Shown here: positions 1 to 64,000 of the stretch, one piece after another
Position numbering within the stretch: the first letter of the stretch is position 1
Layout of the letters: each line of letters opens with the position of its first letter
Assembly: GCF_023734135.1 (NCBI RefSeq)
Contig: NZ_AP025730.1
Coordinates: forward strand, 1,054,001-1,118,000
From: Sphaerotilus microaerophilus
Lineage (GTDB): Bacteria > Pseudomonadota > Gammaproteobacteria > Burkholderiales > Burkholderiaceae_C
Direction of reading: 5' to 3'
Length of the DNA: 64,000 nucleotides
The notes under the pieces: generated by a model
Database searches by the model: none
Told to the model about the DNA's origin: nothing
The model's input: the letters and a program-made list of their open reading frames with translations, nothing else
Position numbers and translations under genes: made by a program

Positions 1-89
1 GGCGGCGTGGAGGAGCAGGCGGCCAGCCAGAGCGAGGCCAGCAGCCACGCCGCCTGGCCGAGCCGGCGCCAGCCTGCCGCCCTGCCCAC
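1..89 (-). CDS. Partial lipoprotein (N-terminus only)
   Basis: A reading frame opens with GTG two bases after the mltA stop codon and runs off the left edge. The first ~25 residues are basic, then hydrophobic, and end in a lipobox-like LAAC followed by Ser-Ser, the pattern of a secreted lipoprotein cleaved before Cys. It would be co-transcribed with mltA. Only about 29 codons are visible, so neither the function nor the start is certain. Confidence 0.4.
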   Translation of the reverse strand, partial: MGRAAGWRRLGQAAWLLASLWLAACSSTP

Positions 90-91
90 GT

Positions 92-1393
92 TCAACGCGG
101 CCACAGCACCCACAGCCGCAGCGGCTGCTTGGTGCGCCCGGCGCGGTCCTCGATGCCCTCGCCCCAGCCCCAGAACAGGTCTGCCCGCACCGCGCCGACG
201 ATGGCGCTGCCGGTGTCCTGCGCCACCACCAGGCGCTGCATCGGGCGCGCCGGCGGCGGGTTGGGCTGCCAGGGCTGCGGCTCGGTGCTGGCCAGCCAGA
301 CGGGGCTGCCGTAGGGGATGCTCTCGCGGTCCACGGCGATCGAGCGCCCCGGCGTCAGTGGCACGCCCTGGGCGCCCAGGGCGCCGATGGTCGGGTCAGG
401 CAGTGGCTCCTCGCGGAAGAAGACGTAGCGCGGGTTCACCGCCAGCATCTCGCGCACGCGCTGCGGGTTGGCGCGGGCCCAGGCGCGGATCGCCGGCCAG
501 CTGGCCTGTTCCAGCGTGAAGGCGCCCTGGTCCACCAGCCAGCGCCCCACCGACTGGTAGGGCTGGTCGTTGTGCCCGGCGTAGGCGATGCGGACCATGC
601 GTCGCGTGCCGTTCGGCTCCGTGAACACCAGCCGGCCGGAGCCCTGGATGTGCAGCATGAGCGCCTCCATCGGGTCGGCGACCCAGGCGATCTCGCGCCC
701 GGCCAGCGCCGCCTGGGCGGCGCCCAGGCTGTCGATCTGGGCGCGCGTGTACCAGGGGCGGCGCTGCGCCAGGTCGGCCGGCGGGGCATGCAGCGCCACG
801 CCGAAGCGCTCGCTGCGCTGGCGGCTGGCCTCCAGCAGCGGCTCGAAGTAGCCGGTCAGCAGGCCCTCGCCCTGGCCCTGGGCGTTCTCGACCCGCCAGG
901 GCTGCAGGCGGCTTTGCAGGAAGTCGCGGATCTGCCGTTCATCGGCTCCGCCCCCCAGGGCGATCGCGGCGCGGCAGGTCGGCGCCCAGCTCGCGGCCAC
1001 CTGGGCCGGCGGGAAGGTGGGCGGCGTGCCCTGGCTGCCGCCCTGGCCGATGCCCTGGCCGTTGGGCGCCGCCGGGCTCAGGACCCAGCGCAGCTGGCGC
1101 TCGCAGCTGCGCAGCAGGGCGGCCCAGGCGGGCGCCAGCGTGTCCTGCGACCAGCCGGGCAGCTCGGCCCAGTCGCTGCGGATCCAGCGCCCGCGCCCGG
1201 TCAGGCGCAACTGGTCGGCGCTCGGCAGCGGTGGCGCCGGGGTGGCCACGGGCGGGGTCTCGGTCGGCTCGGGCACAGGGGTGGGGCGGGGCGCCTTGCT
1301 GGCGCAGCCGGCCAGGAGCGCCAGCACCAGCAGGGCGGCCAGGAAGGGACCGGGGCCGTGCCGGGCGGCTCGGTGAAGGAAGGGAACAGGCAT
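92..1393 (-). CDS. mltA: Membrane-bound lytic murein transglycosylase A
   Basis: Predicted outer-membrane lipoprotein that cleaves the MurNAc-GlcNAc bond of peptidoglycan to form 1,6-anhydro-muropeptides. The start at 1393 gives a clean signal peptide with lipobox LLAGC (Cys about residue 30); a longer version from 1432 would add 13 residues. Family signatures visible are LLTGYFEPLLEAS, the central MLHIQGSGRL block, and a C-terminal 3D (three-Asp) domain with VDRESIPYG, AQDTGSAI and RADLFWGWG, which carries the catalytic Asp in known MltA enzymes. The length of about 433 residues is a little longer than the E. coli enzyme because of a Pro/Gln-rich N-terminal linker. It lies immediately downstream of a recombinase-family gene and apaG on the same strand. 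Confidence 0.93.
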   Translation of the reverse strand: MPVPFLHRAARHGPGPFLAALLVLALLAGCASKAPRPTPVPEPTETPPVATPAPPLPSADQLRLTGRGRWIRSDWAELPGWSQDTLAPAWAALLRSCERQLRWVLSPAAPNGQGIGQGGSQGTPPTFPPAQVAASWAPTCRAAIALGGGADERQIRDFLQSRLQPWRVENAQGQGEGLLTGYFEPLLEASRQRSERFGVALHAPPADLAQRRPWYTRAQIDSLGAAQAALAGREIAWVADPMEALMLHIQGSGRLVFTEPNGTRRMVRIAYAGHNDQPYQSVGRWLVDQGAFTLEQASWPAIRAWARANPQRVREMLAVNPRYVFFREEPLPDPTIGALGAQGVPLTPGRSIAVDRESIPYGSPVWLASTEPQPWQPNPPPARPMQRLVVAQDTGSAIVGAVRADLFWGWGEGIEDRAGRTKQPLRLWVLWPR

Positions 1394-1486
1394 CGTCAGC
1401 GGTGGATCGGGCAGGGGCGGGCGGCGCAGCAATGACCGGGTGGCGGTCGCCGCGCCAGCCCCCGATCATCGCCGCAAGCACGTGCC

Positions 1487-3670
1487 CTACGCTGGCGGGG
1501 GGCGCAGGAAGCTGCCGGGTGCGCAGCGCAGGCGGGCGCGGATCGCCGCGCCGATGCGGTCGCGCTCGCGCAGCTGGATGCCCCGCGAGCGCAGCGCGAC
1601 CCGGAAGGCCAGCCAGAAGCTCACCGCCAGGTTCAGCGCGCCGATGAAGGGGATCGCCGCCAGGCTCCACCAGAAGGCCGGCTCGTGCAGCACCTGGGCG
1701 CCCAGCGTGCCCAGCGCCGCGGCGATCTGCCCGGCCGAGAGCGTCACGTGGCGCACCTCGACGGGCAGGCCGAAGAAGGCCGCCAGCGTCGGCACCAGCC
1801 CCAGCAGCAGGCCCAGCGAGACGTTGGCCGCCAGCCCGGAGATGTTGCCGCGCCACCAGGTGGACCAGCGCTGTGCCCGCGGCGCCCCCAGCAGGCGCAC
1901 GATGCCGGGGTTCCAGGCGATGGCGCTGTCCAGCCGGTGGTAGACGAACCAGTTCTCCACCCAGCCGGCGATCAGGCTGGAGGCAAACAGCAGCACGCCG
2001 GTGAAGGCGGCGTAGGCCGCGGTCGGCCCCAGCAGCGTCAGCTTCTCCAGCGTGTGGCGGGCCTCGGCCGCACTCAGCAGCGGCGCACCGGCCAGCCACC
2101 AGGCCGCCGCCTGCACCGCCAGCACCACCGGCGCCACCACCGCCAGGTTGCCCACGATGCCGGCGAACTGCGAGCGGATCAGGTGTGCCACCTCGTCGAC
2201 GAAGCCCTCCACCGCCCCATCGTCCAGCGCATCGAGCTGGCTGCCGTGCAGCCGGGCGGCCATGGCCGGCGCGGTCATGGCGGGCTGCTTGGTGGCCACC
2301 GTCCAGTGCATCAGCTGGATCAGCACGAAGCTGGCGGCGTAGTTCACCCCGGCCCAGAAGCCGGCCCAGAAGGCCGAGAAGGCGATCGCCCCCAGCGCGA
2401 ACTTGCCGAAGGTGGTGCCCGCGATCACCAGCCCGCCGCCGCAGGCCCGGCGCAGCATGTCGAACCACTCGGCGCGGCTGCGGGTGATGTAGTGCTCGCC
2501 GGTCTCGGCGCTGCGCTCGGCCACCTTGCGCGCCAGCATCGAGTAGTGGTGTGCGAACAGCGGGCCCAGGCCGCGGCGGTTCTGCACGCCGTCGGCCAGG
2601 CGCACCAGCAGCCACTGCAGCTCCTGCGCGGCATCGAGCGAGCCCAGGTGGTCCAGCAGCGCGTCGACGCGTTCGGTGCGTTCGCGCAGCTGCTCCACCT
2701 GGAACACCAGGTCCACCGAGATGCCGTAGGCCTCCAGGTGCTGGTGCACCGTGTCCGCCGTGCGGCGGCAGTCCTGCAGCAGCACGCGCAGGGCCTGCAC
2801 CTGCACGGGCAGGCTGGCGGCATCGGCCGCATCTGCATTGGCTGCATCGGCCGAGTCGGCCAGGTGCGTGGCGGCCTGGGCGAGGCGGTGGAAGGGGCGG
2901 CCGGCCAGCAGCGCCGGATCCATGCGCTGGCGCAGCGTGGCTGACAGGCCCACGGCGCGCACCTGGCTGGCGAGCATCTGGATCGCATCGGTCAGGGCGC
3001 GGCGCCAGTCCGCGCTCAGGCCGTCGTCGTGCAGCAGCACGGCGAGGCGGCGCAGCGTGCCGGCGTCGATCGCGGCGAGCCAGAGCGCGTCGCCGCGGCC
3101 CTTGAAGATGAGCTGGAAGAGCTGGCCCAGGTCGTCGGTGTCCGGCGTGCCGGGCAGCAGGGCCAGGCGCAATCGCTCGCCCAGTTCGCTGGTGAAGGCC
3201 GCGCGCGGCGCAAAGCCGAAGTCCGCCAGCAGCGCCGTCAGGTCCGACTCGCGCAGCACCGAGTGCAGCACCCCGCGCACCGCAGCGGCGTGCTCGGGGT
3301 GGCGCTCCAGCACGTTGAGCAGGTGACGCAGCCGGCGCACCGGCCAGGGCGTGCCCGGCGAGGGGGGCTCGCTGGTTGAGCTGCGGCCGTCGCCAAAGCT
3401 GTTCGATGCCGGCTCCGCCAGCCGCGGCGGGCTGCGCAACCACTCGGCCAGGCGGATCAGCCACAGCCGCCGCAGGGGGCCGGGCGCGTGCGGGTCGGCG
3501 GCATTGAGCAGCGCGGTGAGTTCCCAGCTGCCACGGCGCAGCCAGCGCAGGCCCAGGCGGTGGCGCAGGGCAGCCAGCGGCTGGCTCAGGCGGGTGATGA
3601 GCGCGCGCCAGCGCGCGCTCAGGCTGTCGTCGGGGGCGCCGCCGTTCGGCGCGGGGGGCAGCGCCGTCAA
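1487..3670 (-). CDS. Gcr-family 'site-specific recombinase' membrane protein
   Basis: A 727-residue protein that matches the family annotated as site-specific recombinase in Burkholderiales and Neisseria (SpecificRecomb). The N-terminal half is soluble and helical. The C-terminal half has several membrane segments, around FGKFALGAIAFSAFWAGFWA, NLAVVAPVVLAVQAAAWWLA and ISGLAANVSLGLLLGLVP. No tyrosine- or serine-recombinase catalytic motif is visible, so the recombinase label is historical and the real role is unclear; the membrane topology argues against a DNA strand-exchange enzyme. Its start overlaps the apaG stop by 4 bases, so the two are translationally coupled. Confidence 0.8.
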   Translation of the reverse strand: MTALPPAPNGGAPDDSLSARWRALITRLSQPLAALRHRLGLRWLRRGSWELTALLNAADPHAPGPLRRLWLIRLAEWLRSPPRLAEPASNSFGDGRSSTSEPPSPGTPWPVRRLRHLLNVLERHPEHAAAVRGVLHSVLRESDLTALLADFGFAPRAAFTSELGERLRLALLPGTPDTDDLGQLFQLIFKGRGDALWLAAIDAGTLRRLAVLLHDDGLSADWRRALTDAIQMLASQVRAVGLSATLRQRMDPALLAGRPFHRLAQAATHLADSADAANADAADAASLPVQVQALRVLLQDCRRTADTVHQHLEAYGISVDLVFQVEQLRERTERVDALLDHLGSLDAAQELQWLLVRLADGVQNRRGLGPLFAHHYSMLARKVAERSAETGEHYITRSRAEWFDMLRRACGGGLVIAGTTFGKFALGAIAFSAFWAGFWAGVNYAASFVLIQLMHWTVATKQPAMTAPAMAARLHGSQLDALDDGAVEGFVDEVAHLIRSQFAGIVGNLAVVAPVVLAVQAAAWWLAGAPLLSAAEARHTLEKLTLLGPTAAYAAFTGVLLFASSLIAGWVENWFVYHRLDSAIAWNPGIVRLLGAPRAQRWSTWWRGNISGLAANVSLGLLLGLVPTLAAFFGLPVEVRHVTLSAGQIAAALGTLGAQVLHEPAFWWSLAAIPFIGALNLAVSFWLAFRVALRSRGIQLRERDRIGAAIRARLRCAPGSFLRPPPA

Positions 3671-4065
3671 TGCAGCGCGTGCGCCTGGCCGAGTTCGAAG
3701 GCAGCGATCGGGGCCTCGAACCAGTGCGCGTCCTCGGACATGCAGAAGAAGGTGCCCTCCATGCGCCCATGCGGCGTGGCCAGGCGCGTCCAGCTCGAAT
3801 ACTCGAAGCCCTCACCCGGCTTGAGCAGCGGCTGCTTGCCGACCACGCCCAGGCCGCGCACCTCCTCTCGGTGGCCGGCGCCGTCGGTGATCAGCCAGCG
3901 GCGGGCGATCAGCTGGGCGGGCTGGTTCCCCTCGTTGACCACCGTCACGGTGTACGCGTAGGCGTACACACCCTGGGCGGCGTCGGACTGCTCGGGCAGG
4001 TACTGCGGCTGCACGCTGACGCGAAAACGATGCGAAGTCATGAAAAACATCATAGTTCGCCCCAT
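3667..4065 (-). CDS. apaG: ApaG domain protein
   Basis: Small fibronectin-III-like protein of the ApaG family, linked to Co2+/Mg2+ homeostasis and diadenosine polyphosphate metabolism in enterics. Typical blocks are [60 protein letters not shown] and [17 protein letters not shown]. Several Met codons are near the start (4065, 4053, 4050, 4041); the last, giving MTSHRFRV, fits the family length best. The stop overlaps the downstream recombinase-family start by 4 bases. It is divergent from rpe with a gap of about 120 bases. Confidence 0.92.
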
Positions 4066-4184
4066 CCGTCAGCCGATGTGACAGCTGTGAAGACCCGCAG
4101 CCGGAGCGGGATAGGCTGCGCCCACCGGGCCTGAGCGGTCTGCCTACAATCCCCGCGCCCCGACCCGCTGCCCACCCGCCGACC

Positions 4185-4871
4185 ATGCCCCGACCGACCT
4201 ACCGCATCGCCCCCAGCATCCTCTCGGCCGACTTTGCCCGCCTGGGCGAGGAGGTGCGCAACGTGCTGGCCGCCGGCGCCGACTGGATCCACTTCGACGT
4301 GATGGACAACCATTACGTGCCCAACCTGACCTTCGGCCCGATGGTCTGCCAGGCGTTGAAGAAGCACGCCGTCAAGCCCGACGGCAGCCCGGCCCCGATC
4401 GACGTGCACCTGATGGTGCAGCCCGTGGATGCGCTGGCGCTGGACTTCGCCAAGGCGGGCGCGGACATCATCACCTTCCACCCCGACGCGAGCACGCACG
4501 TGGATCGCACGCTGCAGCTCATCCGCGGCGCGGGCTGCCAGGCCGGGCTGGTGTTCAACCCGGCCATGCCCATCGACGTGCTCGAGTGGACGATCGACAA
4601 GGTGGACGTGATCCTGCTGATGAGCGTCAACCCCGGCTTCGGCGGGCAGAGCTTCATCGACAGCACGCTGCGCAAGGCGGAGCAGGTCCGCAAGCTGATC
4701 GACCAGTCCGGGCGCGACATCCGCCTGGAGATCGACGGCGGCGTCAAGGCCGACAACATCCGCCGCATCGCCGACGCCGGTGCCGACACCTTCGTGGCCG
4801 GCAGCGCGATCTTTGGCCAGCCCGACTACAAGGTGGTGATCGACGCGATGCGGGCAGAACTGGCGGGGTGA
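4185..4871 (+). CDS. rpe: Ribulose-phosphate 3-epimerase
   Basis: TIM-barrel enzyme interconverting ribulose-5-phosphate and xylulose-5-phosphate in the pentose phosphate and Calvin cycles. It has the standard motifs: [10 protein letters not shown] at the N-terminus, the metal-binding [19 protein letters not shown], the phosphate-binding loop [12 protein letters not shown] and EIDGGV. The length (228) is normal. In P. aeruginosa rpe is followed directly by gph and trpE; here gph is about 34.7 kb away, so accessory DNA separates them. The xylulose-5-phosphate it makes is also the usual substrate of phosphoketolase, a homologue of which lies in the island at the right. Confidence 0.97.
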
Positions 4872-4890
4872 GCCAGGGCTCTGGGCAGGC

Positions 4891-5427
4891 TCAGCCCCGC
4901 AGCACCCGCCGGTACTCGAACCGCCGCAGCACCCGGGCCGTGATGCCCGCAGCCAGCGGGTGCGCCGGGTTGACCAGCGCCACGCGCTCCTCCGGCAGCA
5001 CCGCCGAAGGCAGCACCAGTAGCGGGCTGCGCCGGCTCGCCAGCCAGGCCGACCCCAGCCGCACGCTGGCGCGCCCGGCCGGGATGGCCGCCCAGGTGGC
5101 GGGCAGGTCCGTCGCGGCCAGCGCCTCGCGCGCCGCCCAGGCGGCGGCCGGCACGCGGATCTCGACCAGGAAGCGGTTCAGCGGCAGGCCGCCGTCGTCC
5201 AGATGCGCCACCGTCTCCAGCACCGCCAGCGCCATCGAGGTGGCGGCATAGACCACCGGCTGGTCGATGTCGTTCCAGCGCCCCGGGTACAGCGCAGCCC
5301 CCGCGCCGCTCAGGTCGTCGGCGCCATGGCGGCGCGTCTCGGCGGCAATGCGCCAGAGCAGGACCGAGCCGTCGGCCGCCGGGTCGGGCGCCGCCTCCGT
5401 TGCCGCCCCTCGCGCGGGCACCGTCAC
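4891..5427 (-). CDS. RES-domain toxin
   Basis: Toxin of the RES family, whose studied members (MbcT, ParT) attack NAD+ or ADP-ribosylate host enzymes. Diagnostic residues are present: an early Arg in LLWRIA, the YPGRWN motif, YAATSMALAVLETVAH with the conserved Glu, and a C-terminal RRFEYRRVLRG. The start is taken as GTG at 5427 because it overlaps the antitoxin stop (GTGA, 4 bases), the standard arrangement in this system. The length of 178 residues is typical. It converges with rpe. Substrate and target cannot be read from sequence. Confidence 0.82.
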   Translation of the reverse strand: MTVPARGAATEAAPDPAADGSVLLWRIAAETRRHGADDLSGAGAALYPGRWNDIDQPVVYAATSMALAVLETVAHLDDGGLPLNRFLVEIRVPAAAWAAREALAATDLPATWAAIPAGRASVRLGSAWLASRRSPLLVLPSAVLPEERVALVNPAHPLAAGITARVLRRFEYRRVLRG

Positions 5428-5957
5428 TGGTAGGCGTCGCTGTGCAGCCCACCCAGCAGCCGGGCGACGATGTCCACCCCCGTGGGCGTGCCGATCAGGT
5501 CCGCCGGCCGGCGCCCGCCCAGCGCGGGCTGGGGCCGCTCGATCCACTGCCCCAGCCAGTGCGCGGTGTCGAAGCCCTCGGCCTCGGCGGCCGTGCTCTC
5601 GGCCACGATGGCCTGCGCCATGCCGAGCAGGCGCGTCAGCCCGATCGCGGCATGCCCCGGCGCGCCGGTGATGGCCTCCCCAGTGGTGGCCTTCTTCTCG
5701 GCCGTGGCCTTGGGCACGCCGAGGATGGCGTACAGCCGCGAGGTCGGCACCGCCAGCCGGCGCGACAGGTCCTTCAGGTAGAGGCCCTGCACGCCCTGGC
5801 GCTCGGCCTCGACCAGCTCCATCGGCGTGGCTATGCACAGCGTGGCCGCCCGTGCATCCACCTCCTGCCCAGCGCCGGCCCAATGCCGGGGCATGGCCTC
5901 CCGTGCGACGAGGGCGGGGCCAGACGACGGTAAGGAGGTGGAGAAGGGGGCAGGCAT
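5424..5957 (-). CDS. Xre/MbcA/ParS-type antitoxin
   Basis: Partner of the downstream RES toxin. The central part has a helix-turn-helix-like segment (LYLKDLSRRLAVPTSRLYAILG). The C-terminal part is the DUF2384 toxin-binding region, with AIGLTRLLGMAQAIVAES, AHWLGQWIERPQPALGGRRPADLIGT and GVDIVARLLGGL. The length is 177 residues. The gene is translated first and coupled to the toxin. Antitoxins of this family usually repress their own promoter, which would lie between 5958 and about 6090, shared divergently with the ECF sigma gene. Confidence 0.85.
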   Translation of the reverse strand: MPAPFSTSLPSSGPALVAREAMPRHWAGAGQEVDARAATLCIATPMELVEAERQGVQGLYLKDLSRRLAVPTSRLYAILGVPKATAEKKATTGEAITGAPGHAAIGLTRLLGMAQAIVAESTAAEAEGFDTAHWLGQWIERPQPALGGRRPADLIGTPTGVDIVARLLGGLHSDAYQ

Positions 5958-6090
5958 ATGGACTCCGCATGTCTTGTTTGGGACTCAATGTAGTCCTGTT
6001 TAAGTCGCGGCACAAGACCAACTGTGCCGCGCCGTGCGCAACCTTGCCGCCGTCCGGGTGGGGCGCAGGTCTGGACAGCACAATCGTTGC

Positions 6091-6127
<37 letters not shown>

Positions 6128-6196
6128 GCTTGCCGCCCACATTTTTCTGCGCCGGGCTGTAACCGCCACCGCTCTGGCGGCGAATGGAAGGTTGCC

Positions 6197-6754
6197 GTGT
6201 TCCGCGACGAATTTGAATCCCGCCTGAGGCCGCTCTGGCTGCGTGCCCTGGCGGGTGACGAGGCCGCCTACCGGGCGGCGCTCGGTGTGATCGCGACCCG
6301 GTTGCGCGCCTACCTGCGTCGGCGCATGCAGTCCTGGCCGGATGAGATGGAGGACCTCGTGCAGGAAACCCTGCTGGCGCTGCACCTGCAGCGCGGCACC
6401 TACGACCCGGCGCTGCCGGTGAGCAGCTGGGTGTTTGCCATCGCGCGGCACAAGCTGATCGACCTGTGGCGCCGCCGCGGCCGGCACGCCGAGCTGCACA
6501 CCTCCTTCGACGAGCTGGACGACGACGCCCTGCCGGGCAGCCACGACAGCGCCGCCCCGGCGCAGCGCGACCTGGCGGTGCTGCTGCAGGCGCTGCCCGT
6601 CGCGCAGCGCGACGCCATCGTGCTGACCAAGGTGGAGGGGCTGTCCGTGGCGGAAGCGGCCGAGCGCACCGGCGCCTCGGTCTCGGCCATCAAGGTGCAG
6701 GTGCACCGCGGCCTGAAGAAGCTGGCCGACCTGATCCGCAAGGACGCCCCATGA
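6197..6754 (+). CDS. ECF RNA polymerase sigma factor
   Basis: Extracytoplasmic-function sigma factor of about 185 residues. Region 2 is visible as MEDLVQETLLALHLQRGTYDP and SSWVFAIARHKLIDLWRRR. Region 4 has the helix-turn-helix GLSVAEAAERTGASVSAIKV followed by a basic recognition helix. GTG at 6197 is chosen as the start because a GGAAGG ribosome-binding site precedes it by 6 bases and the protein then begins at the normal distance from region 2; an upstream start would add an odd Cys/Leu-rich extension encoded by the hexamer repeat. It overlaps the anti-sigma gene by 4 bases. The inducing signal is unknown. Confidence 0.88.
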   Translation: MFRDEFESRLRPLWLRALAGDEAAYRAALGVIATRLRAYLRRRMQSWPDEMEDLVQETLLALHLQRGTYDPALPVSSWVFAIARHKLIDLWRRRGRHAELHTSFDELDDDALPGSHDSAAPAQRDLAVLLQALPVAQRDAIVLTKVEGLSVAEAAERTGASVSAIKVQVHRGLKKLADLIRKDAP

Positions 6755-7386
6755 ACACCGACGACTTCATCCGCCTGCTGGCCACCCAGGCCGGCCCGGC
6801 GCCCCGCGCGGTGGTGGCGCGCCGCCTGGGGCCGGCCCTGCTGGTGGGCGCCGGGCTGGCCGTCGCCCTCGTGCTCGGCACCTTCGGGCCCTACCCGGGA
6901 GCGCTGCTGGGCCAGGGCGGCATGCTGCTCAAGCTGGCCTACGCCGCCGCCCTGGCCCTGGCCGCCGGCAGCCTGACGGCACGCCTGGCGCGGCCGGTGG
7001 CCCGCCTGGCCGCACCGCGGCGGGCACTCGTGGCCGTGCTGGCCGGCATGGCGGGGCTGGCGCTGCTGCACTGGTTCAGCCTGCCGGCCGGAGCCCGCGT
7101 GGATGCGCTGCTCGGCCGCACCTGGGCGGTCTGCCCGTGGATCGTGCTCGGCGCCTCGCTGCCCACCCTGGCCACCGTGCTCTGGGCCCTGCGTGGTCTG
7201 GCGCCCACCCGGCCGCGCGCCGCCGGGCTGGCGGCCGGGCTGCTGGCCGGGGCCGTGGGCGCGCTGGCCTATGCGCTGCATTGCCCGGAGCTGTCGCCCA
7301 CCTTCGTCGCGGTCTGGTACTCGCTGGGCATCGCGCTGGCCGGTGCCCTGGGAGCCTGGCTCGGGCCGCGGGTCCTGCGCTGGTAG
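6751..7386 (+). CDS. DUF1109/NrsF-type membrane anti-sigma factor
   Basis: Integral membrane protein (211 residues) with a short cytoplasmic N-terminus, MNTDDFIRLLATQAGP, and about six hydrophobic helices. This is the architecture of the NrsF/DUF1109 family that sequesters ECF sigma factors at the inner membrane. The ATG overlaps the sigma stop codon (ATGA), so synthesis is coupled 1:1. Two Cys residues (VCPWIVLG and ALHCPEL) match the Cys dependence described for NrsF, which suggests a metal or redox signal by analogy. No transcription terminator is evident directly after it. Confidence 0.8.
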   Translation: MNTDDFIRLLATQAGPAPRAVVARRLGPALLVGAGLAVALVLGTFGPYPGALLGQGGMLLKLAYAAALALAAGSLTARLARPVARLAAPRRALVAVLAGMAGLALLHWFSLPAGARVDALLGRTWAVCPWIVLGASLPTLATVLWALRGLAPTRPRAAGLAAGLLAGAVGALAYALHCPELSPTFVAVWYSLGIALAGALGAWLGPRVLRW

Positions 7387-7549
7387 TGCTGCGCTGATCG
7401 TGCGAGGGCCATGCGCCGGGGCGCCGCGTCGCCACGTGTCACCCACAGGTCAACGCGGGTTGCCGGCGCTGCCTACACTGCCAGCCGATCGGTCCCCGGC
7501 CCATCTGCGCATGGGACCCTCTGCCCACCCCCCAACAGGAGACAAGACC

Positions 7550-8212
7550 ATGACGATCCAGCTCTGCGGCTTTGCCGTGTCCAACTACTACAACAAGGTC
7601 AAGCTGGCCCTGCTCGAAAAGGGCATCCCGTTCGAGGAGGTGTTCGTGATGACCGGTTCCAAGGACGAGGCGGTGCTGTGCGACTCGCCGCTGGCCAAGG
7701 TGCCTTTCCTCCGCACGCCGCAGGGTGCGCTGTGCGAGAGCGAGGTCATCATGGGCTACCTGGAGGCGGCCTTTCCCGGCACGCCCGCGCTGCTGCCCGC
7801 CGACCCCTTTGCGGCGGCCAAGGTGCGCGAGCTGTCGCAGTTCATCGACCTGCACCTGGAGCTGGTGGCGCGCGACCTCTATGCGCAGGCCTTCTTTGGC
7901 GGCACGGTGAGCGAGGACACCCAGGCCAGCGTGCGCAAGCGCCTGGCGAAGAACATCCCCGCCTTCCAGCGCCTGGCGAAGTTCGGCCCCTACGTGGCCG
8001 GCGACACCTTCACCCAGGCCGACTGCGCTGCCTGGGTGAGCCTGCCGCTGGTGGCCATGGCCACCAAGATCGTGCTCGGCGAGGACCTGCTGGCCTCCGC
8101 CGGTGTCGAGTGGAAGCCCTACGCCGCCCTGGTCGGCCAGCGCCCGCACGCACAGAAGGTGGCGGCCGACCGCAAGGCCGCGCAGGACCAGATGTTCGCC
8201 AAGAAGGGCTGA
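7550..8212 (+). CDS. Glutathione S-transferase family protein
   Basis: Cytosolic GST-like protein of 220 residues. The N-terminal thioredoxin fold is visible: CGFAVSNYYNKVKLALLEKG, then PLAKVPFLRTPQGALCESEVIMGYLE with the cis-Pro and the glutathione-contacting Glu-Ser. A helical C-terminal domain includes YVAGDTFTQADCAAWVSLPL, the N-capping region. The ATG at 7550 has a good AGGAGA ribosome-binding site. The gene stands alone and converges with the YciI-like gene. The substrate is unknown. Confidence 0.88.
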   Translation: MTIQLCGFAVSNYYNKVKLALLEKGIPFEEVFVMTGSKDEAVLCDSPLAKVPFLRTPQGALCESEVIMGYLEAAFPGTPALLPADPFAAAKVRELSQFIDLHLELVARDLYAQAFFGGTVSEDTQASVRKRLAKNIPAFQRLAKFGPYVAGDTFTQADCAAWVSLPLVAMATKIVLGEDLLASAGVEWKPYAALVGQRPHAQKVAADRKAAQDQMFAKKG

Positions 8213-8273
8213 GCAAGACACGCGCCCCGCCGCGGACGGGGCGGCGTCGGGCGTGGCTCGAAAGTCGGAGCGC

Positions 8274-8768
8274 TCAAAAGCGCTTCTTCGCGAGCCGCTC
8301 GTGCGTCTCGCTCACCTGCATCAGCGCGGCCGAGCCGTAGTAGCGGTGGTACTCGGCCACCATCTCGCCCTGCATCAGCACGGGGTCGGTGGCGGCCAGC
8401 TGCCTGGCCTCGTCGATGGTCTTGACCGCGAAGATGAACAGGCCGCGCCAGCCATCCACGCCGTCAAACGGGCCCGCCAGCACCAGCTTGCCCTCGCTGG
8501 CGAGCCGCGTCATGTTGGCGAAGTGGCCGCGGAACATCGCGTCCCGCTCCGGGCCGGCGGGCATCGGCTTCGGCCCGGTCTTCAACAGCACCATCACATA
8601 GCTGCGCATGCCGTGGTCGTCGGCGCCCAGCCGGGCGGCCAGCGCCGCGTCGTAGCTGGCCGGGGGCGTGGCCTGCGCCGCCGCCGGTGACGCGGTCAAT
8701 GCGAGGGATGCGGTGAAAGCCAGGATGCCCGCCAGGACGGCGGCCCGTGCGTGGGTCAGCGGCTTCAT
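8274..8768 (-). CDS. Secreted YciI-like protein
   Basis: YCII-domain protein of 164 residues. After a Sec signal peptide (cleavage about AAAQA) comes the domain core: RSYVMVLLKTGPK, GHFANMTRLASEGKLVLAGPF, GLFIFAVKTIDEARQLAATDPV and a His-containing EYHRYYG. The family is a ferredoxin-like fold with a conserved His-Asp pair of uncertain catalytic role. An exported member is less usual than a cytosolic one. Ribosome-binding site GGAGATCACC precedes the ATG. Confidence 0.82.
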   Translation of the reverse strand: MKPLTHARAAVLAGILAFTASLALTASPAAAQATPPASYDAALAARLGADDHGMRSYVMVLLKTGPKPMPAGPERDAMFRGHFANMTRLASEGKLVLAGPFDGVDGWRGLFIFAVKTIDEARQLAATDPVLMQGEMVAEYHRYYGSAALMQVSETHERLAKKRF

Positions 8769-9056
8769 GGTGATCTCCTTGTGCGAGGGACTGGGCGCGG
8801 GCCCATCCTACGGCGGCCGTGGATGCCGAGCACCCGGTGTCTGCCCCTGGGGTCGACCCCCTGATCCGAAGGGTCTTGGGCGAGCTGAGGCCCCCTGAAT
8901 ACGGGATCTGGAAACCATTCAGTAAGCATTCGGTAACAGTAATTTTCATATCCAGTTCACCGCTCTACGATGAACCGAGCTTCGGTCGAGCGGGCCTGTG
9001 GTCTGACCGGGCGCTGCCCGCCGGGGTGATCTGCAACCGATCATCGAGGGGAACAC

Positions 9057-9506
9057 ATGACACTCAGGAACAGGCTGGCCCGACGGGTCGGCTGGGGAAT
9101 CGGGCTGGCGCTGATCGCGCCGATGGCCTTGGCACAGACGGCACCGGGAGCGGGCGCGCCCGCGCCACTGGATGGCAAGCGGGTGGCGATCGACCCGGCG
9201 ACCGGGCAGGTCCGGCCCTTCGAGGCCGATGACGGCACCGCCGTCTCGGCAGGCAAGGCGGGCGCTGCTGCAGCACCGGCCACCGGCCTGATGTCGCGCC
9301 TCAAGGGTGGTGCAGTTGTCTCCGCCACCGGGGTGCGTGGCATGCGCCTGAGCCCGGAGCACCTCAACTACACGCGGGCGACCCGCCTGCCCGATGGCAG
9401 CCTGAGCATGACCTGCACCGTGGGCGAGAGCGCCGAGGCACACGCGAGCCATGCGGCGGCCCACCGCGCCCAACCTGCCAGGAAGGGGGCCGCCGATGTG
9501 GAATGA
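9057..9506 (+). CDS. Small secreted protein, possible post-PEP-CTERM-1 domain
   Basis: A 149-residue protein with a Sec signal peptide (cleavage near PMALAQ). The mature part contains IDPATGQVRPFEADDG and, near the end, LPDGSLSMTCTVGESAEAH. This combination resembles the small domain that accompanies exosortase-related secreted proteins in betaproteobacteria; I recognise it only from general pattern. Its last 11 bases overlap the start of the metallopeptidase gene, so the two are probably made together and the small protein may act on or with the peptidase. Confidence 0.6.
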   Translation: MTLRNRLARRVGWGIGLALIAPMALAQTAPGAGAPAPLDGKRVAIDPATGQVRPFEADDGTAVSAGKAGAAAAPATGLMSRLKGGAVVSATGVRGMRLSPEHLNYTRATRLPDGSLSMTCTVGESAEAHASHAAAHRAQPARKGAADVE

Positions 9507-10938
9507 CCTCGCGTCGCGCCTGGCGACTCCCCTGCGCCGCGGCCTCTGTGCGCTGGCGCTGGGCGGCCTGACCACGCTGGCCCAGTCGGCCGTGGTGCAG
9601 ATCATCAATGCCAACGAGCCGGGCATCGGCTTCAACGACCCCACGCCGGTGGCCCCCGTGGGCGGCAACCCCGGCACGACCCTCGGCCAGCAGCGCCTGG
9701 TGGCCTTCCAGCACGCAGCCAACATCTGGGCCCGCACGCTGAAGTCGCAGGTGCCGATCTCCGTGCTGGCCACGTTCGAGCCGCTCAACTGCAGCGACAC
9801 CAGTGCGGTGCTGGGGGCGGCGGGGGCGATCTCGGTGTGGTCGGACTTCCCGGGCGCCGAGAAACCCGGCACCTGGTACCCGTCGGCGCTGGCGAACAAA
9901 CTGGCCCGGCAGGACATCGACCCCGGCCCCTACGTAGACGGATCGGAGAACGACATCGTCGCCTTCTTCAATTCCGAACTCGGCAAGCCCGGCTGCCTGA
10001 CCGGCGTGGGCTACTACCTCGGCCTGGACAGCCGTGTACCTGCCGGCCAGCTGGACCTGATCACCACGCTGCTGCATGAGCTCGGGCATGGCCTGGGATT
10101 CCAGAACTTCTCGTTCGGCGGCGTCCAGCTCGCCGGCCAGCCGGGCATCTGGGACCACTTCATGTACGACGTGGCGGCCCGCCGGACCTGGCTGCAGATG
10201 ACCGAGGCCGAGCGGGTGGCGTCCTCCATCGCCCCGCGCAACCTGGTGTGGGCGGGGGAGACCGTGCGCAGCCGGGCCGAGCAGGTGCTGGAGCGCGGCA
10301 CGCCCGAGCTGGTGCTGCATGGCCATGGTCGGCACTTCCGTGGCGAGCGCTCGCTGATGGTCGGCACCGCCAGCTTCGGTCCGCCGCTCGGCCGCCGGCC
10401 GGTGGTCCAGGCGATGGGGCAGGTGGTGGATCAGCCGGATGGCACCGGCTGGGCCTGCACGCCGCTGTCGCCCGCCAACATCGCCCGGGTGGCCGGCAAG
10501 GTGGCCATCGTCGACCGCGGCGGTTGCACCTTCACCGTCAAGGCGGCCAACGTGCAGGCGGCCGGTGCGGTGGCGATGGTGGTGGTCAACAACGTGGCCG
10601 GGGGGCCGCCGCCAGACCTCGGCGGCACGGACCCGACCATCGTCATCCCGGCCGTGCGGGTGATGCTGGAGGACGGTGTGCTGCTCAAGAAGCTGGCCGG
10701 CAGCAACGCGGTGGCCTCGCTCGGGCTGGACATGGAGCGGCTGCGTGGCGCGGCCAAGGGCAACCGGGTGCTGCTGTACACCCCCAACCCCTACGCGCCG
10801 GGCTCGTCGATTTCGCACTGGGACACCTCGGCGCTGCGCAACCTGCTGATGGAGCCCTTCGACAACCCGGGCATGCCCCACGCAGTGCGCGCGCCGCTGG
10901 ACCTGACCTACGAGCTGCTCAAGGACATCGGCTGGTGA
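9496..10938 (+). CDS. Secreted PA-domain zinc metallopeptidase
   Basis: Predicted exported metallopeptidase of 480 residues. A signal peptide ending near LAQSA is followed by a catalytic domain with HELGHGLGF (zinc ligands His, His and catalytic Glu). The third metzincin His is not in the usual position, so the third ligand is unassigned. A PA (protease-associated) domain follows, with GKVAIVDRGGCTFTVKAANVQAAGAVAMVVVNN. After it the catalytic domain resumes and ends with DLTYELLKDIGW. The PA insertion inside the peptidase domain is a known arrangement in bacterial secreted proteases. The ATG at 9496 has a GGAAGGGGG ribosome-binding site. It probably degrades external protein. Confidence 0.8.
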   Translation: MWNDLASRLATPLRRGLCALALGGLTTLAQSAVVQIINANEPGIGFNDPTPVAPVGGNPGTTLGQQRLVAFQHAANIWARTLKSQVPISVLATFEPLNCSDTSAVLGAAGAISVWSDFPGAEKPGTWYPSALANKLARQDIDPGPYVDGSENDIVAFFNSELGKPGCLTGVGYYLGLDSRVPAGQLDLITTLLHELGHGLGFQNFSFGGVQLAGQPGIWDHFMYDVAARRTWLQMTEAERVASSIAPRNLVWAGETVRSRAEQVLERGTPELVLHGHGRHFRGERSLMVGTASFGPPLGRRPVVQAMGQVVDQPDGTGWACTPLSPANIARVAGKVAIVDRGGCTFTVKAANVQAAGAVAMVVVNNVAGGPPPDLGGTDPTIVIPAVRVMLEDGVLLKKLAGSNAVASLGLDMERLRGAAKGNRVLLYTPNPYAPGSSISHWDTSALRNLLMEPFDNPGMPHAVRAPLDLTYELLKDIGW

Positions 10939-10959
10939 TCCTCTGCTGACCCTGCCGGC

Positions 10960-10988
10960 CGGGCCCGCTTCGCCGCGGGCCCGGGTTT
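10960..10988 (+). terminator. Hairpin terminator after the peptidase gene
   Basis: A 9-base GC stem (CGGGCCCGC / GCGGGCCCG) with a 6-base loop is followed by GGTTTG. It sits 22 bases after the metallopeptidase stop. The T-tract is short, so termination may be partial. Confidence 0.5.
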
Positions 10989-11071
10989 GAATGTCGGCCC
11001 AGGCCGGCCCCCAGTCCTGGGATCGGGCACACTTCGAACCCATCCACCTACCTGCCGCCAGGGACGCCGAG

Positions 11072-11683
11072 ATGGGCCAAGCACAGCCAGTCAGCCGCTT
11101 CGACTACGCCTCCTACCTCGCGTGGGAGGCCGAGCAGGTCGAGCGCCACGAATGGGTCGATGGCGAAGTCTTCGCCATGACCGGCGCGCGCGATGCGCAC
11201 AACCGCATCGCGCTCAACATCGCCTCAGGTCTGTTGGGCCACCTGCGCGGCAGCCCCTGCCGCGTCTTCATGTCCGACATGAAGCTGCGCGTGGACTCCG
11301 CCGACGCGGTGTTCTACCCCGACGTGTTCGTCACCTGTGACCCCCGCGACCGCTCACCCGACGCCGATCTGGTCAAGCAGCACCCGCTGCTGATCGTCGA
11401 GGTACTCAGCGACAGCACCGCCGCCTACGACCGCGGACGCAAGTTCGAGCTCTACCGGCGGCTGCCGGAACTGCAGGAGGTGCTCTTCGTCGATCAGGAG
11501 CGCCTGCAGATCGACCTGTTCCGCCGCAACGGCCAGGGGCGCTGGGAGCTGTACCCGGCAGGTGAAGGCGAACTCCTCCGGCTGGACAGCCTAGGGCTGG
11601 ACCTGCCGGTGCAGCAGGTGTACGACGGCGTGCTTCCGCAGGCTGTGGGTGCGGATGGCGGCGCACAGGGATCGCCAGCCTGA
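11072..11683 (+). CDS. Uma2-family putative endonuclease (DUF820)
   Basis: Protein of about 203 residues from the Uma2/DUF820 family, which has a PD-(D/E)xK restriction-endonuclease-like fold. Visible core: YLAWEAEQVERHEWVDGEVFAMTGA, then PDVFVTCD with the metal-binding Asp, LLIVEVLSDSTAAYDRGRKFELYRRLPELQEVLFVD with the Glu and a Lys. The start at 11072 gives the normal family N-terminus; an in-frame ATG at 10991 would add 27 residues without family character. The biological role of this abundant family is unsettled. It is followed 33 bases later by a GFA gene. Confidence 0.82.
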   Translation: MGQAQPVSRFDYASYLAWEAEQVERHEWVDGEVFAMTGARDAHNRIALNIASGLLGHLRGSPCRVFMSDMKLRVDSADAVFYPDVFVTCDPRDRSPDADLVKQHPLLIVEVLSDSTAAYDRGRKFELYRRLPELQEVLFVDQERLQIDLFRRNGQGRWELYPAGEGELLRLDSLGLDLPVQQVYDGVLPQAVGADGGAQGSPA

Positions 11684-11716
11684 CGGCACCGGCGCATCGC
11701 ACCGAGGAGGCTCACC

Positions 11717-12106
11717 ATGCTTGAAGGCAGTTGCCACTGCGGCTCGGCCACCTGGCAACTCGACGAGCGGCCCGAATCCGCGACCGCCTGCAATTGCACC
11801 GCCTGCCGGCGCTACGGCGTGCTCTGGGCCTACGGCTACGAAGGCGAGAACATCCTGGTGAGCGGCGAGACCACCGCCTACGTCCGGGGAGAGTCGCTCA
11901 GCTTCCATTTCTGCCCGACCTGTGGCGGCGTCTCGCACTGGCGATCACTGGCCGCTGACGAGCAGGGGCGGCGGCGCATCGCCGTCAACCTGCGCCTGAC
12001 GGAGCCTGGCCCGATTGCCGACCTGCCCATCGACCATTTCGACGGGCTGGACACGTGGGCGGACCTGCCGCGCGACGGCAGGTGCATCAAGGACCTGTGG
12101 TTCTAG
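11717..12106 (+). CDS. GFA/CENP-V domain zinc protein
   Basis: A 129-residue protein of the glutathione-dependent formaldehyde-activating (GFA) family. The zinc-binding cysteines are in CHCGS, CNCTACRR and CPTCGG, the usual spacing. Most members are annotated as S-(hydroxymethyl)glutathione synthase-like, but this function is unproven for most of them. AGGAGG precedes the ATG. The stop codon is two bases before the GTG of the next gene, so the pair is an operon. Confidence 0.88.
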   Translation: MLEGSCHCGSATWQLDERPESATACNCTACRRYGVLWAYGYEGENILVSGETTAYVRGESLSFHFCPTCGGVSHWRSLAADEQGRRRIAVNLRLTEPGPIADLPIDHFDGLDTWADLPRDGRCIKDLWF

Positions 12107-12108
12107 CC

Positions 12109-12792
12109 GTGAAAGTCTGCATCGTCGGCGCCTCCGGCAAGCTCGGCCGGTACATGGTCCGGCATGCGCTGGAGCGGGGCCACGAGGTGGTCGGTGTGTG
12201 CCGCGCCAAGAGCGTTGCCAAGCTCGATGCCTTCAAGGGCCGGATCCAGATCTTCCCAGGTGCGACCAATGACCGCGAGGTGATCCGCCGGGCGGTGCAG
12301 GGCTGTGACGGCGTCCTGACCGTGCTGGTCCCCTGGGGCCACCAGCAATACGCCACCGGCACCGCACAGGCGGTGCTTGACCTTGCCGCGCCGGGCGCCC
12401 GTCTCGTCTTCTCCTGCGGCTGGCACATCAGCCGTGACGGGCAGGACGTCTACCCCCGCTCGCTCCTGCTGCAGGCCAGCATCTTCCGCTGGGTGACCCG
12501 CCTGATCCCCTTCGCCGACCTCGCCGACCAGGAGGAAGCCTGCCGCCGCGTGTTCGCCAGCGACCGCCGCTGGACCGTCGTGCGCGGCAGCGACCTCGAA
12601 GAGGGCCCCAGCGAGGGCCTGCCGGTGTGGCGCCGGCACGTGGGCGACCCCGTCCTGGCGAGCAACCGCACCCGGCGGATCGACTTCGCGCGCTTAATGG
12701 TGGAGGCGCTGGCGAACGACGCGCTGCTCCACGAAGCGCCGGCCATCGTCGGCTGCCGCACGAAGTCGGCGCTGGCTGCGGCGGGGCTTTGA
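12109..12792 (+). CDS. NmrA/atypical SDR NAD(P)-binding protein
   Basis: A 227-residue Rossmann-fold protein. The nucleotide-binding motif GASGKLGRYMV follows the first strand, and HEVVGVCR ends the second. Later parts (VLTVLVPWGHQQYATGTAQAVLDLA and WTVVRGSDLEEGPSEGLPVW) fit the atypical short-chain dehydrogenase/NmrA group. The usual active-site Tyr-x3-Lys is not obvious, as is common in the atypical group, so it may be a sensor or isomerase rather than a dehydrogenase. GTG at 12109 is chosen because it starts two bases after the GFA stop and begins directly with the first strand. Confidence 0.8.
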   Translation: MKVCIVGASGKLGRYMVRHALERGHEVVGVCRAKSVAKLDAFKGRIQIFPGATNDREVIRRAVQGCDGVLTVLVPWGHQQYATGTAQAVLDLAAPGARLVFSCGWHISRDGQDVYPRSLLLQASIFRWVTRLIPFADLADQEEACRRVFASDRRWTVVRGSDLEEGPSEGLPVWRRHVGDPVLASNRTRRIDFARLMVEALANDALLHEAPAIVGCRTKSALAAAGL

Positions 12793-12858
12793 GGCGCGCG
12801 CATGGGCGTGCCGGGCGGTTCACTTCACCAGTGGGCGCATGTAGCTATGCGTCGGATG

Positions 12859-12879
12859 GCAAAAGACAAGACCTGACCC
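12859..12879 (+). repeat. 21-base inverted repeat, left copy
   Basis: This segment, whose core is AAAAGACAAGACCTGACC, is exactly complementary over 21 bases to 15654-15674. The two copies face each other and bracket the integron remnant and its IS. The sequence resembles the ends of REP-type repeats often found in betaproteobacterial intergenic regions; this is recollection, not a search result. Confidence 0.8.
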
Positions 12880-13200
12880 TAACGATCCCTCTAACGATCC
12901 CTGGGGGCCGGCCCGTGGTGACGAGCGTTGGCCGTGCGTTCGTGAATTTATCCGCACTTTGCCTTTGATCTGCCGTGTGGACAGACGCCGGGGGCGTGGG
13001 TAAGCTGAACCAAGAAATCAAGAAAAACCTGACGCGCTGGAGGCGCGACAAACAAGACGGGAGGGCGCGTGCAGACTTCGACAGCATCCATCCAGAAGAC
13101 GCCGGCGCGACGCGCTGGCTCGGTCGGGCGTCTTGCCCGCGCGTGCGGCGCGCGTTGTAGTGGACTTGGCGCTGCTATTTGCCATAGGTCCGATGTGATT

Positions 13201-13302
13201 ATTAAACCGGCAATAAAAAAGGCGACAAAAAGGTCCCGCAAGTCCTTGATTGCAAAGGACTTCCTTGATACGTAAATTTTCTTTTTTAATTGCCGGATTA
13301 AT
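13201..13302. repeat. Nested palindrome (large hairpin)
   Basis: Outer arms of 22 bases (13201-13222 and 13281-13302, core CCGGCAAT / ATTGCCGG) pair with three mismatches. Inside lies a perfect 8-base stem with 7-base loop at 13240-13262 (AAGTCCTT / AAGGACTT). The AT-rich composition differs from the surroundings. It lies directly upstream of the attI-like site, where an integron has its cassette promoter; it could be a MITE-like insertion. Confidence 0.6.
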
Positions 13303-13311
13303 AGGCGGATT

Positions 13312-13372
13312 GCCATGTTATTTAGCGCAAGCCGATGTTATTGAGTGCTTGGCAGTGCACAACAAGTTAGGC
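13312..13372 (+). other. attI1-like integron recombination site
   Basis: The 61 bases up to GTTAGGC (13366-13372) resemble the class 1 integron attI1 site. There are two ATGTTA direct repeats in the same relative positions, GGCAGT before the core, AACAA just ahead of it, and the crossover core GTTAGGC. The first cassette begins at the TTAGGC. No integrase gene is adjacent, so the site could be used only by an integrase acting in trans. Position-by-position comparison was from memory of attI1. Confidence 0.6.
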
Positions 13373-13398
13373 CTCTTACTCCACTACCCGGGGACCGC

Positions 13399-13796
13399 AT
13401 GCACCTGAACCACGATAAGCTCGTGTACCTCGATCTTGACTTCATCGCGCGGAAGTACGAAGAACTAAAGGGCGAGGACCCCGCGGCCAAGACAACCCGC
13501 ACCGAGGGTGCGAACGCAGGGATCAAGGCCTACTTCGCCAATGCCGGGGTCTCCGTTACAGAGTCAGTGTCGTACAGCATCACGTCGCGCCAGATGCTGA
13601 GCGCGGTCTGGCAGGAACTGCAGACCACGTACCCAGACTTTGGGGCGTTCGAGAACTACAAAGGAACGAAGCTTCTGTGGCTAAGCGGCAAGCTCACGCT
13701 TGCTGAGTGGAAGGACCGCAAGAGCGAGAAGCCAGGGTACGAGTTCTATGAACTTCACCACGGTACAGAGCGCATGGCTTTTCTACCCAACAACCA
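13399..13796 (+). pseudogene. Cassette 1 gene, 5' part (interrupted by IS)
   Basis: This is the first 132 codons of an unrecognised cassette gene starting MHLNHDKLVYLDLDFIARKY. Removing the IS and one copy of the 5-base target duplication joins it in frame to 14960-15116 and gives a 184-residue protein. That protein has an N-terminal beta-strand/helix region, a Ser/Val-rich stretch (VSVTESVSYSITSRQML) and a C-terminal block ending YVILEEA. No membrane segment or catalytic motif is clear. With the IS in place, translation reads a few codons into the IS and stops. Confidence 0.6.
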
Positions 13797-14954
13797 TAGG
13801 ACTTACGCAAACGTTTAAATCAAACTAGATTATTTAATATATCGGCGCCGATTTCGTGGTATTTGTGATAATATATTCACCATGAAACCCACGAGCCGAG
13901 ACTACTGCCAATTTCTGATATCCACACAAATCAACTACACGCAGACCTATTTTGCGGATCACCATCAGAGGTTTTCTCATGACGCCATAAATCGCTACTT
14001 GCAGGCTGCCAATATCAGCCCGGCCGATGTCTGGAATCTGGCCCGACGAAACATCGAATTTGACGACGATGCCTGCCTGGTTTTCGATGACAGCGTTCTG
14101 GACAAGAACCACTCGCACAAAATCGAGCTGGTGCGCAAACAGTACAGCGGCAACGCCCACGGCCTGATCAAGGGCATTGGGGTGGTCAACTGCCTGTACG
14201 TGAACATCAAGACCGGCCACTACTGGATCATCGACTGGCGCATCTATGCGCCTGACGAAGACGGCAAGTCCAAGCTGGATCATGTCCAGGAGATGTTCGA
14301 CAATGCCATGGCGCACAAGAAGCTGCCCTTTCGCACCGTGCTGATGGACTCCTGGTACGCCACCATGGATCTGATGAAGCACATCCACCGGGCGGGCAAG
14401 CACTTCTACTGCCCGCTCAAGAGCAATCGCAAGGTTGACGACAGCCAAGGCCAGCAGCCCTACAAGGCGGTCAGTACGCTGCAGTGGAGTGCCCAAGAAC
14501 ATGTGCATGGCAAACACGTCAAACTGTTCAAGTTTCCCAGTGACATCAAGCTGAAACTGTTCCGGGTTGTGGTTGATACCAATCGCACGGACTGGGTTGT
14601 GACAAACGACCTATCTCAAGATTCGACGGACGATACGCATGAGATGTGTGCCGTGCGCTGGAAGATTGAGCAGTACCACAGGGAGATCAAGCAGGTTCTT
14701 GGCATCGAAAAATGTCAGTGCAGAATGGCCCGGTCACAGAAGAATCACATCGCCTGCGCGATATTGGCCTGGGTCCACCTCTGCGAGACGGCCAAAGCGC
14801 TGAAGACAAACATCTACAGCCTGAAGAAGGGAATCCTCTCGGAATTCCTCAAGAAGGAACTTCGGTCACCAACCATTCGCATGGCACCCATCTGACATAT
14901 TGAGTCGAAATGGCGAATCATTGCGCTAGCTGAAGTGACCCTGCGTAAGTCCTA
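13797..14954 (+). mobile_element. IS (IS4/IS701-like DDE group), copy 1
   Basis: Element of 1158 bases with perfect 13-base terminal inverted repeats (TAGGACTTACGCA at the left, its complement at the right). It is flanked by the 5-base target duplication AACCA (13792-13796 and 14955-14959). One transposase gene fills it. A second copy of the same length, with an identical transposase product, lies at 52300-53457. Confidence 0.92.
13882..14895 (+). CDS. DDE transposase of IS copy 1
   Basis: Transposase of 337 residues with an RNase H-like DDE core. The first Asp is in LVFDDSVLDKNHSHKIELV, the second in VLMDSWYATMDLM, and the Glu lies in WKIEQYHREIKQ, matching the Y-R-E-K signature of the IS4-like superfamily. 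The segment KIELVRKQYSGNAHGLIKG is characteristic of IS701-type and related elements. The exact IS family is not settled because the 5-base duplication differs from the 4 bases I associate with IS701. The frame is intact, so the element may be active. Confidence 0.9.
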   Translation: MKPTSRDYCQFLISTQINYTQTYFADHHQRFSHDAINRYLQAANISPADVWNLARRNIEFDDDACLVFDDSVLDKNHSHKIELVRKQYSGNAHGLIKGIGVVNCLYVNIKTGHYWIIDWRIYAPDEDGKSKLDHVQEMFDNAMAHKKLPFRTVLMDSWYATMDLMKHIHRAGKHFYCPLKSNRKVDDSQGQQPYKAVSTLQWSAQEHVHGKHVKLFKFPSDIKLKLFRVVVDTNRTDWVVTNDLSQDSTDDTHEMCAVRWKIEQYHREIKQVLGIEKCQCRMARSQKNHIACAILAWVHLCETAKALKTNIYSLKKGILSEFLKKELRSPTIRMAPI

Positions 14955-14959
14955 AACCA

Positions 14960-15116
14960 GTACTTTGCCGCCGGCTTCGCACAAGCACTCGGCGCCTCGA
15001 CTGCTCTTAAGGGGAACATTTCGATTCCTGTGCGCTGCCTCGCACGCGTTCTCTGGCATGTTGAAGATGCGCGAAACTACGTTGCGTGCCCATACGTCAT
15101 CCTCGAAGAGGCCTAA
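14960..15116 (+). pseudogene. Cassette 1 gene, 3' part
   Basis: Continuation of the gene at 13399-13796: QYFAAGFAQALGAS through YVACPYVILEEA and TAA at 15114-15116. It has no ribosome-binding site or start of its own. Codon phase is restored exactly if the IS and one AACCA copy are removed. Confidence 0.6.
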
Positions 15117-15129
15117 CCATTCGTTAGGC
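15111..15129 (+). other. Reduced attC between cassettes 1 and 2
   Basis: GCCTAAC (R'') is separated by only five bases (CATTC) from GTTAGGC (R'). A normal attC has tens of bases of imperfect palindrome between these. A deletion between two short GTT repeats would give this structure. It marks the cassette boundary but probably cannot fold as a recombination substrate. Confidence 0.5.
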
Positions 15130-15624
15130 ACCAATACCACGCATCTTCACCATAGGAGCTTTGAGCAATGGCCATGATTAAGTGCAGTAGCTGCGGCAAT
15201 CAAATTTCACCGAAGGCAGCCACTTGCCCGAAGTGCGGACACCCCAATGAAAAGGCAAAGCACTTGTCCGGCGGGCAAGTAATTGGCTACCTTTTTATTG
15301 CAGGCGCACTACTCTGGTTCTTTGCAGGTGGCGGACTGGACAAGCGAGCTGCTCAAGAGATGCAAAAGATTGAAAACCAGGTCGCTGCTGATGCCGTAAA
15401 TCAATACCAAATTGCCAAACGCCAAGGCAATGCTATTCAGGTTTGCGTTCAGGCTGGCCTTGTGTCAGCTGCGTATCTTCAAGCTAAAGATGAGCCGAGC
15501 TATCAGCAGTGGAAGAAGACGGAAAGCGAAGACTGTCGCCGTGCCGGTGTTCCCCATTGATGCCCAACCCATGATTCCACCGGGCCTTGCGCATAGAGCC
15601 GCGCAATACCGGTGAATTCAAACG
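15124..15624 (+). other. Integron gene cassette 2
   Basis: Begins with TTAGGC after the reduced attC and ends at the G of the last attC core. It contains one gene (15168-15560) followed two bases later by an attC. The size of about 500 bases and one-gene layout are typical of cassettes. Confidence 0.55.
15168..15560 (+). CDS. Zinc-ribbon membrane protein of cassette 2
   Basis: A 130-residue protein. The N-terminus is a zinc ribbon with two Cys pairs (KCSSCGNQ and TCPKCGHPN). A single membrane helix follows (VIGYLFIAGALLWFFAGGG), then a charged helical tail with two further Cys residues. Such small zinc-ribbon/transmembrane proteins are common as uncharacterised integron cassette products. 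AGGAG 9 bases before the ATG at 15168 supports that start over the internal ATG at 15174. Function unknown. Confidence 0.75.
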   Translation: MAMIKCSSCGNQISPKAATCPKCGHPNEKAKHLSGGQVIGYLFIAGALLWFFAGGGLDKRAAQEMQKIENQVAADAVNQYQIAKRQGNAIQVCVQAGLVSAAYLQAKDEPSYQQWKKTESEDCRRAGVPH

Positions 15625-15630
15625 ATGTGC
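15562..15630 (+). other. attC site of cassette 2
   Basis: R'' is GCCCAAC (15562-15568). After five bases an imperfect palindrome follows: the left arm includes CCACCGGGCCTTGCGC and the right arm GCGCAATACCGGTG, pairing with extrahelical bases around a loop of about 8. Five bases then separate it from the R' position, which reads GATGTGC (15624-15630) instead of GTTRRRY. The size of 69 bases is normal for attC. Confidence 0.6.
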
Positions 15631-15653
15631 ATGGCTGGGGTCATGCATAGCAG

Positions 15654-15674
15654 GGGTCAGGTCTTGTCTTTTGC
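15654..15674 (-). repeat. 21-base inverted repeat, right copy
   Basis: Exact complement of 12859-12879. It closes the 2.8-kb segment that contains the integron remnant. Confidence 0.8.
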
Positions 15675-15733
15675 TTAATCGAGTCACCAAGGCACCTAAA
15701 ATGCCCCGTTTCCAGCACATCGCCCATCCAACC

Positions 15734-15994
15734 ATGACCGACCCTACCCCCGTCACCCCCGCCCGCCCCGAGCTCCCCGACCACCTCAGCGCCGACCCGC
15801 GCAGCCCGTTCCATGTGGCTGCGGCCTTCGAGCACGACATCGGCATCCGCTTCAACGACAAGGAGCGCAGCGACGTCGAGGAGTACTGCGTCAGCGAGGG
15901 CTGGGTGAAGGTGCCGGCCGGCAAGGCGCGGGACCGGTTTGGCCGGCCGCTGACGATCAAGCTCAAGGGCCGGGTCGAGGCCTTCTACCGCTGA
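15734..15994 (+). CDS. DUF3297 family protein
   Basis: An 86-residue soluble protein with the family's conserved order: DHLSADPRSPFH, DIGIRFNDKERSDVEEYCVSEGWVKVPAGKARDRFGRPLTIKLKG and a C-terminal VEAFY. This small family is widespread in proteobacteria and has no assigned function. The start at 15734 is the first ATG giving the family N-terminus. GC-rich codon use marks the return to host-type DNA after the integron remnant. Confidence 0.85.
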   Translation: MTDPTPVTPARPELPDHLSADPRSPFHVAAAFEHDIGIRFNDKERSDVEEYCVSEGWVKVPAGKARDRFGRPLTIKLKGRVEAFYR

Positions 15995-16049
15995 ACAAGC
16001 AGGCGGGCGCCTGGGCAATGGCCGGGTGCCCCTGAACGCCGCTGCCGCG

Positions 16050-17252
<1,203 letters not shown>

Positions 17253-17426
17253 GCGGAACTCCGACGGCGAGCGGCGCGGGCCACCGAGGGCTGTCCCCTA
17301 GGCGCCATGTCGCCAACGTGCTCGCCGGCCCGGGGTGCGTCTGGGATAACCACGGCTGCACGCAGCGGGACGCCCCCGCACACTGTCCCGTTCCCCACCC
17401 AACGACCGACCGCCGAGGATCGCCGC

Positions 17427-18695
<1,269 letters not shown>

Positions 18696-18717
18696 TCGCG
18701 CGCCCTCAGCTCGACGG

Positions 18718-18741
18718 CCCCGTTGTCCTTGGCGGGGTTTT
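18718..18741 (+). terminator. Hairpin with T-run after the acyl-CoA dehydrogenase gene
   Basis: CCCCG, a 10-base loop, CGGGG and then TTTT. The stem is short, so it may attenuate rather than stop transcription into the CoA-ligase gene. Confidence 0.45.
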
Positions 18742-18864
18742 CGGGGCGGGCGAACCGCGTCGCGCAAGCGTCAGTCTCCCCGGGTAGTCCCGGACGCCGG
18801 ACGCCGGGGTCTACGGGATGATCGTTTGCATGCCCCGCCGCCCGCCTTCGATCCCCCTGCCGAC

Positions 18865-20577
18865 GTGACCGAGCCCGCGCCCTCGCATTTCCGTCACTGG
18901 CCGCCCGGCCAGCCCCGGCACCTGACGCTACCGCGCACCCACCTCTTCCACAACGTGGAGGTGTCCGCGGCGCGGTTCCCGGACAAGCCCTGCCTGATCT
19001 TCTACGACAGCGTCCTGACCTACGCCGACCTGCTGGCGCAGACCGAGCGGCTGGCCGGCTGGCTGCAGCGCGAAGGCGGCGTGCGCCCCGGCGACCGGGT
19101 GCTGCTGGACGCGCAGAACTCGCCGCAGTGGGTGCTGGCCTACTACGCCATCCTGCGCGCCGACGCGGTGGTGGTGCCCGTCAACCCGATGAACCGCTGC
19201 GACGAGCTGCGCCACGTCGTGGCCGACGCCGGTGCGCGCATCGCCCTCGTCGCGCAGGACCTGCTGGCCGAGGTGCTGCCGCTGCTGGACGAGGCCGCGG
19301 CCACCGGTGACGGCAGCGAGGGCCTGCAGCGCGTCGTCGCCATCACCTACAGCGACCACCTCACCGCCGCCACCGACCTGGCCGTGCCGCCCTTCGTCGC
19401 CGCGCCGCGCAACCTGCCCCAGCGGCCGGACGTCACCGCCTGGGCCGACGCGATGGCCGCGGGCCACGTGCCGGAACCGTACCACGCCGGGCCGGACGAC
19501 CTGGCGGTGATGCCCTACACCTCCGGCACCACCGGCCAGCCCAAGGGGTGCATGCACACGCACCGCTCGGTGATGAGTACCGCGGTCGGCGGCGTGCACT
19601 GGTTCGGCCGCACGCAGGACTGGGTGGCGCTGTCGGTGCTGCCCTTCTTCCACGTCACCGGCATGTCCGGCGGCATGAACGGGCCGATCTACGCCGGCGG
19701 CACCGTGGTCCTGCTGCCGCGCTGGGACCGCGACGCCGCGGCGCAATGCATCCAGCGCTACCGGGTCATGACCTGGCAGGCCATCTCGACGATGGTGATC
19801 GACTTCGTCAACCACCCGCGCATCGGCGACTACGACCTGTCCAGCCTGGTGGGCATCCGCGGCGGTGGCGCGGCGATGCCGGCGGCCATCTGCGCCAAGC
19901 TCAAGGCGCTGACCGGCCTGGACTTCGTCGAGGGCTACGGCATGAGCGAAACGATGGCCGCCACCCACATCAACCCGCCGCAGCGGCCCAAGCCGCAGTG
20001 CCTGGGCGTGCCGGTCTACGACGTGGACGCCCGCATCATCGACCCGGTCACGCTCACCGAGGTGGCGCCCGGCGAGCCCGGCGAGATCGTCGTGCACGCC
20101 CCGCAGGTGATGACCGGCTACTGGCGCCAGCCGCAGGCCACGGCCGAGGCCTTCCTGGAGATCGACGGCCGGCGCTTCCTGCGCACCGGCGACCTGGCGC
20201 GGGTCGATGAGGACGGCTACTTCTTCATGACCGACCGCCTCAAGCGCATGATCAACGCCAGCGGCTTCAAGGTCTGGCCGGCGGAGGTGGAGGCGCTGCT
20301 GTACCACCACCCGGCCGTCCAGGAGGCCTGCGTGATCGGCGCGCGCGATGCGCGCCGCGGCGAGACGGTCAAGGCGATCGTGGTGCTGAAAGCTGGCGCC
20401 GAGCCGCCCGACGCCGAGGCGCTGATGCACTGGTGCCACGACCACATGGCCGCCTACAAGGTGCCGCGCATCGTCGACTTCGTGACCGCGCTGCCCAAGT
20501 CCGGCAGCGGCAAGGTGATGTGGCGCGAGCTGCAGGAGCAGCAGGCCCGACGCGACGGCGAAGCGGCCGGCGCCTGA
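18865..20577 (+). CDS. Long-chain acyl-CoA ligase (AMP-binding)
   Basis: ANL-superfamily adenylating enzyme of about 570 residues that would activate a carboxylic acid to its CoA thioester. The P-loop YTSGTTGQPKG is at about residue 217; EGYGMSET and RTGDLARVDEDGYFFMTDRLKRMI give the adenylation and hinge motifs; PKSGSGKVMWREL carries the catalytic C-terminal Lys. The start is taken as GTG at 18865; a TTG at 18825 is the main alternative. It lies between an acyl-CoA dehydrogenase and a MaoC hydratase. The substrate is not predictable. Confidence 0.88.
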   Translation: MTEPAPSHFRHWPPGQPRHLTLPRTHLFHNVEVSAARFPDKPCLIFYDSVLTYADLLAQTERLAGWLQREGGVRPGDRVLLDAQNSPQWVLAYYAILRADAVVVPVNPMNRCDELRHVVADAGARIALVAQDLLAEVLPLLDEAAATGDGSEGLQRVVAITYSDHLTAATDLAVPPFVAAPRNLPQRPDVTAWADAMAAGHVPEPYHAGPDDLAVMPYTSGTTGQPKGCMHTHRSVMSTAVGGVHWFGRTQDWVALSVLPFFHVTGMSGGMNGPIYAGGTVVLLPRWDRDAAAQCIQRYRVMTWQAISTMVIDFVNHPRIGDYDLSSLVGIRGGGAAMPAAICAKLKALTGLDFVEGYGMSETMAATHINPPQRPKPQCLGVPVYDVDARIIDPVTLTEVAPGEPGEIVVHAPQVMTGYWRQPQATAEAFLEIDGRRFLRTGDLARVDEDGYFFMTDRLKRMINASGFKVWPAEVEALLYHHPAVQEACVIGARDARRGETVKAIVVLKAGAEPPDAEALMHWCHDHMAAYKVPRIVDFVTALPKSGSGKVMWRELQEQQARRDGEAAGA

Positions 20578-20595
20578 ATTCCTACCGAGGACCTC

Positions 20596-21105
20596 ATGAC
20601 CCACACTTCCAGCAACAACGCCAGCGATAACGCCAGCGACACCGCCAGCGACACCCGCAGCTACACCCTCGCCGAACTGCCCGCCCTGGTCGGCCAGGTG
20701 CTCGGCGCCAGCCCCTGGATTCAGATCGACCAGGCCCGCATCGACGCCTTTGCCCATGCCACCGGCGACCTGCAGTGGATCCATGTCGACCCGGCGCGCG
20801 CCGCGGCCGGGCCGTTTGGCACGACCATCGCGCACGGCTTCCTGACGCTGTCGCTGCTGCCCTGGATGGGAGAGGCCGCCTTTGCGATCAGCGACCAGCG
20901 CATGGGCGTCAACTACGGCCTGAACAAGGTGCGCTTCCCGGCCCCGGTGCCGGTGGGCAGCCGGCTGCAGGGCGAGTTCCGCCTCACCGCCTGCGAGCCG
21001 GTGGACCACGGCGGGCTGCAGCTCACCGCCGAGGTGACGATCCGCCGCGAGGGCTCGGCCAAGCCGGTCTGCGTGGCCGAGTCGGTGTCGCGGCGTTATC
21101 CCTGA
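20596..21105 (+). CDS. MaoC-family (R)-specific enoyl-CoA hydratase-like protein
   Basis: A single hot-dog domain of 169 residues. The catalytic block is IDAFAHATGDLQWIHVDPARAAAGPFGTTIAHGFLTLSLL with Asp and His of the hydratase-2 motif. MGVNYGLNKVRFPAPVPVGSRL completes the fold. This is the NodN/MaoC-like dehydratase type, hydrating or dehydrating an enoyl/hydroxyacyl-CoA. The first ~20 residues are an Asn/Ser/Asp-rich tail with a near-repeated SDNASDTASDT pattern. It is 18 bases after the ligase stop. Confidence 0.9.
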   Translation: MTHTSSNNASDNASDTASDTRSYTLAELPALVGQVLGASPWIQIDQARIDAFAHATGDLQWIHVDPARAAAGPFGTTIAHGFLTLSLLPWMGEAAFAISDQRMGVNYGLNKVRFPAPVPVGSRLQGEFRLTACEPVDHGGLQLTAEVTIRREGSAKPVCVAESVSRRYP

Positions 21106-21149
21106 TCGCACCCTGAGTGCCCCCTGAGCCTGAACCGAGGAGACAGACG

Positions 21150-22136
21150 ATGAACATGTTCACCCGCCGTGGGGCACTGACCGCCCTGGCCGTCACCGCC
21201 GCTACCACCGCCAGCCTCGCGCCGCTGGCCTCCGCCCAGGCGCAGGCCTTCCCGAGCAAGCCGATCACGCTGATCGTGCCCTGGCCGGCCGGCGGCTCCA
21301 CCGACCGCCACCTGCGCGGCCTGGCCGAGATCGCCAGCCGCCACCTGGGCCAGCCCATCGTGGTGGAGAACAAACCCGGCGGCGGCGGCACGCTGGGCCC
21401 GGGCACGATGGCACTGAACGCCCGGCCCGACGGCTACACCATTGCCCAGTACCCGCTGGGCATGCTGCGCATCCCGCACATGCAGAAGACGGCCTGGCAT
21501 CCGCTCAACGACTTCAGCTTCATCATCGGCGTCACCGGCTACACCTTCGGCTTCGTGGTGAAGGCCGATTCGCCCTACAAGAGCTTCAACGACTACATCG
21601 CCGCGGCGCGCCAGCAGCCCGGCAAGATCGACTACGGCTCCACCGGCCAGGGCACCAGCCCGCACCTGCTGATGGAGGAGCTCGCCGACGCCGCCAAGGT
21701 CGAGCTCAACCACGTGCCCTACAAGGGCAACGCCGACCTGATGCAGGCGGTGCTCGGCGGCCACGTGATGGCCGGCAGCGACGCCACCGGCTGGGACAAG
21801 CTGGTCGACGCCGGCCAGATGCGCGTGCTGCTGACCTTCGGTGAACAGCGCACCCAGCGCTGGCCCAACGTGCCGACCGCCAAGGACCTGGGCTACAACG
21901 TGGTCTCCACCTCGCCCTACGGGCTGGTGGGCCCCAAGGGCATGGACCCGGCGGTGGTCCGCAGCCTGCACGATGCCTTCAAGAAGGCGATGGACGACCC
22001 CAAGCACCTGGAGCTGCTCGGCCAACTCAACCAGGCGCCCTGGTACAAGAGCCCGGAAGACTACCGTGCCTGGGCGCAGGCCACCTTTGCCAAGGACCGT
22101 GCGCTGATCGAGCGCCTGGGGCTGGCCGCCAAGTGA
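21150..22136 (+). CDS. Bug-family tripartite tricarboxylate transporter receptor
   Basis: Periplasmic solute-binding protein of 328 residues. The signal peptide (MFTRRGALTALAVTAATTAS) includes an Arg pair and may use the Tat or Sec route. Mature domains start FPSKPITLIVPWPAGGSTDRHLRGLAE, the Bug fold entry, with NKPGGGGTLGPGTMALNARPDGYTI, YGSTGQGTSPHLLMEEL and NHVPYKGNADLMQAVLGGHV. The family binds carboxylates and feeds TctAB-type permeases, not seen nearby. Its place between two acyl-CoA ligase genes suggests that it captures or senses the carboxylate substrate of the pathway. The stop overlaps the next start. Confidence 0.92.
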   Translation: MNMFTRRGALTALAVTAATTASLAPLASAQAQAFPSKPITLIVPWPAGGSTDRHLRGLAEIASRHLGQPIVVENKPGGGGTLGPGTMALNARPDGYTIAQYPLGMLRIPHMQKTAWHPLNDFSFIIGVTGYTFGFVVKADSPYKSFNDYIAAARQQPGKIDYGSTGQGTSPHLLMEELADAAKVELNHVPYKGNADLMQAVLGGHVMAGSDATGWDKLVDAGQMRVLLTFGEQRTQRWPNVPTAKDLGYNVVSTSPYGLVGPKGMDPAVVRSLHDAFKKAMDDPKHLELLGQLNQAPWYKSPEDYRAWAQATFAKDRALIERLGLAAK

Positions 22137-23707
22137 GCGTCGGTGCCACTGCCGGCGATCCGGACTTCCGCCCGATCGGCGCGCTGATCGCTGACCACGC
22201 GCGCGCCCACGCCCGCGCCCGGCCGGATCAGCCGGCGCTGGTGATGGGCGATGAGCGCCTGAGCTGGGCGGCGCTGGATGCGCTGATGGACCGTGTCGCC
22301 GCCTCGTTGCAGCGCGACGGCCTGCGCCCCGGTGACGCCCTCGTGCTGGCCGGCGGCATGTCGCCGCGGCTGATGGCCGTCTTCCTCGGCGCGCTGCGCG
22401 CCGGCGTGGTGGTGGCGCCGCTGGCCTGCTCGGTGACGCCGGCGGTGTTCGCAGCGATGCGGCGGGACGCCGACCCGAAGCGCCTCTTCGTCGACGCCCA
22501 GGCCGAGCCGTTGCTGGCTGCGGAGGACCAGGCTGCCTGCATCGCGCTGGACGGCGAGGCGCCCGGCACGCCCTTCGAGCGCTGGCTGCTGCCCGAGGGC
22601 GCCCGGCCGACGCCGGTGGCGATCCGTCCCGAGGACCCCTTCAACATCATCTACAGCTCCGGCACCACCGGCACGCCCAAGGGCATCGTGCAGCCGCACG
22701 GCATGCGCTGGCTGCACATCCAGCGCGGCGCCAGGTACGGCTACGGGCCGGACACGGTGACGCTGCTGTCCACGCCGCTGTACTCCAACACCACGCTGGT
22801 GGTGGCCTTCCCGACGCTGGCCTTCGGCGGCACGGTGAACCTGCAGCCCAAGTTCGACGCCGGCGCCTGGCTGGCGATCGCCGAGCGCGAACGCGTCACC
22901 CACGCCATGCTGGTGCCGGTGCCGGTGCAGGTCCGCCGGCTGCTGGGCCACCCGGATTTCGACCGCCGCGACCTCTCGGCCTTCCAGGTCAAGTTCTGCA
23001 CCAGCGCGCCCTTCGCCGCCGAGGTCAAGGCCGAGGTGCTGCGCCGCTGGCCCGGCGGCCTGGTCGAGTTCTACGGCATGACCGAGGGCGGCGGCACCTG
23101 CATCCTGGACGCCCACCTGCATCCGGACAAGCTGCACACCGTCGGCCGCCCGGCCGAGGGCCACGACATCCGCCTGATCGACGAGGCCGGCGTGGAGCTG
23201 CCGCCCGAGCGCTGTCTGACGGAAGGTGGTGAGGTGGTGGGCCGCTCCGGCGCGATGATGGCCGGCTACCACGGCCGCCCCGAGCTCACCCGCGAGGCCG
23301 AGTGGTTCTCGCCCGAGGGCCTGCGCTTCATCCGCACCGGCGACATCGGCCGCTTCGACGCTGACGGGTTCCTCACCCTCTTCGACCGCCGCAAGGACAT
23401 GATCATCTCCGGCGGCTTCAACCTCTACCCCAGCGACCTGGAGGCCGAGCTGCGCCGCCACCCCGCGGTGGTCGAGGCCGCGGTGGTGGGCGTGCCCAGC
23501 GCCGAGTGGGGCGAGACGCCGGTGGCCTTCGTCGAACGCCGTGCGGGCGATCCGACCACCGGGGCGGAGCTGCGCGACTGGCTCAACGCGCGCGTCGGCA
23601 AAACCCAGCGGCTGAGCGAGCTGCGCTTCGTTGACGAGTTGCCCCGCAGTGCCATCGGCAAGCTGCTCAAGCGCGAGCTGCGTGAGCGCTGGACTGGGCA
23701 GAGCTGA
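22133..23707 (+). CDS. Second acyl-CoA ligase (AMP-binding)
   Basis: ANL-superfamily ligase of 524 residues, distinct from the one at 18865. The P-loop YSSGTTGTPKG is at about residue 175; EFYGMTEGGG and RTGDIGRFDADGFLTLFDRRKDMIISGGFNLYPSDLE mark the adenylation and hinge regions; LPRSAIGKLLKREL carries the catalytic Lys. GTG at 22133 overlaps the receptor stop (GTGA), which fixes the start. Two ligases in one operon suggest either two substrates or a side-chain/ring order of activation. Confidence 0.9.
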   Translation: MSVGATAGDPDFRPIGALIADHARAHARARPDQPALVMGDERLSWAALDALMDRVAASLQRDGLRPGDALVLAGGMSPRLMAVFLGALRAGVVVAPLACSVTPAVFAAMRRDADPKRLFVDAQAEPLLAAEDQAACIALDGEAPGTPFERWLLPEGARPTPVAIRPEDPFNIIYSSGTTGTPKGIVQPHGMRWLHIQRGARYGYGPDTVTLLSTPLYSNTTLVVAFPTLAFGGTVNLQPKFDAGAWLAIAERERVTHAMLVPVPVQVRRLLGHPDFDRRDLSAFQVKFCTSAPFAAEVKAEVLRRWPGGLVEFYGMTEGGGTCILDAHLHPDKLHTVGRPAEGHDIRLIDEAGVELPPERCLTEGGEVVGRSGAMMAGYHGRPELTREAEWFSPEGLRFIRTGDIGRFDADGFLTLFDRRKDMIISGGFNLYPSDLEAELRRHPAVVEAAVVGVPSAEWGETPVAFVERRAGDPTTGAELRDWLNARVGKTQRLSELRFVDELPRSAIGKLLKRELRERWTGQS

Positions 23708-23717
23708 GCAGCGCGGG

Positions 23718-24983
23718 TCAACCCGCCAGGTCGAGCTCCAGCGCCAGCAGCTCGCCGATGGTCTGGCGGCGGCGGATCAGGCGGTCGTGGTCGCCGTCCA
23801 CCAGCACCTCGGGGATCAGCGGGCGGCTGTTGTAGTTGCTGGACATGCTCGCGCCGTAGGCCCCGGCGTCGTGGAACACCAGCAGGTCGCCCACCTCGGC
23901 CTGCGGCAATTGACGCGACAGCACCACGCCGCCTTCACCCTGGGTGAACACGTCGCCCGACTCGCACAGCGGGCCGGCCACCACGGTGGGCCGCATCGGG
24001 CGGGCGCTGTCGTCGTGCGGCAGCAGGCTGATGCCGTGGTGCGCGCCGTACATGCTCGGGCGCATCAGGTCGTTGAAGCCCGCGTCCACCAGCGCGAAGT
24101 GGTTGGCGCCCACGTCCTTGGTGGCGCGCACCTCGGCCACCAGCAGGCCGGATTCGGCCACCAGGTAGCGCCCCGGCTCCAGCTCCAGGTGGATGGCGTG
24201 GCCGCGTGCGGCGGCGATCTCCCGGCGCGCCGCGTCCCACAGCCCGTGGTAGTGCGCGGTGTCGATGCGCGCGTCGCCCACCCGGTAGGGGATCGACAGC
24301 CCGCCGCCGGCGGAGATGGCCTCGATCGGCAGGTCCACCCGCGCGGCCAGCGCCACCATCGCCTGGCAGACCTGCTGCAGGTGGCCGTAGTCCACGCCCG
24401 AGCCGATGTGCATGTGCAGGCCCACCAGCGTCAGGCCGGTGCTGCGGATCACGTCCAGCGCGGCGGGCAGGTCGGCATGCCAGATGCCGTGCTTGCTGTG
24501 CTCGCCGCCGGTGTTGGTCTTGTTGCTGTGACCGTGGCCGAAACCCGGGTTGATGCGCAGCCACACCCGGTGGCCCGGGTTCACCTGGCCGAGTTGGCGC
24601 AACATGTCGATCGAGCCGGCGTTGACCGGAATCGCCTGCTCCACCACCTTGGCCAGCGTGGCGGCGTCCAACAGGTCGGCGGTGAAGACGATCTCCGAGG
24701 CCACACCGGCTGGGCTGCCGCCACGGAATCCGGCCGCCAGCGCCCGCTCGATCTCGCCCAGCGAGACGGCATCCACCACCACGCCCTGCTCGCGCATCAG
24801 CCGCAGCAGGTGGATGTTGGAGTTGGCCTTCTGCGCGAAGCGCACCGTGTCGAAAGCCTTCAGCGCGGCGATGCGGCTGCGGATCGTCGCGGCGTCATAG
24901 ACCCACAGCGGCGTGCCGTGCTGCCGGGCGAGGGCGCGCAGGCGGTCGGTGGCGATGGGCAGGGGCTTCGGGGTGTGCGGCAT
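23718..24983 (-). CDS. lysA: Diaminopimelate decarboxylase
   Basis: PLP enzyme of fold type III making L-lysine from meso-diaminopimelate. The PLP Lys is in FAQKANSN; LHMHIGSGVDYGHLQQ and ISAGGGLSIPY bind phosphate; ELEPGRYLVAESG, CESGDVF with the catalytic Cys, and AGAYGASMSSNYNSRPLIPEVLVDG complete the family pattern. The length of 421 is normal. It is divergent from a LysR-type regulator with about 105 bases between, the classical lysA/lysR arrangement, so DAP-responsive activation is likely. The converging neighbour is the acyl-CoA ligase gene. Confidence 0.93.
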   Translation of the reverse strand: MPHTPKPLPIATDRLRALARQHGTPLWVYDAATIRSRIAALKAFDTVRFAQKANSNIHLLRLMREQGVVVDAVSLGEIERALAAGFRGGSPAGVASEIVFTADLLDAATLAKVVEQAIPVNAGSIDMLRQLGQVNPGHRVWLRINPGFGHGHSNKTNTGGEHSKHGIWHADLPAALDVIRSTGLTLVGLHMHIGSGVDYGHLQQVCQAMVALAARVDLPIEAISAGGGLSIPYRVGDARIDTAHYHGLWDAARREIAAARGHAIHLELEPGRYLVAESGLLVAEVRATKDVGANHFALVDAGFNDLMRPSMYGAHHGISLLPHDDSARPMRPTVVAGPLCESGDVFTQGEGGVVLSRQLPQAEVGDLLVFHDAGAYGASMSSNYNSRPLIPEVLVDGDHDRLIRRRQTIGELLALELDLAG

Positions 24984-25089
24984 GGCTTGGACTTCGTGAA
25001 TCGTCGAATGGCCCGATGCTGCCGCAGCCGGGTCATTTGATCCAGTTCCAGTTCTTATGCCATCGATTCATTCTTGATATGCTGGCCGC
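24984..25089. promoter_or_regulatory. Divergent lysA/lysR promoter region
   Basis: The 106-base gap separates the two start codons. It is AT-rich next to the regulator start (TTCTTATGCCATCGATTC, TTGATATG), unlike the coding DNA, as expected for overlapping promoters and a LysR-type binding site. I could not fix a single T-N11-A operator. Confidence 0.5.
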
Positions 25090-26010
25090 GTGAGGCTCAC
25101 CCACCGCCAGATCGAAGTTTTCCGCACCCTGATGCTGACCGGCCACGCCACCCGCGCGGCCGAGCGGCTGCATACCTCGCAGCCCACCGTCAGCCGCGAG
25201 CTGGCGCGGCTGGAGCAGGTGCTGGGCATGGCGCTGTTCGACCGCGTCGCCGGCCGTCTGCGCCCCACCGCCCGGGCGCTGGCGCTGCAGGAGGAGGTGG
25301 AGCGCTCCTTCGTCGGGCTGGAGCGCATCGCCGCCACCGCCGCCTCGCTGCGCGACTTCGCCGAAGGCCGCCTGGCGCTGGCCTGCCTGCCGGCGCTGTC
25401 GCATGCCCTGTTGCCAGATGCGGTGCGCCGCTTCGTCGCCGCGCACCCGCGCGCCGGGGTGTGCATCCGCGCGCAGGAGTCGCCCCTGCTGGAGCGCGAA
25501 CTGAGCGAGCAGCGCCACGACCTGGGCCTGACCGAACGCCGCCAGGCCCCACCCGCCACCCGCAGCCGCCTGCTGCTGGAGGCCGACGAGGTGGGGGTGC
25601 TGCCCGCCGGCCACCCGCTGCTGGTGCGCCCCCGCCTGACCCCGCAGGACTTCGCCGCCCAGCCCTTCATCAGCTTCGCCCCGGCCGACCCCTACCGCCA
25701 GATCGTCGACGCCCTGTTTGCCGAAGCCGGCGTGACCCGCCAACTCGCTCTCGAAGCCGACAGCGCTGCCGCCTGCTGCGCCCTCGTCCGCCAGGGCCTG
25801 GGCGTGGCCATCGTCAACCCGCTGACGGCCCTCGAATGGTCCGGCGCCGGCCTGCAGCTGCGCCCCCTGACGATGCGCGTGCCCTTCAGCGTTGCGCTGG
25901 TCGAGCCGACGCTGCGCGTGGAGCATCCGCTGCGGGCGGCCTTTGTGGCGGCGCTGGAGGAGGAGGCGGGGGAGTTGCGGGAGCGGCTGGGGTCGGCGGT
26001 CGGGGCTTGA
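25090..26010 (+). CDS. lysR: LysR-type regulator of lysA
   Basis: LTTR of 306 residues. The N-terminal winged HTH reads LTHRQIEVFRTLMLTGHATRAAERLHTSQPTVSRELARLE. The effector domain follows from about residue 95. Opening with TxRQIEVF and lying divergent to lysA are typical of the LysR group itself. GTG at 25090 is the only start that gives the full HTH. Symbol assigned from context; a different LTTR is possible. Confidence 0.8.
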   Translation: MRLTHRQIEVFRTLMLTGHATRAAERLHTSQPTVSRELARLEQVLGMALFDRVAGRLRPTARALALQEEVERSFVGLERIAATAASLRDFAEGRLALACLPALSHALLPDAVRRFVAAHPRAGVCIRAQESPLLERELSEQRHDLGLTERRQAPPATRSRLLLEADEVGVLPAGHPLLVRPRLTPQDFAAQPFISFAPADPYRQIVDALFAEAGVTRQLALEADSAAACCALVRQGLGVAIVNPLTALEWSGAGLQLRPLTMRVPFSVALVEPTLRVEHPLRAAFVAALEEEAGELRERLGSAVGA

Positions 26011-26087
26011 TGTCGTTCCGAAGGATCCCGAGGAACCGGGGTCAGCAAGCTGATCGGTGACGTGGAAATGGGGTAGTCATTGAATTA

Positions 26088-26117
26088 TTGGGGTAATTTA
26101 GCGCATGGATACCCCAA
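26088..26117. promoter_or_regulatory. Inverted-repeat operator candidate upstream of the defence operon
   Basis: TTGGGGTA (26088-26095) and TACCCCAA (26110-26117) are perfect 8-base inverted repeats. GGGGTA also occurs at 26070-26075, and GCCCCCAATT follows at 26131-26140, so the motif appears about four times in 75 bases before the Fic start. The Fic protein has a C-terminal winged helix that could bind here. Confidence 0.45.
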
Positions 26118-26162
26118 TCGACAGTAGTATGCCCCCAATTGTTCCCGTACGGATGCTGCTGT

Positions 26163-27293
26163 ATGCAATCACTCTCGCCAGACTACCTCGCCAAGCTGCG
26201 CTTCGACACACAGCAGTTGGCGACGCTGCGCGCTCTGGGTGAATACAGGGGTAAGCAGCTGCTCTTCGTGGCGCAGTCGCCCGAGGTCTTGAGCGATCTG
26301 CGGCAGGTGGCCGTTGTCGAGTCCACCGAGTCGTCGAACCGCTTGGAGGGGGTGGTCGTTGCTGCGCATCGGCTCAAGTCATTGGTGCTCAAGAACGCCA
26401 ACCCGCAAAGCCGTTCCGAGCAGGAAGTGGCGGGCTATCGCGATGCCCTGGGGCTGATCCACGAAAGCGGCGAGCAGATGCCGTTCTCGGAGGGCACTGT
26501 CCTGCAGCTCCACGGCATGTTGTACCGCTACATGCCGCAACCGGGCGGGCACTGGAAGGCCACGAACAACGACATCGTCGAGCGTCACCCCGATGGCAGC
26601 ACGCGCATCCGCTTTCGTCCAGTCGCTGCGCATCTCACGCCCATCGCGATGGCGGACCTGATCGCGCGGTACCGCTCGGCGCTGGATCAGCACCTGGCAG
26701 ACCCCTTGGTGCTGGTGCCGCTCGCCATCCTCGACTTCCTGTGCATCCATCCATTCCCGGATGGCAACGGCCGCATGGCACGACTGCTGACCCTGCAGTT
26801 GCTCTATCACTTCGGCTATGCAGTGGGCCGCTTCATCAGCCTGGAGCGCATCTTCGAGGAGTCGAAAGAGAGCTACTACGAAACGTTGGAGGCCAGCTCC
26901 CAGGGCTGGCACGAGGCGGGTCATAACATTGCCCCGTGGCTCGACTACTTCTGGGGGGCTCTACTGCGTGCCTACAAGGAGTTCGAAGAGCGCGTGGGCA
27001 CCATTGAGCGCGGGCGGGGCGCCAAAGGCGACCGTGTCCGCTCAGAGGTTCTCAAGCGCCAACTTCCCTTCTCCATCTCGGAGATCGAGGAAGCCTGCCC
27101 TGGCATCAGCCGCGACATGGTGCGGGTGATCTTGCGTGCGATGAAGGCCGAGGGATTGATCGCCCCCAATGGCAAGGGGCGTGCCGCCAAGTGGATCAAG
27201 TTGGCACCAAGCTCTCAAAGCCTGGGTCTGAACAGCGATCCATGGATCGTCGAAACCAAGCAGAGGGAGGGAGCGAAAAATGACAAAAACTGA
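26163..27293 (+). CDS. Fic/DOC family protein with C-terminal winged helix
   Basis: Predicted AMP/NMP transferase of about 376 residues. The catalytic motif HPFPDGNGRMAR is complete (His and Glu/Asp-Gly-Asn-Gly-Arg). An N-terminal inhibitory motif of class II Fic proteins, SSNRLEG, matches S/T-x3-E-G, so the enzyme is self-inhibited. A Fic_N domain precedes it. The last third has a winged-helix-like segment (FSISEIEEACPGISRDMVRVILRAMKAEGLI), so it may bind DNA. The ATG at 26163 is chosen; a TTG at 26139 would add eight Cys-rich residues. It overlaps hsdR by 14 bases, which makes it the first gene of the restriction operon. Confidence 0.88.
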   Translation: MQSLSPDYLAKLRFDTQQLATLRALGEYRGKQLLFVAQSPEVLSDLRQVAVVESTESSNRLEGVVVAAHRLKSLVLKNANPQSRSEQEVAGYRDALGLIHESGEQMPFSEGTVLQLHGMLYRYMPQPGGHWKATNNDIVERHPDGSTRIRFRPVAAHLTPIAMADLIARYRSALDQHLADPLVLVPLAILDFLCIHPFPDGNGRMARLLTLQLLYHFGYAVGRFISLERIFEESKESYYETLEASSQGWHEAGHNIAPWLDYFWGALLRAYKEFEERVGTIERGRGAKGDRVRSEVLKRQLPFSISEIEEACPGISRDMVRVILRAMKAEGLIAPNGKGRAAKWIKLAPSSQSLGLNSDPWIVETKQREGAKNDKN

Positions 27294-30078
27294 GGCGCAA
27301 ACCCGATCGGAACTGATCGACCAGCAACTTGCCTCGGCAGGCTGGGACCTGAAAGATCCGACCCAGGTGGTTGAGGAATTTGACATTCTTACTGCCTTGC
27401 CCGATGGGGTAGCGGAACCGCGCACGCCCTATGAGGGCCACCAATTCAGCGATTACGTACTGCTCGGCAAACACCGCAAGCCGCTGGCAGTGATCGAGGC
27501 CAAAAAGACCAGCCGCGATGCCGCCATCGGCCGCGAGCAAGCGAAGCAGTACTGCTACAACATTCAGAAGCAGCTAGGTTGCGAGTTGCCGTTCTGCTTC
27601 TACACCAACGGTCACGAGCTCTATTTCTGGGATCTAGAGAACGCGCCGCCGCGCAAGGTGGTCGGCTTTCCCACCCGCAACGATCTGGAGCGCTTTGCCT
27701 ACATCCGCCGCAATCGCAAGCCGTTGACGCAGGAGTTCATCAACACCTCGATTGCCGGCCGCGACTATCAGATCCGTGCGATTCGCTCAGTGCTCGACGG
27801 CATCGAGCAGAAACGACGCAACTTCCTCCTGGTGATGGCCACCGGCACCGGCAAAACGCGAACTTGCATTGCCATGGTCGATGCCTTGATGCGCGCCGGG
27901 CATGCAGAAAAGGTGCTGTTTCTTGTGGACCGCATCGCATTGCGAGAGCAGGCGTTGGCTGCCTTCAAGGAGCACATGCCCAACGAGCCGCGCTGGCCGA
28001 ATGTGGGCGAAAAGCTGATTACGACGGATCGCCGTGTGTACGTCGCCACCTACCCGACGATGCTGAACATCATTCGGGACAAGGCGCAGTCCCTCTCGCC
28101 GCACTTCTTCGATTTCATCGTCGTCGACGAGAGCCATCGATCCATCTACAACACCTTCGGCGAAGTCCTCGACTACTTCAAGGCCATCACGCTGGGCCTG
28201 ACGGCCACGCCAACCGACATCATCGACCACAACACCTTCCAGCTTTTCCATTGCGAAGACGGCATTCCCACGTTTGCCTACACCTATGAAGAAGCCGTGA
28301 ACAACCTGCCGCCCTACCTCTGCAACTTCCAGGTCATGAAGATTCAGACTAAGTTCCAGATGGAAGGCATCAGCAAGCGCACGATTTCCCTGGAAGACCA
28401 AAAGAAGCTGATCCTCCAGGGCAAGGAGGTTGAAGACATCAACTTCGAGGGCACTCAGCTTGAAAAGCAGGTGATCAACAAGGGCACCAACACCCTGATC
28501 GTCCGCGAGTTCATGGAGGAAGCCATCAAGGACGCCAATGGCGTGCTGCCCGGCAAGACCATCTTCTTTTGCGCCACCAAGGCCCATGCCCGGCGCATGG
28601 AAGAAATCTTCGACAAGCTCTACCCGCAACACCACGGTGAGCTGGCCAAGGTGCTGGTGTCAGACGACCCGCGCGTTTACGGCAAAGGCGGCCTGCTCGA
28701 CCAGTTCACCAACAACGACATGCCTCGCATCGCCATCAGCGTGGACATGCTCGACACCGGCATCGACGTGCGCGAAATCGTCAACCTAGTGTTCGCCAAG
28801 CCGGTCTACTCGTACACCAAGTTCTGGCAGATGGTCGGGCGCGGCACACGCCTGCTGGAAACCAGCAAGCCCAAGCCCTGGTGCCTTGAGAAGGATCTGT
28901 TCCTGATCCTCGACTGCTGGGACAACTTCGAATACTTCAAGCTCAACCCCAAGGGCAAGGACCTGAAAGCCCAGTTGCCGCTGCCGGTGCGACTGGTGGG
29001 CCTGCGCCTCGACAAGATTGAAAAGGCCAATGACAGCGGCCATGCCGACATTGCTGCGCGGGAAATCGCCAAGCTCCGCCTACAGATCAGCGCACTGCCC
29101 AACGAGTCGGTGGTGATCAAGGAAGCCGCCGCTGCGCTGGCGCGGCTGGACGACGACAACTTCTGGATCAGTCTCAGCCACCACCGCCTGGAGTTCCTGC
29201 GCGCAGACATCAAGCCGCTGTTCCGCACCGTGTCCGAGGCCGACTTCAAGGCCATGCGCTTCGAGCGCGACCTGCTGGAGTACTCGCTGGCCCTTTTGAG
29301 CGAAGAAAAAGAACAGGCCGACACCCTCAAGGAAGGCATCGTCGAGCAGATCAGCGAACTGCCGCTCTCCGTCAGCTTCGTCAAGCAGGAAGAGGCCCTG
29401 ATCCGCGCCGCGCAAACCAGCCACTACTGGGCCAAGGCGGATGAAGACGCCTTCGACGAACTGGTCGCCAAACTCGGCCCCTTGATGAAGTTCCGGGAGG
29501 GATCTACCGGCCAAGAGCAGACCCACCTCGATCTGGCCGATGAACTGCATAAAAAGGAATGGGTGGAGTTCGGTCCACAGCACGAGGCGGTCAGCATCAC
29601 CCGCTACCGCGAAATGGTAGAGAACCTGATTGCCGAACTCACCGTGCACAACCCGGTGCTGCAGAAGATCAAGAACGGCGAGGCAGTGAGCAGCGAAGAG
29701 GCCAATGAACTGGCCGAACTGCTGCACGAAGAACACCCGCACATCACCGAAGACCTGCTGCGCCAGGTCTACAGGAACCGCAAGGCGCGCTTCATCCAGT
29801 TCATCCGCCACATCCTGGGTATCGAGGTGCTCAGGAGCTTCCCGGACGAGGTCAGCGCAGCCTTCGATCAATTCATCCGCGCCCACACGACGCTCAGCAG
29901 CCGGCAGATGGAATTCCTCAATCTGCTGAAGGGCTTCATCATCGAGCGCGAAAAGGTGGAGAAGAAGGACCTGATCAACGCCCCCTTCACGGTCATCCAT
30001 CCGCAAGGCATCCGTGGCGTGTTCGGCCCAATTGAAATCAACGAGATCCTGCAGTTGACCGAACGGTTGGCTGCCTAA
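27280..30078 (+). CDS. hsdR: Type I restriction enzyme, R subunit
   Basis: Motor and nuclease subunit, 932 residues. The N-terminal PD-(D/E)xK nuclease is visible as LAVIEAKKTSRD (about residue 70). The SF2 helicase has Walker A MATGTGKTRT (about 186), DESHRS (about 281), and later motifs IAISVDMLDTGIDV and FWQMVGRGTRL. The C-terminal third is the EcoEI-type HsdM-binding domain. The size is typical of the EcoEI/type IB-like branch. It needs HsdM and HsdS for cleavage, and HsdS is frameshifted here. It starts inside the end of fic and is followed 15 bases later by hsdM. Confidence 0.93.
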   Translation: MTKTEAQTRSELIDQQLASAGWDLKDPTQVVEEFDILTALPDGVAEPRTPYEGHQFSDYVLLGKHRKPLAVIEAKKTSRDAAIGREQAKQYCYNIQKQLGCELPFCFYTNGHELYFWDLENAPPRKVVGFPTRNDLERFAYIRRNRKPLTQEFINTSIAGRDYQIRAIRSVLDGIEQKRRNFLLVMATGTGKTRTCIAMVDALMRAGHAEKVLFLVDRIALREQALAAFKEHMPNEPRWPNVGEKLITTDRRVYVATYPTMLNIIRDKAQSLSPHFFDFIVVDESHRSIYNTFGEVLDYFKAITLGLTATPTDIIDHNTFQLFHCEDGIPTFAYTYEEAVNNLPPYLCNFQVMKIQTKFQMEGISKRTISLEDQKKLILQGKEVEDINFEGTQLEKQVINKGTNTLIVREFMEEAIKDANGVLPGKTIFFCATKAHARRMEEIFDKLYPQHHGELAKVLVSDDPRVYGKGGLLDQFTNNDMPRIAISVDMLDTGIDVREIVNLVFAKPVYSYTKFWQMVGRGTRLLETSKPKPWCLEKDLFLILDCWDNFEYFKLNPKGKDLKAQLPLPVRLVGLRLDKIEKANDSGHADIAAREIAKLRLQISALPNESVVIKEAAAALARLDDDNFWISLSHHRLEFLRADIKPLFRTVSEADFKAMRFERDLLEYSLALLSEEKEQADTLKEGIVEQISELPLSVSFVKQEEALIRAAQTSHYWAKADEDAFDELVAKLGPLMKFREGSTGQEQTHLDLADELHKKEWVEFGPQHEAVSITRYREMVENLIAELTVHNPVLQKIKNGEAVSSEEANELAELLHEEHPHITEDLLRQVYRNRKARFIQFIRHILGIEVLRSFPDEVSAAFDQFIRAHTTLSSRQMEFLNLLKGFIIEREKVEKKDLINAPFTVIHPQGIRGVFGPIEINEILQLTERLAA

Positions 30079-30093
30079 ATAACAAGGCACACC

Positions 30094-31758
30094 ATGCTGC
30101 AAAACAACCCTGAACTCAAAAGCAAGATCGACCAGCTCTGGAACAAGTTCTGGAGCGGCGGCATCAGCAATCCGCTCACGGCCATCGAACAGATTACCTA
30201 CTTGTTGTTCATGAAACGCCTCGACGAGCTTGACGCAAAGCGCCAAGCCGATGCGGAATGGGTGGGCACTGAATATCGTTCAAAGTTCAGCGGATTCTGG
30301 ATACCGCCAGAGTACAGGCAGCAACCGGAACCAGGCCGGTATGCGGTTGACCGGGCTCTGCTGCGCTGGAGCGAATTCAAGAACATGCAGGCTGAAGAGA
30401 TGCTGCAACACGTGCAGGGCAAGGTGTTTCCCTTCCTCAAGGACCTGAACGGAGCGGAGAGCAAATTCACCCACCATATGCGAAATGCCGTGTTCATCAT
30501 CCCCAAACCAGCCCTGCTGGTGGAGGCGGTGAAAACCATTGATGACCTCTTCGAGGTCATGGAGCGCGATTCGCGCGAGAACGGCCAGGCATTCCAGGAT
30601 ATCCAGGGCGATGTCTATGAAATGCTTCTCTCAGAAATTGCCACCGCCGGCAAGAACGGCCAGTTCCGCACCCCGCGCCACATCATCAAGCTGATGGCCG
30701 ACCTGGTGCAGCCGCAACTGGGCCACAAGATTGCCGACCCAGCCTGCGGTTCAGGCGGCTTTCTGCTCGGCGCGTATCAGTACATCGTTACCGAACTGGC
30801 GAAAAAAGCGGGTGCCCAAGACCTCAAGCCCGATGAAGACGGTTTCACCCGCACCTCGGTAGCGGCAGCGCTCACCGAAAGGGCGCAGGCCATTCTGGCC
30901 AGCTCGCTCTGGGGCTACGACATCGACCAGACCATGGTGCGCCTGGGGCTGATGAACCTGATGATGCACGGCATCGACGAGCCGCACATCGACTACAAGG
31001 ACACCCTCAGCAAGAGCTACACCGAGGAAGCCGAATACGACATCGTCATGGCCAACCCGCCCTTCACTGGCAGCATCGACAAGGGCGACATCAACGAGCA
31101 CCTGCAACTGGCCACCACCAAGACCGAGTTGCTGTTTGTCGAGAACATCTACCGCCTGCTCAAGAAGGGCGGCACCGCTTGCGTGATCGTGCCGCAGGGC
31201 GTGCTGTTCGGCTCCGGTAGTGCTTTTAAAACCCTGCGCCAGATGCTCGTGGAGCGGTGCGACCTCAAAGCAGTGATCATCCTGCCCAGTGGCGTGTTCA
31301 AACCCTATGCTGGGGTCAGCACCGCCATCCTGTTATTCACCAAGGTCTGGGGGCCGAGAGACAGGGTGAGCAAACCCGCCACCGAGCACGTCTGGTTCTA
31401 CGAAATGGCCGCCGACGGCTATTCGCTGGACGACAAGCGCAGCAAGCAGGAAGGCTACGGCGATCTGCAAGACATCGTCGCCAGATATCACGCCCGCGAT
31501 GCCGCCACTGACACCGACCGCACCGCCAAATGCTTCATGGTGCCGCGCACCGAGATTGCGGACGAGAAGAACAACTACGACCTCTCGCTCTCACGCTACA
31601 AGCAGGATGTCTTCGAGGAGCCGCGCTACGACGCGCCGGGAGTGATTCTGGATCGCCTGATCCAGGCCGAGGTGGGGGATGTAGACGAAGCGGATCTCGC
31701 CAATGTGCGAAGCGGCATCGTGCGCGAGCTGCTGGAGTTGAAGGGGATGGTGGGATGA
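30094..31758 (+). CDS. hsdM: Type I DNA methyltransferase, M subunit
   Basis: N6-adenine methyltransferase of 554 residues. The HsdM N-terminal helical domain is at 1-150 (LWNKFWSGGISNPLTAIEQITYLLFMKRLDELD). SAM motif I is DPACGSGGFLLGAYQYI (about residue 216) and the catalytic motif IV is NPPF (about 321). It requires HsdS for DNA recognition. The stop overlaps the hsdS start by 4 bases (ATGA). Confidence 0.95.
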   Translation: MLQNNPELKSKIDQLWNKFWSGGISNPLTAIEQITYLLFMKRLDELDAKRQADAEWVGTEYRSKFSGFWIPPEYRQQPEPGRYAVDRALLRWSEFKNMQAEEMLQHVQGKVFPFLKDLNGAESKFTHHMRNAVFIIPKPALLVEAVKTIDDLFEVMERDSRENGQAFQDIQGDVYEMLLSEIATAGKNGQFRTPRHIIKLMADLVQPQLGHKIADPACGSGGFLLGAYQYIVTELAKKAGAQDLKPDEDGFTRTSVAAALTERAQAILASSLWGYDIDQTMVRLGLMNLMMHGIDEPHIDYKDTLSKSYTEEAEYDIVMANPPFTGSIDKGDINEHLQLATTKTELLFVENIYRLLKKGGTACVIVPQGVLFGSGSAFKTLRQMLVERCDLKAVIILPSGVFKPYAGVSTAILLFTKVWGPRDRVSKPATEHVWFYEMAADGYSLDDKRSKQEGYGDLQDIVARYHARDAATDTDRTAKCFMVPRTEIADEKNNYDLSLSRYKQDVFEEPRYDAPGVILDRLIQAEVGDVDEADLANVRSGIVRELLELKGMVG

Positions 31759-33346
31759 GCTGGACCCCTAAGCCTCTACGTGAACTCTTGGAACAGTCGG
31801 GCCGCCACCGTGCTGGCGATCAGGATTTGCCAGTCCTTTCGATCACCATGAAGCATGGCTTGGTCGATCAAGCAGACAAGTTCAAGAAGCGCGTCGCCAG
31901 TTCAGACACCTCGAACTATCGTGTCGCATACAAGAACGAATTGGTTGTCGGCTTCCCGATTGATGAAGGTGTCCTCGGATTTCAGACGAAGTATCCAGCA
32001 GGAATCGTTAGTCCAGCGTATGACATCTGGACGCTACGAAGCAAAGTCGATTCCCACATCCCCTACCTTGAACGATATTTGCGATCGGCACAGGCAAGGC
32101 TTCATATGCCTCGCGCATGCAAGGTGCTGTTGCACGGCGGCGCAGCCTAACAAAAACGGACTTCCTCAACCTGAAAATTCCGTTCCCGCCTCTCGACGAC
32201 CAAATCCGCATTGCCCATCTGCTCGGCAAAGTGGAAGGTCTAATTGCACAGCGCAAACAACACCTGCAACAACTTGATGACCTGATCAAGAGCATCTTCT
32301 TGGGTATGTTTGGAGACCCGGTGCGGAATGAGAAGGGGTGGGATAAGCCAGAGCTAAAGGCCTTCGGCAAGATTTCCACGGGCAATACCCCACCCAGAAA
32401 TGAACCCGCAAACTACGATGATGATTTCATCGAATGGATCAAGACTGACAACATCACTGGTGATGCTGTTTTCGTCACGCCCTCCACCGAGCATCTTTCT
32501 GAAGTTGGTGCGCGAAAGGCGAGAACAGTTACAGCAGGCGCCTTGCTCGTGGCCTGTATCGCAGGCAGCGTCGAATCAATTGGGCGTGCAGCGCTTACGA
32601 ATAGGATGGTGTCCTTCAATCAGCAGATCAATGCCATTCAGCCTGGCCGAGATGTGTCCCCCCTGTATTTATATGGCTTGTTAAAGTTGTCTCGGGCTTA
32701 CATACAGAGCCATGCTGCGAAGGGAATGAAGAAGATTCTGACGAAGGGTGACTTCGAGAAGATCACGATGATCAAGCCGCCCTTTGAGCTCCAGAATCAA
32801 TTCGCTGTAGTCGTCGAAAAAGTCGAAGCCCTCAAGTCCCGCTACCAGCAAAGCCTGACCGACCTCGAAGCCCTCTACGGTGCCCTGAGCCAGCAGGCCT
32901 TCAAGGGCGAGCTGGATTTGTCGCGGGTGACCCTGCCTGCCACCTCCATTGAAGGAGAAAAAACCGTGGCCGCTGCCGTGCCTGCACCCATCACCACGCC
33001 GGTGATCGAGCTGCCCGACACCGATTTGCTGCTGCCCGCACTGCAAGATCGCACACAGCTGGCGCCGCTGCTGCGTTTCTGGCTGGAGGCCTATCGCACG
33101 CAGTTGGGCAGTGCGGCTTTCTCCCTCGAACGCTTCATCGCCGCCGCGCAAGCCCGGCTGGCGGAACTGCACCCGGACAATGATTTCGCACTGGGCGCGA
33201 GCGACTACGAACAGATCAAGACTTGGGTGTTCGAGGCGCTGAGCACCGGCAGTCTTGTGCAGGCGATAAACGTCAGCCACTACGACGAAAACACAGGCGA
33301 AGCAGTCTCGGGAAACATGATTGAGCTGAAGGCCAATCAGTCATGA
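31755..33346 (+). pseudogene. hsdS: Type I specificity subunit, frameshifted
   Basis: The reading frame opened at 31755 (MSWTPKPLRELLEQSG) covers the first target-recognition domain but leaves the correct frame near 32103-32107 and ends at 32150. The correct continuation (YASRMQGAVARRRSLTKTDFLNLKIPFPPLDDQ) is in the -1 frame, with ATG at 32117, and runs to 33346 through the spacer coiled coil (KVEGLIAQRKQHLQQLDDLI) and the second recognition domain. One missing base in CTTCATATGCC explains it. The second fragment alone could act as a half-subunit. A ~130-residue C-terminal extension after about 32930 is unusual for HsdS. The next gene overlaps by 4 bases. Confidence 0.85.
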
Positions 33347-35133
33347 AGCTGCTGCGCCTGAAGATCACGGACCCGGACGGTTTCCGCAGCCTGCCTTGCG
33401 GTTTTGAGCACCATTTCCGCACCGAGTGGAACTTGCAGGACGAGCTGGCGCAAGCGAACGACTTTGCGCCCTTCGTTTGCGCTGGGCCCAATGGCAGCGG
33501 CAAGTCCAACCTGCTCGAAGCGCTGGCAGCCATCTTCTTTCAGCTGGAAGTGCTGCGCGTGCGCCGCAGCTTTTTGCCCGAAGCCTTGCAGGACGAGGCG
33601 CCGGATGTTTCTCCCGTAGCCTTTGAACTGGATTACCTGATCCGCGTGCCCGCCGAGTACCGCAGCCCCGACAGCCCGCCGTGGGCGAAGGTGGGTGTGT
33701 GGAAGAACGCCGGCGAATCGGTGCGCTTTCTTTGGGAGAACCAAGGCGACTTCAGCACCGATGTGTACGAGGCGTTCAAGGGCGGACACGCCGACATCCT
33801 GCTGCCGCAGTACGTGCTGGGCTACTCCTCAGGCGAGAACGAAATCCTCAGTCTGCCGTTTTTCAAAATGCGCTTTGTGCAGTTCGACGAATACTGGACT
33901 GCACTGGCCAAAAAGCTGCCGTATCCCGGTCGCCCAGATGCGAGGTTGGCATACCTGGACAGCGGATTCAGTCAGGTCATCCTGTTGTGCAATCTGCTGT
34001 TTCAGGATGAGGCCACTTTGCAGCCTTTCCGCGAGGACATTGGCATTGATGAAATCAGGGAATTTCGTATCATCCTGCGCCGGAGTGTTCCAGTCACGCG
34101 TCAGCAGCTGGCAGCCTTCACATCGGGTGAATTCATGTTGCCCACTGAGACGGAGGACGGTCGTTTCGCGGATGCCGATGCGGTCTATCTTGACCCCGCC
34201 ACCGGAGACTATCGTCTCAAGCTGTTGCGAGGCTTAGAGGCGAATGAGCGCACACAAAATACCTCCATCATCGAGAAGCTCAAGCGCTGCGCCACGCTGC
34301 ATTTCCACGATGATGCCTCGGACACACTGACCCTTGATTACTGGGTCAATGAGCATACCAAGCAGGCCTTCCGCGCCAACTTTGATGATTCGCCTTTGGC
34401 CTTGTTCCAGGCACTGCAAGTTCTCCTGGCGCTGAACCTTTACCCGGTTAGCGAATCCCTGAAGGCAGATCTCTATACCTCGACCAGTCACTACGTCAGT
34501 GAGACGGTTCCGACCTTGGCGTCCGATGAGCGCGCCATGCGAATTAAGAACTTTTATTTCACAAAACAGGGCGTTGAGAAGCCGATGCTTCTCAAAGAAT
34601 TGTCGGACGGCGAGCATCAATTGCTTCACAGCCTTGGGCTGTGTTTGCTGTTTCGAGGGACCAACAGCCTGTTCCTGCTCGACGAGCCCGAAACGCATTT
34701 CAACCCGGACTGGCGCGCCAACTTCATCAGCCGCTTGCGCCAGTGCCTGCCCGGCAACGGTGAGTTCGCGCAAGAGATGCTGATCACCACCCACACGCCA
34801 TTCCTGATTTCCGACAGCAAACCGGACAAGGTGCTGGTGTTTGCCAAGGACAAAGCCAGTGGCAAGGTCAGCATCCGCCACCCGGACTACAACACGCTGG
34901 GCGCGTCGATCAACAAGATCACCATGAGCACCTTCGGCAAGCGCGAAACCATCGGCGGCCATGCGCAGGCCTTGCTGGAGGCGTTGCGGGCCCGCTTTGA
35001 ACAGGGCATCGAAGACAAGGAAATCCTGATCACTGAGATTCACCAGCAGCTTGGTGACTCGGTAGAAAAGGTGCTGTTGATCAAGGCCATTCTCGACGGT
35101 GATCAGCCTGGAAATAGGGAGGCTCAGGGCTGA
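33343..35133 (+). CDS. Restriction-associated AAA/ABC-type ATPase (PtuA-like)
   Basis: ATPase of 596 residues. Walker A is GPNGSGKSNLLEA (about residue 48). The ABC-type signature region is LKELSDGEHQLLHSLGLCLL, and Walker B is LFLLDEPETHFNPDWR (about 444), followed by an H-loop-like ITTHTPFLIS. This is an SMC/OLD-like ATPase without a TOPRIM domain. Paired with the HNH gene behind it, the arrangement equals the Septu system (ATPase PtuA, HNH PtuB). It is joined to hsdS by a 4-base overlap and to the HNH gene by TGATG, so it was co-expressed with the restriction enzyme. Confidence 0.85.
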   Translation: MKLLRLKITDPDGFRSLPCGFEHHFRTEWNLQDELAQANDFAPFVCAGPNGSGKSNLLEALAAIFFQLEVLRVRRSFLPEALQDEAPDVSPVAFELDYLIRVPAEYRSPDSPPWAKVGVWKNAGESVRFLWENQGDFSTDVYEAFKGGHADILLPQYVLGYSSGENEILSLPFFKMRFVQFDEYWTALAKKLPYPGRPDARLAYLDSGFSQVILLCNLLFQDEATLQPFREDIGIDEIREFRIILRRSVPVTRQQLAAFTSGEFMLPTETEDGRFADADAVYLDPATGDYRLKLLRGLEANERTQNTSIIEKLKRCATLHFHDDASDTLTLDYWVNEHTKQAFRANFDDSPLALFQALQVLLALNLYPVSESLKADLYTSTSHYVSETVPTLASDERAMRIKNFYFTKQGVEKPMLLKELSDGEHQLLHSLGLCLLFRGTNSLFLLDEPETHFNPDWRANFISRLRQCLPGNGEFAQEMLITTHTPFLISDSKPDKVLVFAKDKASGKVSIRHPDYNTLGASINKITMSTFGKRETIGGHAQALLEALRARFEQGIEDKEILITEIHQQLGDSVEKVLLIKAILDGDQPGNREAQG

Positions 35134-35922
35134 TGTTGTTTCCGTACACCTATGTCCCGCACCAGATGGAGAAGATGCAGACCTTCATCGACTTCATCTT
35201 TTATGAGGTCTGGTGCAAGGCTCCAGTCGGCCTGGTTTTTCATCCTGATCTGTTCGTTGGAAATTCAGACCTAAAGGAGATCATGGCGGAGTTTGGATTC
35301 TCTGCAAAGGCGGCAGAGCGGGGGAAGACGTTTTACAAAGACGTGAAAGCGATCTACGAACTATTTGCGCCACTCTCAGCGACGGAGATCGATCAATTCA
35401 AGTGTTGGTACCAAGGCAATAACGATCTGGAAAAAGTATGCGCTAATGATCCGGCAACACACGTCGCTCGTTACGCTGACATTGCCATCAATCACAAAGA
35501 CCTTGCAGCCCAACTTGGCGCATTCTTCAGAGACTTGTACTCGCAGTCGCTTCTAGGACTCGCCGCACTGCGCGCCAAGATCGGTGACATCGACAATCAT
35601 TACAAGACCTTTGTAAAAATCAACAATACTGGGAAGTGCCCGTTTTGCGGCATGAGCGATTTGCTAGGGCCGAACCACACTCCTCGTGAAGCCTACGATC
35701 ACTACTTCCCCAAAGCACTTTACCCGTTTAACTCCATCAACTTTCGCAATCTTGTCCCGGCCTGTCATCACTGCAATAGCAGCTACAAAACCAGCAAGGA
35801 TCCCGCCTATCCGATCAAGGATCCAGCAGGGGCGGTTCATCGCCGTCCGATCTTCTACCCCTACAAGACAACGCCGCATTCCATTGAGCTGCAAATCGAC
35901 CTGCAGCATGCAGACATTGCCA
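35133..35922 (+). pseudogene. HNH nuclease (PtuB-like), 5' part, split by IS1634-family element
   Basis: The first 263 codons of an HNH-type nuclease. A zinc-binding CPFCG lies at about residue 169, followed by DHYFPKALYPFNSINFRNLVPACHHCNSSYK, which contains the catalytic His, the Asn and the second Cys pair. The frame then enters the IS and stops after 28 foreign codons (at 36008). Removing the IS and one 6-base duplication joins it in frame to 37832-38124 and gives a 360-residue protein. The HNH core is upstream of the break, so the truncated product may keep some activity. Confidence 0.85.
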
Positions 35923-37825
35923 CCGAAGTTCGACACTTTGCGCCCTTTTGGCGAGGCCGATCTCAATCCCGACAAGCACTTGGCGACGTTTTGAGAGAAG
36001 GTTTGTAGTGGCACGTTTGCGGAATTCATGTATTGGCACTATCCTGCCTTTTGGCTATACTCGCAGGCCATGTTCATCAAGCTCACGCGGTCCGGTGGAC
36101 GCAGCTACGCCCAGCTGGTCGAGTCCTTCCGCGATGAGCAAGGCCGCCCGCGGCAGCGCACCCTGGCCACCCTGGGCCGCACCGATGAGATCGGCGGCCA
36201 GGTCGATTCGCTGCTGCAGGGCCTGCTGCGCGTGAAGGGTCGCCCTGCCGCGCTGGCCTCGCCGCCCCAGGTGCAGTTCGAGTCCGCGCTGGCCTTGGGC
36301 GATGTCTGGGTGCTGCACCAGCTCTGGCACGAGTTGGGCTTTGATCGGCTGCACGCGGTGTTCCGCCGTGCGCGCTACACCACCCCGGTGGAACAGGCCA
36401 TCCGCGTGATGGTGTTCAACCGGCTTTGTGATGCCGATTCCAAGCTCGGTGCGCTGCGCTGGTTGCAGACAGTGGCGATGCCCGATGTCGATCCCGGGTC
36501 GATCACCCACCAGCACCTGCTGCGCAGCATGGACGCGCTGATGGATCACCAGGCCAGCGTGGACGATTGCGTGGCGCAGTTGCTGCGCCCGCTCATCGAC
36601 GAGCAGTTGTCGGTGGTGTTCTATGACCTGACGACCATCCGGGTCGAGGGGCTGAGCCAGCAACGCGATGACGTGCGCAAGTTCGGCATGTCCAAGGAAG
36701 GTGTCGTTGCCCGGCAGTTCCTGCTGGGCGTGGTGCAGACGGCCGATGGCCTGCCGATCTACCACGAGGTGTTCGACGGCAACGCCAGCGAGGGCCCCAC
36801 GCTCAAGCCCACACTGGAGCGCGTGCTGCAGCGCTACCCGCATGTGAAGCGCCTGGTGGTGGTGGCCGATCGGGGGCTGCTGTCGCTGGACAACCTGCAG
36901 ATGCTCAGCGAGCTGAAGCTGCCGGGCGATCGGGCACTGGAGTTCATCCTGGCCGTGCCCGGGCGCCGGCATGGGGACTTCGTCGAACTGCTGGCGCCAC
37001 TGCAGGCCAGGGCTGAAGGCTCAGCCGCCGAGGTGATCGACGAGCTGAGCTGGCAAGGCCATCGCCTGGTGGTGGCGCACAACGCGCAGCAGGCCGCCGA
37101 TCTCACCCAGCGCCGACGTGATCGCATCACGGCGTTGCAGGTGCGCGCCCAGGCACTGACCGGCAAGCTCGACGAACAGGACGCCGGCCAGAGCCAGCGC
37201 GGGCGCAAGCTGTCTGACAGCGGCGCCAAGGCGCGCTTCTTCCACGAGGTGTGCGAGGCGCACTTGGCCAACATCATCCGGGTGGACCTGAAGTCCGAGC
37301 TGTTCACCTACGACATCGACCACGTCGCCCAGGCGCGCGCAGAGGCGATGGACGGCAAGCTGCTGCTGGTGAGCAACGTGCATGACCTGAGCGCCCAGCA
37401 GATCGTGGCGCGCTACAAGAGCCTGGCTGACATCGAGCGTGGCTTCCATGTGCTGAAGTCCGAGATCGAGATTGCGCCGGTGTTCCACCGGCTGCCCGAG
37501 CGCATCCGCGCGCACGCCAGCATCTGCTTCATGGCGCTGGTGCTGCACCGGGTGATGCGCCAGCGCTTGAGGCTGGCCGGCAGCCCCCTGTCGCCCGAGG
37601 CCGCGCTGCAGCAGCTGCGCCGCGTCCAGCGTCACCAAGTGCGCATCGACGGCGCCGAGCCCATCGCCGGCATCTCCACCATCCACCAGGACCAGGCTGA
37701 CACCCTGGATGCACTCAAGATCAAGAAACCCAGCCTCGACGCCCAAATGTCCCTGCTGTAGTGGCGCGCCGCAAGGTCGCCACTAAGCAAATCAAGGACT
37801 TGGCGAGGTTGGTGTCGAACTTCGG
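35923..37825 (+). mobile_element. IS1634-family insertion sequence
   Basis: Element of 1903 bases. The terminal inverted repeats are CCGAAGTTCGACAC (35923-35936) and its complement (37812-37825), perfect over 14 bases. It is flanked by the 6-base target duplication TTGCCA (35917-35922 and 37826-37831). A second, internal inverted repeat beginning TAGTGGC lies at 36006 and 37785. It carries one intact transposase gene and splits the HNH gene. Confidence 0.9.
36070..37761 (+). CDS. IS1634-family transposase
   Basis: Transposase of 563 residues of the IS4-related DDE superfamily. The family N-terminus MFIKLTRSGGRSYAQLVESFRDEQGRPRQRTLATLGR is distinctive. DDE positions: Asp in VVFYDLTTIRVEG, Asp in VVVADRGLLSLDNL, and the C-terminal DIERGFHVLKSEIEIAPVFHRLPERIRAHASICF with Glu and the IS1634-type R-H pattern. 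The start ATG at 36070 gives the family N-terminus. The frame is intact. Confidence 0.93.
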   Translation: MFIKLTRSGGRSYAQLVESFRDEQGRPRQRTLATLGRTDEIGGQVDSLLQGLLRVKGRPAALASPPQVQFESALALGDVWVLHQLWHELGFDRLHAVFRRARYTTPVEQAIRVMVFNRLCDADSKLGALRWLQTVAMPDVDPGSITHQHLLRSMDALMDHQASVDDCVAQLLRPLIDEQLSVVFYDLTTIRVEGLSQQRDDVRKFGMSKEGVVARQFLLGVVQTADGLPIYHEVFDGNASEGPTLKPTLERVLQRYPHVKRLVVVADRGLLSLDNLQMLSELKLPGDRALEFILAVPGRRHGDFVELLAPLQARAEGSAAEVIDELSWQGHRLVVAHNAQQAADLTQRRRDRITALQVRAQALTGKLDEQDAGQSQRGRKLSDSGAKARFFHEVCEAHLANIIRVDLKSELFTYDIDHVAQARAEAMDGKLLLVSNVHDLSAQQIVARYKSLADIERGFHVLKSEIEIAPVFHRLPERIRAHASICFMALVLHRVMRQRLRLAGSPLSPEAALQQLRRVQRHQVRIDGAEPIAGISTIHQDQADTLDALKIKKPSLDAQMSLL

Positions 37826-37831
37826 TTGCCA

Positions 37832-38124
37832 GGCTGCACCCGGCAGACATCGCCCTGCAATTTGGCCCTGCGGCCGTCGCACAGGAGATTGACACGTGGA
37901 AGGACGTGTACGGCATCGAAGAGCGCTACAAGTTGAAGCTTTGTACAGAAAGTGATGGAAAGGCGTGGCTCACGCAAGTGCTGGATGAATGGAAAGAGCT
38001 CGGGAAAGATCCTCAAGATTTTCTCCAGACGTTGGCGTTCAACACCGGAAAACGCCCATTCACCGACTGCAATTTCCTTAAGAAGCCTTTTCTCGATGCC
38101 TGCCAAAGGAGGGGAATTTTCTGA
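37832..38124 (+). pseudogene. HNH nuclease, 3' part
   Basis: Continuation of the HNH gene: LHPADIALQFGPAAVAQEIDTWKDVYGIEERYKLKLC through DACQRRGIF and TGA. It has no start or ribosome-binding site of its own directly after the IS. It supplies the last 97 residues of the reconstructed protein, a helical C-terminal domain. Confidence 0.75.
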
Positions 38125-38327
38125 CGAGTAGATAAAGGTATGAGCAGTGCGGGCACAGGGTATTTTCAAGGCGCCATTTGGTTCGTGAGTAGGGCCTCAA
38201 GCAGGGTCCGTCGGACGTTTCCGGTGGATTTGACCAGAGTTTGATTTGACTTCTTCGGCGGACGATTGCAGTAAGCGCGCCGCGCCACGCGTGGCGGTGT
38301 AATGCAAGAAGAATATGGCCAACGTGG
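38125..38327. other. Intergenic region between defence operon and toxin-antitoxin genes
   Basis: About 200 bases with no reading frame of interest. It ends near an operator-like palindrome. Confidence 0.5.
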
Positions 38328-38348
38328 CCAACTTGACCAAGTTGGTCA
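38328..38348. promoter_or_regulatory. Overlapping palindromes, likely antitoxin operator
   Basis: CCAACTTGACCAAGTTGG (38328-38345, perfect arms of 8 with 2-base centre) overlaps TGACCAAGTTGGTCA (38334-38348, perfect arms of 7). It lies 54 bases before the antitoxin start. Phd/YefM antitoxins usually bind such palindromes to repress their own promoter. Confidence 0.6.
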
Positions 38349-38401
38349 GAGTTCGCTATCGTTTGCCACCAGTCTCATTCAGGCAGTCTGCAGGTGGCGC
38401 C

Positions 38402-38695
38402 ATGCAAGTCAACATCCTCGAAGCCAAGAGCCAGCTTTCGCAGCTGATCAAGTCTGCGCAGGCCGGTGAAGAGGTGGTGATCGCCAACCGGGGGGAACCG
38501 GTGGCGCGGTTGGTGCCGATCGGGGCGCCGACGGGGCGGCCTGTGCCACGGCTGGCCACGGCCCGCGAGTGGGCGCCGCGGCAGCCCGGCGGCGTGGCGC
38601 AGTGGCTGGAGGCGCATCCGCTGCCAGCCTACCTGCGGCGCAGCGCGCAGGAAATCGACGCGGCCATCCAGGAAGAGCGGGACGCCTGGGAGTGA
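38402..38695 (+). CDS. Phd/YefM-family antitoxin
   Basis: A 97-residue antitoxin. The N-terminal DNA-binding and dimerisation domain is textbook: MQVNILEAKSQLSQLIKSAQAGEEVVIANRGEPVARLVPI. The C-terminal part (LRRSAQEIDAAIQEERDAWE) is the flexible toxin-binding tail. The start at 38402 is fixed by the family N-terminus; a longer frame from 38315 would translate the operator. Four bases separate its stop from the toxin start. Confidence 0.9.
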   Translation: MQVNILEAKSQLSQLIKSAQAGEEVVIANRGEPVARLVPIGAPTGRPVPRLATAREWAPRQPGGVAQWLEAHPLPAYLRRSAQEIDAAIQEERDAWE

Positions 38696-38699
38696 GCCG

Positions 38700-39104
38700 G
38701 TGATCTACCTGGACGCCTGCATCCTGATCTACGCCTGCGAAGACCACCCGGCCTACAGTGCCGTCGTTCGGGCAGCGCTGGCAAACCGCGCCGAGGAGTG
38801 CTTTGCCCTGTCGCCGCTGACCCGCATGGAATGCCTGGTCAAGCCGATGCGCACCGGCAATCTCGCGTTGCAGCGCCACTACGAGGCGTTCTTTGATCGC
38901 TTCGTCTGGCTGCCGGTGGACGACGAGGTGTTCGCGCAGGCCACCCAGTTGCGCGCCCGGCATGGCCTGAAAACGCCGGATGCACTGCACATGGCCTGCG
39001 CGCAGCTCCACGGCTGTGACGAACTCTGGACGAACGACGACCGGCTGGCCCAGGCGGGTCACGGCCTGGCGGTGAACCTGCTGCGCGGCCCCGCCGCGTC
39101 ATGA
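38700..39104 (+). CDS. PIN-domain ribonuclease toxin (VapC-like)
   Basis: A 134-residue PIN-domain protein. Acidic residues for metal binding: Asp in IYLDACILIYACE, Glu in LTRMECLVKP, Asp in LKTPDALHMACA and Asp-Asp in LWTNDDRLAQA. VapC-type toxins cleave tRNA or rRNA. GTG at 38700 is the start. It is paired with the upstream Phd-type antitoxin in a standard type II operon. Confidence 0.9.
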   Translation: MIYLDACILIYACEDHPAYSAVVRAALANRAEECFALSPLTRMECLVKPMRTGNLALQRHYEAFFDRFVWLPVDDEVFAQATQLRARHGLKTPDALHMACAQLHGCDELWTNDDRLAQAGHGLAVNLLRGPAAS

Positions 39105-39153
39105 TGTCGCCCTTCGACCGGATCCCCCGGTCGATGCAACCGGAACCCGCACC

Positions 39154-39462
39154 ATGGTGCTGCTTGAATTTTCGATCGCCCCGACGGGGCAGGGCGAAAG
39201 CCTCAGTGCCCACGTGGCGCGGGTGATCGACCTCATCGACCGCAGCGGGCTGCCCTATCAGCTCACGCCGATGGGCACGATCCTCGAAGGGGAGTGGGCC
39301 GAGGTGATGGGCGTGGTGACGCAGTGCTTCGAGCTGATGGCGGCGGAGTTTCCGCGCGTGGGCCTGCACCTGAAGGTGGACTACCGCGCCGGCCCGGGCG
39401 GGCGGTTGAAGGCGAAGACGGCCAAGGTGGAGCAGCACCTGGGGCGCAAGCTGAGCGTCTGA
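39154..39462 (+). CDS. MTH1187/YkoF-like thiamine-binding protein
   Basis: A 102-residue UPF0045/DUF77 protein: MVLLEFSIAPTGQGESLSAHVARVIDLIDRSGLPYQLTPMGTILEGEW, then a second strand-helix half. Structures of this family bind thiamine or its pyrimidine. The length is typical. It lies upstream of gph with its own start and an 81-base gap. Confidence 0.87.
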   Translation: MVLLEFSIAPTGQGESLSAHVARVIDLIDRSGLPYQLTPMGTILEGEWAEVMGVVTQCFELMAAEFPRVGLHLKVDYRAGPGGRLKAKTAKVEQHLGRKLSV

Positions 39463-39543
39463 ATCAGCGATCCGCGGTGGAGCCCCGCATGAGCGCGGGG
39501 CAGCGGACAATCCGCCGCCCCGCCAACGCCCGACTGCCTGAAC

Positions 39544-40242
39544 GTGACCGCTCCCACCGCTCTCACCGCTTCTTCCGCTTCCCTGGCCCCACTGAACCTG
39601 CAAGCCGCCATCGTCGACCTCGACGGCACGATGGTGGACACGATTGGCGACTTTGTCGTTGCGCTCGGCCTCACGCTGGGCGAGCTGGGCCTGCCGGCGG
39701 TGGAGCGGGCCTTTGTCGAGCGCACCGTCGGCAAGGGCAGCGAGCACCTGTTGCGCTGCACGCTGGCCCATGTCGGTGGCGACGCGGCGCTGTATGACGC
39801 TGCCTGGGCGGCCTACCAGCGCCACTACCTGGTGATCAATGGGCAGCACTCGGCTGTGTACCCGGGCGTGGTCGAGGGCCTGCAGCAGCTGCGCGCCGCC
39901 GGACTGCGGCTGGCCTGCCTGACCAACAAGCCGACCGCCTTTGCCCGCCCGCTGCTGGCGGCCAAGGGGCTGGATGGCTATTTCGAGGTGGTGTTTGGCG
40001 GCGATGCCTTTGCGCGCAAGAAGCCGGACCCGCTGCCGCTGCTGGAAACCTGCCGGGCGCTGGGCACGGCGCCGGCGGCCACGCTGATGGTGGGCGACTC
40101 GCGCAACGACGCCGAAGCGGCCCACGCGGCCGGCTGCCCGGTCGTGCTGGTGAGCTATGGCTACAACCACGGCGAGCCGATCCGGGACGTTCCGGCCCAG
40201 GCTTGCGTGGACCGGCTGGACGAGTTGCTGCGGTCGAGCTAG
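39544..40242 (+). CDS. gph: Phosphoglycolate phosphatase
   Basis: HAD-superfamily phosphatase of 232 residues that removes 2-phosphoglycolate. HAD motif I is VDLDGTMVDT (nucleophile Asp), motif II LTNKPTAF, motif III Lys in RKKPDPLP, and motif IV VGDSRNDAEAAHAAG. GTG at 39544 is the start, giving a Thr/Ala/Ser-rich N-terminal tail. In P. aeruginosa, and as I recall in many Burkholderiales, the gene order is rpe-gph-trpE; here both links are interrupted. Confidence 0.92.
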   Translation: MTAPTALTASSASLAPLNLQAAIVDLDGTMVDTIGDFVVALGLTLGELGLPAVERAFVERTVGKGSEHLLRCTLAHVGGDAALYDAAWAAYQRHYLVINGQHSAVYPGVVEGLQQLRAAGLRLACLTNKPTAFARPLLAAKGLDGYFEVVFGGDAFARKKPDPLPLLETCRALGTAPAATLMVGDSRNDAEAAHAAGCPVVLVSYGYNHGEPIRDVPAQACVDRLDELLRSS

Positions 40243-40279
40243 GGTGGAGCCCTTTCAACCCGCGAGGAAGGAGCGTTCC

Positions 40280-40741
40280 ATGTCCATCAAGCTGTGGGCC
40301 GCCGCGTTGGCGGTAGTCACCCTGACGGGCTGCGGCAGCGTGCAGCTCGGTGACAAGACGGTGGAAGCCGAGCTGAAGCAGTTCAAGCCGGTGGCCGGCA
40401 AGACCAGCCTGTACGTCTGCCGCGAGCCGGCGATGCTGGTGGCGGCTGGCGTCACGACGCAGGTGATGGTCGACGGCCGTGACATCGGCGCGGTCAAGCC
40501 GAACATGTTCGTGCACGCCCTGGTCGAGCCCGGGACGCACGGGGTGGGCATGCGCAACGACGGCATCGCCGGCACGTCCAGCCCCTGGATCAGCATCCAG
40601 ACGCAGGCCGGCGAGGTGGCCTTCCTCTGGATCGGCGTGACCGGCAAGGGGTTTGGCACCTACACCATCGATCACTTCGAGTCGCCGCAGAAGGGGCGTG
40701 ACTGCGTGTCCGGCGCGGCCTACTCGGTCAAGGCGAACTGA
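40280..40741 (+). CDS. DUF2846-type lipoprotein
   Basis: A 153-residue predicted lipoprotein: signal peptide MSIKLWAAALAVVTLTGC with lipobox LTGC. The domain is of the DUF2846 type (KTSLYVCREPAMLVAAGVTTQVMVDGRDIGAVKPNMFVHALVEPGTHGV). AAGGAG precedes the ATG. Function unknown; members are probably exposed in the periplasm. Confidence 0.78.
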   Translation: MSIKLWAAALAVVTLTGCGSVQLGDKTVEAELKQFKPVAGKTSLYVCREPAMLVAAGVTTQVMVDGRDIGAVKPNMFVHALVEPGTHGVGMRNDGIAGTSSPWISIQTQAGEVAFLWIGVTGKGFGTYTIDHFESPQKGRDCVSGAAYSVKAN

Positions 40742-40844
40742 GCCTGGCGGCGGCTGCCGGGTGAGGGGCTGCGGGGGCGCAGCGCGGGGCTGGAGGCGCC
40801 TGTGTGATGCAATTCACGTTGCCGAGCTGGCGTCGTTAATGTGG

Positions 40845-42254
40845 AAGACACCCAAGCGCGGACGTGTGGCTGCCTGACCTGAGGCTGGTCGGGGCCGCAA
40901 GGTCAGCAGGCAAGCGAGTCTCAGGTGGCGGTGGGGGTGGCGATGAAGCCGTGCTTGCGCAGCATTTTGAGCCAGCGCGGGGCGTTGCGCTGGACGTTCA
41001 GGGCCTCGTAGTCGACCTCCTTGTCTTGGTAGTGGGTGCCGTTGGCCAACATGGCGTAGACGGTACGCAGCATCTTGTGGGCCAGCGCCACGATGGACTT
41101 CTTGTGTCCCTTGCGAATGGCCAGCGCGTCGAACTTGGCCTTGAGCGCGCAGCGGGTACGCGCTGCAGCCTGGGCGAACTCGCACAGCAGCCTTCTGACC
41201 CAGGCGTTGCCCTTGCGGATGCGCCCGGTCTTGCGCTTGCCCGCGCTCTCGTTGTTGCCCGGGCAGATGCCCACCCAGCTGGCCAGCCGCTCGGCACTGC
41301 CGAAGACGTCCATGTCCGCGCCGATCTCCACCAGCAGCATCGCCGCGCCCTGGATGTCGATACCCGGCAAGGTCTGCAGCAGCTTGAGCTGCGGCTGCCA
41401 GGCGCGCAGTCCGTCCAGCAGGTATTGGTCCATGCGGGCGATGCGGGTCTCGATGTGCTCGATGTGCTGCATGATCTCCTGGGCCACGAAGCGGTGCGCG
41501 GCGCTGAACTGCTCGGTGCTCAGGGCCTCGAACAACTCGTCCCGGCTGGCCCGAAGGCGCCCCTTTTGATCCAGCACCTCGTACATGGCTTGGCCCGCAA
41601 TGAGCGCCTTGACCATGGCGCGTGCACTGGCACCGTGGATGTCGCTGACCACCACGTTGATGCGCATGCCCGCATCTACCAGCACCTTGTGCAGCCGGTT
41701 CTTCTCGGCGCTGCACATGCCCACGAGCTTCTGCCGCTGACGCGCCACCAGACGAAGCTGGCGCAAGTCCACCGGTGGAATGAACGAGGCGCGCAACAGG
41801 CCCGCACGCGCCAGCGTGGCCAGCCACTGCGCATCGGCCATGTCGGTCTTGCGCCCGGGCACAGCTTTGACATGGCGCGCGTTGACCACCCACGCGATGA
41901 TGCCCACCGCCTCCAGCGCCGCAAACGGGCTCTTCCAGTACACCCCCGTGCTCTCCATCACCACCACCTCGGGCCGAATCTCCAGCGACCATTGCGCCAA
42001 GGCACGGCGGTCGCGTCTGAAGGCTCCGAAGTCGCGCTTGGTGACCTCCACTCGGCCATCGTCATGCTCGACCACCGCACAGGCGGTGATCTTGGCCTGG
42101 TGTACGTCCAGCGCGATCACGCGTTTGTGCATCGGGGTCAGATCCATTGCCGGGCTCCTGCAGCTTGAACAACAATCACAAGCGTGCGGGCCCGCGCAGG
42201 TGCCGCCGACCAACGGCCTGCCGGGACAAAGCCTGGCGGCTCTCTTTAATGTGG
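40845..42254 (-). mobile_element. IS110-family insertion sequence
   Basis: Carries one IS110-type transposase gene and no terminal inverted repeats, as is normal for this family. TTAATGTGG occurs as a direct repeat at 40836-40844 and 42246-42254, which probably marks the two ends or the target match. Exact ends are uncertain by about 10 bases. The noncoding 100 bases beyond the transposase start would hold the bridge (guide) RNA recently described for IS110 elements. Confidence 0.75.
40921..42147 (-). CDS. IS110-family transposase (DEDD type)
   Basis: Transposase of 408 residues. The N-terminal RuvC-like domain has VIALDVHQAKITACAVVEHDDG with the first Asp, VVVMESTGVYWKSPFAALE with Glu, and GRKTDMADAQWLATLARAGLL with the D-x2-D pair. 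The C-terminal transposase_20 domain has LQTLPGIDIQGAAMLLVEIGADMDVFGSAERLASWVGICPGNNESAGKRK with the catalytic Ser region. The ATG at 42147 gives MDLTPMHKRVIALDVH. The frame is intact. Confidence 0.93.
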   Translation of the reverse strand: MDLTPMHKRVIALDVHQAKITACAVVEHDDGRVEVTKRDFGAFRRDRRALAQWSLEIRPEVVVMESTGVYWKSPFAALEAVGIIAWVVNARHVKAVPGRKTDMADAQWLATLARAGLLRASFIPPVDLRQLRLVARQRQKLVGMCSAEKNRLHKVLVDAGMRINVVVSDIHGASARAMVKALIAGQAMYEVLDQKGRLRASRDELFEALSTEQFSAAHRFVAQEIMQHIEHIETRIARMDQYLLDGLRAWQPQLKLLQTLPGIDIQGAAMLLVEIGADMDVFGSAERLASWVGICPGNNESAGKRKTGRIRKGNAWVRRLLCEFAQAAARTRCALKAKFDALAIRKGHKKSIVALAHKMLRTVYAMLANGTHYQDKEVDYEALNVQRNAPRWLKMLRKHGFIATPTAT

Positions 42255-42524
42255 GCTGTCGGGCGCCCGGGCTCCGCAAGGAACTCAGCAGCGCCCGCAG
42301 GCAATCCTGGGTACGAGTGGTCGGCAGCGGGTCAAGTTAGCGATCGCGGTCGAGTGCCATCAAAATATTGACCGACCTCTACCCGCTCAGGCCCGCACAC
42401 CCTCAGTGTCTTCCATCATCCAGGGTGACCCGCCCGGGCCATGACAGTTAGCCGGTGTTACCGTTGCAGCTGGTCGCCTTCGACGTGGGGGCGACTTCCT
42501 GCAGCCGAGTCCCCACCGACGCCC
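42255..42524. other. Intergenic region between IS110 element and efflux operon
   Basis: About 270 bases without a credible gene. It should hold the efflux operon promoter; no regulator gene is adjacent. Confidence 0.5.
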
Positions 42525-43721
42525 ATGCACGCCGCCCCAACCGCTCGCCCCCTGGCCGCTGATCGGCCTTTTTTTCTGACTTCGCGTTGCCTGCCCCTGC
42601 TGGGCGGGCTGCTCGCCGTGGCCGGTGGCTGGCCTGGCGTGGCCAGGGCGGCCGATGCGCCCAAGCCCGCGGTGGCCGCCTCGGCGGCGCCCCGCCCGGC
42701 GCTGACCGTGACGCTGGTGAGCCCGCAGCGCGCCCAGCTGCCGCAGCAGGTGCCGGCCACCGGCAGCATCGCCGCCTGGCAGGAGGCCAGCGTGGGCGCT
42801 GAGGTGGCGGGCCTGCGGCTGGCCAAGGTGCTGGTGAACGTGGGCGACACGGTGCGGCGCGGCCAGCTGCTGGCCGAGTTTGCGACCGAGACGGTGCAGG
42901 CCGACCTGGCCCAGCTGCGCGCCCAGGTGGTGCAGGCCGAGGCCCAGCTGGAGGAGGCGCAGGCCAATGCGCGGCGCGCCCGCGAGCTGCAGGAGTCCGG
43001 CGCCTGGAGCAAGCAGCAGATCGAGCAGAACCTCACCGCCGAGCGCACTGCGCAGGCGCGGCTGGAGGCGGCTCGCGCGTCGGCCAAGGCGCAGGAGCTG
43101 CGGCTGGCGCAGACGCGCGTGCTGGCGCCCGATGACGGGGTGATCACCGCCCGCGCCGCCACGCTGGGCGCGGTGGCGAACCCGGGGCAGGAGCTGTTCC
43201 GCCTGATCCGCCAGGGCCGGCTGGAGTGGCGCGCCGAAGTGTCGGCGGCGGACCTGCCTCGGGTGCGGCGCGGCATGGCCGCCTCCCTGACGCCGCCGGG
43301 CGGCCAGCCGCTCACCGGTACGGTGCGCATGGTGGCACCCACGGTGGATGCGGCCACGCGTAACGGCCTGATCTATGTCGATCTGCCCAACCCCGGCAGC
43401 GCCCGCGCCGGCATGTTCGCCCGCGGCCACCTGGCGCTGGAGGCCAGCCCCGCGCTGACGCTGCCGGCCTCGGCAGTGGTGCTGCGCGATGGGTTTGCCT
43501 ACGTCTTCCGCGTCGGCGCGGACCGGCGGCTGGTGATGAGCAAGGTGGCCACCGGCCGGCGCACGGCGGACCGGGTCGAGGTGACCCAGGGCCTGGATGC
43601 CGCGGCGCGGGTGGTGGCCTCGGGCACCGGCTTCCTGGTGGATGGCGACCTGGTGAAGGTGGTGGATGGGCCCGCGTCTGCCCCCGTGCCCGCGCCAGCC
43701 GCTTCGGTGGCGGCCCGCTGA
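42525..43721 (+). CDS. RND efflux periplasmic adaptor (MFP)
   Basis: Membrane-fusion protein of 398 residues linking an inner-membrane RND pump to an outer-membrane channel. A signal peptide ends near VARAAD. Lipoyl half-motifs are at VPATGSIAAWQEASVGAEVAGLRLAKVLVNVGDTVRRGQLLA and the return TRVLAPDDGVITARAATLGAVANPGQELFRLI. A long alpha-hairpin (QVVQAEAQLEEAQANARRARELQES) lies between. A beta-barrel and membrane-proximal domain follow. The start at 42525 gives the shortest clean signal peptide. It is 12 bases before the pump gene. Confidence 0.92.
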   Translation: MHAAPTARPLAADRPFFLTSRCLPLLGGLLAVAGGWPGVARAADAPKPAVAASAAPRPALTVTLVSPQRAQLPQQVPATGSIAAWQEASVGAEVAGLRLAKVLVNVGDTVRRGQLLAEFATETVQADLAQLRAQVVQAEAQLEEAQANARRARELQESGAWSKQQIEQNLTAERTAQARLEAARASAKAQELRLAQTRVLAPDDGVITARAATLGAVANPGQELFRLIRQGRLEWRAEVSAADLPRVRRGMAASLTPPGGQPLTGTVRMVAPTVDAATRNGLIYVDLPNPGSARAGMFARGHLALEASPALTLPASAVVLRDGFAYVFRVGADRRLVMSKVATGRRTADRVEVTQGLDAAARVVASGTGFLVDGDLVKVVDGPASAPVPAPAASVAAR

Positions 43722-43733
43722 GGAGCGACCGGC

Positions 43734-46700
43734 ATGAACGTTTCCGCCTGGTCGATCCGCAAGCCGATCCCCTCGATCCTGCTGTTCATCCTGCTCACAC
43801 TGGTGGGCCTGGTGGCCTTCCGGGCCATGAAGGTGCAGAACTTCATGGACCTTGACCTGCCGATGGTCACGGTCACCGCCAGCCTGCCCGGGGCGGCGCC
43901 GGGCCAGCTGGAGACCGAGGTGGCGCGCAAGATCGAGAACTCGATCGCCACGCTGCAGGGTGTCAAGCACATCTACACCAACGTGATGGACGGCGCGGTG
44001 GTGGTGACCACCGAGTTCCGCCTGGAGAAGGGCACCCAGGAGGCGGTGGACGATGTGCGTGACGCGGTGGCGCGCATCCGCTCCGACCTGCCTGGCGACC
44101 TGCGCGACCCGGTGATCGCCAAGGTCGACCTGTCCGGCCAGCCGATCCTGACCTACACGGTGGCTTCGACGCGCATGGACGACGAGGCGCTGTCCTGGTT
44201 CGTCGACAAGCAGGTGGCCAAGGCCATGCTGGCGGTCAAGGGTGTGGGCGCGGTGAGCCGGGTAGGGGGCGTGAGCCGCGAGGTGCGCGTCGAGCTGGAT
44301 CCGACCCGGCTGCTGGCGCTCAATGCCACCGCGGCGGACGTGTCCCGCCAGCTGCGCCAGGTGCAGCAGGAGGCTTCGGGCGGGCGCAGCAACGTCGGCG
44401 GCAGCGAGCAGTCGGTGCGTACCATCGCCACGGTGGCGTCGGCCGAGGAGCTGGCGGCGCTGCAGGTGACGCTGGCCGATGGCCGGCACATCCGCCTCGA
44501 CCAGGTCGCCACGGTCAGCGACACGGTGGCCGAGCAGCGCTCGGCGGCGCTGCTCAATGGCAAACCGGTGGTGGGCTTCGAGATCACCCGCTCGCGCGGC
44601 GCGGGCGAGCTGGAGGTGGCCGAGGGCGTCAAGTTGGCGCTGGACAAACTCAAGGCCGAGCACCCGGACATCACCATCACCGAGGCCTTCAACTTCGTCG
44701 ACCCGGTGCAGGAGAACTACGAGGGCTCGATGACGCTGCTCTACGAGGGCGCGGCGCTGGCGGTGCTGGTGGTGTTCCTGTTCCTGCGCGACTGGCGCGC
44801 CACCTTCGTGGCCGCCACCGCGCTGCCGCTGTCGGCGATCCCCACCTTTGCGGTGATGTACCTGATGGGTTTCACCGTCAACGTGGTGACGCTGCTGAGC
44901 CTGTCGCTGGTGGTGGGCATCCTGGTGGACGACGCCATCGTGGAGATCGAGAACATCATGCGCCACCTGCGGCAGGGCAAGACGCCCTTCCAGGCGGCGA
45001 TGGAGGCGGCCGACGAGATCGGCCTGGCGGTGATCGCGACCACCTTCACGCTGATCGCGGTGTTCCTGCCCACGGCGTTCATGACCGGCATCGTTGGCAA
45101 GTTCTTCGTCCAGTTCGGCTGGACGGCGGCGATCGCGGTGTTCTTCTCGCTGGTGGTGGCGCGCATGCTCACGCCGATGATGTCGGCCTACCTCCTCAAG
45201 CCGCAGCCGAGCGCCGACCACGAGCCCGGCTGGCTGCGCTGGTACCTGCGCTGGGCCGCCTGGTGCCTGCACCACCGCATCCTCACGCTGCTGGGCATGG
45301 CGGTGTTCTTCGTCGGCTCGTTCATGCTGGTGCCGCTGCTGCCCACCGGCTTCGTGCCGCCGGACGACCTCTCGCAGACCCAGGTGACGGTCACGCTGCC
45401 GCCGGGCAGCACCTTCGAGCAGACCCGCGCCGCGGCCGAGCAGGCCCGCATCGCGGTGCAGAAGAACCCGCACGTCAAGCTGGTCTACACCGCGATCGGC
45501 GGCGGCTCGGCCGGGGGCGACCCCTTCGCGCCGCAGGCCGCCGAGGTCCGCAAGGCGACGTTGACGATCAACATGACGCACCGTCGCGATCGCCCGGGGC
45601 TGAGCAAGCAGGCCATCGAGACACAGCTGCGCGAGCTGGTGGCCGAGATCCCCGGCGCGCGCTTCAAGGTCGGCCTGGGCGCCAGCAGCGAGAAGTTCGT
45701 GCTGGTGCTGGCCGGCGAGGACGGGCGCGTGCTGGGCGAGCACGCCAGGCAGGTCGAGCGCGAGTTGCGCAGCATCCCCGGCATCGGCGGCGTGAACTCG
45801 ACCAGCAGCCTGCAGCGGCCCGAGCTGATCGTGCGGCCCGACCCGGCCCGCGCCGCCGACCTGGGTGTGACTTCGGCGGCGATCGCCGACACGCTGCGCA
45901 TCGCCACCGCGGGCGACTACGACCAGGGCCTGGCCAAGCTCAACCTGTCGGAGCGCCAGGTGCCGGTGGTGGTCAAGCTGCCCGCCGACGCGCGGCAGGA
46001 CCTCGATCTGCTCGCGCGCCTGCCGGTGCCGGGCGCACGCGGCCCGGTGCCGCTGGGCAACGTGGCCACGCTGGCGCTGGAGAGCGGGCCGGCGCAGATC
46101 GATCGCTACGACCGCTCGCGCAACATCAACTTCGAGATCGAGCTGAACCAGGTGCCGCTGGGCGAGGTGGAGGCCGCCGCCTTCGCGCTGCCCAGCCTGA
46201 GCAAGCTGCCGCCGGGTGTGACGCGCACCTCGGTGGGCGATGCCGAGGCGATGGGCGAGCTGTTCACCGGCTTCGCGCTGGCGATGGGCGCGGGCATCCT
46301 GTGCATCTACATCGTGCTGGTGCTGCTCTTCCACGACTTCGTGCAGCCGGTGACCATCCTGGCCGCGCTGGTGATGTCGGTGCCAGGTGCCTTCCTGGCG
46401 CTGTTCGTCACGCACACGGCGATCTCGATGCCCTCGATGATCGGCCTGATCATGCTGATGGGCATCGCCACCAAGAACTCCATCCTGCTGGTGGACTACG
46501 TGCTGCTGGCGCGGCGCGAGCATGGCCTGTCGCGCCCCGAGGCGCTGCTGGACGCCTGCCGCAAGCGCGCTCGCCCGATCATCATGACCACCCTCGCGAT
46601 GGGCGCGGGCATGCTGCCGATCGCACTCGGCCTGGGCGTGGACCCGAGCTTCCGCGCGCCGATGGCCATCGTCGTGATCGGCGGCCTCATCACCAGCACC

Positions 46701-46826
46701 TTCCTGAGCCTGCTGGTGGTGCCGGTGGTGTTTACCTACGTGGACGACGTGGTGCAGTGGGTGCAGCGCCTGACGCACCGGCGCACGGCCGATGCCGGTC
46801 GCGTGGCACACCGGGGCGCGGCTTGA
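43734..46826 (+). CDS. RND multidrug efflux transporter, inner-membrane pump
   Basis: AcrB/MexB-like (HAE-type) proton-driven exporter of 1030 residues with two repeats of six membrane helices and large periplasmic loops. The proton-relay Asp pair in helix 4 is present (LVVGILVDDAIVEIENIMRHL), which excludes many metal-type CzcA variants. A third relay element lies in the second half (IGLIMLMGIATKNSILLVDYVLLARREHG). No outer-membrane channel gene follows; the pump probably borrows a TolC-like protein. The specificity is unknown. Confidence 0.93.
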   Translation: MNVSAWSIRKPIPSILLFILLTLVGLVAFRAMKVQNFMDLDLPMVTVTASLPGAAPGQLETEVARKIENSIATLQGVKHIYTNVMDGAVVVTTEFRLEKGTQEAVDDVRDAVARIRSDLPGDLRDPVIAKVDLSGQPILTYTVASTRMDDEALSWFVDKQVAKAMLAVKGVGAVSRVGGVSREVRVELDPTRLLALNATAADVSRQLRQVQQEASGGRSNVGGSEQSVRTIATVASAEELAALQVTLADGRHIRLDQVATVSDTVAEQRSAALLNGKPVVGFEITRSRGAGELEVAEGVKLALDKLKAEHPDITITEAFNFVDPVQENYEGSMTLLYEGAALAVLVVFLFLRDWRATFVAATALPLSAIPTFAVMYLMGFTVNVVTLLSLSLVVGILVDDAIVEIENIMRHLRQGKTPFQAAMEAADEIGLAVIATTFTLIAVFLPTAFMTGIVGKFFVQFGWTAAIAVFFSLVVARMLTPMMSAYLLKPQPSADHEPGWLRWYLRWAAWCLHHRILTLLGMAVFFVGSFMLVPLLPTGFVPPDDLSQTQVTVTLPPGSTFEQTRAAAEQARIAVQKNPHVKLVYTAIGGGSAGGDPFAPQAAEVRKATLTINMTHRRDRPGLSKQAIETQLRELVAEIPGARFKVGLGASSEKFVLVLAGEDGRVLGEHARQVERELRSIPGIGGVNSTSSLQRPELIVRPDPARAADLGVTSAAIADTLRIATAGDYDQGLAKLNLSERQVPVVVKLPADARQDLDLLARLPVPGARGPVPLGNVATLALESGPAQIDRYDRSRNINFEIELNQVPLGEVEAAAFALPSLSKLPPGVTRTSVGDAEAMGELFTGFALAMGAGILCIYIVLVLLFHDFVQPVTILAALVMSVPGAFLALFVTHTAISMPSMIGLIMLMGIATKNSILLVDYVLLARREHGLSRPEALLDACRKRARPIIMTTLAMGAGMLPIALGLGVDPSFRAPMAIVVIGGLITSTFLSLLVVPVVFTYVDDVVQWVQRLTHRRTADAGRVAHRGAA

Positions 46827-46864
46827 TGCCGCATGGAAAGCCGCTGCTACACTTCGCGCCCATC

Positions 46865-46942
46865 ATGTTCCTTCCGCGCAAACGCAGCATCACGCAGGTG
46901 ACCGGGTCGCACGACCGGGGAGCCTGGCCCTGGCGTCGCTGA
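46865..46942 (+). CDS. trpL: Candidate tryptophan leader peptide
   Basis: A 25-codon frame ends AWPWRR then TGA, with two Trp codons (46925 and 46931) three residues before the end, the pattern of attenuation leaders. It lies 254 bases before trpE. A possible promoter with TACACT about 15 bases upstream is seen. Downstream are mutually exclusive-looking GC stems, including GGCGCTGAGCGCC and GACCCCGAGGGGTC enclosed by GCGCCA/TGGCGC. The ribosome-binding site is poor and no clear T-run follows a stem, so the assignment is tentative. Confidence 0.45.
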   Translation: MFLPRKRSITQVTGSHDRGAWPWRR

Positions 46943-47196
46943 CCACACGCCTGGCAGCGGGCGTGGCCGTCTCGGTCTGAAACCAGGACGAGTCCGGCCC
47001 GCTGAAGCACTGATCTGCTGTTGTTTGCCGCCGCGGCGCTGAGCGCCAACGGCCCGCGACCCCGAGGGGTCTGGCGCGGTGACGATCCGCCCCGTCCCCC
47101 ACACGATCAAACCAGGCCCGCGGCAGACCGCGTGCGCCGAGTGTTCTTCGGACGCGAACATGCCGGTGGGCCCAGTTCCTCTTTTCGGAGCACACC
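46943..47196 (+). promoter_or_regulatory. trpE leader region with alternative stems
   Basis: Noncoding stretch upstream of trpE. It contains several strong hairpins (near CCACACGCC/GGGCGTGG just after the candidate leader peptide, then GGCGCTGAGCGCC, then GACCCCGAGGGGTC). Their arrangement fits attenuation or another RNA-based control of trpE, but folding was judged by eye. Confidence 0.4.
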
Positions 47197-48684
47197 GTGA
47201 TCACCGAACTCGAATTCAAGAGCCTGGCCGAACAGGGCTACAACCGCATCCCGCTGGTCAGCGAGGCCTTTGCGGACCTGGAAACGCCCCTGTCGCTGTA
47301 CCTGAAGCTGGCCGGGGGCAAGCCGCACAGCTTCCTGCTGGAGTCCGTCGTCGGCGGCGAGCGCTTCGGGCGCTACTCCTTCATCGGCCTGCCGGCGCGC
47401 ACGCTGCTGCGCGCCACCGGCGGGGTGACCGAGGTGGTCACCGACGGCCAGGTGGTGGAGCGCCACGAGGGCAACCCGCTGGACTTCATCGAGGCCTACC
47501 AGCAGCGCTTCAAGGTGGCGCTGCGCCCGGGGCTGCCGCGCTTCTGCGGCGGGCTGGCGGGCTACTTCGGCTACGAGACGGTGCGCTGCATCGAAAAGAA
47601 GCTGGCCGGCAAACGCCTGCCCAACGGCATCGGCACGCCCGACATCCAGCTGCTGCAGACCGAGGAGCTGGCGGTGATCGACAACCTGTCGGGCCGGCTG
47701 TACCTGATCGTCTACGCCGATCCGCGCACGCCGGAGGCCTACTTCTCGGCCAAGAAGCGCCTGTCGGAGCTGGGCGACCAGCTGCGCTACAGCGTGACGG
47801 CGCCGGTGGTTCGGCGCGGCCCCTCGCACCCGGTCGAACATGAGACCCGCCAGGCCGACTTCGAGGCGGCGGTGGAGAAGGCCAAGGCCTACATCGCCGC
47901 GGGTGACTGCATGCAGATCGTCATCGGCCAGCGCGTCAAGAAGCGCTACACCGAGAACCCGCTGAGCCTGTACCGCGCGCTGCGCTCGCTCAACCCCTCG
48001 CCGTACATGTACTACTACGACATGGGCGGCTTCCAGATCGTCGGCGCCTCGCCGGAGATCCTGGTGCGCCAGGAGCTGCGCACGGTCGAGGGGCAGCAGG
48101 AGAAGGTGGTCACGATCCGCCCGATCGCCGGCACCAAGCCGCGCGGCGCCACGCCGGAGCTGGACGCGCGCAATGAGCAGGACCTGCTGTCCGACGCCAA
48201 GGAGCGCGCCGAGCACCTGATGCTGATCGACCTGGCGCGCAACGACATCGGCCGCATCGCCAAGACCGGTTCGGTGAAGGTGACGGAGGCCTTCGGCATC
48301 GAGCGCTACTCGCACGTGATGCACATCGTCAGCAACGTCGAGGGCGTGCTGAAGGACGGCATGAGCAGCCTGGATGTGCTGCGCGCCAGCTTCCCGGCCG
48401 GCACGCTCAGCGGCGCGCCGAAGATCCACGCAATGGAGATCATCGACGAGCTGGAGATCAGCGAGCGCGGCGTCTACGGCGGCGCGGTGGGCTACCTGAG
48501 CTTTGCCGGCGACATGGACGTGGCCATTGCGATCCGCACCGGCGTCATCAAGGACCAGACGCTGTACGTGCAGGCGGGCGCCGGCATCGTGGCCGACTCG
48601 GTGCCGGAGATGGAGTGGAAGGAGACCGAGGTGAAGATGCGCGCGGTCATCCGCGCCGCCGAACTGGTCGAAGAAGGCTTCTGA
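47197..48684 (+). CDS. trpE: Anthranilate synthase component I
   Basis: Converts chorismate to anthranilate using ammonia delivered by TrpG. The length of 495 is normal. The feedback-inhibition motif LLES is present in [20 protein letters not shown], so it is probably tryptophan-sensitive. Catalytic blocks: [73 protein letters not shown] and [22 protein letters not shown] at 47197 is the start, with GGAG 8 bases before. The next gene should be trpG, which is cut by an integrative element 48 bases after the trpE stop. Confidence 0.96.
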
Positions 48685-48704
48685 ACCGCACCGGGAGAAC
48701 CACC

Positions 48705-48734
48705 ATGCTGCTGATGATCGATAACTACGATTGA
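48705..48734 (+). pseudogene. trpG: trpG 5' fragment at the integration site
   Basis: ATG followed by eight codons gives MLLMIDNYD, the exact N-terminus of anthranilate synthase component II (normally continuing SFTYN), then TGA. The ribosome-binding site GGGAGA and spacing after trpE are those of an intact trpEG operon. The last codons GAT AAC TAC GAT use T endings, unlike the C-ending host style, suggesting that the recombination core brought them from the element. The rest of trpG is not in this window. Confidence 0.85.
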
Positions 48735-48887
48735 GGTCTACTGGCGTCTATCAACCTCCATGGAACAACTCTAAGTCTATGTTTTTAAAGGGTTGATCGT
48801 CCATCGAGCGATTCTGAAAGCTGGACAAATCCAGTGCTCATGTGTGTAATGGAGTGTGTAACGGGCCAAACTGGAGGCGTTATACAC

Positions 48888-50168
48888 ATGGCACTCACAG
48901 CACTCAATCTTCTCTCGGCGCGCAAAGTGGAAACGGCGCAGCCCAGGCCCAAGGTGTACCAACTCCGGGACGGAGGCAGCCTCTTTTTGCGCGTTCAGCC
49001 CAACGGCTCCAAGCTCTGGTGGTACCGCTACCGGCTGGGCGGCGCTGAACAGGTGTACTCAATCGGGGTGTACCCAAAGGTCACGCTGGAGGCAGCCCGT
49101 GCGGAACGGGACCGGGCAAAGGCGTTGGTCAAGAAGGGCCTCGACCCCATCGTGGAGAAAAAGGCGGCGATCGCCCTCCAGGCCGACACATACGAACGCA
49201 CGTTCGAGACCGTTGCTCGGGAGTGGATCGTCAGCAATGCTCACTGGAGCGAGTACTACACCAACCAGGTCACCAGCTACCTTGAGAAGGATGTTTTCCC
49301 CCGGATTGGCAAGTTGCCGATCAGCAGCATCAGGGCTCCACATCTGCGCCCCATCATCAAGGATGTGGCGGCTCGTGGCGCGAAGACTGTGGCGATCCTC
49401 ATCCGCCAGTGGTGTGGGCAAATCTTCAGTTATGCGGCTGCCCAAGGTCTCTGCGAATACGATCCTGCCTCCTTGCTCAAGGGACTGGTCAAGCGCCCTC
49501 AGGTCCGCCACAACCCTCCGTTGACATGGGCAGAGATCCCGGACTTTCTCAATCGTGTGGACAACGAAGGGGGTTACCAGACGACAGTCCTCGCCCTCAA
49601 GCTGATGGCTTTGACCTACGTGCGCACCGTAGAACTGCGCAAGGCCTCCTGGGAAGAGTTCGACCTGGACAACGCCATGTGGTCGATTCCGTCCGAGCGC
49701 ATGAAGATGCGACGCCCCCATCTGGTTCCCCTGTCACGGCAGGCGGTGGCCGCTCTTAGGGAACTACATGCTCTAACTGGCGGCGGCAAAGTATTGTTCC
49801 CGAGCTACAGAAAGCCGGGACAAGTGATGTCGGCAACGACGCTCAATCAAGCACTCAAGCGCATGGGTTATGGCGGACGGTTTTCGTCCCATGGCTTCCG
49901 CTCGACCGCAACGACGATCCTTGGACTGTTGGGATATCCGGAGAAGCGGGTCGATCTTCAACTCGCTCATTCCAAAAAGAGCAAGGACTCATCGCGCGCG
50001 CCCTACGATCACACGAAGTTTGTGGAGTCCCGCAAGGTAATCATGCAGGACTGGGCTGACATCCTTGACTCATTGCAGGCAGGGAAACCCGTTGAAGGGG
50101 TCACGAAGGCGTTTGGCCCCATGTCGAAGCGTAGAACGGCGCTGCTCCGTGTCACAGAGCGCGAGTGA
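48888..50168 (+). CDS. P4-type tyrosine recombinase (integrase)
   Basis: Integrase of 426 residues. The N-terminal DUF4102 arm-binding domain reads MALTALNLLSARKVETAQPRPKVYQLRDGGSLFLRVQPNGSKLWWYRYRLGG. The core-binding SAM-like domain spans about 100-190. Catalytic residues: Arg in TYVRTVELR (about 246), His-x-x-Arg in SSHGFRSTATT (about 337), His in LQLAHSKK, and Tyr in RAPYDHTKFVESR (about 374). GGAGGCG before the ATG at 48888 supports this start. Being next to the broken trpG, it is the likely enzyme that inserted the element. Confidence 0.92.
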   Translation: MALTALNLLSARKVETAQPRPKVYQLRDGGSLFLRVQPNGSKLWWYRYRLGGAEQVYSIGVYPKVTLEAARAERDRAKALVKKGLDPIVEKKAAIALQADTYERTFETVAREWIVSNAHWSEYYTNQVTSYLEKDVFPRIGKLPISSIRAPHLRPIIKDVAARGAKTVAILIRQWCGQIFSYAAAQGLCEYDPASLLKGLVKRPQVRHNPPLTWAEIPDFLNRVDNEGGYQTTVLALKLMALTYVRTVELRKASWEEFDLDNAMWSIPSERMKMRRPHLVPLSRQAVAALRELHALTGGGKVLFPSYRKPGQVMSATTLNQALKRMGYGGRFSSHGFRSTATTILGLLGYPEKRVDLQLAHSKKSKDSSRAPYDHTKFVESRKVIMQDWADILDSLQAGKPVEGVTKAFGPMSKRRTALLRVTERE

Positions 50169-50251
50169 TGTCTGCTGCTTGGCGAGTGGAATGCCTAATG
50201 CACGTGTAGCACCTTGAACTGAAGACGCAGAACGAGGACATTGGCACTCGA

Positions 50252-50911
50252 CTAGGTTGGAGCATTCTTGGCGACCTGCAGTGCTCTGCGCTCGAACCGC
50301 TCTGAAACAACGTCGGCTTGTCCGCAGGGCCGCTGCAGGTGGGTCACGATCTCGTAGGGTCCGTCAGACAGCGGCCGTGTGTGAATGCCCCATCCCTGCG
50401 CATGCTCAATGCGCGATTGCGCGGATACCCCGACGCCGTAGCCGGCAGCGACCCATAGCGCGATCATCTCGAAGGAAGAGACACGCTGAATGTTCTGTTG
50501 ACTCACCGCGGGAAGAGAAGGCAGCCGCTGATCCAGCAAAGGGCAATTCTCTGCAGGCCAGCGAAAGACGGAGTAGTCCAACAGTTCGGCGATCGTGAGC
50601 TTCGCCTGGTCAAGTAAGGGAAAGCGCAACGGCATGGCGACGGCCATGTTCTCGGTCCATAGAGGTTGGCTTTTCAGCGACGGATCGCTCGATCCTTCAA
50701 GCGTCATGCCCGCGTCGTAGCGGCCTTCCCGAAGTCCCGCAATCAAATCATCGGCTGTGACCTCATGAAACGAAATGGTGACTTCCGGCTCTTCCGCACG
50801 CTGCAACGCAAGCAATGCCGAAAGATGCGATGACGGTACGCCAGGCGCTATGGCAAGCCTGAAATTGGAAAAGGAAAACTGGCTGGTGGCGTCGTGCATG
50901 AGAGCCCCCAC
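50252..50911 (-). CDS. LysR-type effector domain without DNA-binding domain
   Basis: A 219-residue protein matching only the substrate-binding domain of LysR regulators: FRLAIAPGVPSSHLSALLALQRAEEPEVTISFHEVTADDLIAGLREGRYDAGMTLEG, then MIALWVAAGYGVGVSAQS. The winged HTH that should precede it is absent; the frame opens with GTG at 50911 (ATG at 50899 also possible). It is divergent from a small Xre regulator, so an effector domain and an HTH protein stand side by side. It may be a decayed regulator or a free ligand-binding partner. Confidence 0.75.
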   Translation of the reverse strand: MGALMHDATSQFSFSNFRLAIAPGVPSSHLSALLALQRAEEPEVTISFHEVTADDLIAGLREGRYDAGMTLEGSSDPSLKSQPLWTENMAVAMPLRFPLLDQAKLTIAELLDYSVFRWPAENCPLLDQRLPSLPAVSQQNIQRVSSFEMIALWVAAGYGVGVSAQSRIEHAQGWGIHTRPLSDGPYEIVTHLQRPCGQADVVSERFERRALQVAKNAPT

Positions 50912-51002
50912 AAAGCGATCGGATCAAAAAGGCGAGCCACCATGATAGCCAAAAGAGATATCTTTAACGTGGTTAAATTCGGTCGATTGATCGACGCTTC
51001 TG

Positions 51003-51299
51003 GTGATGCAGAAGCGCAGCGTTCAACCGGGCCGCCCCCCTGGCACAACCACCTATGAAGCCGAGCCGGCACTGGCCTTCGGCCAAGCGGTGCGTGCTGC
51101 CCGCTTGGCGCAGGGAGTCGCTCAGGATGAATTCGCGTCCATGGCTGGTATAGCTCGCTCGCATATGGGCAAGATCGAGCGTGGGGAGCACATGCCCACG
51201 CTCGCATTGATACTGAAAATCTCCGCTGCCCTCAGCATAAGTGCGGCAGAGCTGATGAGTGCAACGGAACGCAATCTTCGTGCCGATGCCCAATCTTAA
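51003..51299 (+). CDS. Xre-family transcriptional regulator
   Basis: A 98-residue protein with an HTH_3 domain: GQAVRAARLAQGVAQDEFASMAGIARSHMGKIERGEHMPTLALILKISAALSISAAELM. Start GTG at 51003 or ATG at 51006. The N-terminal ~25 residues are Pro/Arg-rich. Such small Xre proteins commonly control integrative elements. It is divergent from the truncated LysR gene with a 91-base promoter region and converges with the next LysR gene. Confidence 0.87.
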   Translation: MMQKRSVQPGRPPGTTTYEAEPALAFGQAVRAARLAQGVAQDEFASMAGIARSHMGKIERGEHMPTLALILKISAALSISAAELMSATERNLRADAQS

Positions 51300-51317
51300 G
51301 TGGTGCGGTCCGTTGCG

Positions 51318-52214
51318 TCAGTCGCTCGAAGGGTCCCGGAGGCGGTCGATAAATCGCACCAGCGAAGCCGATGAGTTGCTGCTTTCGAGTCGAAGCAGGT
51401 AGGTGGTGATCACGGCTGTATCCAGCGCCAATGGACGGATCACCACGTCCGGTCGCTGGCTGACCGGAATCTTGGTCGCCGTCATGAAGCCCACGCCGTA
51501 GCCGGCACCGACCAAGGTGAGCATCATGTCCAGCGAGGAAACCTCCTCAACGACATTCAGTTTGTGTTCCTGGGTCTGCAGGAGGCGCGCCAACTCGCGG
51601 CAGTAGCCTTCGCACACCTGGGGATCGCACAGGACAAGAGGATGCCCCCGGAGTTCATGGAGTGGAACCTCCTTGTGGACGAGCAGTGCGTGCCGGGCTG
51701 GCAAGGCGACCACCAGCGGGTCCTGCCAGATAGGTTCGGCGACGATGCCATCACCGACGTCGGCGGTATGAGCGAATCCGATGCAGAAGTCGCCCGAGCG
51801 CAGGCCGCGCAACTGCTCGGCCAAAGGCACTTCGGACATCCGTATCTCGATCTCGGGTTCTTCGGCACGGCAACGGGCTAGAAACGCCGACAGCCGGGGA
51901 TCGAGCGCGCCGTCGGATACGGCGATGCGCAGGCTGCCTCGCAAGCCCGCCGCGACAGCCTTGACGTTCTCGCGGGCCTGCTCCAGGACGGTGAATAGCC
52001 GGCGAGTGTCCTGCAGGAACACGGCACCCGCAGCGGTCAGTCGGGTGCCCCGGCGGTCCCGGTCGAAGAGCACAGCGCCTAACTCGTCCTCAAGCTCCTT
52101 GATGGCGCGGGACAGAGGAGGTTGCTCAATGTGAAGACGCTCAGCCGCCCGTGTGAAATGAAGCTCTTCGGCCAAAACGATAAAGCAACGCAGATGCCGC
52201 AGTTCCATGAGCAA
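51318..52214 (-). CDS. LysR-type transcriptional regulator
   Basis: Full LTTR of 298 residues. The N-terminal HTH reads MELRHLRCFIVLAEELHFTRAAERLHIEQPPLSRAIKELEDELGAVLFDRD. The effector domain has LRIAVSDGALDPRLSAFLARCRAEEPEIEIRMSEVPLAEQLRGLRSGDFCIGFAHTADVG. The target is unknown; no divergent metabolic gene is adjacent because an IS sits 85 bases upstream of its start, possibly separating it from its former target. Confidence 0.9.
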   Translation of the reverse strand: MLMELRHLRCFIVLAEELHFTRAAERLHIEQPPLSRAIKELEDELGAVLFDRDRRGTRLTAAGAVFLQDTRRLFTVLEQARENVKAVAAGLRGSLRIAVSDGALDPRLSAFLARCRAEEPEIEIRMSEVPLAEQLRGLRSGDFCIGFAHTADVGDGIVAEPIWQDPLVVALPARHALLVHKEVPLHELRGHPLVLCDPQVCEGYCRELARLLQTQEHKLNVVEEVSSLDMMLTLVGAGYGVGFMTATKIPVSQRPDVVIRPLALDTAVITTYLLRLESSNSSASLVRFIDRLRDPSSD

Positions 52215-52299
52215 TGTTCCTATACAGGCGCTGACGACCTCCTTCTGTTTGCTCCACGCTATGCGCGTTGAAAACCTCTTTTAAGCGATGTTTTTTCAT

Positions 52300-53457
52300 T
52301 AGGACTTACGCAAACGTTTAAATCAAACTAGATTATTTAATATATCGGCGCCGATTTCGTGGTATTTGTGATAATATATTCACCATGAAACCCACGAGCC
52401 GAGACTACTGCCAATTTCTGATATCCACACAAATCAACTACACGCAGACCTATTTTGCGGATCACCATCAGAGGTTTTCTCATGACGCCATAAATCGCTA
52501 CTTGCAGGCTGCCAATATCAGCCCGGCCGATGTCTGGAATCTGGCCCGACGAAACATCGAATTTGACGACGATGCCTGCCTGGTTTTCGATGACAGCGTT
52601 CTGGACAAGAACCACTCGCACAAAATCGAGCTGGTGCGCAAACAGTACAGCGGCAACGCCCACGGCCTGATCAAGGGCATTGGGGTGGTCAACTGCCTGT
52701 ACGTGAACATCAAGACCGGCCACTACTGGATCATCGACTGGCGCATCTATGCGCCTGACGAAGACGGCAAGTCCAAGCTGGATCATGTCCAGGAGATGTT
52801 CGACAATGCCATGGCGCACAAGAAGCTGCCCTTTCGCACCGTGCTGATGGACTCCTGGTACGCCACCATGGATCTGATGAAGCACATCCACCGGGCGGGC
52901 AAGCACTTCTACTGCCCGCTCAAGAGCAATCGCAAGGTTGACGACAGCCAAGGCCAGCAGCCCTACAAGGCGGTCAGTACGCTGCAGTGGAGTGCCCAAG
53001 AACATGTGCATGGCAAACACGTCAAACTGTTCAAGTTTCCCAGTGACATCAAGCTGAAACTGTTCCGGGTTGTGGTTGATACCAATCGCACGGACTGGGT
53101 TGTGACAAACGACCTATCTCAAGATTCGACGGACGATACGCATGAGATGTGTGCCGTGCGCTGGAAGATTGAGCAGTACCACAGGGAGATCAAGCAGGTT
53201 CTTGGCATCGAAAAATGTCAGTGCAGAATGGCCCGGTCACAGAAGAATCACATCGCCTGCGCGATATTGGCCTGGGTCCACCTCTGCGAGACGGCCAAAG
53301 CGCTGAAGACAAACATCTACAGCCTGAAGAAGGGAATCCTCTCGGAATTCCTCAAGAAGGAACTTCGGTCACCAACCATTCGCATGGCACCCATCTGACA
53401 TATTGAGTCGAAATGGCGAATCATTGCGCTAGCTGAAGTGACCCTGCGTAAGTCCTA
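52300..53457 (+). mobile_element. IS (IS4/IS701-like DDE group), copy 2
   Basis: Same 1158-base length, same 13-base terminal repeats (TAGGACTTACGCA) and an identical transposase product to the copy at 13797-14954. It is flanked by the 5-base duplication TTCAT (52295-52299 and 53458-53462). Identity and intact duplications point to recent transposition of one or both copies. Confidence 0.92.
52385..53398 (+). CDS. DDE transposase of IS copy 2
   Basis: Identical 337-residue product to the gene at 13882-14895, with the same DDE residues (FDDSVLDKN, VLMDSWYAT, IEQYHREIKQ). Intact. Confidence 0.9.
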   Translation: MKPTSRDYCQFLISTQINYTQTYFADHHQRFSHDAINRYLQAANISPADVWNLARRNIEFDDDACLVFDDSVLDKNHSHKIELVRKQYSGNAHGLIKGIGVVNCLYVNIKTGHYWIIDWRIYAPDEDGKSKLDHVQEMFDNAMAHKKLPFRTVLMDSWYATMDLMKHIHRAGKHFYCPLKSNRKVDDSQGQQPYKAVSTLQWSAQEHVHGKHVKLFKFPSDIKLKLFRVVVDTNRTDWVVTNDLSQDSTDDTHEMCAVRWKIEQYHREIKQVLGIEKCQCRMARSQKNHIACAILAWVHLCETAKALKTNIYSLKKGILSEFLKKELRSPTIRMAPI

Positions 53458-53558
53458 TTCATGTGTTCTTGAGCATGAGATGTAGGCGTTCAACTTTTCC
53501 AAACGAGAGATCGGGCTGTGTTTGACCGAGCATTCAAGAGCCCTGTTTATCTACGGCG

Positions 53559-55076
53559 CTAAGGGTCAATCTTTACAATGTCCCCAATGTCTTGTACGTA
53601 TGCAAGTGCATAGGCCATCTCTCCAGAGGTTTGCGTATGCAAAAACATCAATGGCTGTCCTCGTGTTATCTCGTCACCTAAGTGCACCTGCAATTGAATC
53701 CCTGCGGCTGGACTCTCAGGCGCACCGGCCAATTTGGCTAAACGAGAAAGCTTACGGTTGTCGATGTGTACTGCTCGGCCTGAAGTGGTTGCCAGAAGCG
53801 GTTCGACATAGAGAGCTTGGGGCGGCTCACGAAATCCCCCCTGTGCCGCGCAGATTCTCTGAAATTTTTCCCACGCGCGGCCACTGCTGATCGTCTCATG
53901 AGCCAACCGAAATCCCTCCCCTTCTTTGGCGACGCCGCCAAGCTCAAGCACCGCACCCGCCACCAACGCCACGCGGTCACATAGGTCTTGCGGCGCATCC
54001 GCCTCGTTGCGCAACACGGCCAACACGTCGCGCGCCTCCAACGCCGGGCCGATACCTCTTCCGACAGGTTGATTCCCGTCTGTAAACAGGCAACGCAATA
54101 CAAGGCCAAATGACGCGGCGACTTCTGAAAGGTGATGCGCAAGGTGCTCGGCAGTTTCCCGGCTGCGGACTTTTGCGGTTGGCCCAACCGGAATATCGAT
54201 CACGATGTGGGTCGCCCCTGCCGCAATCTTCTTGGATAACACCGAGGCAATCAGTTGTCCTTGGGTGTCAATATCCAGTTCACGCTCAATACGCACGAAG
54301 ATGTCGTCCGCAGGGCTCAGGTGCATCGCGCCGCCCCACGCCACGCATCCACCCTCTTTCTCCACGACCTTTCTGAGCGTATCCAGGTCCAGGTCTACAG
54401 GAGCCAGCGTTTCCATGGTGTCCGCCGTGCCAGCGGGAGAGGTGATGGCGCGTGATGAGGTCTTGGGCATCACCAATCCATTGGCTGCGGCGATGGCAAC
54501 CACCAACGGCGTGGTGCGATTTCCCGGTAATCCGCCCACACAATGCTTGTCCACAACAATCTGAGCCTGCCATTGCAGGCGATCTCCGACATCGACCATC
54601 GCACGGGTGAGATGGATGGTCTCTTGCATATCCAGAGGCAGTACCGCCGTTGCGGTCAGGAAGGCCGAAAGTGCGACATCGGTATAGCGACCATCGACCA
54701 CATCACGGACGATCGCCTGCAACTCCGTCGTTTGCAGTCGGTGGCCGTGAATTCGCGCACGCACGGCCGACAACGATTCGAGCATTGGCGGATGCCGAAC
54801 CTGCACAAAATCGCCCTCATGGATGTCCAGGGCATCCCAGGCGGCCTCGGACAGAGCGATCTGTCCGGCTTTGAGCAGATCGCTGTCGATTTGGTACAGC
54901 AGCGCTTGCACAGTTCGGTCGCCGGCGATGATCAGTACCTGTGACCGCGGTGCCAGCCCTTCGGCACGGCAGACATGGCAGTCGGTCCGCATCAAGACGA
55001 CGGGTTGATGCTGGGCATGCAGTCGCATGCGCAATGCTTGCAAGGCGGGTGTCTGGGGCGTGATGCGGGCACTCAC
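53559..55076 (-). CDS. AMP-phosphorylase-type nucleoside/nucleotide phosphorylase
   Basis: Protein of 505 residues in the thymidine phosphorylase superfamily. An extra N-terminal domain of ~85 residues and the motifs VDKHCVGGLPGNRTT and PKTSSRAITSPAGTADTMETL match the archaeal AMP phosphorylase / TIGR02645 branch rather than DeoA, whose motif reads KHSTGG. Archaeal enzymes convert an NMP plus phosphate to base plus ribose-1,5-bisphosphate. GTG at 55076 overlaps the upstream nuclease stop by 4 bases, fixing the start and giving the family length. It is the last gene of the minus-strand cluster. Confidence 0.85.
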   Translation of the reverse strand: MSARITPQTPALQALRMRLHAQHQPVVLMRTDCHVCRAEGLAPRSQVLIIAGDRTVQALLYQIDSDLLKAGQIALSEAAWDALDIHEGDFVQVRHPPMLESLSAVRARIHGHRLQTTELQAIVRDVVDGRYTDVALSAFLTATAVLPLDMQETIHLTRAMVDVGDRLQWQAQIVVDKHCVGGLPGNRTTPLVVAIAAANGLVMPKTSSRAITSPAGTADTMETLAPVDLDLDTLRKVVEKEGGCVAWGGAMHLSPADDIFVRIERELDIDTQGQLIASVLSKKIAAGATHIVIDIPVGPTAKVRSRETAEHLAHHLSEVAASFGLVLRCLFTDGNQPVGRGIGPALEARDVLAVLRNEADAPQDLCDRVALVAGAVLELGGVAKEGEGFRLAHETISSGRAWEKFQRICAAQGGFREPPQALYVEPLLATTSGRAVHIDNRKLSRLAKLAGAPESPAAGIQLQVHLGDEITRGQPLMFLHTQTSGEMAYALAYVQDIGDIVKIDP

Positions 55077-56431
55077 AGGGCGAACTCCTGGTTTTGCATG
55101 GGCACCGATGCGTGCCAATTGAGTTCGCGCTGGATACGTTCGCGCAGCGCCTCAGAGGCATCAGATTCACCGTGAACAATGAACACTCTTTCCGGCGCCT
55201 TGGTAAAGCCGCGCAGCCATCGCATCAGCTCATCGCTGTCGGCATGAGCCGACAACATCGCAAGCTCGGCGACCTCTGCCTTGATCGGCATCCAGCGTCC
55301 ATGGATCTTGACTTCGCGAGCGCCCTCAAGCAGCTTGCGCCCGCGCGTACCTGCTGCTTGGAATCCAGAGAACAGCAGCGTGTTCTGATGGCTACCGCCA
55401 AACGCTTCTATGTGATGCAGCACGCGGCCGCCGGTGGCCATGCCGCTGGCGGAAATAATCACCTTGGGGTATCGATTCGCCGATAGCGCCTTGGACTCTT
55501 CAACGTCGCGCACGTATGTGACTTCTGAGAATGCCGTCTCGAAATCGTGTTGAGCGAGCTTGTGGTCGTCGGCATGGCGGTGCAGCAGCGCAGTTGCGCT
55601 GGTGGCCATGGGACTGTCCAGATAGACGGGCACGTTGCGGAGCCGACCGCGCTGTCGCAACAGCCATAGGTCATAGATCAACGACTGCGCGCGTCCTACG
55701 GCAAAAGCGGGAATCACTACGGTGCCTCCGCGGCGAGTCGTACGCTCGATGATGTCGCCTAGCGCTTCGACGGCATCGGAACGGTCATGATGACGATTGC
55801 CATAGGTGGACTCGATGATGATGTAGTCCGCTTCCGTGACGGGTTCAGGATCAGGCATGACCGCATCGTCATAGCGGCCCAGGTCGCCGGAGAACACCAA
55901 ACGCTTGCCGCCGATGTCGATCTGCGCCGTCGCCGCTCCAAGAATGTGGCCGGCCCTGCGTAGAACCAGGCGTGCACCGCCCGGCAATACCGTCTCCTGA
56001 TGCAGTGGCACGGGCTTGAACTGCAAGAGCGTGCGTTCGGCATCTCGGACCCGATACAGGGCAAGGGCTGGCTTGTGCTTGGAAAATCCCTTCCGGTTGG
56101 CGAACTCGGCATCCTTCTCCTGCAACCAAGCACTGTCGAGCAGGATGAGTTCGGCGACGTCCCGTGTGGCTGGCGTCGAGAAAATCTTCCCGCGGAACCC
56201 GTTCAGCACCAATCGGGGGAGATATCCACAATGATCCAGGTGCGCGTGCGTCAGTACAACCGCATCGATGTCCTTGGACTCAACGACAAGATGCTGCCAG
56301 TTCAGCTCGCGCAGGTTCTTCAGTCCTTGGAAAAGTCCGCAGTCGATCAGGATGCGGGTACTGCCATATGTGATCAGGTGTTTGGAGCCGGTGACGGTAC
56401 CGGCACCGCCCAGGCTGGTCAGTGAGAGCAT
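55073..56431 (-). CDS. Beta-CASP metallo-beta-lactamase-fold RNase
   Basis: A 452-residue protein of the CPSF/Ysh1-like RNA-processing group. The zinc-binding HAHLDHCGYLPRL (about residue 61) follows GSKHLITYGSTRILIDCGLFQG. A phosphodiesterase GHILGAATAQI and SGDLGR lie mid-protein. The beta-CASP insert and ISASGMATGGRVLHHIEAF come next, then an RMMBL-type C-terminus with HADSDELMRWL. It probably cleaves RNA, exo- or endonucleolytically. Coupled to the phosphorylase by a 4-base overlap, which suggests that its nucleotide products are the phosphorylase substrate. A strong GAGGAGA ribosome-binding site precedes it. Confidence 0.9.
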   Translation of the reverse strand: MLSLTSLGGAGTVTGSKHLITYGSTRILIDCGLFQGLKNLRELNWQHLVVESKDIDAVVLTHAHLDHCGYLPRLVLNGFRGKIFSTPATRDVAELILLDSAWLQEKDAEFANRKGFSKHKPALALYRVRDAERTLLQFKPVPLHQETVLPGGARLVLRRAGHILGAATAQIDIGGKRLVFSGDLGRYDDAVMPDPEPVTEADYIIIESTYGNRHHDRSDAVEALGDIIERTTRRGGTVVIPAFAVGRAQSLIYDLWLLRQRGRLRNVPVYLDSPMATSATALLHRHADDHKLAQHDFETAFSEVTYVRDVEESKALSANRYPKVIISASGMATGGRVLHHIEAFGGSHQNTLLFSGFQAAGTRGRKLLEGAREVKIHGRWMPIKAEVAELAMLSAHADSDELMRWLRGFTKAPERVFIVHGESDASEALRERIQRELNWHASVPMQNQEFAL

Positions 56432-56514
56432 GAAGTTGTCTCCTCGCTTGTTGGTGGGTTGTGAAATCAGGAGCTGGCGCGGTCACTGCGGACCGTGTCA
56501 GAACCACTTGAAAT

Positions 56515-58845
56515 TCACGCGTCGGTCGCGGCAGCAGCAGCCTGCGAACTGTTCCAGCCGGTCACTTGCGCAGCGGCATAGATGGCATCCACCCAGGTGC
56601 ATCGATTGGCGATCAGCATTCCAGCCACATCGAGGGTGCCGCCGTGGTTGATGTAGCCCAAAGCCCGCGTCTTCGAAGGGCCGCTGTCAATGCGGCGAAG
56701 CACGCCCAGCATCGGCTCAGGGCGGGTATGGCTTATCAACACGCGCGGCAGGTGAGGCGGGAAGAGCGCTTGCAGGGATTCGTCACCGAGCACGAAGGCG
56801 GCCTCAAGTTCGTCTCGCGGAATGCGTAGACGGCCGGGCTCGACCACCACGGTGATGCACGACGCAAGCCCATGGTGCTCCAGGCGGGCATGGGCTTTGA
56901 GCGCTTCCTCCAACTGGTAGGCGCCAATCGCTACGAATTGCAGTTGTGCGGTGGACGGATCGCCGGCTACATGGGCTGCTCCATGCTCGATCAGCGATTG
57001 AGCCGCGGCGGCACTGAAGTGATTCGGCGTGTCGCGCTTGGAGACCACCACACAAGCCACTTGGCCGCGGCTGGCGTAGACCGCTCGCAACGCGGCGCAC
57101 GCCGTGTTTTCATCCACCGGGAACAACACGCGTGCGGTGTCCGACATTTCCCCTAGCAATGCTTCGCCAATGGTCGGGTCCTGGTGTGACTGCTCGTTCT
57201 TGCTGTTCTCCCAGGTGTGGGATGTGACGACCAGCGGGATGGAGATCCAGCCTGGCGGCTGGCCCAGTTCCTTCTGTCGGCGCGCGAAGATGATCTCCTG
57301 GCGAATCAATCCAAGCATCTTGACCGCGAAGGCCTCGTAGCTGACGATCAGGTTCAGCCCCCCTTTGTTGGCGAGGGCGGCGGCCGCAACGGCTTCTTCA
57401 TTGAGTGCGGTGATCACCGAGCCATGCGTCGATTCCGGGACGCCGGGTTCGGGCACGTTGACGCGGTGCTTGAGCAGTGCCAGTGTGGCTCCCATCTTGT
57501 TGCTGGCCAGTTCATCGGGATTGCCGATCCGGACGCGCAACTGTGGATTTGCCTGCGCCAGTTTCACGAACCAACGATCCAGTGAAGACATGGCGCTGCC
57601 CGATACCTCAGTTGGCGCCCAGGCCGGCATCGGCAGATGAGGGCTCGCTGGATGGCGTAGGGCCATGGGGTGCTCGCTTTCGCGCGAGCGCTGGCTCTGG
57701 CCGTGATTCGCAAGGACGGTGAGCGCGTTTTCCAGTTCGCTCTCGGGCACGAACAGCGCCGCAGCCCCTGCGTTGAAGGCCTCGCGTGCCTGCGCATCCT
57801 CGCGCGGATTGCCGTTCAGCGGCAGGTTGTGGGCGGCATTGGTCGCCGCGCCCGGGAAGCCAAAACCTTTCTCCGTCTCGGCGATCACGTAGGGCAGCTT
57901 GACCGGATAGCGCCGATCCGAGCGTGCGGCGAAGGCGCTCAGCGTGTCTTCGGCTTCAACAATGGCCCATGCGATCGCCATCGGATCACGTCCATCAACG
58001 ATGACCGGATCGAAGCCGTTGTGGCGCAGGTCCTCGGCCAGCCAGGTAGCGCCACCTTCCTGCACGATCTGGGTGCGCTGCTCGATGCGCCGTCCGTTGA
58101 GAATCATGACCGGGATGGCGAAGCCGCAGTCCTCGGCGCGCCACCAGCGCGGCGCCCAGTCCGAGCCACGTTGTTCCTCGAAAGCGCCATCACTGAGGAA
58201 TGCCACCAGGCTTTCTCCCGGCAACGGCGTGTGCACATACTGCAGCCCGGCGAACCCCAGATAGCCGCCTTCGGAGATCGCGCCGGCCGTGTTCGGCCCG
58301 GCATGGCTACCCAGCGGTACCGCGGGCCGACCCTGCTTATCGATGGCATAGGAGTAGAAGTCCCCGATCAAACGCGACAGGCCCGCCTCGCTGCGGTCGT
58401 AGCGTCCACGCTGGGCGGCGGATACATCGCCGGTCAGTGCGTTCACCGCCTCGATCGCGGCCACGCAGTGCCCCTGCCCCATGAGCCAGCCGCGTGTCGT
58501 CCCGGTCAGCGCGTTGGCCAACAGATAACCCACGAAGGCTGGCACCATGTTGAGCGAGCCGCCGGTGTGGCCTTCGGGCGTTTGTTTGAAATCATCGGAG
58601 CCCAGTGGGCAGCCGCTTCGGTCGATGCGCCGGGCATAGGTCATATGCGCCACTACGCTCATGGCCGTGCAGGCCACCCGGTCGGCTGCAGCCAGCAGCG
58701 CATGGGCCGAGGCTTCGTCTGCTATACGCCTTTGCGCGACCAGACGTTGCACTAGGGCCTGCATACGTTCGATGGTTTCAGACCTGTGCGCGATGGGCCC
58801 GTAACCAGCACGCCAATCGGTTGCGAGGTTAGCTTGAGAGGACAT
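56515..58845 (-). CDS. Divergent phosphoketolase-family protein
   Basis: ThDP enzyme of 776 residues, the family size. The C-terminal half is well conserved (NPDELASNKMGATLALLKHR, VVTSHTWENSKNEQSHQDP). The N-terminal half departs from standard Xfp as I recall it: the HWGTTPG motif is replaced by PEGHTGGSLN, GPGHGG by GQGHCV, and the DGEAETGPLATxWH block by SDGAFEEQRGSDWAPRWW. LNGYKI becomes LNGRRI. Standard Xfp splits xylulose-5-phosphate or fructose-6-phosphate to acetyl phosphate; this one may use another sugar phosphate. GGAGACC precedes the ATG. It lies between PRPP synthetase and the RNase gene. Confidence 0.85.
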   Translation of the reverse strand: MSSQANLATDWRAGYGPIAHRSETIERMQALVQRLVAQRRIADEASAHALLAAADRVACTAMSVVAHMTYARRIDRSGCPLGSDDFKQTPEGHTGGSLNMVPAFVGYLLANALTGTTRGWLMGQGHCVAAIEAVNALTGDVSAAQRGRYDRSEAGLSRLIGDFYSYAIDKQGRPAVPLGSHAGPNTAGAISEGGYLGFAGLQYVHTPLPGESLVAFLSDGAFEEQRGSDWAPRWWRAEDCGFAIPVMILNGRRIEQRTQIVQEGGATWLAEDLRHNGFDPVIVDGRDPMAIAWAIVEAEDTLSAFAARSDRRYPVKLPYVIAETEKGFGFPGAATNAAHNLPLNGNPREDAQAREAFNAGAAALFVPESELENALTVLANHGQSQRSRESEHPMALRHPASPHLPMPAWAPTEVSGSAMSSLDRWFVKLAQANPQLRVRIGNPDELASNKMGATLALLKHRVNVPEPGVPESTHGSVITALNEEAVAAAALANKGGLNLIVSYEAFAVKMLGLIRQEIIFARRQKELGQPPGWISIPLVVTSHTWENSKNEQSHQDPTIGEALLGEMSDTARVLFPVDENTACAALRAVYASRGQVACVVVSKRDTPNHFSAAAAQSLIEHGAAHVAGDPSTAQLQFVAIGAYQLEEALKAHARLEHHGLASCITVVVEPGRLRIPRDELEAAFVLGDESLQALFPPHLPRVLISHTRPEPMLGVLRRIDSGPSKTRALGYINHGGTLDVAGMLIANRCTWVDAIYAAAQVTGWNSSQAAAAATDA

Positions 58846-58883
58846 TTCAGGTCTCCTTGAAAATAGTTGGATCGATAAAAAGA

Positions 58884-59780
58884 TCAGCCTCGCGGATCGG
58901 TTTTCCCGCTAGAGAGAGCGTCGGCAATCAGCGAAGCGAGACCAATCCGGTTGCTCGGATGCGGTACTGCGTCGGTGGACGTAATTCGGGCAAACAACGG
59001 TGTCAATTGGGCCCAGGCATCCTCGGCGAACAGGGCATGCACCACTACGCACTCCGGCTTGCGCATTCCTTGCTCGGCGAGCTTGCGCGCCGCGACGGCG
59101 AGCGTGCGGCCTGATGATGCGATGTCGTCCACAAGCACCGGCGTTCTGCCGCGCCAGATCGACAGGTCGGGAACATCGATGTCCACGCTGCGATCGCCAT
59201 GGCGTGTCTTGCGAAGCACAGCGTGCGGTACGCCGATGCGGGACGCGATGGCGCCGGCCCACTGCTCGCTTTCCTCGTCGGGGCCCACGATCAAAGGTTC
59301 TTCGACATGATTCGCGATCCAGTCGGCCAGCAGTGGTGCGGCATGCAAGGTGATGGTGGGGATCGTGTAGACCGCTGATAGTGTCGGATAGCGGTGCAGA
59401 TGCGGATCCACCGTGAGCAGCTTGTCGAAGGTCGATGAGACCAGACGTGCGAAGGACCGCGACGTCACGCTTTCTCCGTCATGGAATCGCTTGTCCTGGC
59501 GCATGTAGGCCAGATACGGTGCGATCAGGTTCACCTCTTGCGCGCCAAGTTCGCGCGCCGCGTCAGCGGCAAAAGCCAGAAGCAGGAACTGCGGATCAGG
59601 ATGGGCCAGCGTGCAAATCACATCCACGATCCGATCGGCAGGTTCGCCATGCAACCGGACATAGCTCTCGCCATCGGGGAATCGGCGCGTTTCGATGCGG
59701 CCGGCTTCGCTGCCGCATGCCTGCGCGATGCCGCGGGCCAGATCTTCATTGCCGGGTAGGGCCAAGGTGAGTCGTTGCAT
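58884..59780 (-). CDS. Ribose-phosphate pyrophosphokinase (PRPP synthetase) homologue
   Basis: A 298-residue PRPP-synthetase family protein. FPDGESYVRL, APYLAYMRQDKRFHDGESVTS and VDPHLHRYPTLS correspond to the ATP and metal sites, and VLVDDIASSGRTLAVAARKL is the PRPP-binding loop. It is shorter than the housekeeping Prs (~315) and differs at VDPHLHR, where standard enzymes have VDLHADQ. A housekeeping prs should exist elsewhere, so this is a pathway-specific paralogue acting on ribose-5-phosphate, PRPP or a related bisphosphate. AAGGAG precedes the ATG. Confidence 0.88.
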   Translation of the reverse strand: MQRLTLALPGNEDLARGIAQACGSEAGRIETRRFPDGESYVRLHGEPADRIVDVICTLAHPDPQFLLLAFAADAARELGAQEVNLIAPYLAYMRQDKRFHDGESVTSRSFARLVSSTFDKLLTVDPHLHRYPTLSAVYTIPTITLHAAPLLADWIANHVEEPLIVGPDEESEQWAGAIASRIGVPHAVLRKTRHGDRSVDIDVPDLSIWRGRTPVLVDDIASSGRTLAVAARKLAEQGMRKPECVVVHALFAEDAWAQLTPLFARITSTDAVPHPSNRIGLASLIADALSSGKTDPRG

Positions 59781-59983
59781 CCATTTATCTCCTTATTTGT
59801 TGTCCTTGGTCTCTTATCGAGCGCGGGTGCCTTATCGTTCAGCTCGCTGTGTTCACCTTGCCAACTGGCTAATGACGACGGCATTGGCAGTACTGCGTCG
59901 ACGTGGTAGCTCCACAAGCAACCAGGCTCTTGTCATGAACAGCAACAGAGTGGCTTGCATGGCGTTCAAGGAATCGATCTGCA
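59781..59983. other. Intergenic space between PRPP synthetase and LpxR-like genes
   Basis: About 200 bases without a credible gene. The gap is longer than elsewhere in the cluster, so an internal promoter for the last four genes may lie here. Confidence 0.45.
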
Positions 59984-61057
59984 TCAGAATCGCCGTCCTA
60001 CGGTGATCGTTCCGTAGACCGGGATTTCCTTTTGTCCACGAAATTCGCGGGTGCGGTGGTAGCGGGCTATCGCGATGCGCCAGTTGCCCTGAGTCATCGC
60101 GATGCCATAGCCCACATCAGCCACGAATGGCCGTTTATCAACACTATGACTGGACTTGAACGTATTGCCGTCCAACGTGATGTCGTGCAAAACCCAGCGA
60201 CCGTCGAGTGCCACGAACAGGTGCCCGTTCCAGTTGCTGCCAGCGGTCTTACGCACGGGCGAGGTGTTTTCTCCAGCCGGGCGCAGCGGTGCGGTGCCTA
60301 AGTCGTCCGGCAGGCGTAGGCCATAGCGCAGTTCTCCGCCGACATTCGCGTAGGTGGCGAAATTGCCCAAGCTGCCGCCCCAGTGGCGGGTCAGATCCCA
60401 ACCCCAACCGCTGACGTTTTCTTGCCTGATGACTCGTGTTCGGCGTTCGTGGAGCAACTGCAGCACGGGTTCGTCGCGCAGTTGATGTCTCCAGCCATTG
60501 AATCTGTCCACTCCGACGGTGTCATGCCACCAGTTCTGGACTTGCCTGGCCTGGGAGGAGGGCCCCACCACCCCCACGCGGAGTTGCGAAGTGCGCAGCG
60601 TATCGCCCCGCCTCGCGTTATAGCCAAGGCTCAACATCAAGGCGCCCGCGAAAGGACGATCATCCTTGATGAGATCGCTGCGCGTTTTGTCGTTCGGGGT
60701 GTACATCATCTGCCCGAAGCCGATGGTCATGTTCTGTTCGTCAAAACCCTCGGGTTGCAGCACCGTGAGAAAACGATTCAGCCCACGGACGAGACGGGGT
60801 AGGCAAGGGTCATCGCGATAGTCCACAAGGTTGGGGGAGACCCAGCTGACGAGAAACCCGTTGGAGTACCCTTGGTCTTGTCCAATGCCGCCGAACATGT
60901 CGTTGTCGATCCGCAGATTGAGCGTTCCCGTTGAGCGCAGCGGGTTGTCCTGGTGGCAGGACTGGGCCTGTGCGGAGGCGCTCAGCAATAGCAGCAGCAA
61001 GGGGGCTGCGACTTTCAGCCTCCATTCAGTTTGGTCGGTGGACTGAACCTTCGTCAC
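59984..61057 (-). CDS. LpxR-like outer-membrane lipid A deacylase family protein (DUF2219)
   Basis: A 357-residue outer-membrane beta-barrel candidate. The signal peptide is LKVAAPLLLLLLSASAQA. The family signature LNLRIDNDMFGGIGQDQGYSNGFLVSWVSP contains the Asn/Asp-rich calcium/active-site start of LpxR. DRPFAGALMLSLGYNAR and the C-terminal VPVYGTITVGRRF (terminal Phe) fit the barrel. LpxR removes the 3'-acyloxyacyl chain of lipid A. GTG at 61057 overlaps the UspA stop by 4 bases. Its presence in a metabolic cluster is unexplained, except perhaps as envelope stress adaptation. Confidence 0.82.
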   Translation of the reverse strand: MTKVQSTDQTEWRLKVAAPLLLLLLSASAQAQSCHQDNPLRSTGTLNLRIDNDMFGGIGQDQGYSNGFLVSWVSPNLVDYRDDPCLPRLVRGLNRFLTVLQPEGFDEQNMTIGFGQMMYTPNDKTRSDLIKDDRPFAGALMLSLGYNARRGDTLRTSQLRVGVVGPSSQARQVQNWWHDTVGVDRFNGWRHQLRDEPVLQLLHERRTRVIRQENVSGWGWDLTRHWGGSLGNFATYANVGGELRYGLRLPDDLGTAPLRPAGENTSPVRKTAGSNWNGHLFVALDGRWVLHDITLDGNTFKSSHSVDKRPFVADVGYGIAMTQGNWRIAIARYHRTREFRGQKEIPVYGTITVGRRF

Positions 61058-61548
61058 GCTGGCGTGCCACCCTGCCCAGGGGTTGCAGTCGCAATGACCG
61101 ATTGGGGCTGGCGCACCAGCATCACCGGAACTGGTGCGATGCGAGCGAGCTGCTCTGCATCGCTTCCCATCAGCAGCCTGTCCACGCCCCGGCGTCCGTG
61201 GGTACCCAACACCACCAACTCGCATTGAGTAGTCAGTGCCTGCTGAGCGATGAGCACCGAGACGCGCTCGCCGTTACTTTCCAGAAGGACGGTCTCAACC
61301 ACCAGGCCTCCCTGCCTCAGCCGCAGCGCCGCCTCGTCCAGCAGCTTCTGCCCGGCCGCCAGGAAGCCCGGCCTCACTTCTTCAATATAGATCCTCGGCC
61401 TCTCGAAGCCGTTGCTGTGCTTCATCTCCTCGATGACGTGCAGCAAGACGATGGTTGCGCCATTCAGGCGTGCCAGCACCGCAGCGTGGTGGAGCGCTAA
61501 ATCGGCAGTAGGACTTCCGTCGAGCGGAACCAGGATTCTTGAGTACAT
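61054..61548 (-). CDS. Universal stress protein UspA family
   Basis: A 164-residue Usp domain: MYSRILVPLDGSPTADLALHHAAVLARLNGATIVLLHV at the N-terminus and the ATP-binding VLGTHGRRGVDRLLMGSDAEQLARIAPVPVMLV (G-x2-G-x9-G-S) at the C-terminus. This is the nucleotide-binding subtype. GGAGAC precedes the ATG. Usp genes beside PHA synthase are common in low-oxygen or starvation regulons of betaproteobacteria, which suggests the same type of control here. Confidence 0.93.
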   Translation of the reverse strand: MYSRILVPLDGSPTADLALHHAAVLARLNGATIVLLHVIEEMKHSNGFERPRIYIEEVRPGFLAAGQKLLDEAALRLRQGGLVVETVLLESNGERVSVLIAQQALTTQCELVVLGTHGRRGVDRLLMGSDAEQLARIAPVPVMLVRQPQSVIATATPGQGGTPA

Positions 61549-61591
61549 GAATGTCTCCAGTTATCAGAGTAAAACGGGGTGACGAACAGAT

Positions 61592-61613
61592 ATTGCGTAT
61601 ACCGTGTCGCAAT
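61592..61613. promoter_or_regulatory. Inverted repeat upstream of the UspA gene
   Basis: ATTGCG (61592-61597) and CGCAAT (61608-61613) are perfect complements around a 10-base centre, 44 to 65 bases before the UspA start and between phaC and usp. A regulator site is possible; it does not match the FNR consensus. Confidence 0.3.
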
Positions 61614-61635
61614 AGCGGACGCGGTATGCGCTTAT

Positions 61636-63387
61636 TCAGTTGCGTACATATTCCCCTGGGGCGTCGCAAACAGTGGGGTATCCACTGGATTCAGCACCTA
61701 TGAGCGGAGGCGCAACAACATCACCGGAACGCTCTCGCAGCCACGCCGACCATGCGGGCCACCAGGAATCCGGATGCGTCTGCATCGTCGCTTGCCACTC
61801 ATCCGGCGCCATGTATCCATCACCGGCCGCGCGGGTATGGATTTGATATTGGCGCTTACCTCGGCCGGGCTCGCTCACGATGCCGCCGTTGTGTCCTCCA
61901 GTGGTCAGCACGAAAGTCAGCTCGGCCGAAGACAGGAGATGCAGCTTGTAAACCGAGCGCCAAGGCGCAATATGATCCGAGGCAGTGCCGACGCAAAACA
62001 CCGGCACAGCGATGTCTCCCACTGAAACGGGGCGACCCGTGACGGGATAACGCCCCGCGCTGAGATCGTTATTCAGGTAAAGGCGTCGGAGATACTGCGA
62101 ATGCATCTTCGCGGGCAGGCGAGTCCCATCGGCATTCCAAGCCATCAGGTCGGTCATTGGCCGGCGATCGCCCAATAGGTATTCGTCAATCATGCGAGAC
62201 CATATGAGATCGTAGGAGCGCAGTAGCTGAAAAGCTCCGCTCATCTGGTCGGAGGTCAAATAACCGGTTTGAGCCATGCTGGCTTCCAACAGCGCCACTT
62301 GACTCTCGTTGATGAAAAGACTCAGCTCGCCCGGTTCGCTGAAGTCCGTCTGTGCGGCAAGCAGGCTTACCGACACCAGCCGCGTATCGCCATCACGCGC
62401 CATGGCTGAAGCACCAATGGCCAGTAGCGTTCCGCCCAGGCAATAACCAGCCGCGTGGACTCCATGCCCGGGGACAACGGAAGTCACAGCGTCCAGCGCT
62501 GCATGCAGGCCGAACTCCAGGTACTCATCCATGCCCAAATCTCGATCCTCAGCATCCGGATTTCTCCAGGAGATGCAAAAAACCGTATGCCCTTGCGCAA
62601 CCAGATACCGTATCAGCGAGTTATGCGGTGACAGATCCAGTACGTAGTACTTCATGATCCAGGCAGGAATGATCATGATCGGTTCGGGATGGACTTTCTC
62701 GGTAGTGGGCGTGTACTGAATCAGTTCGATCAGTCGATTTCTCAGAACGACTTTTCCTTCCGTGACCGCTACGTCGCGCCCAACGACGAAGTTCTCCGTT
62801 CCCGCGGGAGGCTGGCCGGATAGTTGCCGACGCAAGTCGTCGAGAAAGTTGGACGTCCCCCGCGCTAGATTGGCGCCTTGCTCTGCGATGGTTCTTTTCA
62901 GGACAACGGGGTTGAAAACCGCAGCGTTGGCGGGCGAAAGCATTTCCAGCCACTGTTTGGCGCCAAACGCCAGCAGGCGTTGGTGTTTCGGATCCACTCC
63001 CCACACCCCCTGCGTGGCCTGCTCCCACCATTTGGTCTGATTGACGAATGAACTGCGGAAAAGGTCGTAGGGCCATTGATCCCATGCAGGATCGTTGAAG
63101 CGGCGGTCATTGACAGGTGACCGGTCAGGAGCGGTGGCTCCCCGGTTCGGGTTGGCCCGATTCTTCTTCAATACGGCCATCCATTGCTCGGACAGGGAGG
63201 CTGCAAACGCCAAAAGCTCGGCTTGCTTGCCAGGACTGTTTGCTAAATGGCTCGCCCAGTCCACCCACGCGAGCAACGATGTCTCCGGCGAAATAGACGA
63301 CCAAGCCTGTGCCCAAGCGACATGGGCATCCCCATCCAACTTCGGATTGATGGCTGAGTCGATATTGCCGTTCTTTTTATTCGTCAA
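61636..63387 (-). CDS. phaC: Poly(3-hydroxyalkanoate) synthase, class I-like
   Basis: Polymerises 3-hydroxyacyl-CoA to PHA on storage granules. The length of 583 is class I-like. The N-terminal PhaC domain has FNDPAWDQWPYDLFRSSFVNQTKWWEQATQG; the catalytic Cys is in AAGYCLGGTLLA (about residue 315); Asp in GTASDHIAPWRSVY and His in TTGGHNGGIVSEPG complete the triad. TTG at 63387 is the start: it has GAGG 9 bases before and begins MTNKKNGNIDS. It is a second-type PHA synthase, since no phaA, phaB or phaP lies beside it. Confidence 0.92.
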   Translation of the reverse strand: MTNKKNGNIDSAINPKLDGDAHVAWAQAWSSISPETSLLAWVDWASHLANSPGKQAELLAFAASLSEQWMAVLKKNRANPNRGATAPDRSPVNDRRFNDPAWDQWPYDLFRSSFVNQTKWWEQATQGVWGVDPKHQRLLAFGAKQWLEMLSPANAAVFNPVVLKRTIAEQGANLARGTSNFLDDLRRQLSGQPPAGTENFVVGRDVAVTEGKVVLRNRLIELIQYTPTTEKVHPEPIMIIPAWIMKYYVLDLSPHNSLIRYLVAQGHTVFCISWRNPDAEDRDLGMDEYLEFGLHAALDAVTSVVPGHGVHAAGYCLGGTLLAIGASAMARDGDTRLVSVSLLAAQTDFSEPGELSLFINESQVALLEASMAQTGYLTSDQMSGAFQLLRSYDLIWSRMIDEYLLGDRRPMTDLMAWNADGTRLPAKMHSQYLRRLYLNNDLSAGRYPVTGRPVSVGDIAVPVFCVGTASDHIAPWRSVYKLHLLSSAELTFVLTTGGHNGGIVSEPGRGKRQYQIHTRAAGDGYMAPDEWQATMQTHPDSWWPAWSAWLRERSGDVVAPPLIGAESSGYPTVCDAPGEYVRN

Positions 63388-63530
63388 AGCGTATTACCTC
63401 TATTTCTGCACAAGTAGAAAGAGCCCCTTGCTTGAAAACGGGAGTCGATTGCGATTTCCTGGGCGACGACGCCTCGCCAGCGCGTCAGCGATGTATCCAT
63501 CTGCCAGCTCGCTCCGCTGTTTCGCTTCGC

Positions 63531-63998
63531 CTAACCGGCCATCAGGCTGATTACCAGTGCGTTCGCAATATCGATGACGAACCCACATACCAGGGGCACC
63601 ACAATGAACGCCTCGCGTGCCGCACCATGCTCCCGAGTCACCGCCGTCATGTTGGCGATGGCAGTGGCGGTAGATCCCAGCGCAATACCGCCGAAACCCG
63701 CGCACACCACGGCGGCTTGGTAATCCTTGCCCATTGCCCGAAAAACAATCAGCAAAACGAATGCGATGACCAGGGCAATCTGCACCAGCATCGCCGCCGT
63801 GATGAAGGCAAGCACGGGCTGCAGCTCCCAGAGCCTGAGTCCCATCAGCGCCATGGTCAGAAACAGGCCCAGTGAGATATCGGAGACCAGGGCAATGCCT
63901 GGCTGCATGCTCGGCCAGTTCCATAGACGTCCGCCCCCACTCGGCCTCATCCAGTCGGCCACCATGCGCAGGAGAATCCCGGCCAGCAGGCAGCCCAC
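63531..63998 (-). CDS. gltS: Sodium/glutamate symporter, C-terminal part
   Basis: The gene enters from beyond the right edge, and only the last 155 residues are visible. DISLGLFLTMALMGLRLWELQPVLAFI, MGKDYQAAVVCAGFGGIALGSTATAIANMTAVTREHGAAREAFIVVPLVCGFVIDIANALVI match the C-terminal half of GltS, with several membrane helices. It imports glutamate with Na+. The gap to phaC is about 140 bases. Confidence 0.85.
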   Translation of the reverse strand: MGCLLAGILLRMVADWMRPSGGGRLWNWPSMQPGIALVSDISLGLFLTMALMGLRLWELQPVLAFITAAMLVQIALVIAFVLLIVFRAMGKDYQAAVVCAGFGGIALGSTATAIANMTAVTREHGAAREAFIVVPLVCGFVIDIANALVISLMAG

Positions 63999-64000
63999 AA

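Follow-up and report, generated by a model that had tools for sequence, protein, structure and literature searches.

We lean towards reading a gene cluster of Sphaerotilus microaerophilus as a horizontally acquired system for low-oxygen survival, in which the ribose of RNA is fermented. The set of genes, their order, the catalytic residues that they retain and their recurrence in other genomes are all evident from the sequences. The chemistry set out below is proposed.

The window, by which we mean the whole 64,000-nucleotide stretch of DNA that was analysed, carries all seven genes of the cluster on its minus strand within positions 53559-63387. Open reading frames, together with Pfam or NCBIfam profile matches to each family, bore out the gene content, single strand and order given in a preliminary description of this DNA. 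Upstream lies the gene for the PHA synthase PhaC (61636..63387; PF07167, 187 bits), which scored 518 bits with the class I model TIGR01838, under the cut-off of 622. Genes encoding a universal stress protein (61054..61548; PF00582, 105 bits) and an LpxR-like outer-membrane protein of the lipid A deacylase family (59984..61225; PF09982, 353 bits) follow. With its called limits of 59984-61225, the LpxR frame shares 172 bases with usp, and its start, being an ORF call, is provisional. The LpxR-like gene is probably a passenger; it is absent from the conserved core. Next are a PRPP-synthetase (Prs) paralogue (58884..59780; NF005537, 437 bits, cut-off 322), a divergent phosphoketolase (56515..58845; PF03894, 141 bits; PF09364, 42 bits), a beta-CASP metallo-RNase with an RMMBL domain (55073..56431) and an NMP (AMP) phosphorylase-type enzyme of 505 amino acids with a GTG start (53559..55076). 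The gap between the Prs-like and phosphoketolase-like genes is 38 bp, and that between the phosphoketolase-like and RNase genes is 83 bp. The 4-base overlap previously noted between the RNase and phosphorylase genes is real provided that the phosphorylase begins at GTG 55076, since GTGA is then common to the RNase TGA and this GTG. An AGGAG sequence is located upstream of the GTG.

In the first step of the proposed pathway, the RNase would free nucleotides from RNA. The protein has MBL, beta-CASP and RMMBL domains (PF10996, PF07521 and PF00753) and the metal-site motifs of beta-CASP enzymes. The motif residues were kept in 21/21 aligned rows, save for the last His and one Gly, each found in 20 rows with one gap. 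The closest solved relative is RNase TTHA0252 (E 9.4e-72). Identity as type VII CRISPR Cas14 was rejected (NF045584, 395 bits, far under the cut-off of 800).

In the second step, the phosphorylase would cleave NMPs with phosphate, to yield the base and ribose-1,5-bisphosphate (R15P). The enzyme passed the cut-offs of the wider-family profiles NF003338 (672 bits, cut-off 434) and TIGR02645 (577 bits, cut-off 434.6), and the Thermococcus kodakarensis enzyme 4ga5 aligned to residues 41-492. The score with the AMP_phos equivalog model TIGR03327 was 482 bits, under the cut-off of 535. Hence, the substrate is uncertain. Assignment as a thymidine or pyrimidine nucleoside phosphorylase (DeoA, Pdp) was not supported (TIGR02643, 161.8 bits vs 570.7; TIGR02644, 204.2 vs 409).

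The third step would fall to the Prs paralogue, which seems to take the role of an R15P isomerase. We infer that it may transfer the C1 phosphate of R15P to AMP (R15P + AMP <-> R5P + ADP), which would amount to PRPP synthase running backwards with one phosphate. In the direction of R5P and ADP this reaction is estimated to be uphill. Adenylate kinase would convert 2 ADP to ATP and AMP. Among 43 Prs paralogues, the residues R94, Q95, D96, H127 and K191, from the set that comprises the ATP site, catalytic His and R5P loop, were present in all. Residues R193, D218, D219 and T226 were present in 42, with one gap. Position 225, in the R5P loop, is variable; the paralogue in the window has R225 where the canonical enzyme has Gly. 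Public records label the paralogue ribose-phosphate pyrophosphokinase.

The retention of the checked ATP- and R5P-binding residues, with the exception of the variable R225, is what an ordinary PRPP synthase would be expected to show, and the closest solved relatives of the paralogue are PRPP synthases. If the paralogue were such an enzyme, or catalysed PRPP + AMP -> R5P + ATP, it would form with the phosphorylase a nucleobase/nucleotide salvage loop that is not catabolic. We consider this unlikely. A canonical prs was found elsewhere in the S. microaerophilus genome. Furthermore, the Gly-Gly that follows the catalytic Asp in canonical Prs is replaced by Glu-(Ser/Ala) in the paralogue. This Glu170, two residues after the Asp in the D-x-G-G/A loop, was present in 43/43 paralogues. 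Conversely, Gly occupied the position in 28/30 control rows, of which up to three resemble wrongly picked ORFs that also lack R94 and Q95, and in 5/5 alignments to solved Prs. In a wider alignment of 67 rows, the only two with Gly were the canonical Prs of S. microaerophilus and a Prs homologue at one other locus (L138). The L138 gene sits several kb from the phosphorylase. The paralogue shares with PRPP synthases (classes I and III, and the bacterial classes in the available part of preprint PMC13252144) its fold family, as judged by sequence, and the checked catalytic residues, but differs in its loop and in its NMP-phosphorylase-type genetic partner. The word 'phosphorylase' did not occur in the main text of that preprint, as far as it was available. 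An ordinary PRPP synthase would also leave unexplained the regular pairing with an R15P-forming phosphorylase.

In the fourth step of RNA-ribose fermentation, housekeeping isomerase and epimerase enzymes, assumed to be present, would give xylulose-5-P. The phosphoketolase is proposed to convert xylulose-5-P (or F6P) and Pi to acetyl phosphate. Because it would cut xylulose-5-P irreversibly, to acetyl phosphate and glyceraldehyde-3-P, it could draw the unfavourable earlier steps forward. The protein passed the Pfam XFP and XFP_N cut-offs and missed those of the curated NCBIfam phosphoketolase models (best 133.7 bits vs 962). Xfp equivalents were assigned by eye from an alignment with Bifidobacterium Xfp (3ahc), using a residue numbering that is in part presumed. 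Equivalents of H64, H97, H142, S440, E479, Y501, N549, H553, K605 and the cofactor Asp/Asn were found in 59/59 phosphoketolase rows, and that of H320 in 58/59. The position of H548 was Lys in 59/59 rows, that of Gln321 was Asn in 56/59 and Gly in 3/59, and that of Arg442 was variable, with Arg in only 8/59. The list of Xfp active-site residues came from the accessible part of PMC10547157. The catalytic His/Glu/Tyr/Lys set and cofactor residues of canonical Xfp (3ahc, 9cd3) also occur in the cluster enzyme, but the best match to these structures was only 74 bits. With Lys for His548, Asn for Gln321 and a variable Arg442, the substrate may differ.

In the fifth step, acetyl phosphate would be used by AckA, to give ATP and acetate, or by Pta, to give acetyl-CoA. 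Acetyl-CoA would pass to PHB via thiolase, PhaB and PhaC, with PHB serving as carbon store and electron sink. The apparent want of a PTA/ACK gene had been named as the weak link of the pathway, and this was not borne out; the genes were missed because the window edge cuts the run. The last gene in the window, encoding a GltS sodium/glutamate symporter (63531..64000, minus strand), is itself truncated there. We examined the sequence beyond (contig C1:1117001-1137000, L003), having checked its overlap with the window. Upstream, on the same strand, lie ackA, an SDR gene, a MaoC-Pta fusion, a DUF3141 gene, phaB and a phasin gene. Ten thiolase-family matches, for the thiolase step to PHB, were over cut-off in the S. 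microaerophilus genome.

The pairing of phosphorylase and Prs paralogue was measured in 398 Pseudomonadota genomes, sampled without anchoring on the cluster. Both genes were found in 40 genomes, the phosphorylase alone in 5, the paralogue alone in 1 and neither in 352 (Fisher p = 3e-48, with the genomes treated as independent and relatedness ignored). The phosphorylase was present in 45/398, or about 1 in 9. The two genes were close together and on the same strand at 42/49 places (40/47 without the S. microaerophilus genome). Of the seven places with no adjoining Prs, one is cut by a contig end (G586) and one is a second copy (G653); at the other five (G599, G605, G657, G731 and G741), 59-92% of the query was matched at 38-56% identity. 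The RNase was on the same strand within 3 kb at 20/49 places and the phosphoketolase in the block at 5/49. The majority of pairs must therefore rely on a phosphoketolase encoded at another site or use R5P differently. The preliminary description had named a lack of co-occurrence elsewhere as grounds for refuting its idea; for a core, the outcome favours the idea. Within that core the tie is tightest between phosphorylase and Prs paralogue; UspA, LpxR and PhaC fall outside it. These counts are from the 49-place survey, because ORF calling in a neighbour clustering of 21 loci missed some core genes. That clustering also returned, besides the core, a recurring cation P-type ATPase, an ABC transporter and a flavin-reductase/hydrolase fusion (Pfam).

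We also retained 80 loci from 288 relatives found, a set skewed to close relatives. The order Prs-phosphoketolase-RNase-phosphorylase on one strand was seen in 42/80, and AckA lay on the same strand within 9 kb in 41/80. Acetate kinase frequently accompanies the phosphoketolase gene; at 19/74 loci with room on both sides, XFP and AckA were present and Prs/TP absent. The same block is carried by alphaproteobacterial plasmids. Outside Pseudomonadota, Criblamydia (Chlamydiota) has RNase-TP-Prs plus AckA and phosphoketolase, and Pontibacter (Bacteroidota) has RNase-TP-Prs.

Published data from Bradyrhizobium diazoefficiens bear on regulation. In the available parts of the reports, bll3117-3116-3115 (annotated TP, Prs and MBL) and the phosphoketolase gene bll2518 were up at 0.5% O2 (PMC6515984). 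In a fixK2 mutant, bll3117, bll3115, bll2518 and the acetate kinase gene bll2517 were lowered, and predicted FixK2 boxes were reported for these genes; bll3116 was not listed separately in the table (PMC9104804, as available). Conversely, bll3115-3117 were marked neither as direct FixK2 targets nor as changed in soybean bacteroids (PMC6515984, as available). Compared by name and order only, these are the same annotated enzymes, with low-oxygen induction and FixK2 dependence, but they are split between two operons, and the accessible text of neither paper proposed a pathway. The possibility that cells in micro-oxia draw energy from the ribose of purines is discussed in PMC3759415. We found no strict FNR-type box near the cluster in the window, where the best candidate (9/10 positions) is inside the RNase gene, and none in loci L010-L024. 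Over the 80 relatives there were 17 boxes vs 1.6 expected from Markov shuffles. They were not confined to promoters and were spread over 14 loci, 10 of them alphaproteobacterial according to their record titles and two of near-identical layout.

Taken together, the neighbourhood in three phyla, the AckA, Pta and PHB genes just outside the window, the kept catalytic residues and the published Bradyrhizobium co-regulation uphold the pathway idea of the preliminary description in part. UspA, LpxR and PhaC do not belong to the core, and the part given to the Prs paralogue is a prediction. In its fullest form the idea is possible though doubtful: the paralogue would be a new R15P:AMP phosphotransferase, in which the loop Glu replaces the second phosphate of PRPP. 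With the phosphorylase and RNase it would form a widespread bacterial module that takes RNA to R5P and saves glycosidic-bond energy; here, with the phosphoketolase, AckA/Pta and PHB genes, it would make rRNA an anaerobic fuel.

The genes could instead be grouped only by shared switching-on at low oxygen, as a stress island and not as one linear pathway. UspA, GltS, LpxR and PHB genes lie in the same run, and annotated universal stress genes occur near the module on alphaproteobacterial plasmids. The lxa locus of Burkholderia cenocepacia, likened here by description from the available part of PMC6127331, is similarly mixed. It contains USPs, phbB (acetoacetyl-CoA reductase), a phosphate acetyl/butyryl transferase (Pta) and a 51-kDa metallo-beta-lactamase-superfamily protein, and is linked to low-oxygen persistence. 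The words 'phosphoketolase', 'phosphorylase' and 'ribose' did not occur in the main text of that paper, as far as it was available. We regard a stress island alone as improbable. The pairing of phosphorylase and Prs paralogue is far tighter than a loose stress regulon needs, and the cores in Criblamydia and Pontibacter have no annotated USP or PHB gene, in annotation that is incomplete.

The cluster was probably acquired horizontally and lies on mobile DNA. One edge of this island falls near 48701, immediately 3' to trpE. The island has a phage-type integrase gene (48834..50168, plus strand; PF00589, 64 bits; PF22022, 92.7; PF13356, 85.4). In blastn comparisons, the match to contigs of other species began at 48701-48705 in 4/15 loci (L010, L011, L016 and L053) and was 99.7-99.9% identical up to 52299. 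The matches of these four loci and of L015 broke at 52299 and restarted at 53458. An IS701-family transposase gene lies between (52385..53398, plus strand; NF049921, 392 bits, cut-off 250), and this element, on the downstream side of the cluster, was inserted secondarily. A search for direct repeats flanking the island gave no exact repeat of at least 14 bases linking 48301-49000 with the remaining sequence examined.

The nearest known counterpart of RNA-ribose breakdown is the archaeal NMP shunt, or pentose bisphosphate pathway, of T. kodakarensis (PMC9700705, PMC8376864, as available), in which a phosphorylase of the same wider family forms R15P from NMPs. It differs from the present cluster, where the Prs paralogue and phosphoketolase adjoin the phosphorylase instead of an R15P isomerase. 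The earlier remark that no such isomerase is seen extends to the genome: TIGR00511 had no match in S. microaerophilus, whereas the control matched 9/14 genomes. Similarly, PhnN had no match over cut-off in this genome (best 56 bits vs 156). One RuBisCO large-subunit gene was found, far from the cluster. Its best model was NF010002 (895 bits, cut-off 489), and it scored 229 bits with the type III model TIGR03326 (rubisco_III), under the cut-off of 497. Given this RuBisCO and some unrecognised isomerase, an archaeal-type route is possible.

Phosphorolysis is reversible, and the paralogue might instead make R15P from R5P and ADP or ATP, to which the phosphorylase would add free bases more cheaply than in PRPP-based salvage. 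Such synthesis would suit energy-poor cells, and R15P is described as a node linking nucleosides, NMPs and central carbon metabolism (PMC9700705, as available), but the neighbouring RNase, phosphoketolase, AckA and Pta genes point toward breakdown and make it very unlikely.

If the breakdown of RNA ribose is the correct reading, the cluster would do in bacteria what the pentose bisphosphate pathway does in archaea, and a misannotated enzyme family would gain a function. Respiring bacteria could then live on their own RNA without oxygen.

Matches to Pfam and NCBIfam confirmed that seven genes lie on the minus strand in the families first proposed. They encode an NMP/thymidine-type phosphorylase (53559-55076), a beta-CASP metallo-RNase (55073-56431), a divergent phosphoketolase (56515-58845), a PRPP-synthetase (Prs) paralogue (58884-59780), an LpxR-like protein (59984-61225), UspA (61054-61548) and PhaC (61636-63387). 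The likeliest start codon of the phosphorylase is the GTG at 55076, which is preceded by AGGAG and overlaps the RNase stop in GTGA. The Prs paralogue, phosphoketolase, RNase and phosphorylase genes are spaced by 38, 83 and -4 bases, as in a putative single operon. Against the Cas14 model for type VII CRISPR, the RNase reached 395 bits (cut-off 800), which places that Cas protein near the cellular beta-CASP RNases.

The distribution of these families was measured in 398 genomes of the phylum, including that of S. microaerophilus. The phosphorylase was present in 45 genomes (33 of 213 genera) and the Prs paralogue, family NF005537, in 41. Both occurred in 40 genomes, the phosphorylase alone in 5, the paralogue alone in 1 and neither in 352 (n = 398; Fisher p = 3e-48, relatedness ignored). 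Co-occurrence held well for the Prs paralogue, located no more than 5.5 kb away in the same orientation at 42 of 49 phosphorylase places when wider flanks were used, and in part for the RNase (same orientation, at most 3 kb away, at 20 of 49). The phosphoketolase was found at few places (5 of 49), and all three partners at 4. With the S. microaerophilus genome removed, the Prs paralogue, RNase and phosphoketolase accompanied 40, 19 and 4 of 47 phosphorylases. Pairwise distances for phosphorylase and Prs were correlated (r = 0.87, 42 loci), as would be expected for genes inherited together.

Outside the phylum, related rows occur in Criblamydia (phosphoketolase, glgP, ATP-cone protein, RNase, phosphorylase, Prs, acetate kinase) and Pontibacter (ATP-cone protein, RNase, phosphorylase, Prs). 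Both Prs proteins exceed the NF005537 cut-off and carry the loop Glu described below. The ATP-cone protein, directly upstream of RNase-phosphorylase-Prs in both (L190:2287-3129 and L191:1972-2817), matches Mrr/PDDEXK nucleases weakly. A nuclease that senses ATP would suit a switch responding to energy starvation.

We also scanned contigs anchored on the phosphoketolase. From 288 relatives 80 loci were kept, a set biased to close relatives and including near-duplicates. At 42 of 80 loci the phosphoketolase is preceded by Prs and followed by RNase and phosphorylase, all in one orientation; at 18 all three are missing. Acetate kinase was within 9 kb on the same strand at 41 of 80. When only the 74 loci with enough flanking sequence on either side are counted, 40 had Prs, RNase and phosphorylase together, and 19 had acetate kinase but neither Prs nor phosphorylase. 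The four-gene block is annotated on plasmids of Rhizobium rosettiformans, Paracoccus and Novosphingobium. On the R. rosettiformans plasmid, arginine deiminase pathway genes and adenylate kinase are a few genes away (L006:3521-7317). In Sphingopyxis, the phosphorylase and Prs genes share 4 bases, and the region includes acetate kinase and a Pta fusion.

The S. microaerophilus genome is 6.06 Mb in two contigs, with the window at C1:1054001-1118000. Past the window edge, in the adjoining stretch L003, the cluster's strand carries gltS, then acetate kinase (PF00871, 337 bits) and, beyond it, a short-chain dehydrogenase. The same strand encodes a MaoC-phosphate acetyltransferase fusion (NF006045, 699 bits), a DUF3141 protein (969 bits), acetoacetyl-CoA reductase (TIGR01829, 351 bits) and a phasin (31 bits, cut-off 24.9). 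The PTA/ACK step, not seen in the preliminary description, is thus present just past the window edge as acetate kinase and the MaoC-Pta fusion. We regard LpxR, GltS and UspA as probable passengers or stress genes under shared regulation. Elsewhere in the genome, ten thiolase-family matches over cut-off are candidates for the PhaA step, and a canonical prs gene is present. No R15P isomerase had been seen in the window; likewise, TIGR00511 had no match in the whole genome (control positive in 9 of 14 genomes). A PhnN search gave a single match, below cut-off. A RuBisCO large-subunit gene far from the cluster (C1:5613672-5614565) scored 895 bits with NF010002, which we take to be the form II model, and fell under the type III cut-off. 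Hence, an archaeal route here would lack both isomerase and the usual RuBisCO. Of the 11 other genomes sampled from the family, 4 have phosphorylase-Prs paralogue pairs. A second, separate pair is found in S. microaerophilus (C1:502521-503969 and 504280-505173).

The Prs paralogue retains the adenine, catalytic-His, flexible-loop and most R5P-loop residues of Prs; position 225, in the R5P loop, is variable. In E. coli Prs, D170 holds Mg and R5P (PMC9232217). After the equivalent Asp, canonical Prs has D-x-G-G/A and the paralogue D-x-E-S/A. The Glu occurs in 43 of 43 paralogue rows from sampled genomes and 65 of 67 rows of a larger set, the two others being the S. microaerophilus canonical Prs and a further Prs homologue in locus L138. 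Gly occupies this position in 28 of 30 control rows, and all 5 printed alignments to solved Prs show it as well. The D-x-G-G/A loop presumably binds pyrophosphate. We infer that the loop Glu may be a sign of one phosphate, not two, on the C1 group. For the phosphoketolase we aligned the window protein with 58 relatives, deduplicated from 98. The catalytic set is kept in the 59 rows with one exception, at H320 (Bifidobacterium Xfp numbering); His548 is Lys in 59 of 59, Gln321 is Asn in 56 of 59 and Arg442 is variable. RNase metal motifs are intact in 21 of 21 rows, save one gap at the last His.

Judged from its sequence, the cluster is mobile. GC3 is 0.63-0.79, compared with 0.93-0.96 in seven hand-picked core genes. 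Of 15 loci compared, 13 share stretches of about 87-99% nucleotide identity lying between 53458 and 69123, with contigs from Thauera, Achromobacter, Brachymonas, Variovorax, Zoogloea and Stutzerimonas among them; L021 and L023 are only 74-81% identical. The match begins at 48701-48705, just 3' of trpE, in four of the 15, and an integrase adjoins trpE in L010, L015, L016 and L053. The genomic island spans 48701-64000 and continues to ~C1:1122347; it is inserted beside trpE and carries an integrase gene. Island identity is about 87-99.9% in 13 of 15 loci, which come from several beta- and gammaproteobacteria. The IS701 copy at 52385-53398 appears to have inserted later: the matches of five loci end at 52299 and restart at 53458. 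The same IS701-family transposase ORF occurs three times in ~65 kb (13882-14895, 52385-53398 and L003:15976-16989), with equal length and identical N-terminus. Between integrase and IS701 are a LysR-type regulator gene (50252-50911) and a second ORF (51318-52214) with a LysR substrate-binding domain only. Both could be part of the island's control.

Published data for Bradyrhizobium diazoefficiens concern genes that we equated with the cluster by names and order. The equivalent trio in B. septentrionale falls in families NF005537 and NF003338, which supports the equation. By annotation, bll3116 is a ribose-phosphate pyrophosphokinase and bll3117 belongs to the thymidine phosphorylase family (PMC6515984). 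At 0.5% O2, bll3115 (MBL), bll3116 and bll3117 rose by log2 2.9, 4.4 and 2.1 as proteins and 15.4-, 7.7- and 5.1-fold as transcripts; phosphoketolase bll2518 rose by log2 4.3 and 8.2-fold (PMC6515984). The entries for these four genes in that source are unmarked as soybean-bacteroid-changed or direct FixK2 targets (PMC6515984). Deletion of fixK2 lowers bll3115 30.6-fold, bll3117 6.6-fold, bll2518 10.0-fold and acetate kinase bll2517 10.2-fold, and a FixK2 box is predicted for each of two predicted operons, bll3117-bll3116-bll3115 and bll2518-bll2517 (PMC9104804 Table 2). The ribose of purines as a source of energy under micro-oxic conditions is discussed in PMC3759415.

In the route that we propose, the RNase would convert RNA to NMP, and the phosphorylase would use Pi to release base and R15P. 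The Prs paralogue may then convert R15P and AMP to R5P and ADP, and housekeeping enzymes would take R5P to Xu5P. From Xu5P and Pi the phosphoketolase would make acetyl phosphate and G3P. The phosphoketolase reaction is strongly exergonic and would draw the remaining reactions forward. Acetyl phosphate could be used by AckA to make ATP, or by Pta to make acetyl-CoA, from which thiolase, PhaB and PhaC would form PHB. This whole route from RNA to acetyl phosphate and PHB is the most likely reading. In the open-access papers searched we found no proposal of the pathway for such bacteria; a description may exist in subscription papers. Among described systems, the archaeal NMP shunt and the lxa locus come closest. 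Whereas the archaeal shunt uses isomerase and RuBisCO, the Prs paralogue and phosphoketolase would stand in their place in the variant proposed here.
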